Assembly: GCA_905250025.1 (NCBI GenBank)
Contig: CAJNOJ010000105.1
Coordinates: forward strand, 248,001 to 312,000
DNA length: 64,000 bases
Reading direction: 5' to 3'
Origin: Adineta ricciae
Lineage: Eukaryota; Rotifera; Eurotatoria; Adinetida; Adinetidae
In this document: positions 1-64,000 of the stretch, piece by piece
Numbering within the stretch: position 1 is the first letter of the stretch
Layout: each line of letters begins with the position of its first letter
Translations under genes and position numbers: made by a program
Notes under the pieces: model-generated
Databases searched by the model: none
What the model was told of the DNA's origin: nothing
The model's input: only the letters and a program-made list of their open reading frames with translations

Positions 1-946
1 TAGATGTGCCGTTGCAGAATGTTGGATCGATATGATGCATTAGTCGAGTGAGACAAACCATGGCCAACCAACAATCATCAGGTAAGGATCCTTGCACAGT
101 CAATGATTCGAACAGCATGAGATGTCGTCCGTTAGTACATTCATCGAAATCATCGACACATTGTCCATCGCCACATGAGAACTTCTTCTGACCAGGTGGA
201 CATACGACTTCTTCACATTGGAATATACTTGCTGGTGAATGAGAATTCGGGCAAAGTGAATCAGTCCATGCATCGGATTGATCCAGACATTCTGCCGTGA
301 TTTGTTCAAGTGTCTGATGATAGTGTGGAATACATTGTCCGTTGTGGCAGCGATATTCATTCGGTTCACACTCGTTCATTTCCAGATCGAAACATGAAGC
401 TTCGTCAACACCATTGTTCAGACAGTCGATTCTGCCGTCGCATACTTCTCGCCAGTCGAGACAAAGAGCTGCTCCACCTCGATCACAGTCTAATAGAACA
501 TAACACGTGTGTCCAGTAGCGAGAGCAGTGGGCTCGATTTCGTCGGATTCCAAAGAATACTGACATCGAGATCCGAACCATGGTGGTGTACAGTTATAGA
601 ATAGTTGATTGGCTTGAAGAGATGTGTTGTGATGATCGAGATAGTCTTGATACTGTTCGGCGACATCGATGGAGGCCGACCAATGGAAAATGTCATGGGC
701 AGTGACATTGATTTGAAATAGTTGGTGAAATGTATAGTTTTGATCGCGAGTATTGATGAAATCTTCTATCGGCATGAGATCAACATCAGTCGTCGATCGA
801 AAACAATATTTAGTTTTCGTAATAAATCCTGTACGTGTTGTATAGTAATATAAACAATCATATTGTGATCGAGAACTGACATAGAAATCGAAATTGCATT
901 CAACTGTAAAACACAGTACAAGTGTCAACCATGTCTGACTCACCAT
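1..946 (-). CDS. LDLa/EGF/7TM receptor, N-terminal part (copy 1, cut by window edge)
   Basis: Open reading frame running off the left edge. It is the near-identical counterpart of the first ~315 residues of the receptor at 13416-17876. It begins with a secretory signal (MVSQTWLTLVLCFTVECN), then an N-terminal region, an EGF-like CTPPWFGSRC motif and LDL-receptor class A modules with the CDGRIDCLNNGVDEA calcium-cage pattern. The start at 946 is chosen because the longer frame seen in the second copy is closed here by an in-frame TAA just upstream (near 973). The encoded protein would be a type I-oriented ectodomain of a seven-helix receptor; the ligand is unknown. Confidence 0.8.
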   Translation of the reverse strand, partial: MVSQTWLTLVLCFTVECNFDFYVSSRSQYDCLYYYTTRTGFITKTKYCFRSTTDVDLMPIEDFINTRDQNYTFHQLFQINVTAHDIFHWSASIDVAEQYQDYLDHHNTSLQANQLFYNCTPPWFGSRCQYSLESDEIEPTALATGHTCYVLLDCDRGGAALCLDWREVCDGRIDCLNNGVDEASCFDLEMNECEPNEYRCHNGQCIPHYHQTLEQITAECLDQSDAWTDSLCPNSHSPASIFQCEEVVCPPGQKKFSCGDGQCVDDFDECTNGRHLMLFESLTVQGSLPDDCWLAMVCLTRLMHHIDPTFCNGTS

Positions 947-1722
947 TTCTTTTTTAGAAAATGATCCGTCTTCTTAGGAAGCTCGAAGCATAGCTTTATA
1001 GTAATTAAGCACAATGAACACGTAGAGTCAATTTTAACAGCCTTGACTCTGGTTCTCTTTCTCAGTCTTCATATTAAATCATCTAAATAGCATCAATCTT
1101 CCACAAGGACATCAGATTGTAAAGAATACTCTTTTGAATTTATAAGTTGGTAAACTAACGACAGTTTCTCTCTAAGTGGTGAAAGATTGAAGCAATAAGA
1201 AATTTTGTAAATAATATTTTTGTTCTTTACCGCAACAAAATGACGCATAATGTCTCCTTTTTTCTCATCGGAAGTTACAGAAATCAATAAAACACAAGTC
1301 TTCGAAATTTCCATCACTAAAGAAATTCATTCCTTGGAAATTTCTGTCGTCTGTGACATACTTTCTACTTTATTCAATAATTTCAGATTCCTAGTGGGGG
1401 AATCTCATTACTGGCCCATATTTTCCAAATGGTCACGTTCGACTGAATGGAAATACCCCAAGTCTCAATGATCAAATACATGACGTAAGTGTATATTATT
1501 TCACACATTAAACAAAATGAACTTGACACTGTCATTGAACAGTTTATTATAGTAAAATATAGCGCTTCTTTGAGTCCTTTCTTAGAAATCGAGCTTTTAT
1601 GTCATTTTCACGAGATAAGTAATTAGTACAAAAAATATTCTGAGATTAATAACGAATATTCGTAGTTAGAAAATATCTGTGCCTAAGCAAAACATATTTA
1701 AAAACGCATTCTGTTCTTTCAA
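947..1722. other. Intergenic, no gene seen
   Basis: AT-rich sequence between the receptor start and the small secreted gene. Short frames here are not preserved in the counterpart at 17877-18651, which carries indels, so nothing coding is supported. It probably holds the receptor promoter. Confidence 0.5.
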
Positions 1723-2098
1723 TCACTGACAACGACGAACGGGGCCGCTGCAATGAATGCCATTCACAAAACCACGTTGACGATTTCGTAAAATAAGTTT
1801 ATACCAGCGCGGACTGCTCTTCGGCACGTTTTTACTGGGGTTTCTTAACACGTAACATTCACCTGAGTAGTCATGGTCCCCATAGACAACACTCAACGGA
1901 GTGCAATAGTATGACGGACAATCGTAAACACGAGCCCAACGCTGGCACGAAATGATAGCAGATGTATTCTATAGAACAGAAAAGAGATATTGAACGTTCG
2001 GGTCCGATAGAGATCCTTACATGACCACAAGTGTACATAACGAATAGTAAAACCAGCAATGACAGTACAACGAATTTCTTGATCATTTGCTTGTCCAA
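1723..2098 (-). CDS. Small secreted Cys-rich protein, two exons (family member 1)
   Basis: Exon 1 is 2098-2021 (26 codons) and encodes a hydrophobic signal peptide (MDKQMIKKFVVLSLLVLLFV). A 52-base GTAAGG..TAG intron follows at 1969-2020, and exon 2 is 1968-1723 (81 residues plus stop). The mature domain has six or more cysteines and ends with the signature RWYKL...RGFVNGIHCSGPVRRC. The same exon structure and signature recur at 18652-19027, 26804-27177 and 38185-38573. The W..L....G(F/Y)VNG pattern recalls a bacterial-SH3-like (SH3b) fold; that is a guess from pattern only. Probably an extracellular protein; function unknown. Confidence 0.72.
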
Positions 2099-3968
2099 CT
2101 TTGACTTTTCTTTGTTTAGTAACGACCAGTTTCAGAGAGGCGAATTTATACAGGCTAGAATCCACGTAACCTACAGGAATTCGCCAATGCTTCAAACTCC
2201 GTTTTGAAAGCACAAACTTATTAAATAAACTCTTCCGCAGTGGTATAAAAAAGTGAAAGGATTTTTCTAATACTCGCCGCACTTAGCGAAAGAAAAGAAG
2301 ACAAAATTATATCTTTACGCAAGAACAGACGCTGTTTTCGAGATACTAATGGGTCGCTTCTGTCAACTTCCAATCACTACAACACTATATATTGCCATCT
2401 GATCGAGGGTGAAAAAACGCAGTAAAGTTTACATAGTTATACTCATACTTTTCTTTCCTTTAGAAAAAAACCAACAACAGTAAATCGTGAAATTTCGAAA
2501 CAGAAACTTCATGCGTACTCCTCAATCGATAAGAAAATATTCTCATTCGAAACTATCGCTAAACTGCTAACATATGTATTCTCATTAACTCTAAACGAGT
2601 TTTCAATTTTGGCACGAGTTGAACTAAGCTGACTACCTTTGCTAGATCATCTGATGATTGAATAGAATTCTTTGTTTCGTTCTTTTTCTTCGTACTAAAG
2701 TGAAAATTTTCATCGTGCTTCCATCTCGATCAATTGAAAACATCAATCAAAGTGCACTTTAAAACAAGTGAGAATCTTCCCTGGTTCTATGCGTTCAGTT
2801 TCCTGTCCGTACCCTGATAAATCACCTCCAATCTTTAACACACCACATACTCCACTCATCTCTACCCATCAGGTGGACATGCACCCAAAGATCTGGCTAA
2901 ATACACCATATTTCTTGTTCATTTTCGTTAGTCACCAAATTTTGATTATTGTGGGTCGATTCACATCACCATTATGTCTCATTCTGAGAATTGTTTTTTC
3001 CATCGGCCTGCACATAACATCGATTCGTATGCTGTCATCAAAACAGTTAGAAATGAATGAAGCGGTTGTTGGAAGGTGACACAATAGATTGATCGAGAGA
3101 TTTGATCATCATAGCCAGCGTGAGTTTATGAGTTACATATTGTTAACAACCCTTTTCCCTTCTAATTTGAAGCGTGTTGTCTAGATTTTGTGTTCTGGCA
3201 CATTTCAGATAGGCTTGCTAAAAAAACAGACAACAAGAGCCATGAGAATTTTTCCATGTATCTCGGCTCGACGTATTTCTTTCTTGACGGAGATTTCATA
3301 CTTTGATTGGTTCGAACTCCTCATTGTGTATACCGCTTGAATATTTTTGCTTTGTACTATAACCAACATCGGTAAGATATCACAATTCAAATGACGCATA
3401 TCATACTATAGAAAAAAAATCCAACAATCCTTTTATAAGATTTTTAGGATGTATACAACATTGTCGTCTACACAATAGTCTTCGATCAGTGATTCACCGA
3501 CTGAACATTTTGTAGTTTGAATCGCTTTACTAATACAAGAGATGTACACTGATTAGTATATGTTTGTCAAATCTTGTATTCATCCTATGTCGCTAGAAAT
3601 ATTAGAGACGAGTAGTATATGTCAAATACAGTTAGTCCGATCCGGTGGTGCCGGAAACAAGAATAGTGACTTCAAGATTAGCTGATGGATAACATAAAAA
3701 TGTTGTCACCATGATCAGAATTGATTCGACTCTCTAAAACAACTTAAAACGAACCACCATCCCTTTTTGTTGTCATCCTCTCACAGTTTCGACGGCGATG
3801 AGAACTATGTACACCACGACATTACTAACGCAAAACACCTAGGAGATGTTGATGATGTCTATCTATCACTCGAATCTCCTCATCTTATAAGCATATATAT
3901 ATTTATTAACAAAAAGCTTTCCTAACTCATTCAAATCTAATCACAAACAGCAAATGTTCATTGTTTTT
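2099..3968. other. Intergenic, no supported gene
   Basis: About 1.9 kb between the small secreted gene and the next receptor. A 103-codon plus-strand frame at 2768-3079 and a 64-codon minus-strand frame at 3205-3399 both change frame in the counterpart copy (19700-20330), so they are not credible genes. Confidence 0.5.
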
Positions 3969-6909
3969 CTAGACGCGTTGCTTTCTCTTACGCTTTTCAC
4001 GCCAATTCTTGATCTGTTTATGAAAATATTCCATGTATACAGACGACGGCATAATGTGGATGACGAACGTTAACGTTGTTGGAACAAACGAAATGTAATA
4101 ACTCGTTACATTTAACCATGCATTTCGAGATTCTTTCACACATCGAAGTAATGATGAGATTGCAAGAAAAGGAACAGTTAAAGTTACAAGCAGCAGTGCA
4201 CTTGTAAATAAAACCTTGTGCTGGTACAACTGATCCACAAGATGTTGACCTTCGGATTTATACTTTCGAGCTTTTGCTCTTTCACGAGCCATCACGATAA
4301 CGATGTAAATAGCTGCGAAAATGTTAATGCAAAACGGTGCTCCTATGTGAATAAATGCAACGGTCATTGAATAGTAGTATAAAGTTGGTGAATAAAGAGT
4401 AAAACACCAAAATCGATTTTCCTCAGCATCATAATGTAAGTCACGAGATATACTTTCATATATACTCACGCTTGCAACTACCAACGGTAGTAAACGGACA
4501 AATCTTCGGGCGCGTTTTAGGCTCGAATGTTTGTTGAAGTTTGATGAATTTCTTGCAGCCATTGTACGTTCAATCGATATAGCAGCATGCAACCAATAAT
4601 TCATCGAGGAAAGTAGTCTAAGGATGGGTTCGATCAATAAGCACCCGTAACGAAGAACATTATATTGTGTTATTAAACTCATTTGGGTGATTATAACGAA
4701 CCAAAGTTTTGTCATCAACATTGCAAAAGTAAAGAATGATGTGACCGATAATGTCAAAAGATAGACACTACATCCAATTGTACGATGTTTTGGCCGGTAA
4801 AAGACGGCAAACGAAAGAGCACTATTGACCAAACCAACAGTAAATATGGCAAAGGTGAAAAATATGCTTGCTTTGATTATTGGCGACTGTCCATTCATTC
4901 CAATATTCGGTCGAATTTCGTAGCGAAAAAGATCATCGAGCGTCAGACCGATTCCTCTCGCATAGAACTGACATCGATCGCCAAAGTAACAGTCATTGCA
5001 TTCACATATGGTTGTAACAGGGCAATATGGATGGTTTTGTAAGCATTGTCCACCATTGAGACAATGAACATTTTCTTGACATTCAAACTTAGGCTTATGA
5101 TCGAATGGAAAACAATTGGCATGACGATCCGTCGTGCATAGACACATGTAAGATTCGTCAAAGAAACATTTCAGATTGGGATGATGTTGACATAGTGTAT
5201 GATAATGTTTGACTCGTTGGATTCTGGGTAATTTAGTTTGTTCGAAGGAGAGTAGTTGATGAACAGGTGGGCAACGACGGGTTGAATCAACTGTAGCTGA
5301 AATGTTAAATACTTGTGATTGTTGAATAACAGCCAAATAATAGTTACGGTTGATAAGAACATAAACCATTTGAAAAGGATATGCTATATACACTGTTAGA
5401 CTCTTATCACTTATACTTAGTTTTTTCAATATGATATCTCGCGGACGTCTTGAATAAAAATTAAGAGAGCGATAAATGTAAATTATTAAATAAGCTGACA
5501 CGTCTAAACTGTGGAAGGAAATTCTCAATATTGATTTGGGATATTCACATCGGGCGCCTTGAAACTGTTCGGAGCACAAGCATTGATAATTTTCATCGAT
5601 CATATGCTCACCTGTAACTATACATTGACCATTATTTCCACAATAATTTGCTGGACATGAATGTTTCAGCAGACAACGATTGCCGAATTTTTCGAGAGGA
5701 CAAATACAGATCGATCGATTATGCACTTGACCAACACAAACCGAGTCTGACGAACAGTCACTACAGGTGGTTTGAATATGGCATCGAGCACCGGACCACC
5801 CTGGATTACATCGACAGAAGTACTTTTGTTCGTTGGCATATTTCATGCAGATACCATGACTGCATTTCAAAGAGCAAGAGCTAGGACTCATTCTTCTCTG
5901 GCTATCCAGCGTTAGCAAAATATTTAGTCGATTCACCGGAAGAAACAGAAATGGAACTCTGTACAACCAACTAGCAAGATATTGCGTAGAGTTCTTGTCA
6001 TACGCATCAATATGAATGCTGTAGGTTTTGGAAATATTTTTTGGTTTGGATGAATATAATAAATACTTATCGAATGGATTTTTGCAGCTACTTTGAGAGA
6101 CATACAGGAATTGGCCATATGAGTGTATGTCTTGTAAGTCGTCATCAACTAGTTTCGCGAAAATAACGTATGTGCGGTTCATGTTCACAGATGATAGTGT
6201 TAGTGTCAAACTTACACGTTGGCTTTGATATTCGCAACGATCTCCATAATAATTCGGCGGACACATACATCTCGCAGTTTGAGTATCGTTTCCTAGCCAA
6301 AGATGAACGGGCAAACCACGTACACAATGCAAAGATGAGGAGTAAACGCTTGTCGGTCGTCGTGCCGGTTCAACATTAGGAATGATGACTTTCTTTTCAA
6401 CTGCTGGATACACTTCAGACGTTTCTGAAGGAAATGGAGCACGTTCTAATCTAATAGCATGGCAAATATTATCTTGGATTTTACTGAGATCATGGTCCAT
6501 CCATTCAACGCATACGTCTGGGTCGTATAGTTTGCTCGTTGAGTCACAAAGTGTAAACGGATTGACACATGTTCTCCCATCCAAACAACTAAATCTGTAT
6601 AATGATCCGCTTTCTGCATTCGTACCTTGACATAATTGTGGTTCATCTAATCCTCCAACACAATCAACCGTCCCATCCCGAACCTTATCACCTGCTAAAC
6701 ATATCATCGTATAATTGAGTGGTGACATACATTCAAACAAACCACGAGAGCAGTTCGATGCTCGACACGCTTCTTCATCTTCACCATTACGACAATTCCA
6801 GAATCCATGACACCGACTATACACATTACTACATGGCCAATGCTCACAGTCAGTCTCGTCCGTGTGACCATGACCGTCGACCACTTTAGCTGAAACATCC
6901 ACAAACCCA
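3969..6909 (-). CDS. LDLa/EGF/7TM receptor, C-terminal two thirds (copy of gene Y, cut by gap)
   Basis: About 980 codons without introns, truncated at its 5' end by the N at 6910. In order: LDLa modules (WPCSNVYSRCHGFWNCRNGEDEEAC and the next), an EGF-like module (CMCPPNYYGDRCEY), a beta-rich region, further EGF modules (CRCNPGWSGARCHI, CICPLEKFGNRCLL, CLCSEQFQGARCEY), a last EGF (CECNDCYFGDRCQF) and a seven-helix domain over roughly the last 300 residues. The helix III end reads AAISIERT, in place of the DRY box of rhodopsin-like receptors. The tail is short and basic. It resembles the gene at 20903-25372 throughout, but keeps its own sequence (CVNPFTLCDSTSKLYDPDV) where that gene carries a converted tract. 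Confidence 0.85.
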
Positions 6910-6910
6910 N
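6910..6910. other. Single-N contig join
   Basis: One N fuses coding sequence of a receptor (left) to the 3' coding part of the SIR2-NACHT gene (right). Both genes are cut here, so the adjacency is an assembly product and should not be read as a fusion. Confidence 0.9.
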
Positions 6911-9900
6911 ATCAGAGACAAATATACTTTACAATAACTGGAAAAGTTCAAATTCCATTTTAACTGTTTGTCTTGAAGTTTTTGGTAAATGACTGAGAGA
7001 TATTCGTTCATATGCGATGAACAGCGTGCAATCGGATCTTTCAAGGTGAATATCAACTGTTCAATTCGATTGGCCAATGCTTTGGTAAGTGCTGTTTCTT
7101 TTTCTTTTAATATCGTACTGATAAAATCGAATTCTCCCAAGGCAATTGAGGCAACAAGTGCATCGATCTGTTCGGTTGTGTTTAACTTGTCCATTTTCAG
7201 TTCTTTTCGTAACCTCTTCATTAAATCTTTTGGAGATTTCTTTTCGAGTAGCAATTCAAGAATTCGTGGTGTCAGAAATGAATCTTTATAAATTTTCCTC
7301 TCATCAAAGATTGGTTGAACATGCCAATATTGTTTCGCAGGATAATTTTCCAAATACCTTGCCATGTTATACTTTGTCTGATCTTTTCCCCAAATATCTT
7401 GATAGTAGAAGAGAAATGGCATCATTTCGTTATCACTCAATTCGAGAAACTGTTCAATTTCATGATATTCCACAATCGCTTTTCCACTCTGGTGATTGTC
7501 GTCGCCACCGTAAAGTGCACTGATCAAACTTATCCAGTTATGATCATACCTGATCTGCTGCGTTAGTGCTGCGTTTTTCAATAATGTCGTGCGGAATTTC
7601 AGCTGCAATTCAATCGCATCGTTTTTTATCTCTGTCGAATAGAATCGTAGACAGGAATCGACCGGCCAATTCCAAGTAGCTGAGTCATTATATAAGTTGA
7701 TCAAAAATCTCTGGTGGAATTTCGAATTGAACCAGTTCAGGTGATAGATGATATTCGCACAAGGTGCAATGTTTTCATCGCATTCGAGTTGCTCGAGAAA
7801 CCATTCGAGAGTTGTCTGGTAGGATGTTCGTTTTAGTTTTAAAAAATACGAATGGATCAACTTTTGGTGTTCATCTAGCCGAGAGAAACCCGAGAGATTT
7901 GTGTAATCGGATAGTAAAAGATCGGCCAATCGACGAATTAAGTCGCATTCCGCGCTTTCCGATAGAAAAAACATATCGTTTAAAGAATCGATAATCACGA
8001 ACGGAACGATACGAGTCGGAGATGTTTGACTAGGTAATAGTCGTTCGATAATATTATGAAATAGCTGATTGTTTTGATCTTGTTTACTTAAGATTCCGAA
8101 TGTCATGCTGAGAGGTACTCGCCAGTTGGGAATATCGATCTTTCGTTGAATATTGTCGTAGATAACCTCTTCGGAGCGTTGTATTCCATTGCAATAAATC
8201 AGACTTTTCGCAGCAAGATATTCCTGAAACGTTCGATGAATGAAACGAAAACTATCATGGCCAAATTCGTTCAATAAGCCAACTTTATACTTGAAGATTT
8301 CTACTAGTTGAGAGATGAAATCAGTTGCATCCGTTGCTGCCATCGATTTCTGAATTAGTTCTTTCAGAACTTTCTCCGACAGGCCTTCGACTTTTTCATG
8401 AAGATATTCGGCGATTTGTTGTAAAATCGACCACAGCATTACTGAACTCAGTTGCAATTGCTCATGAACGGATGATTGAACTAGATGTTCGATCATTTTG
8501 CCAATCGCTTGCTCATATAAGTCGATTCTTTTCTCGGGTAATTTTTCGTTCGATTGATGGTAAACAGCGGCGATGACGCTAGCAAGTTGTGGATTGATAG
8601 CTAATTGAAAAATATCCTGATTTTTGGTGATGTCATCGTACAATTGATCGATTTTATATTCTCTTTGTTCGGACGAAACCTTTCGAATGTATTTCGTGTA
8701 AGAATTGCAGAATAATTTCAAAGATTCATTCGACATGTCTTCGATTGTTAGTCTTGGAATATAGAAATTGATATCTTCGAAGTAGTTTCCTTCAATGCGA
8801 CTTGTGATGATAAACCGATTGCCGAAAGTCGGATGTTTCGTATTGCAGATTTCTTTTTGTTCATAAGACGAAAAGGCTAATTTATTCGTTTTGAAATCGT
8901 ATATGATATTCCGTTCTAATAAGGTATTGATATCTTTCATAAGATCAGCTCGATCAACATGAACAGGAACTTCGTCTAATCCTTCGAAGACAACCAAAAC
9001 ATCTCCATGTAGGAGCGAATCACTGAGCAATGCTGATAAATCTTTCCTTTCGTCGTCGGTGAAGACACTCGCATTGAATGTAGCATGTTCGTGCAAAAAT
9101 TCGAGTAAACTTTGTTTCTGTCCGTTGAAATTCTCTTTCAATTGATCAACATATTTCCAAATCGGGATTAAAATCGGGATTTTTTCTTGTGACGTGTCTT
9201 CTTCATCGAACAACATATTCTGCATGCCTAAACATTGCCGAGCCATGTTTGTGACTAACCATTTCGATATGGTTGTTTTGCCTGAGCCGGGATGGCCAAG
9301 AATAATAAAATGTTTGAACTCGTTAAACGCTTGCCGAATTCGGTATTGTCGAACTTCTTTCAGGTTGTTTCGGAAGAGGATATTTCGTTTTAAATTTGAA
9401 ATTTTATCTTTGATGACATACCTCTCAGTCAAAGAAAAGATTTTGTCATCGGCGAGAAGAACGTTTAACCATTGATCGATCATCAAATCTCGATAGATCG
9501 TTTGTGGATTATACGCATGGTGTTGAAAAATCGCTCGAAGAATTTTTCGTTTTTCATTGTCAGTAAAGAATTCCTTTGATGACACGCGACGTTGGAATTC
9601 TTCGGTCATGTCTACCGTTTTCATTGCTTTTATCGACGGATGTGTCGGATCAAATTTCAACTCAACATAAACGCTTTCTAGTGGTAAATGAAGATCATGA
9701 TTTAAACATCCGAAGATTGAAACATGACCGTATTCTTCCAGGAGATAATTGAGATATTTCTGACGAACGTGTTCTCTTCGAATGGATAATGAGTGATTTT
9801 CAAGGCGGAATGTTGATAAAGGGGAAAGATTTTTGAGAAAGGATAGTATATCTTCGAAAGTATTTCCGCAAGGGATTTCTACGAAATTTTCGAGAATTGA

Positions 9901-10620
9901 ACATTGAACAGTTGAGCGAATAAGTTTGTAAATTGCCGGTCGATTTATAACAGAAAGATAGAAGATCCACTTTAAAATATTTGAGAAATCTGGATCGAAT
10001 TGCTGAGTGCCGTAACCAATGAAAAGTAACGTTTTACCTTGAACAAGCTTTAAGAACTTCATTCGTATGATTTTATCCTGAAAAAGCTGATCACTGTTCA
10101 GTACGATACTGCTCGCATATTGATACTGCCCGTGCAGATGCAAAATATGATGGACGTCTAGGCTCTGCAACGACGGATCAGTCCGATATTGCTCCCAAGT
10201 TAACGATTTTTTGTGTAGTACATCTTCAAGAAGTGAATCGTAATTTGTCGTCACAATTGGACATCGGAAATCAGCCAAGGCTTGTATCAATTCTGGTTTG
10301 TGTGGTAATAATTTTCCGATTGTGTCATTTAACCAACATTGGTAAGCATCGGTGTGTTCTTGCATATAGGGATTTGCTCGGTTAATGATTCGGTTGTATT
10401 CGTCTATGTCAGTAGTAGGATCATTCAACTTTTGAATGTCTTCATTGAAATCTTCATCTGAAATCTTTGATAATTCGTGAAGTGCATGTTGGACTAGTAC
10501 TTTCGAATATGCAACTTGCATGTCGTCATTTGCTGTATAAGCAGATACATCCGAACCAACAAATATGACTAATTTATTCGCAATAAGATCCTTCTTGATG
10601 TTTTCAATATTGTCGAACAT
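6911..10620 (-). CDS. SIR2-NACHT STAND/NLR-like protein (3' end missing)
   Basis: About 1236 intronless codons, open at the gap. Residues ~5-220 form a SIR2-like (SIR2_2) domain: VIFVGSDVS near the start, TTNYDS at ~122 and HLHG at ~162 (the Asn and His that are catalytic in SIR2 NADases), then FIGYG at ~200. A NACHT ATPase follows: Walker A GHPGSGKTT with Lys ~448, Walker B VVFEGLDE at ~548, ITSR at ~603 and the winged-helix motif FIHRTFQEYLAA at ~790. The remaining ~400 residues look helical, with no LRR, WD or TPR signature visible. The start at 10620 (MFDNIENIKKD) is preferred over 10752 because the extension is low-complexity and a pyrimidine-rich stretch ending in CAG sits 10 bases upstream of the ATG. 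The family predicts ligand-triggered oligomerisation and NAD cleavage. Domain order matches bacterial SIR2-STAND (Avs5-type) defence proteins. Confidence 0.85.
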
Positions 10621-11972
10621 CTTGATAGTCTGAAAATGAAATGTGACTGTGTTTCTTCCTTGGAAGAACGGAAAGACTCTTTCTTTCTTTTCATTATTTG
10701 CACAAGAAAGAACATATTTTTTCCAACATTCAAAAGAAGAAACGCATGTCATGACGTTTATTGTTTATTGGAAGAAAAAAAAACGTTGCAATATTCTACT
10801 GTAGATCGATATTTTGTTTGTAAATACTATTGAATAAAATACTAATCTGCTACAATAAATAGAAGAAAAAGTCCATGTCGCTGAAAGTGAGAACATCATT
10901 TCTAGAATTCACTCATGAAATACTGGTTAGTCAACGCCTGTAAGTGGACTAGATAACCAAAATGATACGTTTATCATTCCTTTTTTTTATACAAACAAAT
11001 ATCTACACGTCAATAAAAACTGAACTATGGATTAACAAAAATACAGGAAACACTGATATGAAACCTGCATACTCGCCGACGACCTCAAGATGTGTATCAG
11101 CAACGTTCAGCGAATACTGGTGGGCCAGCATTTCTAACTATATGGCCGAACCAAAACAAAATCATTCTGTCTACAACCTTGTGCAATATCCCGGCTTTAA
11201 GAATGACATCATATATTCCACTCGATACAAGTCTCATGTCAGTTACGTATATGATAATGATACATAAAATTGATGAGATTTGTCACTACGAGGAAGTGGA
11301 AAGTCATATGTCAGATGACTTGAATAATAACCGTTAACATTAAGAAATGAAGTTATTTCATCATCGAACATGCAGCGTTTATAGTAATACAATTGCATAT
11401 TCAACAAGAAGATGATGAGCTTCACTGTTAACATTGATCATTAGAAGCACTAAATGATTTTCTAAATGGCGTCTCGATCGATAAATTGTGGCTAGATATT
11501 GTAGAGCATATGTTGAGTGGATGAAGATAAGAAATAGAGGTATTGGCAAAAGTATTGAATCGCTTTTAAGCACATATTTTCTGTTCGAATGAAATGCAGA
11601 TTTCATATCTTGTTTTGCAACGTCAATATTTTCTTCTCTTCGTCAATTTACGTCACTCTTATTCATTCACATGTTTGAAACAACACACAATCACCCATAA
11701 GAAAAAAACTAAGAACCAAATGACTCGTTCGATGTGTCTCCACAGCACTGTAGATAATATTCGGATATTGATGAGTTGAATTACGTATTTGAATGATTTT
11801 CAAATTTCGAATGAAATGAAAATATGTAGTATGTTAGTGGTTAATTTAGTGTCACCATTTTAAACAGAACATTAGCAGAGAGAACTTGTGTTCTACATTT
11901 CCTAGCAACAGCATGAGTCGACTGATAGTCTTTATCAGATACAAACAATAAACAAATGCATTATCTGCGCGA
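10621..11972. other. Intergenic, no supported gene
   Basis: About 1.35 kb between divergent genes. A 101-codon plus frame at 10962-11267 begins with a hydrophobic stretch but has no recognisable domain, no splice support and no second copy to compare. Left unannotated. Confidence 0.4.
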
Positions 11973-11979
11973 TATAAAA
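11973..11979 (+). promoter_or_regulatory. TATA box (TATAAAA)
   Basis: A perfect TATAAAA lies 51 bases upstream of the ATG at 12030, which would place transcription start near 12003 and leave a 5' leader of roughly 25-30 bases. Confidence 0.6.
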
Positions 11980-12029
11980 GAGCAACCATAAGGCATCTGC
12001 TCTATTCATACTGATTTAACTCTATAACA

Positions 12030-12359
12030 ATGAAATTCACAATGACTCTTATGTTTATGGTTATTCTTTTGAATATTTCTCTGGTACTGGGTGATTTTTC
12101 CTGCAATTGTGTATGCTGCAAAGGGCGTCTTCTGACAACTTGTCTTTCCTTGAATTCTCAAATGAATCCATGTCAAAATGACACTTGTCTCAATTATTGT
12201 CGACAAAAATATCCAACACTTTGTCCAGCAGATATTGCATTAGGTACATCCTACGGAACTTGTCGTGTTACTGCCTTAGCGTCACATTATAAAGCAAGTG
12301 GTCTAATAACCATTTTATTTATGACAGTTATAGCCTTTTTTAAACAAATAACTTTTTAA
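12030..12359 (+). CDS. Small secreted or GPI-anchored Cys-rich protein
   Basis: Single exon of 109 codons. It has an N-terminal signal peptide (MKFTMTLMFMVILLNISLVLG), a mature core with ten cysteines (CNCVCCK near the start, then spaced Cys to CRVTA) and a C-terminal hydrophobic segment (ITILFMTVIAFF) that could be a GPI-attachment signal or a membrane tail. It has a good TATA box. No known family is recognised. Probably exported to the cell surface; the disulphide-rich core suggests a small extracellular domain. Confidence 0.65.
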   Translation: MKFTMTLMFMVILLNISLVLGDFSCNCVCCKGRLLTTCLSLNSQMNPCQNDTCLNYCRQKYPTLCPADIALGTSYGTCRVTALASHYKASGLITILFMTVIAFFKQITF

Positions 12360-12483
12360 TATCTTCATCGTTTTCTATCGTTCTCTACTCGTGCATTGCA
12401 CGTGATCTTTTTTGAGAAGAATACATAGAAACAACAAGAATATGTAAACTTGAATACATATCATCTTTTGATCGTTGTAAAGT

Positions 12484-13251
12484 ATGTCTGAAGGTCGATT
12501 AATAACAGTCGTTGGAGCTGCGGGAGCTCAAGAGAGTGCTGTTGTACGAGCATTAGTTGAAATAGGTAAATGTAAAGTAATGAATCGCTCTTCTTTCTCA
12601 CGAGGAAATGTGTGTTTATCTGGAAAAGTTCGCGTTCTAAAACGGGATGTATCAAGTGCATAAGCTCAAGCAACAGCATCGAACTGCTTACATATGATAT
12701 CACCAGAAATGACTATGTGAAACGTACATTCAATGATTCAGGGGCGAATGTAAATCAATTTGAAGTAGAAAACAACAAAGTTGTATCATGAACGGCAAGT
12801 TCTCTATTATATTTTTAGCACTAGTGATGATATCAAAGAAAGATATTTCCATTGGAGAGCGATCTTTGCTGCGCCTGGTATGTTCATGTAAAACTGACAA
12901 ATGGTGGAAAACCTCCTAAACCAGATAACAGAACAGTGATGTTCACTGCTCCTATCGATCAAAAAGCCAAACTAAATTTATCAGATACTGATAATATCGG
13001 TCCTATCGTTTGTGAGAAATTCTGAGCGATACATTGATGAGCACCTTCGTGAATGTGCCAATGAAATTAGTTTGGAAATTATGGCTGAAACTTTTACGAA
13101 AGTGATCGGAATTTCAGCGATAGGAAACCCACTAACTGAAGAAGAATTTCGCCAGGCAACTCAGTAACTTCCTAAAACTTTACAGAATAACGTTTTCACG
13201 ATGCATATATGGATTGAAGAGTATTGTTACTATGAACAGAGTGAAGATTGA
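12484..13251 (+). pseudogene. NmrA-like NAD(P)-binding protein, decayed
   Basis: Starts like an NmrA/isoflavone-reductase family protein: MSEGRLITVVGAAGAQ, with the Rossmann glycine motif altered (the family usually has GATGAQG). Family-like pieces follow in shifting frames: VLKRDVSSA then an in-frame TAA at 12661, a central fragment, IDEHLRECANEISLE, and a C-terminal IWIEEYCYYEQSED resembling the family's WxxEYGYYGG end. Stops at 12661, ~13023 and 13165 plus frame changes mark it as a relic. Short introns may explain part of the interruption (a GTAAATG follows EIG), but not all of it. Members usually act as redox sensors or atypical SDR enzymes. Confidence 0.6.
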
Positions 13252-13415
13252 CATAGATTAACATAACTACATACTTGTGAACACTGGTTGCAGAAAACTA
13301 ACTTGAGAGATAATAGAAAGGAAAGCCATCTTTGGCTAGTTTTGACTCCAACACTATACAAACTATATTATTTAGTATGAGAGAAACAGAGTTTTGTTCG
13401 ATAGTCTTTCAGTGC

Positions 13416-16400
13416 TCAATAGCCGAATAGTTGCCGCCATAATTTCATGGAATTGATAAATTCTTTCTTGTATAATGGAGATGGCAGAACATAGATGACG
13501 AAGATTAATGTCGAAGGGATAAACGACATGTAGTAGCTGAAAATGTACAGCAACGAACTTTGAGAGGCTTTCACACAGCGAAATAATAATGAAATGATGA
13601 CGAGAGGAAATGTTAAAACAATTAACATTATCGGACTGATAATCAAGTGTTTCTGCTGACAAAGTTGCTCTTTAAAATGTTGATAACGAGTTTTATGCGT
13701 GCGAGCTGTTGCTTTTTGACGTGCAATCGTGTAAATAACGTAGAGCGCCGTCACAATATTGATAAAGAATGGTGCCATCAAATGAATAAATAGAACTATC
13801 GTTGTATATATGTACAACGATGATGAATAAAGAGTAAAACACCAAAATCGATCCTCTTCGACATCATGAAATAAGTCGCGAGAAACGCTTTCATACATAT
13901 TCGAACTCATAACTACCAAAGGTAAGAAAATAACTACCCATCGAGCAGCGTAGATGCTAGCAGATTTACTGAAATATATTCCTTTCCAAACAGTCACAGC
14001 ACGTTCAATCGATATAGCAGCATTCAGCCAATTGTTCATCCAAGAGAAAATTTTAAGCAAAGGTTCGACTAATAAGCAACCGTAACGAAGGACGGTATAG
14101 TTTGTTGCTACGTTCATTTGTGTAAGTAAGACAAACCAAAATTTCAGCATCAGTATTGCAATCGTAAGTAGAGAAGTGATCGACAATGTTAGAAGATAGA
14201 TACCACATCCCACTGTACGGGTATCACAGCGCAAAAATGTGGCCAGCGAAAGCATACTATTAACTGAACCTGTGAGAAATAAAACCAGCGTTAAAAATAT
14301 ACTGAATTTAACTATTTGTGACTGACTACTCATATGCATATCTGATCGAATTTCGTAGCGAAAAAGATCATCGAGCGTCAGACCGATCCCTTTCGCATAG
14401 AACTGACATCGATCTCCAAAGTAACAGTCATTGCATTCACATATAGTCGTTGCAGGGCATTGTGGGTGGTCTTGTAAGCATTGTCCACCATTGAGACAAT
14501 GAACATTTTCTTGACATTCAAAGTTAGGCTTATGATCGAATGGAAAACAATTGGCATGACGATCCGTTGTGCATAGACACATATACAATTCGTCAAAGAA
14601 ACAATTCAGACTGGGATGTTGTTGACATAGTGTATGATAATGTTTGACTTGTTGGATTCTGGGTAATTTAGTTTGTTCGGAAGAGAGTAGTTGATGAACA
14701 GGTGGGCAACGACGGGTTGAATCAACTGTAGCTGAAATGTTGAACATACTTGACTGCTGTGAAACGACCAAGTAATAGTTATGATTGCTTAAGATAAAGA
14801 CTATTTGAAATACATGATGCGAATACAATGTAACATTGTTTTGCATCTTTGTCAACTTTTTTAGCAACGTCTGTTGTGGTAATGGTGGTTCTGAATTAAC
14901 AAATGAGTAGATGTACGCTATTAAATATGATGAAATATCCCTATTATTGAAAACTATATGTAATCTTGCTTTACGATGCTCACACCTTTTCCCTCGAAAT
15001 GCATCAGCGCACAGACATTCATAACTACCATCGTTCATTTGTTCGTCTGTAACGACACATTGACCATTGTTTTCGCAGTAATTTGCTGGACATGAATGTT
15101 TCAGTAGACAGCGACTGCCGAATTTTCCGAGAGGACAAATACAGATCGATCGATTATGCACTTGACCAACACATAGCGAAGCCGGCGAACAATCAGTGCA
15201 TTTGATAGGTATGTGACATCGAGCTCCACTCCAACCGCTATCGCATTGACAAAATGTCGTTTCTACATTGATATACTTCATACAGATGCCATGTACACAT
15301 TCCGGAGAGCAGAAACCGGTGTTGAATGTTCGATTGGAATCCAACGTGAGCAGAGCAGCCATTCGATTGACCGGTAGGAAATTGAATAAAACTCTAAAAT
15401 ACCAGCTTGCAATGTACTCTAGTGACATGCTATCATAAGCATCGATATGAATACTATAGTTTTTCGAAGGATCTTTCGGTGTTGTTGAATACAAGAGATA
15501 TTTGTCAAACGGTTGACCGCACGTTGCTTTTGAAACGTAAATGATTTGTTCATAAGAGTGTACTTGCTGCCGATCATGATCGTCATCAATCAGTTTAATA
15601 AAAATAGTATATATACCGTATGTGCTAACAGATGATAATGTTAAGGTCAAACTGACGCGCTGATTTTGATACTGACAAAGGTTCCCATAGTAATTCGGAG
15701 GACACATGCAGATCGTAGTGAAATTCTTATCCCCTAACCAGAGACGAATGAGCAAGCCACGAATGCATCGTGACAGTGAGTTGTAAGTCTTAAGCAGTTT
15801 TTCTTTTGCAACATCGATCGTGTTGAACATTGTATCTTCCACCAGTGGATAAATTGGACTTTCTTCTAATGTAAATTGAACATGTTTTAATCTACCAAAA
15901 TGACAAAGAAAGTTTCGTATCTTTGTAAGATTATAACCAATCCATTCCGTGCATAGCTCTTCCTCATTAACTAATTCGCCATCCGAGTCACATAATACGT
16001 AAGGTTCAATACACGTTCGCCCATCCAAACAACTAAATCGGTACAATCTTTCGCTTTGTGCATTCGTACTTTGACATAATTGTGGTTCATCTAATCCTCC
16101 AACACAATCAACTGTCCCATCTCGAACTTTATCAGCTGCTAAACATATCATCGTATAGTTGAGTGGTGACATACATTCAAATAAACCACGAGAGCAGTTC
16201 GATGCTCGACACGCTTCTTCATCTTCACCATTACGACAATTCCAGAAACCATCGCATCGGCTATACACATTGCTACATGGCCAATGCTCACAATCAGTCT
16301 CATCCGTATGACCATGACGATCGAACACTTCAACTGAAACATCGACAGCGCCATCACATATCTGGTTGAACAAGATACTGTCGATCGTTTTCGTCTCATT

Positions 16401-17876
16401 TTCACCCAAAGGACAACCCAATCGTTGAAGTATGGGCGATCGACATCGACTTTCGTTCGCACACTTGAACCGATGTGGCTGATCAAGGAAACAACTGAGT
16501 TCGTGATCTTCCTCATCATCGTTCAGATAGCAGTCAGTGATGTTATCAGCTATTCGATGTTTCGAGATGTATTTCGAAGAGTTTCGGCACTGATACAGTG
16601 ATGAATGTTTTTCATCTGTGTACCGAGTAGCACAACCAACAAAGTATGGTTTGATGACACGGATCATGTGTTTCCAACCATGATACTTTGTGTTTTGTGA
16701 TAGTCCCATGTGATGAGCATGACGACATGTATGAGATCTGTGGCGAAATGTTGGCGAAAGATAAGTGCACAACTGTTCGTCATAGCAAATATAGTCGGGT
16801 AATAGGATGGAGTCATTGGTCATTTCAAATATTTGTTTAGGTTGGTAGAGAAAGTGAACATGACCGAACAAGACAGGACTGATGGGGAACTGAATGAGAT
16901 GATCACATGCACGAAGATGAGAAAGATGAATGGTTGTGCCGTTACAGAATGTTGGATTGATAGGATGCATTAGTCGAGTGAGACAAACCATCGCCAACCA
17001 ACAATCATCAGGTAAGGATCCTTGTACAGTCAATGATTCGAACAGCAAGAGATGTCGTCCGTTGATACATTCATCGAAATCATCGACACATTGTCCATCG
17101 CCACATGAGAATTTCTTCTGACCAGGTGGACATGCGACTTCTTCACATTGGAATATACCTGCTGGTGAATGAGAACTCGGGCAAAGCGAATCAGTCCATG
17201 TATCGGATTGATCTAGACATTCTGCCGTGATTTGTTCAAGTGTCTGATGATAGTGTGGAATACATTGTCCGTTGTGGCAGCGATATTCATTCGGCTCACA
17301 CTCGTTGATTTCCAGATCGAAACATGCAGCTTCGTCAACACCATTGTTCAGACAGTCGATTCGGCCGTCGCATACTTCTCGCCAGTCGAGACAAAGAGCT
17401 GCTCCACCTCGATCACAGTCCAATAGAACATAACACGTGTGTCCAGTAGCGAGAGCAGTGGACTCGATTTCGTCGGATTCCAAAGAATACTGACATCGAG
17501 ATCCAAACCATGGTGGTGTACAGTTATAGAATAGTTGATTAGCTTGAAGAGATGTGTTGTGATGATCGAGATAGTCTTGATACTGTTCGGCGAGATCGAT
17601 GGAGGTCGACCAATGGAAAATGTCATAGGCAGTGACATTGATTTGAAATAGTTGGTGAAATGTATAATTTTGATCGCGGGTATTGATGAAATCTGCTATC
17701 GGCATGAGATCAACACCAGTCGTCGATCGAAAATAATATTCAGTTTTTGTAATAAATCCTGTACGTGTTATATAGTAATATAAACAGTCATACTGTGATC
17801 GAGAACTGACATAGAAATCGAAATTGCATTCAACTGTAAAACACAGTACAATTGTCAACCATGTCTGACTCACCAT
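13416..17876 (-). CDS. LDLa/EGF/7TM receptor, gene X (complete)
   Basis: A single 1486-codon exon. Signal peptide MVSQTWLTIVLCFTVECN; EGF-like CTPPWFGSRC; LDLa modules (CDGRIDCLNNGVDEA; CHNGQCIPHYH; CGDGQCVDDFDEC; CDGFWNCRNGEDEEAC; VRDGTVDCVGGLDEPQLC); EGF modules (CMCPPNYYGNLCQY, CQCDSGWSGARCHI, CICPLGKFGSRCLL, CLCADAFRGKRCEH, CECNDCYFGDRCQF); then seven helices from ~1185 to ~1470, with AAISIERA at the helix III end. The frame is open 25 codons further to 17951, but the homologous copy has a stop in that extension, so the signal-peptide ATG is chosen. A plasma-membrane receptor of the LDLa/EGF-GPCR kind; ligand and G protein unknown. Its 5' third is identical at DNA level to gene Y (see findings). 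Confidence 0.88.
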   Translation of the reverse strand: MVSQTWLTIVLCFTVECNFDFYVSSRSQYDCLYYYITRTGFITKTEYYFRSTTGVDLMPIADFINTRDQNYTFHQLFQINVTAYDIFHWSTSIDLAEQYQDYLDHHNTSLQANQLFYNCTPPWFGSRCQYSLESDEIESTALATGHTCYVLLDCDRGGAALCLDWREVCDGRIDCLNNGVDEAACFDLEINECEPNEYRCHNGQCIPHYHQTLEQITAECLDQSDTWTDSLCPSSHSPAGIFQCEEVACPPGQKKFSCGDGQCVDDFDECINGRHLLLFESLTVQGSLPDDCWLAMVCLTRLMHPINPTFCNGTTIHLSHLRACDHLIQFPISPVLFGHVHFLYQPKQIFEMTNDSILLPDYICYDEQLCTYLSPTFRHRSHTCRHAHHMGLSQNTKYHGWKHMIRVIKPYFVGCATRYTDEKHSSLYQCRNSSKYISKHRIADNITDCYLNDDEEDHELSCFLDQPHRFKCANESRCRSPILQRLGCPLGENETKTIDSILFNQICDGAVDVSVEVFDRHGHTDETDCEHWPCSNVYSRCDGFWNCRNGEDEEACRASNCSRGLFECMSPLNYTMICLAADKVRDGTVDCVGGLDEPQLCQSTNAQSERLYRFSCLDGRTCIEPYVLCDSDGELVNEEELCTEWIGYNLTKIRNFLCHFGRLKHVQFTLEESPIYPLVEDTMFNTIDVAKEKLLKTYNSLSRCIRGLLIRLWLGDKNFTTICMCPPNYYGNLCQYQNQRVSLTLTLSSVSTYGIYTIFIKLIDDDHDRQQVHSYEQIIYVSKATCGQPFDKYLLYSTTPKDPSKNYSIHIDAYDSMSLEYIASWYFRVLFNFLPVNRMAALLTLDSNRTFNTGFCSPECVHGICMKYINVETTFCQCDSGWSGARCHIPIKCTDCSPASLCVGQVHNRSICICPLGKFGSRCLLKHSCPANYCENNGQCVVTDEQMNDGSYECLCADAFRGKRCEHRKARLHIVFNNRDISSYLIAYIYSFVNSEPPLPQQTLLKKLTKMQNNVTLYSHHVFQIVFILSNHNYYLVVSQQSSMFNISATVDSTRRCPPVHQLLSSEQTKLPRIQQVKHYHTLCQQHPSLNCFFDELYMCLCTTDRHANCFPFDHKPNFECQENVHCLNGGQCLQDHPQCPATTICECNDCYFGDRCQFYAKGIGLTLDDLFRYEIRSDMHMSSQSQIVKFSIFLTLVLFLTGSVNSMLSLATFLRCDTRTVGCGIYLLTLSITSLLTIAILMLKFWFVLLTQMNVATNYTVLRYGCLLVEPLLKIFSWMNNWLNAAISIERAVTVWKGIYFSKSASIYAARWVVIFLPLVVMSSNMYESVSRDLFHDVEEDRFWCFTLYSSSLYIYTTIVLFIHLMAPFFINIVTALYVIYTIARQKATARTHKTRYQHFKEQLCQQKHLIISPIMLIVLTFPLVIISLLFRCVKASQSSLLYIFSYYMSFIPSTLIFVIYVLPSPLYKKEFINSMKLWRQLFGY
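15940..17678. repeat. Conversion tract, donor-like copy (identical to 23433-25171)
   Basis: From 15940 to 17678 no difference from 23433-25171 was seen on reading (constant offset 7493), while sequence on both sides diverges strongly. The tract lies wholly inside coding sequence and spans the LDLa region of both receptors. Confidence 0.8.
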
Positions 17877-18651
17877 TTCTTTTTTAGAAAATAATCCGTC
17901 TTCTTTGCAAGCTCGAAGCATAGCCTTATAATAATTAAGCACAATGAACACGTAGAGTCAATTTTAATAGCCTTGACACCGGTTCTCTTTCTCTGTCGTC
18001 ATATTAATTCATCTGAATAGCATCAATCTTGCACAAGGACGTCAATTTGTAAAGAATATTCTTCTGAATTTATAAGTGGGTAAACTAACGACACTTTTCC
18101 TTTAAGTGGTGAAAGATCGAAGCAATAAGAAATTTTGTACATAATATTTTTGTTCTTTACCGCAACAAAATGACGCATAATGTCTCCTTTTTTTCTCATC
18201 GAAAGTAACAGAAATCAATAAAACACAAATCTTAGAAAGTTGCGTCACTAAAGAAATTCATTCTTTGGGAATTTCTGTCGTCTGTGAAATACTTTCTACT
18301 TTATTCAATAATTTCAGATTCCCAGTGAGTGAATCTCATTATTGACCCATCTTTCCCAAATGGTCACGTTTCACTGAATGGAAACACTCCAAATCTCAAT
18401 AGTCAAACACATTACGTAAGTGTATATTATTTCATACATTAAACAAAATGAACTTGATACTGTCATTGAACAGTTTATTATAATAAAATATAGCGCATTT
18501 GAGTTCTTTCTTAGAAATCGAGCTTTTATGTCATTTTCACGAGATAAGTAATTAGTACAAAAAATACTATGAGATTAATAACAGTTATTCGTAATTAAAA
18601 AATATCTGTATCTAACCAAAACATATTTAAAAACACATTCTGTTCTTTCAA
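17877..18651. other. Intergenic, no gene seen
   Basis: Counterpart of 947-1722 with small indels. It presumably includes the gene X promoter. No conserved frame. Confidence 0.5.
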
Positions 18652-19027
18652 TTACTGACAACGACGAACGGGGCCGCTGCAATGAATGCCATTCACAAAA
18701 CCACGTTGACGATTTCGTAAAATAAGTTTATACCAGCGAGGACTGCTCTTCGGCACGTTTTCACTGGGCTTTCTCAACACGTAACATTCACCTGAATAGT
18801 CGTGATCTCCGTAAACAACACTCAACGGAGCGCAATAGTATGACGGACAATCGTAAACACGAGCCCAACGCTGACACGAAATGATGGCTGATGTATTCTA
18901 CAGAACAGAAAAGAGATATTGAACGTTCGGGTCCAATAGAGATCCTTACATGACCCCAAGTGTGCATAACGAATAGTAAAACAAGCGATGACAGTACAAC
19001 GAATTTCTTGATCATTTGCTTGTCCAA
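18652..19027 (-). CDS. Small secreted Cys-rich protein, two exons (family member 2)
   Basis: Exon 1 is 19027-18950 (signal peptide MDKQMIKKFVVLSSLVLLFV), the 52-base intron is 18898-18949, and exon 2 is 18897-18652, ending in TAA. It has the same length (107 residues) and splice phase as the gene at 1723-2098. The stop codon differs (TAA against TGA), but the last residues align, including the terminal RRCQ. The mature domain keeps the cysteines and the RGFVNG signature, which argues for a functional, selected gene. Confidence 0.72.
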
Positions 19028-20902
19028 CGCTGACTTTTGTTTATTTAGTAACGACCAGTTTCAGTGAGGCGAATTTATACAGGCTGAAATCCACGTCATC
19101 TATAGGAATCCGCCAATGCTTCAAACTCCGTTTTGAAAGTACAAACTTGTTAAATAAACTCTCCCACAGTGGGTTAAAAAAATGGAAGGATTTTTCTAAC
19201 ACTCGCCGCGCTTAGCGAAAGAAAGAAGACAAATGATATTTTTACGCAAGAATAAACACTGTTTGCAAAGCACTAATGGGTCACTTCTATCAATTTTCAA
19301 TCACTACAACACTATCTATTACCATCTGATCGACTGTGAAAATACATGAAAATACACAGTAAAGTTTACATAGTTATACTCGTACTTTTCTTTTCTTTCG
19401 AAAAAAACAACAGTAAATCGTGTAATTTCGAAACAGAAACTTCATGCGTACTTTTCAATCGATCAGAAAATATTGTCATTCGAAACTCTCTCGAAACTGC
19501 TAACATATGTATTCTCATTAACTCTAAATGAGTTTTCAATTTCGTACGAGTTGAACTAAGCTGACTACCTTTGCTAGATCATCTGATAATTGAATAGAAT
19601 TCTTTGTTTCGTTCTTTTTCTTCGTACTCAAGTAAAAATTTTCATTGTGCTTCCATCTCGATCAATTGAAAACATCAATCAAAGTGCACTTTAAAACAAG
19701 TGAGAATCTTCCCTGGTTCTATGCGTTCAGGTTCCTGTTTGTACCCTGATAAATCACCTCCAATCGTTAACACACCACATACTCCACTCATCTCTACTCG
19801 TCAGTTGGTCATGCACCCAAAAATCTGGCTAAATACATCATATTTCTTGTTCATTTTCGTTAATCACCAAATTTTGATTATTGGACGATTGTGGGTCGAT
19901 TCACATCATCATTATGTCTCATTCTGAGAGTTGTTTTCTTCATCGGCCTGCACACAACATCGATTCGTATGCTGTCATCAAAACAGTTAGAAATGAATGA
20001 AGCGGTTGTTGAGAGGTAACAATGGATTGATCGAGAGATTTGACCATCATGACTAGCTTGAGTTTATGAGTTATATATTGTCAACAACCCTTTTCCTTTC
20101 TCATTTGAAGCGTCTTGTCTAGATTTTGTGTTTTGGCACATTTCAGATAGGCTTGCTAAAAAAAACAGACAACGAGAGTCATGAGAATTTTTCCATGTAT
20201 CTCGGCTGGACGTATTTCTTTTGACAGAGATTTCATACTTTGATTGGTTCGACCTCCTCATTGTGTGTACCGCTTGAATATCTTTGCTTTGTACTATAAC
20301 CAACATCGGTAAGATATCACAATTCAAATACGCATACCATACTATAGAAAAAAAAATCTAACAATCCTTCTATAAGATTTTTGGGAGGCATAGAACATTG
20401 TCTTCTGCACAATAGCCTTCAATCAGTGATTCACCGACTGAACATTTTGTAGCTTGAATCGCTTTAGTAACACAAGAAATGTACACTGATTAGTATATGT
20501 TTGTCAAATCTTGTATTCATCCGATGTCGCTAGAAATATTAGAGACGGGTAGTATATGTTGAATAGAGTTAGTCTGATCCGGTGGTGCCAGGAACAAGTA
20601 TAGTGACTTCAAGATTAGCTGACGGATAACATAAGAATGTTGTCACCATGATCAGAATTGATTCGACTCTCTAAAACAACTTAAAACGAACCACCATCCC
20701 TTTTGTTGTCATCATCTCACAGTTTCAACGGCAATGAACTATGTACACCACGATATTACTATCGCAAAAACGCCTAGGAGATGTTGAGGATGTCTATCTA
20801 TCACTCGAATCTCCCCATCTTATAATGCACATATATTTATTAACGAAAAGCTTTTCTAACTTATTAAGATCTAATCACAAACAGCAAATGTTCATTGTTT
20901 TT
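19028..20902. other. Intergenic, no supported gene
   Basis: Counterpart of 2099-3968. A 61-codon plus frame at 19346-19531 starts with a signal-like stretch and a CNFETETSC motif reminiscent of a MAM-domain start. The other copy lacks the ATG and the frame, so at most it is a relic. Confidence 0.45.
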
Positions 20903-23900
20903 CTAGACGTATTGATTTCTCTTACACTTTCCACGCCATTTTTTGATCTGTTTATGAAAATATTCCATGTACACAGACGACGGCATAATATGGATGACGA
21001 ACGTTAACGTTGTTGGAACAAACGAAATGTAATAACTTGTTACATTTAACCATGCATTTCGAGATTCTTTCACACATCGAAGTAATGATGAGATTGCAAG
21101 AAAAGGAACAGTTAAAACTACAAGCATCAGTGCACTTGTAAATAAAACCTTGTGATGGTACAATTGATCTACAAAATGTTGACCTTCAGATTTATACTTT
21201 CGAGCTTTTGCTCTTTCACGAGCCATTACGATAACGATGTAAATAGCCGCGAAAAAGTTAATGCAAAACGGTGCCCCTATGTGAATAAATGCAACAGTCA
21301 TTGTATAGTAGTATAAAATTGATGAATAAAGAGTAAAACACCAAAAACGATTTTCCTCAGCATCATAATGTAAGTCACGAGATATACTTTCATATATACT
21401 CACGCCTGCAACTACCAACGGTAGTGAAAACACAAATCTTTGGGCGCGTTTAAGACTCGAATGTTTGTTGAAGCTTGATGAATTTCTTGCAGCCATTGTA
21501 CGTTCAATCGATATAGCAGCATGCAACCAATAATTCATCGAGGAAAATAATCTAAGTATAGGTTCGATCAATAAGCACCCGTAACGAAGAACACTATATT
21601 GTGTTATTAAATTCATTTGGGTGATTATAACAAACCAAAGTTTTGCCATTAATATTGCAAAAGTAAAGAATGATGTGACCGATAATGTCAAAAGATAGAC
21701 ACTACATCCAATTGTACGATGTTTTCGCCGGTAAAAGACAGCAAACGAAAGAACACTATTGACCAGACCAACAGTAAATATGGCAAAGGTGAAAAATATG
21801 CTTGCTTTGATTATTGGCGACTGTCCACTCATTTCAATATTCGGTCGAATTTCGTAGCGAAAAAGATCATCAAGCGTCAGACCGATCCCTTTCGCATAGA
21901 ACTGACATCGATCTCCAAAGTAACAGTCATTGCATTCACATACGGTTGTAACAGGACAATATGGATGGTTTTGTAAGCATTGTCCACCATTGAGACAATG
22001 AACATTTTCTTGACATTCAAAGTTAGGCTTATGATTGAATGGAAAACAATGGGCATGACGATCCGTCGTGCATAGACACATGTACGATTCGTCAAAGAAA
22101 CAATTCAGACTGGGATGTTGTTGACATAGTGTATGATAATGTTTGACTCGTTGGATTCTGGGTAATCTAGTTTGTCCGGAAGAGAGTAGTTGATGAACAG
22201 GTGGGCAACGACGGGTTGAATCAACTGTAGCTGAAATGTTAAATACTTGTGATTGTTGAATGACAGCCAAATAATAGTTACGGTTGATAAGGACATAAAC
22301 CATTTGAAAAGGAGATGCTATATGTACTGTTAGATTCTTATCACTTATACTTAGTCTTTTCAGTATGATAGCATGTGGGTGTCTTGGATATAAATAAAGA
22401 GACTGATAAATGTAAATTATCAAATAAGTTGACAGGTCTAAACTGTGGAAGGAAATCCTCAATATTGATTTGGGATATTCACATCGGGCGCCTTGAAATT
22501 GTTCAGAACATAAGCATTGATAATTTTCATTGATCATATGCTCACCTGTAACTATACATTGACCATTATTTTCACAATAATTTGCTGGACATGAATGTTT
22601 CAGTAGACAACGATTACCGAATTTTCCGAGAGGACAAATACAGATCGATCGATTATGGATTTGACCAACACAAAGCGAGTCTGACGAACAGTCACTACAG
22701 TTGATTTGAATATGGCATCGAGCACCGGACCACCCTGGATTACATCGGCAGAAGTATTTTTCTTCGTTGTTATATTTCATGCAGATACCATGATTGCATT
22801 TCAAAGAGCAAGAGCTAGGACTCATTGCTCTTCGGCTGTCCAGCGTTAGCAAAATATTTAGTCGATTAATCGGAAGGAACAGAAATGGAACTCTGTAAAA
22901 CCAACTAGCAAGGTATTGCGTAGAGTTCTTGTCATACGCATCAATATGAATGCTGTAGGTTTTTGAAATATTTTTTGGTCTGGAAGAATATAATAGATAC
23001 CTATCGAACGGATCTTTGCAACTACTTTGAGAGACATACAGGAATTGGTCATATGATTGTATGTCCTGCAAGTCGTCATCAACTAGTTTCGTGAAAATAA
23101 TGTATGTGTGGTACATGTTCACAGATGATGGTGTTAGCACCAAACTTACGCGTTGACTTTGATATTCGCAACGATCTCCATAATAATTCGGCGGGCACAT
23201 ACACCTCGCAGTTTGAGTATCGTTTCCTAGCCAAACATGAATGGGCAAGCCACGTACACAATGCAGAGATAAGGAGTACACGCTTATCGGCCTTCGGGCC
23301 GGTTCAATATTAGGAATGATGACTTTCTTTTCAGGTGCTGGATACACTTCAGACGTTTCTAGAGGAAATGGAGCGCGTTCTAATCCAATAGCATGGCAAA
23401 TATTATCTTGGATTATACTGAGATCATAGTCGATCCATTCCGTGCATAGCTCTTCCTCATTAACTAATTCGCCATCCGAGTCACATAATACGTAAGGTTC
23501 AATACACGTTCGCCCATCCAAACAACTAAATCGGTACAATCTTTCGCTTTGTGCATTCGTACTTTGACATAATTGTGGTTCATCTAATCCTCCAACACAA
23601 TCAACTGTCCCATCTCGAACTTTATCAGCTGCTAAACATATCATCGTATAGTTGAGTGGTGACATACATTCAAATAAACCACGAGAGCAGTTCGATGCTC
23701 GACACGCTTCTTCATCTTCACCATTACGACAATTCCAGAAACCATCGCATCGGCTATACACATTGCTACATGGCCAATGCTCACAATCAGTCTCATCCGT
23801 ATGACCATGACGATCGAACACTTCAACTGAAACATCGACAGCGCCATCACATATCTGGTTGAACAAGATACTGTCGATCGTTTTCGTCTCATTTTCACCC

Positions 23901-25372
23901 AAAGGACAACCCAATCGTTGAAGTATGGGCGATCGACATCGACTTTCGTTCGCACACTTGAACCGATGTGGCTGATCAAGGAAACAACTGAGTTCGTGAT
24001 CTTCCTCATCATCGTTCAGATAGCAGTCAGTGATGTTATCAGCTATTCGATGTTTCGAGATGTATTTCGAAGAGTTTCGGCACTGATACAGTGATGAATG
24101 TTTTTCATCTGTGTACCGAGTAGCACAACCAACAAAGTATGGTTTGATGACACGGATCATGTGTTTCCAACCATGATACTTTGTGTTTTGTGATAGTCCC
24201 ATGTGATGAGCATGACGACATGTATGAGATCTGTGGCGAAATGTTGGCGAAAGATAAGTGCACAACTGTTCGTCATAGCAAATATAGTCGGGTAATAGGA
24301 TGGAGTCATTGGTCATTTCAAATATTTGTTTAGGTTGGTAGAGAAAGTGAACATGACCGAACAAGACAGGACTGATGGGGAACTGAATGAGATGATCACA
24401 TGCACGAAGATGAGAAAGATGAATGGTTGTGCCGTTACAGAATGTTGGATTGATAGGATGCATTAGTCGAGTGAGACAAACCATCGCCAACCAACAATCA
24501 TCAGGTAAGGATCCTTGTACAGTCAATGATTCGAACAGCAAGAGATGTCGTCCGTTGATACATTCATCGAAATCATCGACACATTGTCCATCGCCACATG
24601 AGAATTTCTTCTGACCAGGTGGACATGCGACTTCTTCACATTGGAATATACCTGCTGGTGAATGAGAACTCGGGCAAAGCGAATCAGTCCATGTATCGGA
24701 TTGATCTAGACATTCTGCCGTGATTTGTTCAAGTGTCTGATGATAGTGTGGAATACATTGTCCGTTGTGGCAGCGATATTCATTCGGCTCACACTCGTTG
24801 ATTTCCAGATCGAAACATGCAGCTTCGTCAACACCATTGTTCAGACAGTCGATTCGGCCGTCGCATACTTCTCGCCAGTCGAGACAAAGAGCTGCTCCAC
24901 CTCGATCACAGTCCAATAGAACATAACACGTGTGTCCAGTAGCGAGAGCAGTGGACTCGATTTCGTCGGATTCCAAAGAATACTGACATCGAGATCCAAA
25001 CCATGGTGGTGTACAGTTATAGAATAGTTGATTAGCTTGAAGAGATGTGTTGTGATGATCGAGATAGTCTTGATACTGTTCGGCGAGATCGATGGAGGTC
25101 GACCAATGGAAAATGTCATAGGCAGTGACATTGATTTGAAATAGTTGGTGAAATGTATAATTTTGATCGCGAGTATTGATGAAATCTGATATCGGCATGA
25201 GATCAACATCAGTCGTCGATCGAGAACAATATTCTATTTTCACTGGTAGTAAAAACTCCGTTGAATAAGAATAGTATATACAGTCGTACTGAAGATAACT
25301 ATTCGTGTAAAAGTTAGAATTAGACTCGGTTCTTGTCGACAAAAGAAATAAGTAGTAGAAAGCAGTCAACAT
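20903..25372 (-). CDS. LDLa/EGF/7TM receptor, gene Y (complete, mosaic)
   Basis: A single 1489-codon exon with signal peptide MLTAFYYLFLLSTRTES. The domain order matches gene X: EGF-like, LDLa cluster, EGF modules, seven helices over about the last 300 residues (AAISIERT at helix III), and a short basic tail ending KWRGKCKRNQYV. The first ~67 residues are gene Y type, as in the fragment at 36372-36778. Roughly residues 68-647 are identical to gene X. From WIDYDLSIIQDN onward it is again gene Y type, close to 3969-6909. The gene is therefore a natural chimera or an assembly chimera, still fully open. Expected at the plasma membrane. Confidence 0.88.
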   Translation of the reverse strand: MLTAFYYLFLLSTRTESNSNFYTNSYLQYDCIYYSYSTEFLLPVKIEYCSRSTTDVDLMPISDFINTRDQNYTFHQLFQINVTAYDIFHWSTSIDLAEQYQDYLDHHNTSLQANQLFYNCTPPWFGSRCQYSLESDEIESTALATGHTCYVLLDCDRGGAALCLDWREVCDGRIDCLNNGVDEAACFDLEINECEPNEYRCHNGQCIPHYHQTLEQITAECLDQSDTWTDSLCPSSHSPAGIFQCEEVACPPGQKKFSCGDGQCVDDFDECINGRHLLLFESLTVQGSLPDDCWLAMVCLTRLMHPINPTFCNGTTIHLSHLRACDHLIQFPISPVLFGHVHFLYQPKQIFEMTNDSILLPDYICYDEQLCTYLSPTFRHRSHTCRHAHHMGLSQNTKYHGWKHMIRVIKPYFVGCATRYTDEKHSSLYQCRNSSKYISKHRIADNITDCYLNDDEEDHELSCFLDQPHRFKCANESRCRSPILQRLGCPLGENETKTIDSILFNQICDGAVDVSVEVFDRHGHTDETDCEHWPCSNVYSRCDGFWNCRNGEDEEACRASNCSRGLFECMSPLNYTMICLAADKVRDGTVDCVGGLDEPQLCQSTNAQSERLYRFSCLDGRTCIEPYVLCDSDGELVNEEELCTEWIDYDLSIIQDNICHAIGLERAPFPLETSEVYPAPEKKVIIPNIEPARRPISVYSLSLHCVRGLPIHVWLGNDTQTARCMCPPNYYGDRCEYQSQRVSLVLTPSSVNMYHTYIIFTKLVDDDLQDIQSYDQFLYVSQSSCKDPFDRYLLYSSRPKNISKTYSIHIDAYDKNSTQYLASWFYRVPFLFLPINRLNILLTLDSRRAMSPSSCSLKCNHGICMKYNNEEKYFCRCNPGWSGARCHIQINCSDCSSDSLCVGQIHNRSICICPLGKFGNRCLLKHSCPANYCENNGQCIVTGEHMINENYQCLCSEQFQGARCEYPKSILRISFHSLDLSTYLIIYIYQSLYLYPRHPHAIILKRLSISDKNLTVHIASPFQMVYVLINRNYYLAVIQQSQVFNISATVDSTRRCPPVHQLLSSGQTRLPRIQRVKHYHTLCQQHPSLNCFFDESYMCLCTTDRHAHCFPFNHKPNFECQENVHCLNGGQCLQNHPYCPVTTVCECNDCYFGDRCQFYAKGIGLTLDDLFRYEIRPNIEMSGQSPIIKASIFFTFAIFTVGLVNSVLSFAVFYRRKHRTIGCSVYLLTLSVTSFFTFAILMAKLWFVIITQMNLITQYSVLRYGCLLIEPILRLFSSMNYWLHAAISIERTMAARNSSSFNKHSSLKRAQRFVFSLPLVVAGVSIYESISRDLHYDAEENRFWCFTLYSSILYYYTMTVAFIHIGAPFCINFFAAIYIVIVMARERAKARKYKSEGQHFVDQLYHHKVLFTSALMLVVLTVPFLAISSLLRCVKESRNAWLNVTSYYISFVPTTLTFVIHIMPSSVYMEYFHKQIKKWRGKCKRNQYV
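23433..25171. repeat. Conversion tract, recipient-like copy (identical to 15940-17678)
   Basis: Tract of 1739 bases identical to gene X. The other gene Y copies (3969-6909 and 36372-36778) differ here, so gene X is the likely donor. Confidence 0.8.
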
Positions 25373-26803
25373 TGCTGAAGTATGAAATGAATGGTATTCT
25401 CAACACTTATTCTAATATAATAATAATAAAATCTAACACAAAAAAAATTATATTTACTGAACGTTGACTCAAGATTTAAATGTAGTCACCGGCTGATTTG
25501 GTAAATATCCAAAGTAATTGATGACTTTTTTTATATTTGGAATATATCGGTTTATTTGATGTTTGCAAGCTAGGCCACTATACGATTATTGTCTAAAGAA
25601 TACTTGCCGACGATATAAATTATTTTCTGCTTGGTTAACTGTATGCCAATATTTTATAGTTTCACTATTGCCGGAAAAGTTTGTCAATAAATACTTGCAG
25701 AATATTATTGCAGGCAATTAATCATAGTGTTGCTTTTGAGTTTCTTGCTTCTTTGGGTCTTATAAAACGTGTAGATGAACGCAGAGAACTGCATTATTTT
25801 TATACATTATGAAAATTAAATTCTGTTTTTAGATAATAAACACGGAAGTATATTATCCGATGTCAACGACGATATCTTCATGGATGAAACCATCACGAAC
25901 ACTGTCGTGTTCGTTTCTTTGTTTTTGAAGTGTAATACTTCTGTTAATGGATGACTTTCTTCCAGAAATTCATGTTGTTATATGGATGCATGATTATGCC
26001 AGTTTTTTTTAGCTGAGCTTATAAAGTTATGCTAGTTTACCCTCATAACCATTTTCTCAGGCTATGAAACCATCGATCATTGCTTTCAACACAATAAAAC
26101 CTGGTGAAGATCTTTTATTCTTTATGATATATAGTATGCAAATGAAAGAAATTTTTTGACATATTGACAATGTGAGCAGCTATGTCGATGTTAGAGAAAT
26201 TCTTTGTCGATGTATTGCTGCTAGCAAAACTACATATCGACAGAAGTCTCTGTCAATCGATAATACAGAAATCTCTACGTGTAGATCTGTGTATATACTT
26301 TAACACTGCACATACTGTTTTATCATAGTTGAAATGAGAATGAGATCGGCATAAACAAAGCCAAGCTCGAACGTGTTTGTCTTTGTGACTAAGATACATT
26401 CACTGCACATCAATGTTAATATGATTTATATCGTTTTAATAACGGACTTCAGAAGATGTATTACGCCGTTGCCAAAAAGTGGGAGCATACACTTATACCA
26501 AACGGGAATTTGTAAGTGTAATGCTCGAAGCGAAAGAAAGAAAAGTGACGAGTGAGTGAACGGAAGTGACGATTTATTGAAAAAAGATCATTGGCACAAA
26601 TACTAAATAGAACAAAGACGCAGAGATGATGAAACATCGCAAAGAGCAAAGATGATGACGTAGAAATGAACAAGGAAAAAGGTGATGAAACGCGGTGAGC
26701 GGAGAAAAGATGACGACAGATGTCAGCCTCTCACACATTCTTGATTACATTTGATTTCGAGATTAATTTGGGTAAAAAAGTAAAACTGTTGAAAAGTAAG
26801 AGT
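25373..26803. other. Intergenic, no supported gene
   Basis: About 1.4 kb of AT-rich DNA upstream of gene Y. Its counterpart is 36779-38184. Short frames such as 26461-26673 are not kept between the copies. Confidence 0.5.
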
Positions 26804-27177
26804 TTAGTTAGGATCCTGGTTACGTTTGCAACGAGGGACACTGCCTATGCAGAAGAATCCATTGACATAACCAGTTTCATTTGACGTCACGTTCAGTCGG
26901 AACCATTGTTGACTTTCACCGGGAATGTCTGGATTTGGTATTCGAATGACATAACACTGGGAAGGGTAAGTGAAGCCTTTTCGAGCTACTCCAATTCGTG
27001 CACATGTGTTTTTAGGACAGCTGAAAATAGGACCACGGTGCTCACAGAATATGGTAGTGCCATTCTATATAAATAATATAGAAAAATATTGTACCACTAA
27101 AATCTACTTACTTGAGCATGGACGATGAATAGCATTGTCAGTGCGAATATAAGTAAAACCAACATATTGTTCGCCAT
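26804..27177 (-). CDS. Small secreted Cys-rich protein, two exons (family member 3)
   Basis: Exon 1 is 27177-27112 (22 codons, signal peptide MANNMLVLLIFALTMLFIVHA), the 47-base intron is 27065-27111 (GTAAGT..TAG), and exon 2 is 27064-26804 (86 residues plus stop). The mature region has at least six cysteines, a possible N-glycosylation site (NVTSNET) and the signature QWFRL...TGYVNGFFC...PRC. It is a diverged paralogue of the genes at 1723-2098 and 18652-19027, sharing intron position directly after the signal peptide and phase 0. Extracellular; function unknown. Confidence 0.72.
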
Positions 27178-28241
27178 TATCTTGTATTTGAATTTTGTAC
27201 GCTGCTGATGCTTGGACGATTACTGATGATCCGCTTCATTTGCGATCGACTTTTATAGTCGATTTGACTGGCTTGTAGCATTGAATTATTTTGGAAATTG
27301 TCAATCGCCGAAATCGGAAGTTCATGAATAATATTCCCTCTAAATGTACACAAAAACAAATCTGATCTGTATTTGTCCGTTGGCAACACTCTGTTAAAAA
27401 CAATCGTCACGTAGTATCGGCGAAAACAGCTGATATTATTCATGCAACTTCCCCACAGTTTTGTTGGAAATATCTTTTTAAACAAATTGTCAAGTGTTCC
27501 CTTTTTACTTCTGCGTTCGACGAATTGATGAATAGATGACGTAAATAGAAATGGCGCGTACGAATTTCATAATGCGACTCAAATTTTTTCCAGTATGGTG
27601 ATCCCATCATGGGTCATCGTCATCACTGTGAACCGAAATTTGCTGTTGTTTTTTCACGACTACTACCGAGAAGGAGAAAACCGTTTTGTAGCAAATTTTT
27701 GAATTACATAGACAAAATCGAAGAGTTATCAATTCCTTCCAAATTTCTTGGAAATATATTGAAAACGATTGCTAACTCTGATTTGACGCTTTTCGCTTCC
27801 CGATAATTAATGGGTTCTCTCGTGTTAGAAAGGCAATGATTTTTCTTAGAAGCTTTTGTTTTCAACTTTGTTTCGTTTGAATGCAATCAATACTTTCATT
27901 CTGTCAGCTTAAGAAACTTGGTGAATCATCCCTTGGAAGAATAAACAAATCCACTGTTGTTTTTCCTTTTTTTGTATGTGACAATCGCAGAATGGGAAAA
28001 AATTTCATTTTCACAGACTGATTTACTCATCATCGGAAGATTCGTTAGTAATATTCAATAAATCCGTGAAATCAACTTTCGATCGGCGAAGAAATTTTGT
28101 GCGGCCTATTCCTTCGAGTCATCTGTGGTATTGTAATTTTCTTATACGACATTTTCAACTGATTCTAAACATAAGTCGGTCGATAATATTTCTTCGGCAT
28201 TCTTAATCAACAGCAATGAGTGAAACGTCGGAAAATTTATG
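27178..28241. other. Intergenic, no gene seen
   Basis: Region between the small secreted gene and the PLC 3' end. No frame is conserved in the second copy (38574-39634). Confidence 0.5.
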
Positions 28242-31204
28242 TCAATCGATTTGAATATGAACAAACAATGTTCCATGAATAAAATTTCCGTTCTTTGCTT
28301 TTAGTTTGATATGCCGATAGCCACGTTGGAGTGCGTTGAACGGGATGCAAGCTTGTCCGAGAAACGTTGAACGATTCAATCGATCTTTATCTCGTACTTC
28401 GAACATAATCAAACACAATTCCGGGCAATAGATATCTAAATTGATTCGATAATCCCATATGGGGTTAAGTCCATTGTTACGCACGGATGGTGTTCGATGT
28501 TTTGTATTATCGCATTGGATACCATAAGTGAAAACTTCAACGTATGGATCAACGATGTCGTGATGTTCGATAGAATCATTTTCTTTCGGCAAGTGTTGAG
28601 CACTGATAATGTGTATTTGTAAATATTTCATATTGTCATGAAGTTTTTCTTTCGGATTGAAGAATACGGCATCGGAGAGCAAAAACGATGGCTTGAGGAG
28701 GTAGCCACATCCTCCATTGTCGCTGAAAAATCCATCTTGCAGCCACATCGGTCGGTCATTGGCTTGATAATTAAGTGCAACCATTTGAACGCCTAAAGAG
28801 TGGAGACTAAGGTGGATTTTTTCCAATGTTTAGTTCTTTTATACCATAAGACCAATAGTTGATGGGATTTATATTACTAGAGTTTTGTCGTTTGGTGCCT
28901 GGATAAACCCGCACTAAATGACGTTTAGATAATTTGATCAAATCGAGATGCTCAGGTGTGTCGACATCAATTAAATGATTGATCTTCGATTCTTTGAATG
29001 AAATCGAATGAAAGCATTTCTCTATAAAGAGCAACAACTAATCAAAATATGAAGGGAGTATGAAAACCAACGTGTCGATATCGTGTGTTCGATACTCTTC
29101 AACGAAACGATTTCAGAATAAATGATTAACTTTGAGAAATCCGGATGATAATCCTAGAAATGGAAATATATTTGATAATAGCAGTAGAAAGATAAAAACG
29201 AAGAAAACACCTTTGAATTTGATTCCATTTCATCATTACGTTCACCATCTTCTGGATCAGTTACAACTTGTCCTTTTGAAAATCGACGACTCTATCCATT
29301 GACAGAACAGAAAGTTAACCCATCTATCAAATAATTCGTCTCACTCGAATTATTATTTTATATTTCAATTCCTCCGGTGACGGTAATACTTCAAACTCAT
29401 CTGCCAACACTTTTGACAAAAGACAATCTTTGAGGATTTCTCGTAGGTGACGAGCCATTGTCTCTTGCTGTTCGTAGGAGCAATGATTTTCTATGTTTAA
29501 AAACACGGGATACCTACAAGACATCAGAACTTCGAAATAAACACACCATCATGTCAGTTTTCTTACGGTGAAGCCGTAAAGGCTACAGTTTCGATAGCAG
29601 AGATCGCATCCCGAAATGTAATAGGTTTCGTTAATGTTTTCCCATGGTAAACAATCGGTTCCATGTCATCTCCATCATAACAATCCACTAGAATGCAAAA
29701 CAGAACAAACTCTTCATTCGAACAGACTTCATGCTTTTACATTCTACAGCTCGACAACCGATGCGTAACGCATGAATAAACGTTTCATGCGTGCAATTTC
29801 CATAGACTTGATTATCGCGAATATAACTAAAGATATACAATCAGTTACATCGATTCGGGAGATATACTCACGTGTTATGAGATGTCGCAATGAAATAATC
29901 CGTTATTGGTCGTGTCATATCTTGATACACACGTTCCGTTTTCTCAATATCGATTATACAGAATTCATCATGAAGTAAAAGTAAACGAAAGCCATCTACA
30001 CTTAATTCTTTGTAACTGCGTCGTTGATCTGACGGTTCAAACCTGTCTATTAGCTTCGAACAGTCTTCGTAGGAAATGTTTTTCATGTGTTGTTCCCTGA
30101 CTAGGAATTTCCTCAGTTGCTTCATTGTTAAATAGTTCTTTTTGCCAGCGATGGCAATTTCCGACGAGATTTTTAGCCTCGGACGCCGATGACATCGAGA
30201 AAATATACTCCTCGATTTCGATTTCCGAAAACTGATCGACGATGTATCCTGTCGCTGCTCGAGTGGCGTTGTGAATGGCAAATTGTTGATTACAGAATAA
30301 TCAGAAAGTGTTGCTGCTGTTTGTTTCGGTGTGCTATGATTGAATCTAACAGAAAGTGAATTTTTCAATTGTTCAATCTTCATGTATTTCCTACCGACAA
30401 ATAATTTTCAATAATTCCGATCGATTCGATACGAATTTATAAAATAACAAGAATTCATCTTTATCCAAATGGGTCAATTGTTCATAATTATTCTTTCGAA
30501 TGTTCGCTTGCCGGAAATATTTATCAATTTCGTTATCGTTTAATTTAATATTCAATGTAAATAGAAGTCGTCGAATCTCATTTCGATCTAACATGTTCGA
30601 ATGATCGTGATCCGCGTTAGAGAATAAGTACTGGATCCATTCATCGGTTATTTCATGATACGTACACAGATGAGAACGATAACGGCTTGTTAAATACTCC
30701 AAACATTCGATCCACTCCGAACAAATTTGTTCGGTTTGAGCAAGTAGATCAAGAGAATAGCGATTGTTTTGATATAGTATCGATAATGCTCGAATGGACT
30801 GTTCAGGCGTAACTACACCTTTATCTAAACATTTCTTCCATACGCTCGTTGTGAAACCCGAACGAACTTCGTCGATATGTTTGATTTGGCCTAAAAGTCA
30901 AAGTCTGATGAATTTTGTTCAGACATGTAGGTGAATCATACATGCTAGACGTTTAGATCGTTTTGACGAAGGATAGTAGTAGATTGCATGCTCGGATATA
31001 CTGAGAAAGTACCAATGTGAATAGGAGTGACCATGGAGTCGAAAGTGAAGAAATGTTTGTCCGTATTTCAACCGATCAAGAATACGGAAACGTTCGACTT
31101 GATTTGAATCGAGCGAGTTTTTGTTCATCAATCTAAATACAAAGAGATTCATCAAGGTCTTTTTCTTAAACATTATCAAACCTTTCCCATTGTGCTTCAT
31201 CCAT
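28242..31204 (-). CDS. Phosphoinositide phospholipase C, delta-like (copy A)
   Basis: Multi-exon gene with short introns. In order: a PH domain (ILDRLKYGQTFLHFRLHG... to ~30950), EF-hands (DADHDHSNMLDRNE-type loop around 30600), a catalytic X box (FIATSHNTY near 29880, ELDCYDGDD across a splice at ~29690, VYHGKTLTKP), a short acidic linker (DPEDGERNDEMES), a Y box (RVYPGT...SSNINPINYWSYG, then MVALNYQANDRPM and DNGGCGYLLKP) and a C2 domain ending at 28242 (DPYVEV, VRDKDR calcium loops). Both catalytic histidines and the Glu/Asp calcium ligands are present. It hydrolyses PIP2 to IP3 and diacylglycerol at the plasma membrane. Start at 31204 (MDEAQWER) with a 49-base first intron is inferred. 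The short X/Y linker and lack of SH2 or RasGEF modules fit the delta class. Confidence 0.85.
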
Positions 31205-31736
31205 ATTGTCGTTATTTGTGACCAATTATAAAATCTCCTTGTGTATGTGCCCTTTTATGACGGTAAGTATAAGTCAAACGAATATTGAGTGTACACATAC
31301 GAAAGAAAAAGAAAGAAAACGATATGACCAAATTCAAACTCGCAAAAGCTAGGATTATCATTTAATTATATCGACGTCAATGTAAGTATTTTATTCCCAC
31401 TTATAATCAACACATGTTATCATTGCGTATATACACAGATTCCAGCAAGCATCGGACTTCAGTTTGTCTACACTGTTGTTCCTTCCATTCATGACTAGAA
31501 TCATCTTCTTTCAAAAGTAGTGTGGTTGAGAAAATGTTTGCTCTGAACCCTTACTCGCCGTTCACATTCTTGTATTGCATAACTGTTTACAATTTATCTG
31601 TGATTCACTCATCGATATTAAATGGCAAACAAATCAATGACGACCCGAATGCAATCATTCGGGATTGATACAAAGGTAAACACGTGGTTTTTTTTTTGTT
31701 TTTGTGCGATTATTTTACATATCATCGAATTTTGCA
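31205..31736. other. Bidirectional intergenic region
   Basis: About 530 bases between the divergent PLC and helical-bundle genes, so it should contain both promoters. A short ATG frame at 31622 ends in a GTAAAC donor, but its ATG is lost (ATA) in the second copy, so it is not treated as coding. Confidence 0.45.
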
Positions 31737-32835
31737 ATGTCCTATCTCGAAACCATCGCTGCTGCTACTTCGATACCCCTGGAAACGTTGTCTGTTGCGG
31801 CGACCACGGTACCAAAATCAGTTCCTGTCTTGAGTAATATTTTTAAAATTTCGACGGATATTCGCGAGACGACGGAACGAGTAGAAACGAACAAAACACA
31901 ATGTATGCAATTAAGTGAACGTATCGATACATTGATTGGATTTTTAGCGCAACGCGATCTGTCGGAACGTTTAAATGAAGCACTGCATATCGCACTTCAT
32001 CGCTTTGAAACATTTTTGCAACGCTGTTTAGAATTTATCAGTACGTTCTTAGAAACATCTTGGCTGAAACGTGTTGTGAACAATAAAGATTATGAGCGGA
32101 AATTTCAAGACTTAAATCGGGAATTAACCCAATATTCTAATGATCTTAATTTCGGTATCGGATTAAGTAACATGAAAATCAAGAAGATTCATCAAGACGA
32201 CGAAGAACAAGAAGTTCAGACAAAGGATATTGTTCAAGACAAAACTAAGAAAAACAATAACGAACAAATCAGCATTGATGATAATTTACAAATAAAAATA
32301 AACATGAAAGAACCTTCGATGGCCATACGAAGTCTTCCTATAAGAGTGAACAATATTAATGTTTCTTCTTCGAATGACCGTTCTTTTCTACTTATAGACT
32401 ACACCGGAGCCTGTTGTGGATGTTCCGCCAATACAGAATTTAATTTTTGAATCTGGCCTGTGGAACTATGGATACAAACAATTCAATCAATTCTTTGGTC
32501 CGTTTCGACAGCAAGTCACTTTTAATCGTCAAACAAAAACAGTACACGGTTACGGAAGAGACAATGTCGGGCAGTATATACTAAACGGAACATTTTCAGA
32601 AAGAACTGGACAAATCAGAATGACGCAAACATATCAGGTAACGTTTTGCTTTAAACGTAGTTTGTCTTACAACTATATTTAGTTGGGTACGGGAGATCCG
32701 AAACTTAATCTTGGACATCAAGATCTTCTGCAATTTAATTTGAATTCATCACGCAACGTATTCGAAGGGGTGGCCTATTCAAATGTTCAAGGAAATTACG
32801 TTCCAGGAGCGTTGGTCGAAATGTGGCCTGCCTAA
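31737..32835 (+). CDS. MLKL-NTD/HeLo-like helical-bundle protein with unrecognised C-terminal domain (copy A)
   Basis: Three exons: 31737-32345, 32398-32637 and 32683-32835, with introns of 52 and 45 bases, both in phase 0; 333 residues. Residues ~10-150 form a predicted four-helix bundle whose pattern (VPVLSNIFK..., NKTQC..LSERID.LIGFL, ...FLETSWLKRVVNNKDYERKFQDLNRELTQYSNDLNFGI) resembles the MLKL N-terminal/HeLo-like domains of membrane-targeting cell-death proteins and immune-receptor adaptors. A charged linker (DDEEQEVQTKDIVQDKTKK) follows. The last ~130 residues form a compact domain (SGLWNYGYKQFNQFFGPF; GYGRDNVGQYILNGTFS; TYQLGTGDPKLNLGHQ) that I cannot assign. The start is the second ATG (MSYLETIAAATS). 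No kinase or protease part is present. A cell-death or membrane role is inference. Confidence 0.7.
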
Positions 32836-33422
32836 ACAAACTTGACATATTATACCGCTTCTTGCTCTTCACTGCCATGAAAACATAAGATAGACAAGAA
32901 TTAGTTAGACATTCAGATTTATTCTTAATCAACTAATCAGAAGTGTGAGTCATCGAGCAGAATCATATCTCCAAAAGAATGAAACTGAATCGCTTTGACA
33001 GACAAAACATACTTCGCTTCTGTATAATATAGTATTCCCGTAATTCGTGATATGAATTTGCTTGATAGTTCTACCAGCATTCAAAATCCATTTTGACAAG
33101 TTGTTTAACTATTGAATCATCAAAAGCGTGGAGTATGGTGATTTCATGAGTTGCGATCGCATACTGAACGTGAGCACGAGAACGTATATGTAAACTAGGG
33201 GTGGGGACGGTTGTTAATAATTATGTAAAGAAGAACCTCGTCTTTATTTTTTGCGCGCATTTTCAGTTCTGTTAGTTGAAGAAAGATTTCGTACATATGA
33301 TACATGTAAAGTTGCTAAGAGAAACAGAAGGAACATAACCATGTCTAACACTAGTGACCATACTCAATTCCAAAATAACTTCAGCTTGAATCCTCATAAA
33401 GGTCTTTCTCGCGGCACACTTA
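32836..33422. other. Intergenic, no supported gene
   Basis: The second copy of this region has a 117-codon minus frame (44339-44692). Here a one-base indel (CCATTTTGAC against CCATTTGAC) breaks it, so it is not annotated. Confidence 0.4.
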
Positions 33423-34026
33423 TTATTGTTTATTATACATGCCCAAACTGCTGGTTACATTATATACGGAAACACAAATGACACGACACGGCAAACCGGA
33501 CATGGGTCTTTGTTTCCATATTATGAAAAGAGAAACCGTGATGGAGTGACCAACTTGAATGCAAGCTATACATCCCAATGCTATAAATACGTTGACTGTT
33601 GTCGGTAAAACGGGATCGACAATGCACAAGATCATGTCGTTAAAAATAGTAAAATCACCAAAGCCAATAGCTCGTTGAGGATTGTCGTTGTCTTTTCCAT
33701 CTTCGATGTCATACATACAGTAGAGATCAAATGGTACCTTTTCCGTTGTCATCCAACGTATAAACAATTTCCAAAAACGTCCATTGATATGAAGACACAT
33801 CGCGTTACAAAACAAAAAAACCAAGAAGTTTTTCAAATTGCTCTGTGTGATTTTCAAAGACTAAACAAAACAAATGATTTTGTATTTCACCTTCACATAA
33901 TGTAATGAAAGTATCCATAAAAAAACCTATTTTCAATGGATACGGTGCATGGCGATACGCAATATCGTACAAGAAGAACAATGTAATAGAAGTAGATATA
34001 CAACCTGACGCTTGCTGAAAAATCAA
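33423..34026 (-). pseudogene. Presenilin-like aspartyl protease fragment (copy A)
   Basis: Two adjacent frames joined by a plausible very short intron. The first gives FFLYDIAYRHAPYPLKIGFFMDT, which aligns with the presenilin TM6 motif (YD catalytic aspartate, then GPLRMLVET). The second gives AIGFGDFTIFNDM, matching the GxGD catalytic motif of TM7, then a long hydrophobic stretch and RPMSGLP in place of the conserved PAL motif. The reading frame stops shortly after. TM1-5 and TM9 are missing. Both catalytic aspartates survive but PAL does not, so gamma-secretase-type activity is unlikely. Most likely a decaying paralogue. Confidence 0.5.
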
Positions 34027-36211
34027 AAGTGGTCACGAAAGTTCGAAAACTTCCCATTTACACATGATATATATGAATTGCCAAACAAGTAAGTGAATAT
34101 TAATCACATCGATTTTGTACCAATCGTGATTATTATTGCAGGAACGAGTCAAAAGTGAAACAAATAATACCGTATACAGAATCATACGAATGTGATTACA
34201 CGATATTTTACCGCATAAACATTATCATAGGTCAGCTGTAAATCAGTACGAATGTTGGAGTCCATGTGATGAAAATATGATACAGGCGTTTAGAAATCAA
34301 TTGGTCACAACGAATTTGCTGGTAAAGTCATGAGAATGCTCAAGTCGGTCGGATGAAACCTGGCTTTGCTTAAAAGAGAATGAAAATGAAAATATGCATA
34401 ATTTATTGACAGAAATTGAAACAAGATTTTCAAGTTTTTCGATTAGCGTATGAAAAACGTCGACTTCATCGTAAATTTGGACGAGAGACATAATGAATGA
34501 TAGACGTAAATGGTTTTCCACGCATTAGTGGCGATTTTTACTCTTTAATTAGCTGGACAGTTGTATGGAAAGCGACGAGTTTTAGAAAAAAGAAAACGCG
34601 ATCAATTGATTTCGTCACTTTTTTATCGTTTGTGCTGGCTAATAAGACGATCTTCATACATTTCTAGATCAATAGGGAAGTTTTACAGATATTCACATTC
34701 AATAAATACTTCAGTTATTCTATCACTATAGTCCAATCTATCAAATGAGTAGACACAATCTACATCATCTTTCGTGTAAATCTGGTCGAAAAATTTTTAA
34801 AAGTCACAACAAATGGTTGCTCAGTAACTGATTTAACTATACAAGCTATTTCTCGAAAGATCAGAATTTTCGACTTCAGCTTTACATTAATCCTTTGATT
34901 GAGTCTTCAAATTGAAGTTCATTTGTCTATATAACGAAAATATCTCTTCTTATTCAATATTCAATTACAATGACTATTGATCCTCCATCCTGAAAATTCG
35001 AAGCGTTTTGATCGTAAACGATTACAATAGACGAACCGAAAAGGAATAGCATTTACACACGTGCGGGGACACGATATTGTGGACCGAGTGATCACTGTAA
35101 CGTCGATGAAACCCATTAGACAGCAAATTCCTTTGTGGTGAGTTACCTGCTCCTGTTCTTTTTTGACGAAAAAATGAATCTTAAACGGTAGCACGCAATT
35201 GTGTTAATTTACTATTCAGTACGATAGCATTTCAATTAAATCGGATCGAATATCATTCACTTATATTTGAATTAGTGAATACATTTGCATATATATAATT
35301 GGTGTAATCATTGGAATCATACAGTTTGCTTGGCGAACTATTGTTATACTATCAGATCGTGAGAAGATTATGATTTTTTAATGAAAATGAATCTACCTGT
35401 AATATGCATGATTACTTAAATACGAATTACAATTCTAACAACACAGTTCGTATAATTTTATTCACAAAAAGTCTGATGAAGACGCGAGATACGAATTATT
35501 CGTCCTCATCGCAATGTGTTTACGGTAAAACTCTTGTTGACGATTCAATGCAACACTCAAGCTAAACACGGGTTACCTTGATTTGTTACATTCCGAAGTT
35601 TGCGTAGATGTGCATATTTTTCTCATTTGGAAAGTAAATGATTATATGAATCACCCTTTTTTTGTTCACTTAAATCACTAATGATATTTCAAGAGAAAGA
35701 AGTGGTTTTAAAATAGAGCGTTGATAAAACAATCGACTGAAAATGAAAAAAAAATAAAGATATCCTCGGCTCACAATTGAAAATATGGATAAACTAGAAA
35801 TTCTCATTAATTTCGCCTTGCATTATTACAAATTTGAATTCTTCTCCCGATATATTTGTCACATATAGTTACATATCTAAGTAGTAAGACATAGAAAGTA
35901 TACGCTTGTACATATGCTATCAGTTTGCAATTTCGATCGGAAGAGCTAATTTACGTTCCTTGCACTTCAAAAAAAGTTATTGTATATTAAATAACAGTGT
36001 AGGTATTCATTCAATGTATTGTAAAATCTTTGTGTAAAGAACATGGATGACTGTGTGAAAAACTATTTTATTGAATGAAATGTGAAAAATCAGATATCAC
36101 TATATCGAAAAAAAGCTTTGGGTTTAGAATTAAGAAAAAAAAAGATACGTTTGGGTATCACTGTTGGAAATAATTTTGTACGAATAGTTGAAGAAGAGTT
36201 GCTATTGTCAT
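34027..36211. other. Intergenic, weak frames only
   Basis: About 2.2 kb. Two minus-strand frames (34297-34521, and 34961-35194 with several Cys) recur in the second copy with few changes, but they lack a signal peptide, a recognised domain or clear splice partners. Otherwise AT-rich and featureless. Confidence 0.35.
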
Positions 36212-36370
36212 CTAGAGAACAATCTTGTATTTTGGTGGTGATGAACGAACGACGTTGCGTGTTGTTGTCGTTGTTGTCGTGACGCGATATTTAACTACGG
36301 GAGCTGCGTCAACAACGACTTTTAAAGGTTCTTCAACTTCATAGACGGTGTAAACACGTCGTGAACGTGA
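36212..36370 (-). CDS. Thr-rich small protein, C-terminal part (copy A, cut by gap)
   Basis: The last ~52 codons of the gene seen complete at 48032-48274. It includes RRVYTVYEVEEPLKVVV, a run of seven threonines and the basic end PPKYKIVL. Truncated by the N at 36371. Confidence 0.6.
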   Translation of the reverse strand, partial: SRSRRVYTVYEVEEPLKVVVDAAPVVKYRVTTTTTTTRNVVRSSPPKYKIVL

Positions 36371-36371
36371 N
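36371..36371. other. Single-N contig join
   Basis: Joins the interior of the Thr-rich gene to the interior of a receptor gene. The homologous uninterrupted sequence at 48181-48274 shows what should follow the left side. There is no overlap repeat here, so this looks like a scaffold link between homologous copies. Confidence 0.85.
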
Positions 36372-36778
36372 TCGGATTCCAAAGAATACTGACATCGAGA
36401 TCCGAACCATGGTGGTGTACAGTTATAGAATAGTTGATTGGCTTGAAGAGATGTGTTGTGATGATCGAGATAGTCTTGATACTGTTCGGCGAGATCGATG
36501 GAGGTCGACCAATGGAAAATGTCATGGGCAGTGACATTGATTTGAAATAGTTGGTGAAATGTATAGTTTTGATCGCGAGTATTGATGAAATGTTCTATCG
36601 GCATGAGATCAACATCAGTCGTCGATCGGAAACAATATTCTATTTTCGCTGGTAGTACAAACCCCGTTGAATAAGAATAGTATATACAGTCGTACTGAAG
36701 ATAACTATTTGTGTAAAAGTTAGAATTAGATCCGATTCTTGTCGACAAAAGAAATAAGTAGTAGAGAGCAGTCAACAT
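36372..36778 (-). CDS. LDLa/EGF/7TM receptor gene Y, N-terminal fragment (copy 4)
   Basis: About 135 codons from the signal peptide (MLTALYYLFLLSTRIGS) to the first EGF-like motif (CTPPWFGSRCQYSLES), cut by the gap. It resembles 25372 downward but differs within the region where that gene is identical to gene X (HFINTRDQ against DFINTRDQ, VTAHDIF against VTAYDIF), so it preserves an unconverted gene Y. Confidence 0.8.
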
Positions 36779-38184
36779 TGCTATAGTATGAAATGAATGG
36801 TATTCTCAACACTTATTCTAATATAATAATAATAAAATCTAACACAAAAAGATTTATATTTACTGAACGTTCACTTAAGATTTAAATATAGCCACCGGTT
36901 GGTTTGGTAAATATCTAAAGTAATTGATGGCTTTTTTAATATTTGAAATCTATCGGTTTATTTGATGTTTGCAAGCTACGCCACTATAAGATTATTGGCT
37001 GAAGCACGCGTGCCAACGATATAAGTTATTTTCTCCTTGGTTAACTGTATGTCAATATCTTATAGTTTCACTATTGCCGGAGAAGTTCGTCAATAAATAC
37101 TTGCAGAATATTATTACAGGCAATTAATCATAGTGTTGCTTTTCAGTTTCTTGCTTCTTTTGGTCTTATAAAAGCTGTAGATGAACGCAGAGAACTGTAT
37201 TATTTTTATACATTATGAAAATTAAATTCTGTTTTTAGATAATAAGCACGGAAATTTATTATCCAATGTCAAAGACGATATCTTCATTGATGAAACCATC
37301 ACGAGCACGACTCGTGTTCGTTTCTTCGATTTTGAAGTTTAAGAATTTTGTCAATGGGTGATTTTCTTCCAGAAATTCATGTCGTTATATGGATGCATGA
37401 TTATGTCAGTTTTCTTAGTTTAGCTTATAACGTTATGATAGTTTACAGTCATAACCATTTTCTCAGGCTATGAAACCATCAATCATTTCTCTTAACTCAG
37501 TAGAACCTGGTGAAGATATTTTATTCTTTATGATATATAGTATGCAAATGAAAGGAATTTTTTGACATACTGACAATGTGAGCAGCTATGTTGATGTTAG
37601 AGAAATTCTTCGTCGATGTATTGCTGCTAGAAAAACTACATGTCGACAAAAGTCTCTGTCAATCGATAATGCAGAAGCCGCTTCGTATAGATGTGTGTAT
37701 ACACTTTAACACTGCACATACTGTTTTATCATAGCTGAATTGAGAATGAGATCGGCATAAACAAAGTCGAGCTCGAACGTGTTTGTCTTTGTGACTAAGA
37801 TAAATTCGCTGCACATTGATGTTAATATGATTTATATCGTTTTAATAACGGACTTCAGAAGATGTATAATGTCGTTACCGAAAAGTAGAAGCATACACTT
37901 ATACCAAACGAGATTCTGTGAGCGTAATGCTCCAAGCGAATGAAAGAAAAGTGATGAGTGAGTGAATGAAACTGACGATTTATTGAAAATAAATCATTGG
38001 CATAAATACCACATAGAACAAAGACAGAGATGATGGCGTAGAAGTAAACAAGGAAAAAAGTGATGAAACGCGGTGAGCGGAGAGAAGATGATGACGACAC
38101 ATGTCAGCCTTTCACACATTCTTGATTAAGTTTAATTTCGAGATTAATTTGAGTAAAAAAATAAAACTGTTGAAAAATAAGAGT
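36779..38184. other. Intergenic, no supported gene
   Basis: Counterpart of 25373-26803. No frame is shared between the copies. Confidence 0.5.
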
Positions 38185-38573
38185 TTAGTTAGGATCCTGG
38201 TTACGTCTGCAACGAGGGACATCGCCTGCGCAGAAAAATTCATTGACATAACCGGTTTTGTTTGACGTCACGTTCAGGCGGAACCATTGCGGGCTTTCAC
38301 CGGGAATATTTGGATTTGGTATCCGAATGACATAACACTGGGAAGGGTAAGTGAAGCCTCTTCGAGCTACTCCAACTGGTGTACATGTGACTTGAGGACA
38401 GCTGAAAATAGGACCATTGTGCTGACAGAATATAGTAGTGCCATTCTATATAAATAATATAGAATTATATATAGAAAAATAGTGTGCCACTAAAATGTAT
38501 TTACTTGAGCATAGACGCTTAATAGCATTGCCAGTGCGCATATAAGAAACAAAATCAGCACATTGTTCACCAT
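38185..38573 (-). CDS. Small secreted Cys-rich protein, two exons (family member 4)
   Basis: Exon 1 is 38573-38505 (23 codons, signal peptide MVNNVLILFLICALAMLLSVYA), the 59-base intron is 38446-38504 and exon 2 is 38445-38185. The mature domain retains every cysteine of the copy at 26804-27177 and the QWFRL..TGYVN signature, with roughly ten residue changes concentrated in the first half. The intron is 12 bases longer than in the other copy. Confidence 0.72.
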
Positions 38574-39634
38574 GATCTTGTATTTGAATTTTGTACGCTG
38601 CTGATGCTTGGACGATGAGTGGCGATCAGCTTCATTTGCAATCCGCTTTTATAGTCGATTTGACTGGCTTGTAGCATCGAATTGTTTTGGAAATTGCCAA
38701 TAGTCGAAATCGGAAGTTCATGAATAATACTCCATTTAAATGTAAACAAAAAACAGATCTGATTTTTAATTGTGCGTTGGCAACGCTTTGTTAAAAACAA
38801 TCGTCAGCTAGTATCGGCGAAAGCAGCTGACATTACTCATGCAACTTCCCCACAGTTTTGCTGGAAATATCTTTTTAAACATGTTGTCAAGTGTTCCCTT
38901 TTCACTTCTGCGTTCGGCGAATTGATGAATAGATGACGTCAATAGAAATGGCGCGTACGAATTTCATAATGCGACACAAATATTTTCCAGTATGGTGATC
39001 CCATTATGTGCCATCGTCATCACTATGAATCGAAATTGGCTGTTGTTTTTTCACGACTACCATCGAGAAGGAAAAAACCAGTTTGTAGCAATTTTTTGAA
39101 TTACATAAACAAAATACGAAGTGTTACCAGTTCCTTTCAAATTTCTTGGAAATGTATTGAAAAAGATTGCTAACTCTGATTTGATGATTTTCACTTCTAG
39201 ATAATTAATGGATTCTCTCGTGTTAAAAGGCAATGAATTTGCTTAGAAGCTTTTGTTTTCAACTTTGCATCGTTGGACGCAATCAGTACTTCGATTCTGT
39301 CAGCTTATGAAACTTGGTGAATCATCCCTTGGAAGAATAAACAAACCCACCGTTGTTTTTTCTTTTTTGTGTGTGACATTCGCAGAATGGGAAAAAGTTT
39401 CATTTCACAGACCGATTTACTCGTCATGGGAAGGTTCATTAGTAATATTCAATAAATCCGTGAAATCAACTTTCGATCTGCGAAGAAATTGCGTGCGCCT
39501 ATTCCTTCGAATCATCTGTCGTATTGTAATTTTCTTATACGTTATTTTCAACTGATTCTAAACATAAGTCGGTCAATAATATTTCTTCGGCATTCTTAAC
39601 AAACGCCAACGAGTGAAACATCGAAAAATTTATG
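38574..39634. other. Intergenic, no gene seen
   Basis: Counterpart of 27178-28241. Frames such as 39253-39555 are copy-specific and unsupported. Confidence 0.45.
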
Positions 39635-42600
39635 TCAATCGATTTGAATATGAACAAACAATGTTCCGTGAATAAAATTTCCGTTCTTTGATTTTAGTTT
39701 GATATGCCGATAGCCACGTTGGAGTGCGTTGAACGGGATGCAAGCTTGCCCGAGAAACGTTGAACGGTTCAATCGATCTTTATCTCGTACTTCGAACATA
39801 ACCAAACACAATTCCGGGCAATAGATATCTAAGTTGATTCGATAATCCCATATGGGGTTAAGTCCATTGTTACGTACGGATGGCGTTCGATGTTTTGTAT
39901 TATCGCATTGGATACCATAAGTGAAAACTTCAACGTATGGATCAACAATGTCGTGATGTTCGATGGAATCATTTTCTTTCGGCAAGTGTTGGGCACTGAT
40001 AATGTATATTTGTAAATATTTCATATTTTCATGAAGTTTTTCTTTCGGATTGAAGAATTCGGCATCGGAGAGCAAAAACGATGGCTTGAGGAGGTAGCCA
40101 CATCCTCCATTGTCGCTGAAAAATCCATCTTGCAGCCACATCGGTCGGTCATTCGCTTGATAATTAAGTGCAACCATTTGAACGCCTAAAGAACGGAGAC
40201 TAACGTGGATTTTTTCCAATGTTTAGTTTTTTTTAATACCATAAGACCAATAGTTGATGGGATTTATATTGCTCGAGTTTTGTCGTTTGGTGCCTGGATA
40301 AACCCGCACTAAATGACGTTTGGATAATTTGATCAGATCGAGATGCTCAGGTGTGTCGACATCGATTAAATGATTGATCTTCGATTCTTTGAATGAAATC
40401 GAATGAAAGCATTTCTCTATAAAGAGCAACAACTAATTAAAATATGAAGGGAGTATGAAAACCAACGTGTCGATATCGTATGTTCGATATTCTTCAACGA
40501 AACGATTTCAGAATAGATGATTAAACTTGAGAAATCCGGATGATAATCCTAGAAATGGAAATATATTTGATAATAGCAGTATAAGAAAGATAAAATGAAG
40601 AAACCACCTTTGAATTTGATTCCATTTCATCATTACTCCCGCCATCTTTTGGATCAGTTGCAACTTGTCCTTTTGAAAATCGACGGCTCTATTCATTGAC
40701 AGAACAGAAAATCAACCCATCTATCAAATAATTCGTCTCACTCGAATTATTATTTTATATTTCAATTCCTCCGGTGACGGCAATACTTCAAACTCATCTG
40801 CCAATACTTTTGACAAAAGACAATCTTTGAGTATCTCTCGTAGGTGACGAGCCATTGTCTCTTGCTGTCCGTAGGAGCAATGATTTTCTATGTTTAAAAA
40901 CACGGGATACCTACAAGGCATCAGAACTTCGAAATAAACACACCATCATGTCAGCTTTCTTACGGTGAAGCCGTAAAGGCTACAGTTTCAATAGCAGAGA
41001 TCGCATCCCGAAATGTAATAGGTTTCGTTAATGTTTTCCCATGGTAAACAATCGGTTCCATGTCATCTCCATCATAACAATCCACTAGAATGCAAAACAG
41101 AACAAACTCTTCATTCGAACAGACTTCATGCTTTTACATTCTACAGCTCGACAACCGATGCGTAACGCATGAATAAACGTTTCATGCGTGCAATTTCCAT
41201 AGACTTGATTATCGCGAATATAACTAAAGATATACAATCAGTTACATCGATTCGGGAGATATACTCACGTGTTATGAGATGTCGCAATGAAATAATCCGT
41301 TATTGGTCGTGTCATATCTTGATACACACGTTCCGTTTTCTCAATATCGATTATACAGAATTCATCATGAAGTAAAAGTAAACGAAAGCCATCTACACTT
41401 AATTCTTTGTAACTGCGTCGTTGATCTGACGGTTCAAACCTGTCTATTAGCTTCGAACAGTCTTCGTAGGAAATGTTTTTCATGTGTTGTTCCCTGACTA
41501 GGAATTTCCTCAGTTGCTTCATTGTTAAATAGTTCTTTTTGCCAGCGATGGCAATTTCCGACGAGATTTTTAGCCGCGGACGCCGATGACATCGAGAAAA
41601 TATACTCCTCGATTTCGATTTTGGAAAACTGATCGATGATGTATCCTGTCGCTGCTCGAGTGGCGTTGTGAATGGCAAATTGTTGATTACAGAATAATCA
41701 GAAAGTGTTGCTGCTGTTTGTTTCGGTGTGCTATGATTGAATCTAACAGAAAGTAAACTTTTCAATTGTTCGATCTTCATGTATTTCCTACCGACAAATA
41801 ATTTTCAATAATTCCGATCGACTCGATACGAATTTATAAAATAACAAGAATTCATCTTTATCCAAATGTGTCAATTGTTCATAATTATTCTTTCGAATGT
41901 TTGCTTGCCGAAAATATTTATCAATTTCATTATCGTTTAATTTAATATTCAATGTAAATAGAAGTCGTCGAATCTCATTTCGATCTAACATGTTCGAATG
42001 ATCGTGATCCGCGTGAGAGAATAAGTACTGGATCCATTCATCGGTTATTTCATGATACGTACACAGATGAGAACGATAACGGTTCGTTAAATATTCCAAA
42101 CATTCGATCCACTCCGAACAAATTTGTTCGGTTTCAGCAAGTAGATCAAGAGAATATCGATTGTTTTGATATAGTATCGAGAATGCTCGAATGGACTGTT
42201 CAGGCGTAACTACACCTTTATCTAAACATTTCTTCCATACACTCGTTGTGAAACCCGAACGAACTTCATCGATATGTTTGATTTGGCCTAAAAGTCAAAG
42301 TCTGATGGATTTTGTTCAGACATGTAGGTGAATCATACATGCTAGACGTTTAGATCGTTTTGACGAAGGATAGTAGTAGATTGCATGCTCAGATATACTG
42401 AGAAAGTACCAATGTGAATCGGAGTGATCGTGGAGTCGAAAGTGACGAAATGTTTGTCCGTATTTCAGTCGATCAAGAATACGAAAACGTTCGACTTGGT
42501 TTGAATCAAACGAGTTTTTGTTCATCAATCTAGATACAAAGAGATTCATCAAGGTCTTTTTTTAAACATCATCAAACCTTTCCCATTGTGCTTCATCCAT
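39635..42600 (-). CDS. Phosphoinositide phospholipase C, delta-like (copy B)
   Basis: Same exon layout as 28242-31204: PH, EF-hands, X box with SHNTY, Y box and C2. Differences are few and mostly conservative (for example N to H in an EF-hand entry, K to S in the C2 end). Catalytic His, Glu and Asp positions and C2 Asp loops are intact. Both copies therefore look functional, which suits alleles or a retained duplicate. Expected to be cytosolic and membrane-associated. Confidence 0.85.
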
Positions 42601-43125
42601 ATTGACGTTATTTGTGACCAATTATAAAATCTCCTTATGTATGTGCCCTTTTATGACGGTAAGTATAAGTCAAACGAATATTGAGTGTACACGTATGAAG
42701 GAAAAAGAAAGAAAACGATGTGACCAAATTCAAACTCGCAAAAGCTAGGATTATCATTTAATTATATCGACGTCAATGTATTTTATTCCCACTTATAATC
42801 AACACATGCCATCATTGCGTATATACACAGATTCCAGCTAGCATCGGACTTCAGTTTGTCTACCCTGTTGTTCTTCCTATTCATGACTATAATCATCTTC
42901 TTCCAAAAGTAGTGTGGTTGCGAAAATGTTTGGTCTGAACCCTTATTCGCCGTTCACATTCTCGTATTGCATAACTGTTTACAATTTATCTGTGATTCAC
43001 TCATCGATATTCAATAGCAAGCAAATCAATGACGATCCGAATGCAGTCATTCGAGATTGATACAAAGGTAAACACGTGGTTTTTTTGTTTTTGTGCGATT
43101 ATTTTACATATCATCGAATTTTGCA
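42601..43125. other. Bidirectional intergenic region
   Basis: Counterpart of 31205-31736; it separates the divergent PLC and helical-bundle genes. Confidence 0.45.
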
Positions 43126-44224
43126 ATGTCCTATCTCGAAACCATCGCTGCTGCTACTTCGATACCGCTGGAAACGTTGTCGGTTGCGGCGACCGCGGTA
43201 CCAAAATCGATTCCTGTTTTGAGTAATATTTTTAAAATTTCGACGGATATTCGCGAGACGACGGAACGAGTAGCAACGAACAAAACACAATGTATTCAAT
43301 TAAGTGAACGTATCGATACATTGATTGGGTTTTTAGCGCAACGTGATCTGTCGGAACGTTTAAATGAAGCACTGCATATCGCACTTCATCGCTTTGAAAA
43401 ATTTTTGCAACGTTGTTTAGAATTTATCAGTACGTTCTTAGAAACAACTTGGCTAAAACGTGTTGTGAATAATAAAGATTATGAGCGGAAATTTCAAGAC
43501 TTAAATCGGGAATTAACCCAGTATTCCAATGATATCAATTTTGGTATCGGATTGAGTAACATGAAAGTCAAGAAGATTCAGCAAGACGATGAAGAACAAG
43601 AAGTTCAGACAAAGGATATTGTTCAAGACAAAACCAAGAAAAACGATAAAAAAGAAATCAGCATTGATGATAATTTACAAATAAAAACAAACATGAAAGA
43701 ACCTTCGATGGCCATACGAAGTCTTCCTATAAGAGTGAATAATACTAATGTTTCTTCTTCGAATGACCGTTCTTTTCTACTTATAGACTACACCGGAGCC
43801 TGTTGCGAATGTTCCGCCAATACAGAATATAATTTTCGCATCTGGCCTGTGGAACTATGGATACAAACAATTCAATCAATTCTTCGGTCCGTTTCGACAA
43901 CAAGTCACTTTTAATCGTCAAACAAAAACAGTACACGGTTACGGAAGAGACAATGTCGGACAGTATATACTAAACGGAACATTTTCAGAAAGAACTGGAC
44001 AAATCAGAATGACGCAAACATATCAGGTAACGTTTTGCTTTGAACGTAGTTTGTCTTACAACTATATTTAGTTGGGTACGGGAGATCCGAATCTTAATCT
44101 CGGACATCAAGATATTCTGCAATTTAATTTGAATTCATCACGCAACGTATTCGAAGGAGTGGCCTATTCAAATGTTCAAGGAAATTACGTTCCAGGAGCG
44201 TTGATCGAAATGTGGCCTGCGTAA
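43126..44224 (+). CDS. MLKL-NTD/HeLo-like helical-bundle protein with unrecognised C-terminal domain (copy B)
   Basis: Three exons as in copy A (exon 1 43126-43734). The first intron happens to be open in frame, but splicing it restores the same junction (SLPIR/TTPEP) as copy A. The helical bundle and the C-terminal GYGRDNVGQYILNGTFS / LGTGDPNLNLGHQ domain are nearly unchanged, while the charged linker varies (KNDKKEISIDD against KNNNEQISIDD). That is the expected pattern for two folded domains around a flexible hinge. Confidence 0.7.
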
Positions 44225-44758
44225 ACAAACTTGACATATTATACTGCTTCTTGCTCTTCACTGCCATGAAAACATAAGATAGACAAGAATTAGTTAGACA
44301 TTCAGATTTATTCTAAATCAACCAATCAGAAATGTGAGTCATCGAACAGAATCATATCTGCAAAAGAATGAAATTGAATCGCTTTGACAGACAAAACATA
44401 CTTCGCTTCTGTATAATATAGTATTCCCGTAATTCGTGATATGAATTTGTTTGATAGTTCTACCAACATTCAAAATCCATTTGACAAGTTGTTTAATCAT
44501 TGAATCATCAAAAGCGTGGAATATGGTGATCTCATCAGTTGCGATCGCATACTGAACGTGAGCACGAGAATGTATATGTGAACTAAGGTGGAGACGGTTG
44601 TTAATAATTATGTAGAGCAGAACCTTGCCTTTATTTTTTGCGCGCATTTTCAGTTCTATTATTTGAAGAAAGATTTCGTATATAAGATACATGTAAAGCT
44701 GCTAAGAGAAACATAACCATATCTAACGCTAGTGACCATACTCAATTCCAGAATGACT
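44225..44758. other. Intergenic with one copy-specific frame
   Basis: A 117-codon minus frame lies at 44339-44692 (DEITIFHAFDDSMIKQLVKWILNV...). It is frameshifted in copy A and has no recognised domain, so it is not called a gene. Confidence 0.35.
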
Positions 44759-45434
44759 TTAGCTTGAATCCTCATAAATGTCCTTCTCGTGGCGCAGTTG
44801 TTTTTGTTTATTATATATGCCCAAATCACTGGTTACATTATATACGGAAAAACAAATGACATGACACGGCAAACCAGACATGGGCCTTTGTTTCCATATT
44901 ATGAAAAGAGAAACCGTAATGAAGTGACCAACTTGAATGCAAGCTATACATCCCAATGCTATAAATACGTTGATTGTTGTCGGTAAAACGGGATCGACAA
45001 CACACAAGACCATGTCGTTAAAAATAGTAAAATCACCAAAGCCAATAGCTCGTTGAGGATTGCCGTTGTCTTTTCCATCTTCGACGTCATACATACAGTA
45101 GAGATCAAATGGTACCTTTTCCGTTGTCATCCAACATATAAACAATTTCCGAAAACGTCCGTTGATATGAAGACACATCGCGTTACAAAACAAAAAAACC
45201 AAGAAGTTTTTCAAATTGTTCTGTGTGATTTTCAAAGGCTAAACAAAACAAATGATTTTGTATTTCACCTTCACATAATATAATGAAGGTATCCATAAAA
45301 AACCTATTTTTAATGGATACGATGCATGGCGATACGCAATATCGTACAAGAAGAACAGTGTAATAGAAGTAGATATACAACCTGACGCTTGCTGAAAAAT
45401 CAAAAGTGGTCACGAAAGTTCGAAAAATTCCCAT
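44759..45434 (-). pseudogene. Presenilin-like aspartyl protease fragment (copy B)
   Basis: Same GFGDF and SGLP region as 33423-34026, with the frame running ~18 residues further (ending EKDIYEDSS). Upstream, the YD-containing segment is shifted out of frame by one base in an A/T run (six instead of seven) next to the FFMDTF codons. With TM1-5 absent, PAL lost and a frameshift, this is best read as a pseudogene. Confidence 0.5.
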
Positions 45435-48031
45435 TTACACATGACATATATGAATTGCCAAACAAGTAAGTGAATATTAATCACATCGATTTTGTACCAA
45501 TCGTGATTATTATTGCAGGAACGTGTCAAAAGTCAAACAAATAATGCCGTATACAGAATCATACAAATGTGATTACATGATATTTTATCGCATAAACATT
45601 ATCATAGGTTAACTGTAAATCAGTACAAATTTTGGAGTCCATGTGATGAAAATAAATCATATTTACTATGTCGTTTTGAACAGAATATCCCACCCTCAAG
45701 CGTATAAAAAGAAATATGTGAGAGAGAACAAAAAATTTGTCTAGGAATGATTGTACGTCATATAATTAGCATTTTTAGTAATCGGTCAATACGTTCGAGT
45801 TCGAAAACAAATATATTTCATGTGATACAGGCGTTTAGAAATCGATCGATCACAATGAATTTGCTGGTAAAGTCATGAAAATGCTGCAATCGGATCAAAC
45901 CTGGCTTTGCTTAAAAGAGAATGAAAATGCAAATAGGCATCGTTTATTGACAGAAATTGAAACAATATTTTCAAGATTTTCGATTAGCGTATGAAAGACG
46001 TCGACTTCATCGTAAATTTGGACGAGAGACATAATGAATGATAGACGTAAATGGTATTCCACGCATTAGTGGCGATTTTTATTCTTTAATTAGCTGGACA
46101 GTTGTATCGAAAGCGACGAGTTTTAGAAAAAGAAAACGCGATCAATTGATTTTGTCACTTTTTTATCGTTTGTGCTGGCTAATAAGACGATCTTCATACA
46201 TTCCTAGATCAAATTGCAATATGGTACAACGGGTATTCTTTGTAGGGAAGTTTTACAGATATTCACATTCAATAAATACTTCAGTTATTCTATCACTATA
46301 GTCCAATTTATCAAATAATCAAATGAGTAGACACAATCTACGTCATCTTTCGTGTAAATCTGGTCGAAAAAATTTTAAAAGTCACAACAAATGGTTGCTC
46401 AGTAACTGATTTAACTATACAAGCTATTTCTCAAAAGATCAGAATTTTCGACTTCAGCTTTACATTAATCCTTTGATTGAGTCTTCAAATTGAAGTTCAT
46501 TTGTCTATATAACGAAAATATCTCTTCTTATTCAATATTCAATTACAATGACCAGTGATCCTCCATCCTGAAAATTCGCAGCGTTTTGATCGTAAACGAT
46601 TACAATAGACGAACCGAAAAGGAATAACATTTACACACGTGCGGGGACACGATATTGTGGACCGAATGATCACTGTAACGTCGATGAAACCCATTAGACA
46701 GCAAATTTCTTTGTGGTGAGTTACCTGCTCCTGTTCTTTTTTGACGAAAAAATGAATCTTAAACGGTAGCACGCAATTGTGTTAATTTACTTGATTATTC
46801 AGTACGATAGCATTTCAATTTAATCGGATCGAATATCATTCACTTATATTTGAATTAGTGAACACATTTGCATATATCTGTTTGATAGCAGTGTGCCCTA
46901 TGAATGTCTATACAATGCCTATTACGAATGAAATAAAAGAAAAGGGTATCTAATACATAATTAAATGTTCGGTTGTAATCTGTGTTTATCACTAATTGTG
47001 CGTTTGCGCATCGATACTCGTATCAGTTGTCATAATTGGTGTAATCATTAGAATTATACAGTTTGCTTGGCGAACTATTGTTATACTATCAGATCGTGAG
47101 AAGATTATGAAGTTTTTTATGAAAATGAATCTACCTGTAATATGCATGATTATTGAAAAGTGAATACATAGGAAAATGCGAAGAAATCACAAGTCTTTAC
47201 ATTATTTGTCGACAAATTTATTAAGATTTCATTATACTTACGTACGAATTACAATTCTAACAACAAATTTCGTATAATTTTATTCACAAAAAGTCTAACG
47301 AAGACGCGAGATACGAATGATTCATCCTCATCGCAATGTGTTTGCGGTAAAACTCTTGCTGACGATTCAATGCAACACTCAAGCTAAACACGGGTTACCT
47401 TGATTTGTTACATTCCGAAGTTTGCGTAGATGTGCATATTTTTCTCATTTGGAAAGTGAATGATTATATTAATCACCCTTTTTTTGTTCACTTAAATCAA
47501 TAATGATATTTCAAGAGAAATAAGTGGTTTTGAAATAGAGCGTTGATAAAACAATCGATTGAAGATGGAAAAGAATAAAGATATCCTCGGCTCACAATTG
47601 AAAATATAGATAAACTAGAAATTCTCATTAATTTCGCCTTGCATTATTACAAATTTGAACTCTTCTCCCGATATATTTGTCACATATAGTTACATATCTA
47701 AGTAGGAAGACATAGAAAGGATACGCTTGTACATATGCTATCAGTTTGCAATTTCGATCGGAAGAGCTAATTTACGTTCCTTGCACTTCAAAAAAGTGAT
47801 TGTATATTAAGTAACAGTGTAGATATTCATTCAATGTATTGTAAAATCTTCGTACAAAGAACATAAATGTCTGTGTGAAAAACTATTTTATTGAATGAAC
47901 TGTGAAAAATCAGATACCTCTATATCAAAAAAAAAGCTTCGGGTTTAGAATTAAGAAAAAAAAGACACGTTTGGGTATCACTGTTGGAAATAATTTTGTA
48001 CGAATAGTTGAAGAAGAGTTGCTATTGTCAT
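45435..48031. other. Intergenic, with insertions relative to copy A
   Basis: About 2.6 kb. Compared with copy A it has extra segments at ~45660-45830, ~46880-47035 and ~47156-47240. None has evident terminal inverted repeats. A Cys-containing minus frame at 46539-46772 matches 34961-35194 but lacks coding support. Confidence 0.4.
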
Positions 48032-48274
48032 CTAGAGAACAATCTTGTATTTTGGTGGTGATGAACGAACGACTTTGCGTGTTGTTGTCGTTGTTGTCGT
48101 GACGCGATATTTAACTACGGGAGCTGCGTCAACAACGACTTTTAAAGGTTCTTCAACTTCATAGACGGTGTAAACACGTCGTGAACGTGAAGGCTGGCGA
48201 ACATAGGTAACTCGAACATCATCGCTGCATAAATCACTTGGAGCAAACGAACTCGAAGTAAGAAGGACGCTCAT
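48032..48274 (-). CDS. Thr-rich small protein (complete copy)
   Basis: 80 codons, single exon: MSVLLTSSSFAPSDL..., a central beta-prone stretch (RRVYTVYEVEEPLKVVV), a TTTTTTT run and a basic end (PPKYKIVL). A TATAAATA box lies ~77 bases upstream of the ATG. It has no signal peptide and no recognised family. Copy A's remaining C-terminus differs by only one residue (N to K), so it appears conserved. Possibly related to the gene at 48923-49483, which also combines a Thr-rich stretch with a K-V/I-L terminus; that is weak. Confidence 0.6.
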   Translation of the reverse strand: MSVLLTSSSFAPSDLCSDDVRVTYVRQPSRSRRVYTVYEVEEPLKVVVDAAPVVKYRVTTTTTTTRKVVRSSPPKYKIVL

Positions 48275-48350
48275 GTTGACAATTGAATTGAATTGGCGAA
48301 GACAGAAGACAGCTTGTTAAATTGTACAGAAACAACCGAACATACGTGAG

Positions 48351-48358
48351 TATTTATA
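48351..48358 (-). promoter_or_regulatory. TATA box (TATAAATA on minus)
   Basis: On the minus strand this reads TATAAATA, 77 bases upstream of the ATG at 48274, which predicts transcription start near 48322. Confidence 0.5.
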
Positions 48359-48922
48359 CAATGGGAGAGGTCACAGAGAGAAAAACAACAATCAATTATG
48401 GTTATTTTTTCCACTGTGACAATATCTGATACTGAACTATGGTATAAAGCACGCGTGAGAATGGAATTTCAGGCATGAAATCTGTATACATATGACTTTC
48501 GATGCATACAAATGAAGAAATGAATATGAATGTCTATTAACAAATTTGTTCCCTAGAGTTGACAATGTTGGATCGACGTCATACTCGTTTAAACGAAAAC
48601 AACTGACAATTAGAACATTTGCCTGCCTTAATTTTTTTCTCTCATGAAAAATTTCCATTATTAAAATTTGCAATTCGGTGACCCATAAAACCAGTGTTAA
48701 CCACCACCCGACAGAGAAAACCGCAGTTTGCTCGTTAAGGTTAGATGCAAGTAACACATGTGGCATATCTCAACCTGTTGTTTATTTATCACATTCACCG
48801 AGTTTGCATAAAAGAAAAACAAAAGCATTATATACATTACTAAAGCAAGAGAAATCTATGTGCATTGCGATCATTGTTAAGTGTAGCCCTATACGGAAAG
48901 GTGGAAGAATTTGACTTGCCGT
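48359..48922. other. Intergenic, no supported gene
   Basis: Overlapping short frames on both strands, none with recognised content. Confidence 0.45.
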
Positions 48923-49483
48923 TTATAGGATAACTTTGTACGGCAGCGTGTTGATGATTTCACTAGTTGTCGTCGAAGTCGAATCACGATCGTCATCATC
49001 CTCGTCATCGTATGTTACGTGTCCTTCAATCTCTACAATGGCGTATACATTTTGTGGTAGTCGATGAACAAAAGTAATGCTGAAATCCTTGCCATATGGA
49101 TCAACGATATAGGAATTCGAAGGAAGAGTATCACACATGCTGGTCGTTGATTTGGCACAAGATGGACGACGAGTAGTAAACGAATATTGAAAATGATGTA
49201 GATATTTATATATCAGAATGAATATGTANTCGTATGTTACGTGTCCTTCAATCTCTACAATGGCGTATACATTTTGTGGTAGTCGATGAACAAAAGTAAT
49301 GCTGAAATCCTTGCCATATGGATCAACGATATAGGAATTCGAAGGAAGAGTATCACACATGCTGGTCGTTGATTTGGCACAAGATGGACGACGAGTAGTA
49401 AACGAATATTGAAAATGATGTAGATATTTATATATCAGAATGAATATGTAGAAACGAAACTCAAAGAGAACGCTTTTTTCCAA
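48923..49483 (-). CDS. Orphan small protein, internally duplicated by assembly
   Basis: As displayed the frame is 186 codons with an X, but its middle is present twice because 49008-49228 and 49230-49450 are the same 221 bases around an N. The true gene is probably ~112 residues: a hydrophobic start (MEKSVLFEFRFYIFILIYKYL), a TSMCDTLPSNSYIVDPYGKDF region, EIEGHVTY, an acidic run (DDEDDDDRD), a Thr-rich patch and the end LPYKVIL. The first segment may be a signal anchor. Family not recognised. Confidence 0.55.
   Translation of the reverse strand: MEKSVLFEFRFYIFILIYKYLHHFQYSFTTRRPSCAKSTTSMCDTLPSNSYIVDPYGKDFSITFVHRLPQNVYAIVEIEGHVTYXYIFILIYKYLHHFQYSFTTRRPSCAKSTTSMCDTLPSNSYIVDPYGKDFSITFVHRLPQNVYAIVEIEGHVTYDDEDDDDRDSTSTTTSEIINTLPYKVIL
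49008..49228. repeat. 221-base contig-end overlap (first copy)
   Basis: Identical to 49230-49450, with only the N at 49229 between. Exact identity and a length shared with the pair at 50707/50929 point to an unmerged assembly overlap. Confidence 0.9.
49230..49450. repeat. 221-base contig-end overlap (second copy)
   Basis: See 49008-49228. This copy continues into the true 5' part of the orphan gene. Confidence 0.9.
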
Positions 49484-50111
49484 GAAAAATCAGACATTTC
49501 TCGGTTGGTTCATAGCAATATGCAGCATCGACTCGGAGAAGTTTTCCTCTTGTCATACATGTAACATACAGCTTGTTATGCATTCTGAGAAAAACAGAGT
49601 TGGTGTTTTCGTTGCCATTCATTAGTTTGTTTCGTAGTATGGCTGTTTACTACCCGGTTGAAATAGGTCGAGCAAAACGGAACGAGTTAGTACGCTTTTT
49701 CTTACGGAAAGATTGATAATTAACAAACGAGATGTGTTTAGATAACAGATGTTGTCAATAAAAAAAAAACTGAGAAAGAGGACAGTACCATTGATGCACT
49801 TGTGTTACGAACGGCCCATTTACAGAATGGAAAAAGAATGTACAGTGTGCTAAATTGTTTAAATCTCCTTTCTAACACATTGCTTCTTCTACAACTCGGT
49901 AGACTCAATGCGTCTGCTCATGAATAGTTATACGTATTTTCTTGTTCTTCTGTTATTGTTATTATGCGTGTTAATAAGATAAACTTTCGTTGGAAGGTAC
50001 CGACAAGAATATCTTTCTTATCTGAGACTTCTTTTTTATCATGCCCATATATTCTCCGAAAGTTGGTAGTTTTTCACCTCGTAAGAAACTTGAAAACGCT
50101 GACAGGTAAAA
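49484..50111. other. Intergenic, no gene seen
   Basis: About 630 bases between divergent genes. Only short frames are present. Confidence 0.45.
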
Positions 50112-50812
50112 ATGTCTTCGAATACGCGTCCTGCACAACAAGAAGATATCCAAGTGGCGGTTGTTGGAGATTACCATGATCTTTTTGACACCGAAGACGA
50201 TTCAACGTCAATGTTTGTGCTGGTAATCCAGTGGCAACAGGTCGTTTAGCTTGGGTTCAAAACACATATCCAGCAAAATATAATTTTGCAGCCGAGAATT
50301 GGGAATCTTTGGAAGGTGTGAAATCAAAGACGAAGATGCGAGGAGGTCATCTTCTTCTCTATCGTTTTGTCATCGTAGTGGCTCTAGTTGGCGTCGGTAT
50401 ATGTAACATAGTCAGTACAGGTTCTATTGCTGGATCTGTTCTTATTTGCCTTCTTTACACAGCACTGTCGGGCTACAATACTTTTGTTTATTATCGGAAT
50501 GGAACAGTTATCCATGATAGAATGATAAAAGTTAAAGATCGATATCTGACAAGTTATAGAAATGAATTTTTTACTATTCCAATTCATGCTAACATACAAG
50601 ATCAACAATTAAGTGGAATGATTGGCAAGGATTCCTTAGTCGCAATGATCGGACAACAAGAACAACGGCGTGAAAATATCGACTCGATCGACATCATGAT
50701 TTACAAAAAAGCTTATTTGGAATATACAAACTTTCCCGGCGAAGCTATCGTACATTTATTAGTTTTTTGGGTTATATTTGGTATCACTATTGGAGTTGCC
50801 AAATCAAGATAG
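50112..50812 (+). CDS. Membrane protein with about three segments, apparent frame break near its N-terminus
   Basis: The body (from ~50213) reads NVCAGNPVATGRLAWVQNTYPAKY then KMRGGHLLLYRFVIVVALVGVGIC, VLICLLYTALSGYNTFVYY, a polar loop, and a C-terminal helix (AIVHLLVFWVIFGITIGVA). The only upstream ATG in good position (50112, MSSNTRPAQQEDIQVAV...) is in another frame, and the change must occur near 50200-50220. A one-base error, a true frameshift or an unusually small intron could explain it. A possible AATAAA polyadenylation signal lies at 50861. No family recognised; likely an integral membrane protein of unknown role. Confidence 0.55.
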
Positions 50813-50927
50813 TCAATTAGCGAACTATTTCCTTTTTGACCTCATTCTTCTTCATCCACAAATAAATATATGAAATGAATGATTTTCACGGTACTTTTTT
50901 GACACATCTACCGGCGTATTTGAAAGA
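50707..50927. repeat. 221-base contig-end overlap (first copy)
   Basis: Identical to 50929-51149, separated by the N at 50928. It duplicates the end of the membrane protein gene, so the partial coding sequence after the N is an artefact. Confidence 0.9.
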
Positions 50928-50928
50928 N

Positions 50929-51149
50929 AAAAGCTTATTTGGAATATACAAACTTTCCCGGCGAAGCTATCGTACATTTATTAGTTTTTTGGGTTATATT
51001 TGGTATCACTATTGGAGTTGCCAAATCAAGATAGTCAATTAGCGAACTATTTCCTTTTTGACCTCATTCTTCTTCATCCACAAATAAATATATGAAATGA
51101 ATGATTTTCACGGTACTTTTTTGACACATCTACCGGCGTATTTGAAAGA
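50929..51149. repeat. 221-base contig-end overlap (second copy)
   Basis: See 50707-50927. Its first part also matches the contig start at 59912, linking the two homologous blocks. Confidence 0.9.
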
Positions 51150-51523
51150 ACGTTAAGCATAATAACATTGTCCTTCGTTTCTTGTGTTCAAAACTATCAT
51201 AACGTGGAGTTGCATACAAGACGAATTTATAGTTTATCAAGAACGATTTCATTATCAAACTGACATTAAAAAAGTATATAATGATGAAGTTCAAATATTG
51301 GACAAAACTTTCCGATCATTTCTTCCATCTTCGAGCTGATACGTTTTCTTTTTTGCTGTTCTCTTTCTCCTAGTAAACGAAAAATATATCTACTCAATAG
51401 CTCGTATGCGTATATTCTTTAATTGTCCTATCCTTGATGAATATAAGTGATCAATACGAATAGGGCGTATGAAGAAAGAGAACAATCGTAACAAAGAAAG
51501 CGCCACGCCCAAGATATCAATGG

Positions 51524-51530
51524 TATAAAA
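51524..51530 (+). promoter_or_regulatory. TATA box (TATAAAA)
   Basis: Lies 43 bases before the exon 1 end that carries the ATG at 51573. The same box is kept at 60304-60310 in the other copy. Confidence 0.6.
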
Positions 51531-51572
51531 GAAAGTATGAATATTACAGTTGATTGTAAGAGTACAATAATC

Positions 51573-51929
51573 ATGCCCTCTGTTGTTCATCAAGAACCAT
51601 CTATTTTGTAAGTAGAAAAATGAAATTTTGTATATTATTTCATAGATTTCTGATTAGAGGTGCATCGCGAGTCGAACAAAATCCGAAAGGCTAGTGATAA
51701 TACAGGAAAATATCGTACCCTATCTCTCACTGTTATAGCAGAACCAATTGAAAATGAACAAGCTGAATCGACACAAGAAAATTTTCCGAAAGGTCTAAGA
51801 GGTGGTGGCGCTTTATTCGATATGTGAGTTATAAAATCCGTATTTCCTTTTCAATCACGTGTATTTTCGCTTATTTATTTCAGTTTGGCCTGTTTATGCT
51901 TTTGTTTTGCCATTGAAGAATGCTGCTGA
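51573..51929 (+). CDS. CYSTM-like cysteine-rich tail-anchored microprotein (copy 1)
   Basis: Three exons: 51573-51607, 51695-51823 and 51884-51929, giving 69 residues. The N-terminus (MPSVVHQEPSIF) is followed by a polar, Glu/Gln-rich middle and the C-terminal module KGLRGGGALFDILACLCFCFAIEECC. A Gly-rich start, a Cys-studded short helix and a terminal Cys-Cys are characteristic of CYSTM (cysteine-rich transmembrane module) proteins, known as small stress-tolerance membrane proteins in eukaryotes. The first intron (87 bases, acceptor GGCTAG) was placed to keep frame; the same junction works in the second copy. Likely a membrane-anchored small protein. Confidence 0.7.
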
Positions 51930-52194
51930 TATAAATTTATGATTTTTGTTTTGTATTTTTAATAGCAAATAAAAATAAACAAAGATGAATCAATCGAGAA
52001 TTGTAGTTAAATGTGAACAATGATAAATAATTCCAGAATAAAGGTTGATGATTTTCTATACACAAATAATTTGTTACCTTTTGTGTATGATGATGTTTTA
52101 CGAGCATGGATGAAAAATTTTTCAATAGTTTCTCAGTGCAAACTACTTATAAAGATAGATTCAAGCAATTGTTTTACTTTCAATTGAACACAAT
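51930..52194. other. Short intergenic spacer
   Basis: 3' region shared by convergent CYSTM and F-box/LRR genes. An AATAAA-rich stretch near 51965-51980 can serve as a polyadenylation signal. Confidence 0.4.
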
Positions 52195-52451
52195 TTACTT
52201 CGGTCGATAGAGGTGATATTGCAGCCACAAAGCCTTCAACGTCTATGGGAACAGTGAAAGATAAATACAAGAGTTACATGGTGAGAAAATACAGTTTACC
52301 CTATTGTTCCCCAATGCGTCCATGAAATACTGTTCACCTTGGGTTGTAGTGCAATTTTGTCGTAAGTTGAGCTCGATAAGAGTCTATACATCGCACGTCG
52401 ATCGAATACAAAGTTACACAATACGACAAGAGGCATTACTGTATTGCTCTG

Positions 52452-52614
52452 GTGGTCGATCAATTCGTCGCCGTTCAATTCGTCGCGCTCAATTCGTCGC
52501 GTTCTTTTCGTCGCCGCTCAATTCGTCGCCTATTCAATTCGTCGCATTCAGTTCGTCGCGACTTAATGAAAGTAAGAGAGAGAGAATCAGACACAAAAAC
52601 ATCTGTAATCCAAT
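52452..52614 (+). repeat. Left terminal inverted repeat of the MITE
   Basis: Matches the reverse complement of 53364-53527 with a few mismatches, mostly in the outer ~25 bases. It contains tandem CAATTCGTCGC units. Confidence 0.85.
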
Positions 52615-53363
52615 CATACAGCTCCTTAAAGATTGTTACTGGAATCTGTAACAGGACTAAAATGCTGTAATGGAATTTGGTTCACAGCTTTTGAGCCGAG
52701 TTTTCGAAACCTTACAATCGATAAAGTAACATATCGCTTGCGTATTTGTCGAATCGAAGGTCGTCATTTCGCAGAGAACTTTTTTGAAGAAGGATAGGAT
52801 CGTATTTGATATTTTCGAATATGGATAAAAGTTATCAATAGTTTCTGTAGTGATTAGGAAGAGTACGGTACAAAAGTTGAGGTGGCAAGACGAAAGGAAA
52901 GTGTTGGCTCTGATGTAGGTGAAGTATTCGACAACTGTTTTCGTATGAGATACATGAAATTCACTGTGTCAGCAAACTGAGTGCAGAGAAGATTCTCGAT
53001 ACTCGAAAAAATGGGCTCTGGAAAACCTCTTCCGCAAAACTTTAGTGACAACACCAAGGGAATCAATACACGGATATCTGTTCTCAAAGTTCTTTCGAAG
53101 CCTCCAAAGGTTTCTTTTAAAACCTATGGTTTTTGTGGGTCAGTCTCAAAGACCATACAAAAACCTAAGACTCGGAACCCTAAGTCCTCTCGTGATTTTT
53201 CTGGAGGTTTGGGGAACACTGAGCCCCTCTTCGAATAAAAGTCTGGCATCACCGCTACTTTCAGTAAATAATTATAGTTTTGATATACGTTAGATTTGAT
53301 AAGACTTGATTGAGCCTCTCAAGTTGTTCAATAGACTCTAGCAAGTCTTTACAGAGTTGCGTA

Positions 53364-53527
53364 ATTGGATTACAGATGTTTTTGTGTCTGATTCTCTCTC
53401 TTTTACTTTCATTAAGTCGCGACGAACTGAATGCGACGAATTGAATAGGCGACGAATTGAGCGGCGACGAAAAGAACGCGACGAATTGAGCGCGACGAAT
53501 TGAAGGGCAACGAATTGCTCTAGTGCC
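53364..53527 (-). repeat. Right terminal inverted repeat of the MITE
   Basis: Reverse-complement partner of 52452-52614. Confidence 0.85.
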
Positions 53528-54843
53528 ATTGCTCTGTAGTGCAGGTGCCAGAGATAGTAATCCTTGATCTCCAATACTATTACGTCCCAGATCTAGGTGA
53601 GTGAGTGTCTGAAAAAAAAACATAGTAGGATCTAGATGTACAATAAACAAAAAACACGAAAGACTACCCTATTGTTCGATAACGTATCAGCTATATATTG
53701 TACACCGTCGTTGCCGATTTCATTTCCCCAGATTTCGAGTTCAATAAGCGTCTGTGTGCAGAAGCGTACATGAATACGTGAAAGAGATTATGAGAACTTA
53801 ACAGATACCGTGTTGGTTTTCAATGCACCAGCCAGGAATCGTGCTCCTTCATCTTTGATTTCATTCGACTCAAGTTCAAGTCCAGTAAGGGTCTACATTC
53901 AAAAGTACACCCAAATTTGTGAAATAGAGAATTGAAGAAACTATTACAGTATTTTCCTTCAACATATTAGCTATATATTGTGCTCCTTCATATCCGATTT
54001 TATTGCATCCGAGTTGTAATATTGTCAGTGTCTGTACGCAAAGAATTACGATTAATCACATGTGATAGATCATAAATGGAAAACATCACTCGATTGCTTT
54101 CTCATGTACCGGCTAGATACTGCGCTCCTTTACACCCAATATAATTGTATACGAGTCCAAGTATAGCGAGCGACTGTAGAGAGAATTATAGATGACTACA
54201 AAAGATGGCTACAAAGAGAATAAAGATTATTGTATTGTTCTTCAACGCATTGGCGAGACATTGTATTCCTTCATCTCCAATTTTATTCTCATTGAGGTCC
54301 AATTCATGGAGAGTCGGCATGGAACATTTTCCATGAAAACATATATCAAGCAATAAACAAAATAGATCTACTTTGTTATCCTTTAGTCCATCAGCTAGAT
54401 ACCGTGCTCCTCTATATTCAATTGCATTGCTTTGAAGGTCAAGTCTATTGATTGTCTATTAAAAACAATAGTGGATGCGTATTCATAATACGCGTGACAA
54501 CCGAGCAAAGACTACTGTGTTGCTTAAAACATCACCCAAAGTTTTTGCTTCTTCAACTTCGATTGATTTATGTTTAATTTGGATTTCTGTCAGTGTCTGT
54601 AAGTAAAAGTTGTTAGAAGATGTAGTTTGGTTGTGATTTCCCTTCGTACAACTACAGGCGTCTCCACCTTCAGCCGAAACTATTGTTTACCTGATATCGA
54701 TCATATGAGTCGACAATTCTGTTGAATCTTCGACAGATATTTCGCATTGAGAAGACTATCGTATATTCATTTTGTTGATCGAGGATTCGATAAAAAAGTT
54801 CCACTGGTAATGTATGAAACGAAGTGATGCTCGATTTCGACAT

Positions 54844-55372
54844 TGGTTAACAATACACAAGATGTGCTGCTTTGTCTACTATGCTTTTGTCTTGATAAAT
54901 AGAGTTTATCTTCTAACATAGATGAGAATTGTCTCTGGTGATGGCGTCATTTATATAAAGAACAGTTTACAAAAAAATAAGATTTCACGGACAAAGTTTG
55001 CTTTTTTATAGCATATGGAGTATAGTCGATAAAAGAATGATGCCGTCATCTCATAGAGTAAAAGTACGAAAGCGTTATCTTGACAAATTGTCGATATTTT
55101 CTCCTTCAGTTTTAGTCCGTTCTGATTTTTCTTCATCCCACTGAAGATAAATCAACACCATGATGTTTTTAGAAGAACAGAAAAAGGCTATGTTATACTA
55201 TACCTTCTTTGGATTGCAAATATTGACGGTAATGAAGAAATTTTTTTTTCTCTTTAACAGAATTAACGCGGTACGATATGGATCAACTTTGTGAATAAAT
55301 TACGCGATGAGTAAAATGTTGCTTTAACTCATAAACCCATTCTTTCATACTCTTGTCAGTCACACATACGGT
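54844..55372. other. Bidirectional intergenic region
   Basis: Separates the divergent F-box/LRR and Frag1/DRAM-like genes; conserved in the copy at 63039-63576 with substitutions. No reliable promoter element is visible. Confidence 0.45.
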
Positions 55373-56074
55373 ATGAATCGAATTTTGGAGCTCATCTGGT
55401 ATTGGTGTCTAGTAATATTACCATTCACAGCTATTCTCACGTTTATTTTGACGTTAGTAGTCTGCAGTCAAGCTCAAAGAAAAAGTGATCTGTACCAGAC
55501 GACGTTACCAAACATTTCTATACTTGCAAAAGGTCCTGGTTACCGTTATTTTGTTGCTGGTTTTGTTCTTCTGGTTCCACAGCTTCTACTGATTACTCTC
55601 GGTCGATTACTATTCCTTCTAGATTCTCAAACTATTGTTCATCGTGTGATCCTTTATATTATTCATTCATGCGCACTGATTATATCCGTATTTCTTCTAA
55701 TAATGGCAATCGTCAGTGTAGATCATAACGGTCCTCTTCATGTCACGGGCGCCATTGGAATGTTTTCATCATTTTTTACATATTTTATATTACATACTAT
55801 CGTAGTTTTCTATCTATTTATACGGCGAGCAAAGGCACCACGTCATTCAAATATTCTGTTGCCCTTATGGTTTCTCATGTGTTGTGTATTAGCCATTGTC
55901 TGTTTCAGTATATGGGCTGCGACATTTCAAAGTATTCCGCAGTATATCGCTGCTGGAACGCCTTTTCTATATGTTCTCGGATTTATTCCTCAATTTTGGA
56001 GTCAGGCGAGAATGAAAAGACGAAGTTCTGTCGCATCTTTCGAAGAACATAATATAGATAGGATCAATTTGTAG
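55373..56074 (+). CDS. Frag1/DRAM/Sfk1-like multi-pass membrane protein (copy 1)
   Basis: Single exon, 233 residues, about six hydrophobic segments: ILPFTAILTFILTLVVC, FVAGFVLLVPQLLLITLG, VILYIIHSCALIISVFLLIM, a segment after VDHNGPLHVTGAIGMF, LLPLWFLMCCVLAIVCFSIW and IAAGTPFLYVLGFI. The first loop PNISILAKGPGYRYF and the HNGPLHVTGA...F pattern resemble the PxIS..G.xP...F and H..(G/A)A..FF signatures of the Frag1/DRAM/Sfk1 family, which act in the endomembrane and plasma-membrane systems (PIP signalling, autophagy). The tail is basic. A polyadenylation signal follows at 56107. Family call moderate. Confidence 0.6.
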   Translation: MNRILELIWYWCLVILPFTAILTFILTLVVCSQAQRKSDLYQTTLPNISILAKGPGYRYFVAGFVLLVPQLLLITLGRLLFLLDSQTIVHRVILYIIHSCALIISVFLLIMAIVSVDHNGPLHVTGAIGMFSSFFTYFILHTIVVFYLFIRRAKAPRHSNILLPLWFLMCCVLAIVCFSIWAATFQSIPQYIAAGTPFLYVLGFIPQFWSQARMKRRSSVASFEEHNIDRINL

Positions 56075-56106
56075 ATGTCGCTTTTCTTGTTATGTCTGTT
56101 AACTTC

Positions 56107-56112
56107 AATAAA
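56107..56112 (+). promoter_or_regulatory. Polyadenylation signal AATAAA
   Basis: It lies 33 bases after the stop of the Frag1/DRAM-like gene, in the 80-base gap before the convergent rhamnosidase gene. Confidence 0.55.
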
Positions 56113-56154
56113 TATCATGTAACAGAAAAAAAACATGAGTAGATTGTTTTCTCT

Positions 56155-59100
56155 TTATTTCCACAGAACTTGATATTCGTAAGAACCGGACCCGATACGA
56201 ATCGTCATCAAACCAGTCTGAGAATCTTCGTCGACATTGTTTTGTTTGTTAGTAGAGGACCAAATCACCTGATTACTTTCGATAATTGCTGCGCACTTGG
56301 CATCGGGGAACAACGGTTCAAAAATAACTTTCGCTTGTGAATTACCTGGGATCGTTATTCGAAAGGAAATCGCATTAGGAGAAGTATCACGAGTATAAGA
56401 AACGTGAACTACGCCGTACAATGTGCTTAGTCGACAATCGATTTTACTCAGTAGATGTTTCTTTTCCTCTGAAATCATTCGTGGATGGATGACAAACACA
56501 TCGGCTTGTAGATCGATGCCGGCTAAATGCGAATAGAACCAAGAACCAACACTCGCAAACATATGATGATTACGTGAGTTCATGCCTGGATCTCCGAATG
56601 GTGCATTCCATATTTCCCAGAGAGTGGTCGCATTTTCATACGGATTGTTAAACATATAGCCATACGATGGATAGGTGATTGTTGTAATCAACTGCACGGC
56701 AAGATCATGATGACCATTATCTGATAGCAGTGGATATAGCTGAGCGGTAGAAACAATACCTGTCGTGACATGATTTCCTTTCGCTTGAATATCTTGAACT
56801 AAATGTTGAAGAACGTGATCGCGAACGTTCATTGGAACTACGTTAGGCAAAGCCAATGCAAGGATTTGTGCTGCTTGCATGCCATCGGTATAATAGCCGT
56901 CGGAAGATTTGAAAAAGACTCGATGGAACTCTTCTGCTAAATGTCGATAGAGAGTTGTGTATGTTTCAGTATCATCACTATATCCAAGAATCTGAGACAT
57001 ATTGATCAACAAAGAGACATCATGAAGAAATGCAAATGAAGCAACGAGATGACCTTTTGTTTTCGATTGTGGTGGTGGTGGAACCCAATCACCGTAATGA
57101 AAGATTAGTTCCGCTAAACCGGTCAGTCGATAGCCGTCACGAACTGACTCAACATAAGCTCGAATTGAGTCATAATGGTTTCGGAGAATTTGAATATCAT
57201 TGTAATGACGATACAACTGCCAAGTGATGGTGGGTAGAGCTGTGCCCCAATTAGGATCAGCGGGATAGAAACCGAACGATAATGGAACAGTGTCCGGAAC
57301 GAAACCAAGCAGTTGAACATCCTTGATTAAGGTGAGAAAATTTAAATAGAATTTGCTCAAATCGAAATTATACAGTGCTTCATTAACTGACAGAGCAGCA
57401 TCACCCATCCAACCTTTGCGTTCATCACGTTGTGGACTAGTTTAGAGGAAAAAGCAGTTTTTCTTGTAATAAAATGGTCTAAATCTTACCAGTCGGTTGG
57501 TAAAGACATCAAATTACCCAATTGGCCCCATACAATATTGTGTTGAATTTGATTGATGACAGAATTACTCGAAGAGAAATGTCCTTTGACCGTTGTTTCA
57601 CTGTGAACAATTGGGCATTCGACATCATCAATTAAGAGTGGGGTAGGTGAGCCAAAAACTGCGACGTAACGGAAACCGTGAACCGTAAATCTGAATAAAT
57701 CTGATGATTGCTGACAAGCATGGATAAGAAATCTTACCGCGGTTCGTAAATTTCACCATTAGGATCACCGCGAAGAATGTATGTGTCACTTGCAGTTGCA
57801 CCACGCAGATTATCCGTATAAATTCCACCCGTGGCTTTCCTAGAACACTTATTAGAAAACGAGATACCCGACAAAGTTTGTATTTACCCAGTGGAAACAA
57901 CTGCTTGCGATAGAATTTCGGCATGGCGAATGTGAATACCAACACCACGTGGACCATGGAATTTGAATCGACACCAACCGACCATATTCTGTCCCATATC
58001 AAATATATGAACATTTAAAGTAGGTATTATCACACTGATTGGATGTAAGATTCCTTTGTCTTTCAGTGAGGCACCAAGAATCTCACCGATGTCTTTCTTC
58101 GATAGATAACTTCTGTCCTCATCAACATCGTATTCTACTTCAAAATGCAGAGCATCAGGTCCTGCTCGAATGGGTGGCATATCTTGAAGCGTCAATTGTC
58201 CGTTGACGGTGGTATCAACTGGTGATGGAAGAATTTCCGGTGTAATCCAAAGAGACAGAGAATCAGTGAATCCAACACGAGTCCAATTCAATCGATCGTA
58301 ACGTCCGTCAACAAATTCACCATTGTAAACACTATCATGAATAATTGAGCCTTGTCGACCTTTCCACGTCTGATCACTGTAAACATTCATTTGATCGGAG
58401 TTGTTGAAGATAATTTTCAAAATAAACATCAGACGTGGTGGACCTACGAGAGACATACAGTCTAGAGATCTATATTACTCTTCAGTTCTTTACCGTAAGT
58501 CGGCTCAGGTACTGACGGTAACAAATATTGTTCTTGACTGTACCAGCCATTACCCAGTTTCACACCGACCGCATTCATGCCAAGTTTGATTTTGGATGTT
58601 ACATCGTATGAAGCGAAAAGTGTTCGCTTCTGATAAGTAGTCCATCCCGGATCTAATTTTCGGCTAGGATCAACGTTATCACCGTTCAAGTACAATTCAT
58701 AATAGCCAATACCCGAAATGAAGACAGTGGCCGACTGAATTGGACTTGTATTAGAGACATTGAATTCTTTCCGTAACTCGTTCATGTATATCTGGGTAGA
58801 GCCAATCCAACTGACTTCATCATTGTGGTCTAACAAATACTGTTGGAAGTTATACACCGATGTTCGAAATGGAATCCACAATGTCCATGAACTTGCGGTT
58901 TCCAACGCACTTGTCCAAACACGCAAACGAACTTGATAATGTGTCAGTTCTTCGAGCTTCTGTTTAAATGGATAAGGAACATGAATTGATTGGCTCGAAT
59001 TGATTCGATCACTATCCCAAACGAGTTTATTCTCCGATCGAAGTTGCAGTTGATAGCCCATCTGCCGAACATCTCGTTGATTGGTTAGAGGTAGTTTCCA

Positions 59101-59247
59101 GCAGAAATATGGGTAATCTGTGCCAATTACCAAATCTTTTGTTGTCTCAGCTTTATAATATTCGATTCGAACATCGTAAGGTGCTAGTGATGATTGACCA
59201 ACGACGAAAACAACACCACAAACAATTATACCATATAATGACCACAT
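56155..59247 (-). CDS. Alpha-L-rhamnosidase, glycoside hydrolase family 78
   Basis: Five exons, ~965 residues. The start at 59247 gives a signal peptide (MWSLYGIIVCGVVFVVGQSS); an upstream ATG at 59292 adds 15 residues. Exon 1 holds the N-terminal beta domains (SPIQSATVFISGIGYYELYLNG, DPGWTTYQKRTLFASYDVT, NAVGVKLGNGWYS). Exon 2 starts at 58443 after a 50-base intron. The catalytic region has PQRDERKGWMGDAALSVNEA (acid-loop motif, spanning a splice near 57430), GDWVPPPP, and TTLWEIWNAP near 56620 with the expected base glutamate. FTVHGFRYV marks the middle domain. All four introns are ~47-54 bases with GTAA starts. The enzyme releases rhamnose from glycosides and pectin-type polysaccharides, here probably outside the cell or in the gut. 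GH78 is mainly bacterial and fungal, so acquisition by horizontal transfer followed by intron gain is likely. Confidence 0.9.
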
Positions 59248-59714
59248 TTGAATTGCGAACGAGTATTTAAAATCTCTTTCTACTTTTATCATAAATAGAA
59301 TTCTTATATGGGAGTTCTTTCGTTTATCTTATGTAAGCGCTGAATCTCGGTGATGAAGCAAGATAACGATGAAGAGTGCATCGTGAGTGTTCGCTGCACT
59401 GTAAGTTTAGGTAAAGATGATGAACGAATGGGAGAACAGCCCTTACGACTCCATTCAACATGTTGACAACCGCAAAGTATGCTAACGACCATGTCAATCC
59501 GTGAAAAGAAAGTCACATTAGTACAATTTTGACCTTTGAGACCTTCAGCATTCACGATTTCTGTATGAATCATCTGTACTTTATGCTTTGTTTCTATTTT
59601 ATTAAGTTCGAAAAACCTTAATAAGTGACAATATACATTTGTCGACTAACGATCATCAAATCAAAAAAGATTTCAAGCGAGCAAAAATCTTTGGATTACA
59701 TTGAAGTCATATGT
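59248..59714. other. Intergenic, no supported gene
   Basis: Upstream of the rhamnosidase. An 89-codon minus frame (59304-59573) has no recognised content and is left out. Confidence 0.4.
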
Positions 59715-59910
59715 TTACCACGTATAATTTCCATATGTTGGACTGTTGATAACTTGAATAGTTTGTTGTGAGGCAGTAATATACGCTTGAACATCGGCAG
59801 GAAGTAGTAAGCGTTGCTTAGCAAGTTCATTGGCTGCTGCAGCCACAGCCTTTTCATAGTTACTTCGAGTACCATAACGTTCAGTCAACGATAAGCGACT
59901 ATCTCCTTTA
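59715..59910 (-). CDS. Bacterial-type alpha/beta-hydrolase C-terminal fragment (cut by gap)
   Basis: The 65 terminal codons of a gene truncated by the N at 59911: KGDSRLSLTERYGTRSNYEKAV..., then AAANELAKQRLLLPADVQAYIT and the end SPTYGNYTW. The GD.R.S..ERYG...Y...V..AA..L....LL..D....I pattern matches the C-terminus of bacterial 'alpha/beta hydrolase domain' proteins (Abhydrolase_10 type). The catalytic part lies beyond the gap. It is on the same strand as, and just upstream of, the rhamnosidase, so two bacterial-type genes may sit side by side. Assignment is from a short stretch. Confidence 0.55.
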
Positions 59911-59911
59911 N
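59911..59911. other. Single-N contig join
   Basis: Left side is the hydrolase fragment; right side begins with the same bases as the contig start at 50929. No flanking overlap repeat, so the join is not sequence-supported. Confidence 0.85.
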
Positions 59912-60303
59912 AAAAGCTTATTTGGAATATACAAACTTTCCCGGCGAAGCTATCGTACATTTATTAGTTTTTTGGGTTATATTTGGTATCACTATTGGAG
60001 TTGCCAAATCAAGATAGTCAATTAGCGAACTACTTCTTTTTTGACACATCTACCGGCATATTTGAAAGAACGTTAAGCATAATAATATTGTCCTTCATTT
60101 CTTCCATCTTCGAATTGATACGTTTTCTTTTTTGCTGTTCTCTTTCTCCTTGTGTAAACGAAAAATATATCTACTCAATAGCTCGTATGCGTATATTCTT
60201 TGATTGTCTATCCTTGATGAGTATAAGTGATCAATACGAATAGGGCGTATGAAGAAAGAGAACAATCGTCACAAAGAAAGCGCCACGCCCAAGATATCAC
60301 TGG

Positions 60304-60310
60304 TATAAAA
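60304..60310 (+). promoter_or_regulatory. TATA box (TATAAAA)
   Basis: Upstream of the ATG at 60360; conserved with 51524-51530. Confidence 0.6.
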
Positions 60311-60359
60311 GAAAGTATGAATATCATAGTTGATAGTTGATTGTAAAAGTACAATAATC

Positions 60360-60716
60360 ATGTCCGCTGTTGTTCATCAAGAACCATCTATTTTGTAAGT
60401 AGAGAAACGAAATTTTGTATATTATTTCATAGATTTCTGATTAGAGATGCATCGCGAGTCGAACAAAATCTGAAAGGCTAGTGACAATACAGGAAAATAT
60501 CATATTCTACCTCTCATTGTTATAGCAGAACCAGTAGAAAATGAACAAGCTGAATCGGTACAAGAAAATTTTCCGAAAGGTCTGAGAGGTGGTGGCGCTT
60601 TATTCGATATGTGAGTTATAAAATCACTATTTCTTTTTCAATCACGAGTATTTTCGCTTATTTATTTCAGTTTGGCCTGTTTATGCTTTTGTTTCGCCAT
60701 TGAAGAATGCTGTTGA
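60360..60716 (+). CDS. CYSTM-like cysteine-rich tail-anchored microprotein (copy 2)
   Basis: Same three-exon structure as 51573-51929, 69 residues. Differences are in the N-terminus and middle (MSAVVHQEP; GKYHILPLIVIAEPVENEQ), while the C-terminal KGLRGGGALFDILACLCFCFAIEECC is unchanged. Conservation of the module and of all splice sites supports the gene model. Confidence 0.7.
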
Positions 60717-60983
60717 TATATTTATGGTTTTTGTTTTGTGTTTTCAATAACAAATAAGAATAAAAAACAAAGATGAGCCAATCGAGAATTGTAGTTAAAT
60801 GTGAATAATGATAAATAATTCCAGAATAAAGGTTGATGATTTTGTAGACACAGATAATTTGTTACCTGTTGTTTATGATGATCTTTTACGAGCATGGATG
60901 AAAAATTTTTCAATAGTTTTCTCAGTGTAAACTAGTTATAAAGATAGATTCAAGCAACTATTTTACTTTCAATTGAGCACAAT

Positions 60984-63038
60984 TTACTTCGGTCGATAAA
61001 GGTGATATTGCAGCCACAAAGCCTTCAGCGTCTATAGGAACAGTGGAAGATAAATACAAGAGTTACATGGTGAGAAAATAGAGTTTACCCTATTGTTCCC
61101 CAATGTGTCCATGAAATACTGTTCACCTTGGGTTGTAGTACAATTTTGTCGTAAGTTGAGTTCGATAAGAGTCTATACATCGCACGTCGATCAAATACAA
61201 AGTTACACAATACGACAAGAGGCATTACTGTATTGCTCTGTAGTGCAGGTGCCAGAGATAGTAATCCTTGTTCTCCAATACTATTACGTCCCAGATCTAG
61301 GTGAGTGAGTGTCTGAAAAAAAAACATAGTAGGATCTATAGATGTGCAATAAACAAAAAACATGAAAGACTACCCTATTGTTCGATAACGTATCAGCTAT
61401 ATATTGTACACCGTCATTGCCGATTTCATTTCCCCAGATTTCGAGTTCAATAAGCGTCTATATACAGAATTGTATAGAAGTATATCCGCAGTGTTGGAAG
61501 TAATACGACGATCAATATTACTGTATTCTTCGATAATAAATCAGCCAAATACTGAGCCCCTCGAACTTTAATTCGATTGGCACCAAGATTAAACTTCATG
61601 ATTGTCTGTGCGAAAAGTTACAAATGAATATAGGCAATACTTATACAAGAAAAGAAAATAACCATGCTGTTTTTCAATACATCCGCTAAATGTTGTGTTC
61701 CTATGTCTGTAATTATATTTCCACGCAGATTAAGCGCTGTAAGCGTCTGTGTGCAGAAGCGTACATGAATACGTGAAAGAGAATATGAGAACTTAACAGA
61801 TACCGTATTGGTTTTCAATGCATCAGCCAGGAATCGTGCTCCTTCATCTTTGATTTCATTCGACTCAAGTTCAAGTCCAGTAAGTGTCTACATTCAAAAG
61901 TATACCCAAACTTGTGAAATAGAGGATTGAAGAAACTATTACAGTATTTTCCTTCAACATATTAGCTATATATTGTGCTCCTTCGTATCCGATTTTATTG
62001 CATCCGAGTTGTAATATTGTCAGTGACTGTACGCAAAGAATGACAATTAATCACAGGTGATAGATCATAAATGGAAAACATTACTTGATTGCCTTCTAAT
62101 GCACCGGCTAGATACTGCGCTCCTTTACACCCAATATAATTATATACGAGTCCCAGTATAGTGAGCGACTGTAGATAGAGTTATAGATGACTACAAAATA
62201 TGGATACAAAGAGAATAAAGATTACTGTATTGTTCTTCAACGCATTGGCGAGACATTGTATTCCTTCGTCTCCAATTTTATTCTCATTGAGGTTCAATTC
62301 ACGGAGAGTCTGTATGGAACATTTTCCATGAAAACATATATCAAGTAATAAACAAAATAGATCTACTTTGTTATCCTTTAGCCCATCAGCTAGATACTGT
62401 ACTCCTTGATCTTCAATTCGTGTGTATGCAAGGTTCAGCGTCGTAAGTGTCTATGTATACAAAGTTTGAGGTTAATATTCATGCGTTAGGCAAAACCAAG
62501 TTTTGGATAAAATAAACAGCCTATAACCGGTTATACTTATCCACAAATGATAGCAGAACGAGGATTACCGTGTTGTTTTTCAGTCCATCAGCTAGATATC
62601 GTGCTCCTCTACATCCAATTGCATTGCTTTGAAGGTTAAGTCTATTGATTGTCTATTAAAAACAATAGTGGATGCATTCACAATACGCGTGACAACCGAG
62701 TAAAGACTACTGTATTGCTTAAAACATCACCCAAAGTTTTTGCTTCTTCAACTCCGATTGAGTTATGTTTAATTTGTATTTCTGTGAGTGTCTGTAAGTA
62801 AAAATTGTTATAGAATGTAGTTTGGTTGTGATTTCCCTTCGTACAACTACAGCCGTCCCCACCTTCAGCTGAAACTATTGTTTACCTGATATCGATCATA
62901 CGAGTCGATAATTCTGTTGAATCGTCGACAGATATTTCGCATTGAGAAGACTATCGTATATTCACTTTGATGATCGAGGATTCGATAAAAAAGTTCCACT
63001 GGTAATGTATGAAACGAAGTAGTGCTCGATTTCGACAT
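60984..63038 (-). CDS. F-box/LRR protein, one repeat per exon (intact copy)
   Basis: The F-box exon starts at 63038 (MSKSSTTSFHTLPVELFYRILDHQ...). A longer frame to 63116 is not kept in the other copy, which differs by two bases just upstream. About twelve LRR exons follow, for example TLTEIQIKHNSIGVEEAKTL, TINRLNLQSNAIGCRGARYL, TLRELNLNENKIGDEGIQCL, TLTGLELESNEIKDEGARFL and TLTHLDLGRNSIGEQGLLSL; the last exon is TLKALWLQYHLYRPK then a stop at 60984. Each exon is ~84 bases and phase-matched, so whole repeats can be added or lost without breaking frame. RI-type LRRs form a curved solenoid; with the F-box this suggests an SCF substrate receptor. Individual splice sites were read by eye. Confidence 0.75.
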
Positions 63039-63576
63039 TATGGTTAACAATACACAAGATGTACTGCTTTGTCTATTATGCGTTTGTCTTGATAAATAAA
63101 GTTTATCTTCTAACATAGGTGAGAATTTTTTCTGGTAATGACGTCATTTGTTCGAAGAACTATTTACAAAAAAGTAAGATTTTGCGGACAAAGTTTGCTT
63201 TTTTTTATAGTATATGGAGTTTATCCGATAAAAGAACGATACCGTCACCTCATAGAGTAAAAATACGAAAGCGTTATCTTGACAAATTGTCGATATTTTC
63301 TCCTTCAGTTTTAGTCCGTTCTGATTTTTCTTCATCCCACTGAAGATAAATCAACATCATGATGTTTTCAGAAGAACAGAAAAAGGCTATGTTATACTAT
63401 ACCTTCTTTGGATTGCAAATATTGACGGTAGTGAAGAGAAATTTTTTTTTTCTCTTTTTAACAGAATTAACGCTGTATGATAAGAATCAACTTCGTGGAT
63501 AAATTACGCGATGAGCAAAATATTGCTTTAACACATAAACTCATTTTCTCATACTCTTGTCAGTCACACATACGGT
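63039..63576. other. Bidirectional intergenic region
   Basis: Counterpart of 54844-55372 with many small differences. Confidence 0.45.
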
Positions 63577-64000
63577 ATGAATCGAATTTTGAAACTCATC
63601 TGGTATTGGTGTTTAGTAATATTACCATTCACAGCTATTCTCACGTTTATTTTGACGTTAGTAGTCTGCAGTCAAGCACAAAGAAAGATTGGTTCGTACC
63701 ATACGACGTTACCAAACATTTCTATACTTGCAAAAGGTCCTGGTTACCGTTATTTTGTTGCTGGCTTTGTTCTTCTGGTTCCACAACTTCTACTGATTAC
63801 TCTCGGTCGACTACTGTTCCTTCTACATTCTCAAACTATTGTTCATCATGTGATCCTTTATATTATTCATTCATGCGCACTGGTTATATCCGTATTTCTT
63901 CTAATAATGGCAATCGTCAGTGTAGATCATAACGGTCCTCTTCATGTCACCGGCGCCATTGGAATGTTTTCATCATTTTTTACATATTTTATATCACATA
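63577..64000 (+). CDS. Frag1/DRAM/Sfk1-like membrane protein (copy 2, cut by window edge)
   Basis: The first ~141 codons of the counterpart of 55373-56074: MNRILKLIWYWCLVILPFTAI..., PNISILAKGPGYRYFVAGF, and on to VDHNGPLHVTGAIGMF. The frame stays open to the window end. The few changes (E to K, SDLYQ to GSYH) fall in the first loop. Confidence 0.6.
   Translation, partial: MNRILKLIWYWCLVILPFTAILTFILTLVVCSQAQRKIGSYHTTLPNISILAKGPGYRYFVAGFVLLVPQLLLITLGRLLFLLHSQTIVHHVILYIIHSCALVISVFLLIMAIVSVDHNGPLHVTGAIGMFSSFFTYFISH

What the first reader, a model, noticed from the sequence alone, without database searches (positions are those of the whole stretch)
6911..10620. SIR2-NACHT STAND protein in an animal genome, matching the layout of bacterial antiphage SIR2-STAND proteins
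An intronless gene combines an N-terminal SIR2-like domain, with the catalytic Asn (TTNYD) and His (HLHG) retained, and a complete NACHT ATPase (GHPGSGKTT, VVFEGLDE, FIHRTFQEYLAA). Known animal NLRs normally use CARD, PYD or death-family effectors. A SIR2 effector on a STAND ATPase is the design of prokaryotic Avs5-type defence proteins, where activation depletes NAD. The C-terminal sensor is not a recognisable LRR, WD or TPR array. This could be a horizontally acquired or anciently shared NAD-depleting immune receptor.
Basis: partly seen in the sequence, partly recalled or inferred. Interest (0 to 1): 0.88.

Follow-up and report, generated by a model that had tools for sequence, protein, structure and literature searches.

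The report
Bacterial-style SIR2 immune switch in rotifers
A microscopic animal, the bdelloid rotifer Adineta ricciae, carries a small family of giant proteins built like bacterial virus-defence switches (an NAD-handling SIR2 part on an ATP-driven sensor), which looks like a bacterial immune device taken up by an animal and since altered at its active site.

Summary
Confirmed: window 6913-10620 (minus strand) is a 1,236-codon open frame with a SIR2_2 domain and a NACHT/nSTAND3 ATPase; its model's best PDB match is the bacterial SIR2-STAND protein EfAvs5. The genome is Adineta ricciae, with six SIR2-NACHT genes in three pairs; relatives occur in other Adineta and Rotaria, so contamination is excluded. 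A one-base gap (N at 6910) cuts this copy; full relatives have about 2,200 aa and a long helical C-terminus, so the 'sensor' is mostly missing, not unrecognisable. NACHT plus C-terminus is shared with bacterial proteins that carry CHAT, caspase, TIR or trypsin effectors; its NACHT does not group with bacterial SIR2-NACHT proteins (AU p 0.005, test chosen after a first tree). So it looks like a SIR2 effector on another bacterial chassis. Caveat on catalysis: Asn is kept in 49 of 49 family members, but His only in 28 of 49, and all 8 distinct Adineta copies have Asp in the NAD-loop GxG. SIR2 remains under purifying selection (dN/dS 0.18-0.31 in three pairs). Best reading: an intracellular SIR2-STAND receptor of bacterial type. 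NADase activity, immune role and donor are unproven.

The parts
6913..10620 (-). SIR2-NACHT gene, 1,236 codons, 3' end lost at the gap
9796..10620 (-). SIR2_2 domain, residues 1-275
10543..10560 (-). NAD-binding loop, VGSDVS instead of GxGxS
10237..10251 (-). TTNYD with the catalytic-type Asn126
   Evidence: Asn in 49 of 49 family members
10129..10140 (-). HLHG with His163
   Evidence: His in 28 of 49 family members
9346..9795 (-). conserved linker, residues 276-425 (LKFDPTHPSIKAMK)
   Evidence: alignment
8161..9345 (-). NACHT/nSTAND3 ATPase and following helical part, residues 426-820
9271..9297 (-). Walker A GHPGSGKTT
   Evidence: GKT[TS] in 49 of 49 rows
8971..8994 (-). Walker B region VVFEGLDE
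   Evidence: G[LF]DE[VI]P in 49 of 49 rows
8209..8244 (-). FIHRTFQEYLAA motif
6913..8160 (-). start of the C-terminal helical solenoid, residues 821-1236; about 970 further residues are present in full relatives
   Evidence: model pLDDT 86.5; only weak HEAT/ARM-type matches
6910..6910 (.). single N, assembly joint that cuts this gene and the neighbouring 7TM gene
10630..10641 (-). splice-acceptor-like TTTCATTTTCAG nine bases before the ATG
   Evidence: sequence; a CAG of this kind stands close before the ATG in 4 of the 6 gene copies; function inferred

Best explanation
The gene encodes an intracellular SIR2-STAND switch of bacterial type, kept and multiplied in bdelloid rotifers. Shown: a SIR2_2 domain, a conserved linker, an intact NACHT/nSTAND3 ATPase and, in complete relatives, about 1,400 residues after the ATPase; membership of a family found in Adineta and Rotaria; NACHT and C-terminus homologous to bacterial effector-NACHT proteins. 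Inferred: a ligand (microbial or damage-derived) binds the C-terminal solenoid, the ATPase exchanges nucleotide and oligomerises, and the clustered SIR2 domains act on NAD+, most likely hydrolysing it and so stopping or killing the infected cell. In this copy the changed NAD loop (GSDVS) may weaken or alter that reaction. Inferred history: uptake from bacteria before Adineta and Rotaria split, with the SIR2 effector sitting on a CHAT/trypsin-type NACHT chassis.
For: Domains and motifs. Foldseek top match EfAvs5, E 7.4e-11; SIR2 part like DSR2/ThsA/KomC, ATPase part like NOD2/NLRP3. Same Pfam pair as PaAvs5 (PMC12931631 passages). Six copies in the genome, and the genome's only six SIR2_2 matches. 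Named relatives in A. vaga (18.1-Mb contig), A. steineri, A. ricciae and five Rotaria. Bacterial proteins with the same NACHT and C-terminus and other effectors. NACHT trees place the rotifer clade among bacterial long-C-terminus proteins. 18 of 21 bacterial SIR2 domains score 99-167 bits with the family profile against 83 for human FAM118B. Purifying selection on SIR2, dN/dS 0.18, 0.19, 0.31.
Against: GxD in the NAD loop of all 8 distinct Adineta copies, His lost in 21 of 49 family members. No expression, enzyme or infection data. Among solved structures the best sequence match of the family is human FAM118B (7.4e-23), ahead of KomC (1.3e-10) and ThsA (1.3e-4), and 3 of 21 bacterial SIR2 domains score below it. 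No SIR2-bearing ortholog was found in 1,413 sampled prokaryote genomes of five phyla; the host of P0080, the most distant full-length relative, is unknown. A EukProt Death-NACHT protein and two non-SIR2 bdelloid NACHT proteins lie among the bacterial rows, so an older eukaryotic history of this NACHT type is possible. Long stem (2.7-2.9 changes per site) and quick tree method.
Confidence: 0.55

Rival explanations
1. The receptor is real, but in Adineta its SIR2 domain no longer hydrolyses NAD+: it binds NAD or an ADP-ribose-like ligand, or serves as a polymerising scaffold, possibly co-assembling with active paralogs.
For: GxD in 8 of 8 distinct Adineta copies; Tyr for His in C98/C239, A. steineri P0067 and A. 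vaga P0072; at least 10 changes of the His state and 11 of the Gly state on a family tree built without SIR2 columns, while Asn126 stays in 49 of 49 and SIR2 stays constrained. FAM118A and FAM118B show NAD processing when mixed (PMC12700824 passages).
Against: Asn126, Asp128 and His163 are intact in the window copy. PaAvs5-1 naturally has Asn for the His and is active, so this position can vary (PMC12931631 section 11).
Confidence: 0.3
2. Vertical animal origin: a metazoan FAM118-like SIR2_2 gene fused to an animal NACHT gene.
For: FAM118B is the best sequence match of the family profile in the PDB (7.4e-23); animals have both gene types; bdelloids and a EukProt species have non-SIR2 NACHT proteins of this kind.
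Against: 18 of 21 bacterial SIR2 domains fit the profile better than FAM118B; A. ricciae has no SIR2_2 match outside this family (six-frame, exon by exon); the long C-terminus is shared with bacterial CHAT/caspase/TIR proteins; no other named animal was found in three searches, each of which scored only about 8,000 candidates.
Confidence: 0.1
3. A STAND switch used for something other than immunity, for example NAD or stress control around desiccation.
For: No infection data; STAND proteins have other roles too (general knowledge).
Against: The layout is that of defence proteins, and the family is multiplied and diverse, as receptor families are.
Confidence: 0.12
4. Bacterial contamination or an assembly artefact.
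For: A single-N joint cuts the gene and the tandem copy has such joints too.
Against: Host-like composition (GC3 0.381 against 0.33-0.35 in three neighbouring 7TM frames); six copies on four contigs; relatives in other bdelloid assemblies, one on an 18.1-Mb A. vaga contig.
Confidence: 0.01

Closest known systems
Avs5 (AVAST type 5; EfAvs5, PaAvs5), bacterial SIR2-STAND antiphage proteins
   Same: N-terminal PF13289, central nSTAND3 PF20720, C-terminal repeats; top Foldseek match
   Different: About 2,200 aa in full members against 833 residues in the EfAvs5 chain; no Avs5 match by sequence; C-terminus shared with CHAT/TIR/caspase-NACHT proteins; an animal gene family
Bacterial CHAT-, caspase-, TIR- and trypsin-NACHT proteins with a long C-terminus (e.g. 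Phormidium tenue P0112, Anabaena cylindrica P0114)
   Same: NACHT and long C-terminal region homologous (identities 22-28%)
   Different: Other N-terminal effectors
Bacterial SIR2_2-NACHT proteins, several with an FGE-sulfatase C-terminus (L024 Akkermansia MAG, P0032 Planctomycetota, L003 Minicystis)
   Same: SIR2_2 followed by NACHT
   Different: NACHT groups elsewhere (p-AU 0.0049); C-terminus differs where it was scanned
FAM118A/B (SIRal), vertebrate SIR2_2 proteins
   Same: SIR2_2 domain; best PDB match by sequence
   Different: No STAND or repeat domain in the matched chains of 298-371 aa
SAMD9 family
   Same: An animal protein with a variant Sir2-like domain and a STAND-like NTPase (PMC5445408, abstract and passages)
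   Different: AlbA_2, TPR and OB domains and a GGT/S P-loop; none of these here

Membership tests
[quoted passage not shown]
STAND/NACHT ATPases | nucleotide-dependent oligomerisation | not testable with these tools
   needs biochemistry
SIR2_2 (PF13289) | domain match over the curated cut-off | tested here: met
   54 bits against 24.5
SIR2_2 NADases | catalytic Asn (TTNxD) and HG His | tested here: met
   Asn126 and His163 present
SIR2_2 NADases | GxGxS NAD-binding loop | tested here: not met
   GSDVS; Asp in 8 of 8 distinct Adineta copies
Avs5 | PF13289 then nSTAND3 PF20720 | tested here: met
   definition from PMC12931631 passages
Avs5 | C-terminal TPR/Sel1/PPR-type repeats | tested here: inconclusive
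   helical solenoid, no repeat family in Pfam; weak HEAT/ARM-like matches
Avs5 | sequence match to known Avs5 | tested here: inconclusive
   no Avs5 chain at E up to 0.01; no family named Avs5 among the 4 PADLOC hits; that PADLOC holds such a model was not checked
Avs5 | protection against phages | not testable with these tools
   animal gene, no assay
Classical animal NLRs | CARD, PYD or death-fold effector and LRRs | tested here: not met
   none among the 18 Pfam families listed for the window protein, nor among the 5 for the full-length copy L107
SAMD9 family | AlbA_2, TPR and OB domains, GGT/S P-loop | tested here: not met
   GKTT P-loop, no such domains listed
FAM118 | stand-alone SIR2_2 protein of the vertebrate clade | tested here: not met
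   multidomain; tree with FAM118 not made
Bacterial effector-NACHT proteins with long C-terminus | homologous NACHT and C-terminal region | tested here: met
   on full-length relatives: P0080 against P0110-P0114 at E 8e-100 to 2e-80, P0087; the window holds only the first 416 residues after residue 820

The most novel reading that the evidence does not exclude
Bdelloids run a two-class SIR2-STAND immune network derived from bacteria: paralogs with intact pockets (Gly, Asn and His; 18 of 49 sequences) act as NADases, while paralogs with changed pockets (GxD, His to Tyr or Phe) act as regulatory or sensing partners that co-assemble with them, so that an animal has turned one bacterial suicide switch into a combinatorial receptor system.
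Probability: 0.2. Interest if true: 0.88.

Novelty: new variant of a known kind. Interest (0 to 1): 0.66.

Why it matters
SIR2-STAND defence is described from prokaryotes; an animal lineage with a conserved, multiplied family of such proteins would show that a whole effector-switch-sensor machine, not just one domain, can be adopted by an animal. Bdelloids are long-term asexuals with much foreign DNA, and infection experiments with RNA sequencing exist for A. ricciae (PMC11258130, passages), so the idea that borrowed bacterial immunity supports asexual animals becomes directly testable. The repeated changes of the NAD pocket in a family that keeps its Asn and stays under purifying selection are also a natural mutant series for SIR2 chemistry.

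Tried and rejected
Contamination: rejected. Classical sirtuin: no such model among the 18 Pfam families listed. Avs5 membership proper: not shown. NCBIfam's nearest model was the NACHT antiphage protein EruA, 32 bits against a cut-off of 1000, not pursued. Vertical FAM118 origin: less likely, but FAM118 was not placed in a tree. A bacterial owner for P0080: no SIR2-bearing ortholog in 395 + 292 + 240 + 235 + 251 sampled genomes of five phyla; the single match, in the second set, was the CHAT protein of G002, the genome used as centre. The thresholds were strict (1e-30, then 1e-40), and four of the five answers carry the tool's warning that an empty answer shows nothing. Viral contigs: 3 weak matches, not followed. 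Intronlessness as proof of transfer: dropped, because the neighbouring 7TM frames of 1,489-1,511 codons are single ORFs too. Literature: 'SIR2 NACHT rotifer' 0 papers; 'bdelloid NACHT' 10; 'bdelloid NOD-like receptor' 5; 'SIR2 NACHT horizontal gene transfer metazoa' 3; listings read, none is about this by title or abstract start. The library lacks most subscription papers. 'SIRim' returned 1,707 papers, the 20 listed unrelated. The Science 2025 SIRal paper was seen only as cited in PMC12700824.

Rows dropped and weak points: the NACHT tree used 57 of 66 rows; 8 lacked a P-loop by my pattern, five of them bacterial SIR2 proteins (P0033, P0035, P0089, P0127, P0128), and one was too short. The reduced tree and AU test used 34 rows, chosen after seeing the first tree, so the p value is not from a pre-named test; the bacterial SIR2-NACHT side held 5 rows. 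In one search the two non-SIR2 bdelloid NACHT proteins stood next to the rotifer SIR2 clade (88), they did not. In one search three rows printed as 'bac' (P0008, P0020, P0023) are rotifer fragments without the SIR2 motif columns; true bacterial rows are 17 (recounted). One search counted those gap rows as His-less; one search is the corrected count.

Full report

Whose genome. The window lies in a 130.5-Mb assembly. Three of its contigs have exactly the lengths of contigs that carry named Adineta ricciae proteins: C98 358,056 (P0075), C208 184,454 (P0076), C154 251,781 (P0124), and over the first 290 residues C98 and C208b are identical to P0075 and P0076, and the tandem copy to the A. ricciae protein P0085. 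The genome holds six SIR2-NACHT genes in three pairs: window and tandem copy; C208 a/b (94% to each other); C98/C239 (94%); 47-57% between pairs. The genome's six PF13289 matches are these six genes. Named relatives are in A. vaga, A. steineri and five Rotaria; no other named animal with the SIR2 form appeared in three protein searches, each of which scored only the roughly 8,000 candidates sharing most words.

Origin. Searching from P0080, a full-length relative (2,242 aa, 36%), gives bacterial proteins with homologous NACHT and C-terminus but with CHAT (Phormidium), caspase (Anabaena), TIR or metallophosphatase in place of SIR2; trypsin occurs too. Bacterial SIR2_2-NACHT proteins also exist, several with an FGE-sulfatase C-terminus. 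In NACHT trees the rotifer family with P0080 is one clade (100*) among the long-C-terminus bacterial proteins and apart from the SIR2-NACHT-FGE group; holding it together with five bacterial SIR2-NACHT rows costs 25 log units (p-AU 0.0049). These were quick searches, the stem is 2.7-2.9 changes per site, and the rows were chosen after the first tree. The SIR2 domain, scored with one profile, fits bacterial SIR2_2 domains (18 of 21 at 99-167 bits, 3 at 25-52) mostly better than human FAM118B (83 bits), which is however the best match among solved structures. I read this as a SIR2 effector on a bacterial CHAT/trypsin-type chassis, taken up before Adineta and Rotaria split; where the fusion happened is open. 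Against it: P0080's host is unknown and no SIR2-bearing ortholog was found in 1,413 sampled prokaryote genomes; a EukProt Death-NACHT protein and two non-SIR2 bdelloid NACHT proteins sit among the bacterial rows; composition is host-like, so any transfer is old.

The active site. Of 49 family members with a SIR2 stretch, Asn126 and Asp128 are kept in 49, His163 in 28 (Tyr 17, Phe 3, Gln 1), and the second Gly of GxGxS in 28 of 46 with letters there; 18 of 49 have Gly, Asn and His. Of 17 bacterial rows, 17 have the His, and 16 of 16 with letters have the Gly. On a tree of 49 rows made from linker and NACHT only, the His state changes at least 10 times and the Gly state at least 11 (quick tree, so a few of these may be tree errors). 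All 8 distinct Adineta copies (six in this genome, P0067, P0072) have Asp at the Gly position; the window pair and the C208 pair have His, C98/C239, P0067 and P0072 have Tyr. The SIR2 domain is nevertheless under purifying selection in the three A. ricciae pairs (dN/dS 0.18, 0.19, 0.31); NACHT gives 0.11 and 0.10 in the two full pairs and 0.46 on the 123 codons available for the window pair, other segments 0.15-0.43. In PaAvs5-1 the motifs GAGxS and TTNxD are described as conserved, Asn110 is essential, and the HG His is naturally Asn, with Ala or Gln inactive (PMC12931631 section 11, read in full). So the His is replaceable in at least one Avs5, but Tyr and the GxD loop are untested, and I hold the NADase step for this copy as inference.

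Mechanism. Best supported: an autoinhibited STAND switch, opened by a ligand on the C-terminal solenoid, oligomerising with ATP and bringing SIR2 domains together to consume NAD+. The layout and conserved ATPase motifs are shown; ligand, oligomerisation, NAD+ hydrolysis and cell death are inferred from Avs5 and NLRs. Four of the six genes have an acceptor-like CAG shortly before the ATG, which suggests spliced transcripts (trans-splicing in bdelloids is recalled, from no call); expression was not tested.

Comparison with the known. By layout it works like Avs5; I do not file it as Avs5, since neither a sequence match nor the C-terminal repeats were established, and the NAD loop departs from that of active relatives. 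It is not a classical NLR and not SAMD9. The searched library gave no description of this family. I rate it a new variant of a known kind.

Noticed in passing
whole genome G000, e.g. C398:47550-48014, C449, C422, C148: A large NACHT repertoire: 40 matches to PF05729, 38 over the cut-off; the 17 best lie in open frames of 918-1,712 aa, unlike the SIR2 family.
   Followed up: partly
L111-L121: A second set of very long single-ORF NACHT genes (several of 2,098-2,340 aa) whose first 250 or so residues match no Pfam effector in the 9 that were scanned.
   Followed up: partly
2-946, 3969-6902, 13416-17951, 20903-25372 (-): Tandem LDLa/EGF-type receptors that look like seven-helix receptors (by eye), single ORFs of up to 1,511 codons, duplicated together with the SIR2-NACHT gene.
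   Followed up: no
6910, 36371, 49229, 50928, 59911: Single-N joints; two of them sit inside perfect-looking 222-base tandem duplications (49007-49450, 50706-51150) and two cut genes, so single Ns in this assembly mark unreliable joins.
   Followed up: partly
28242-32450 versus 39635-43914: Two near-identical gene blocks about 11.4 kb apart, alike in three encoded proteins.
   Followed up: no
P0125 (EukProt): A 2,661-aa eukaryotic protein with a Death domain on a NACHT that falls among the bacterial long-C-terminus proteins, a possible second eukaryotic use of the same chassis.
   Followed up: partly
L024 and P0031-P0033: Bacterial SIR2_2-NACHT proteins end in an FGE-sulfatase-type domain, a fold that I recall as a target of diversity-generating retroelements; NACHT-linked lectin targets are named in PMC10907252 (passages).
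   Followed up: no
12030-12359 (+): A 109-aa ORF with a signal-like start and many cysteines, upstream of and divergent from the SIR2-NACHT gene.
   Followed up: no
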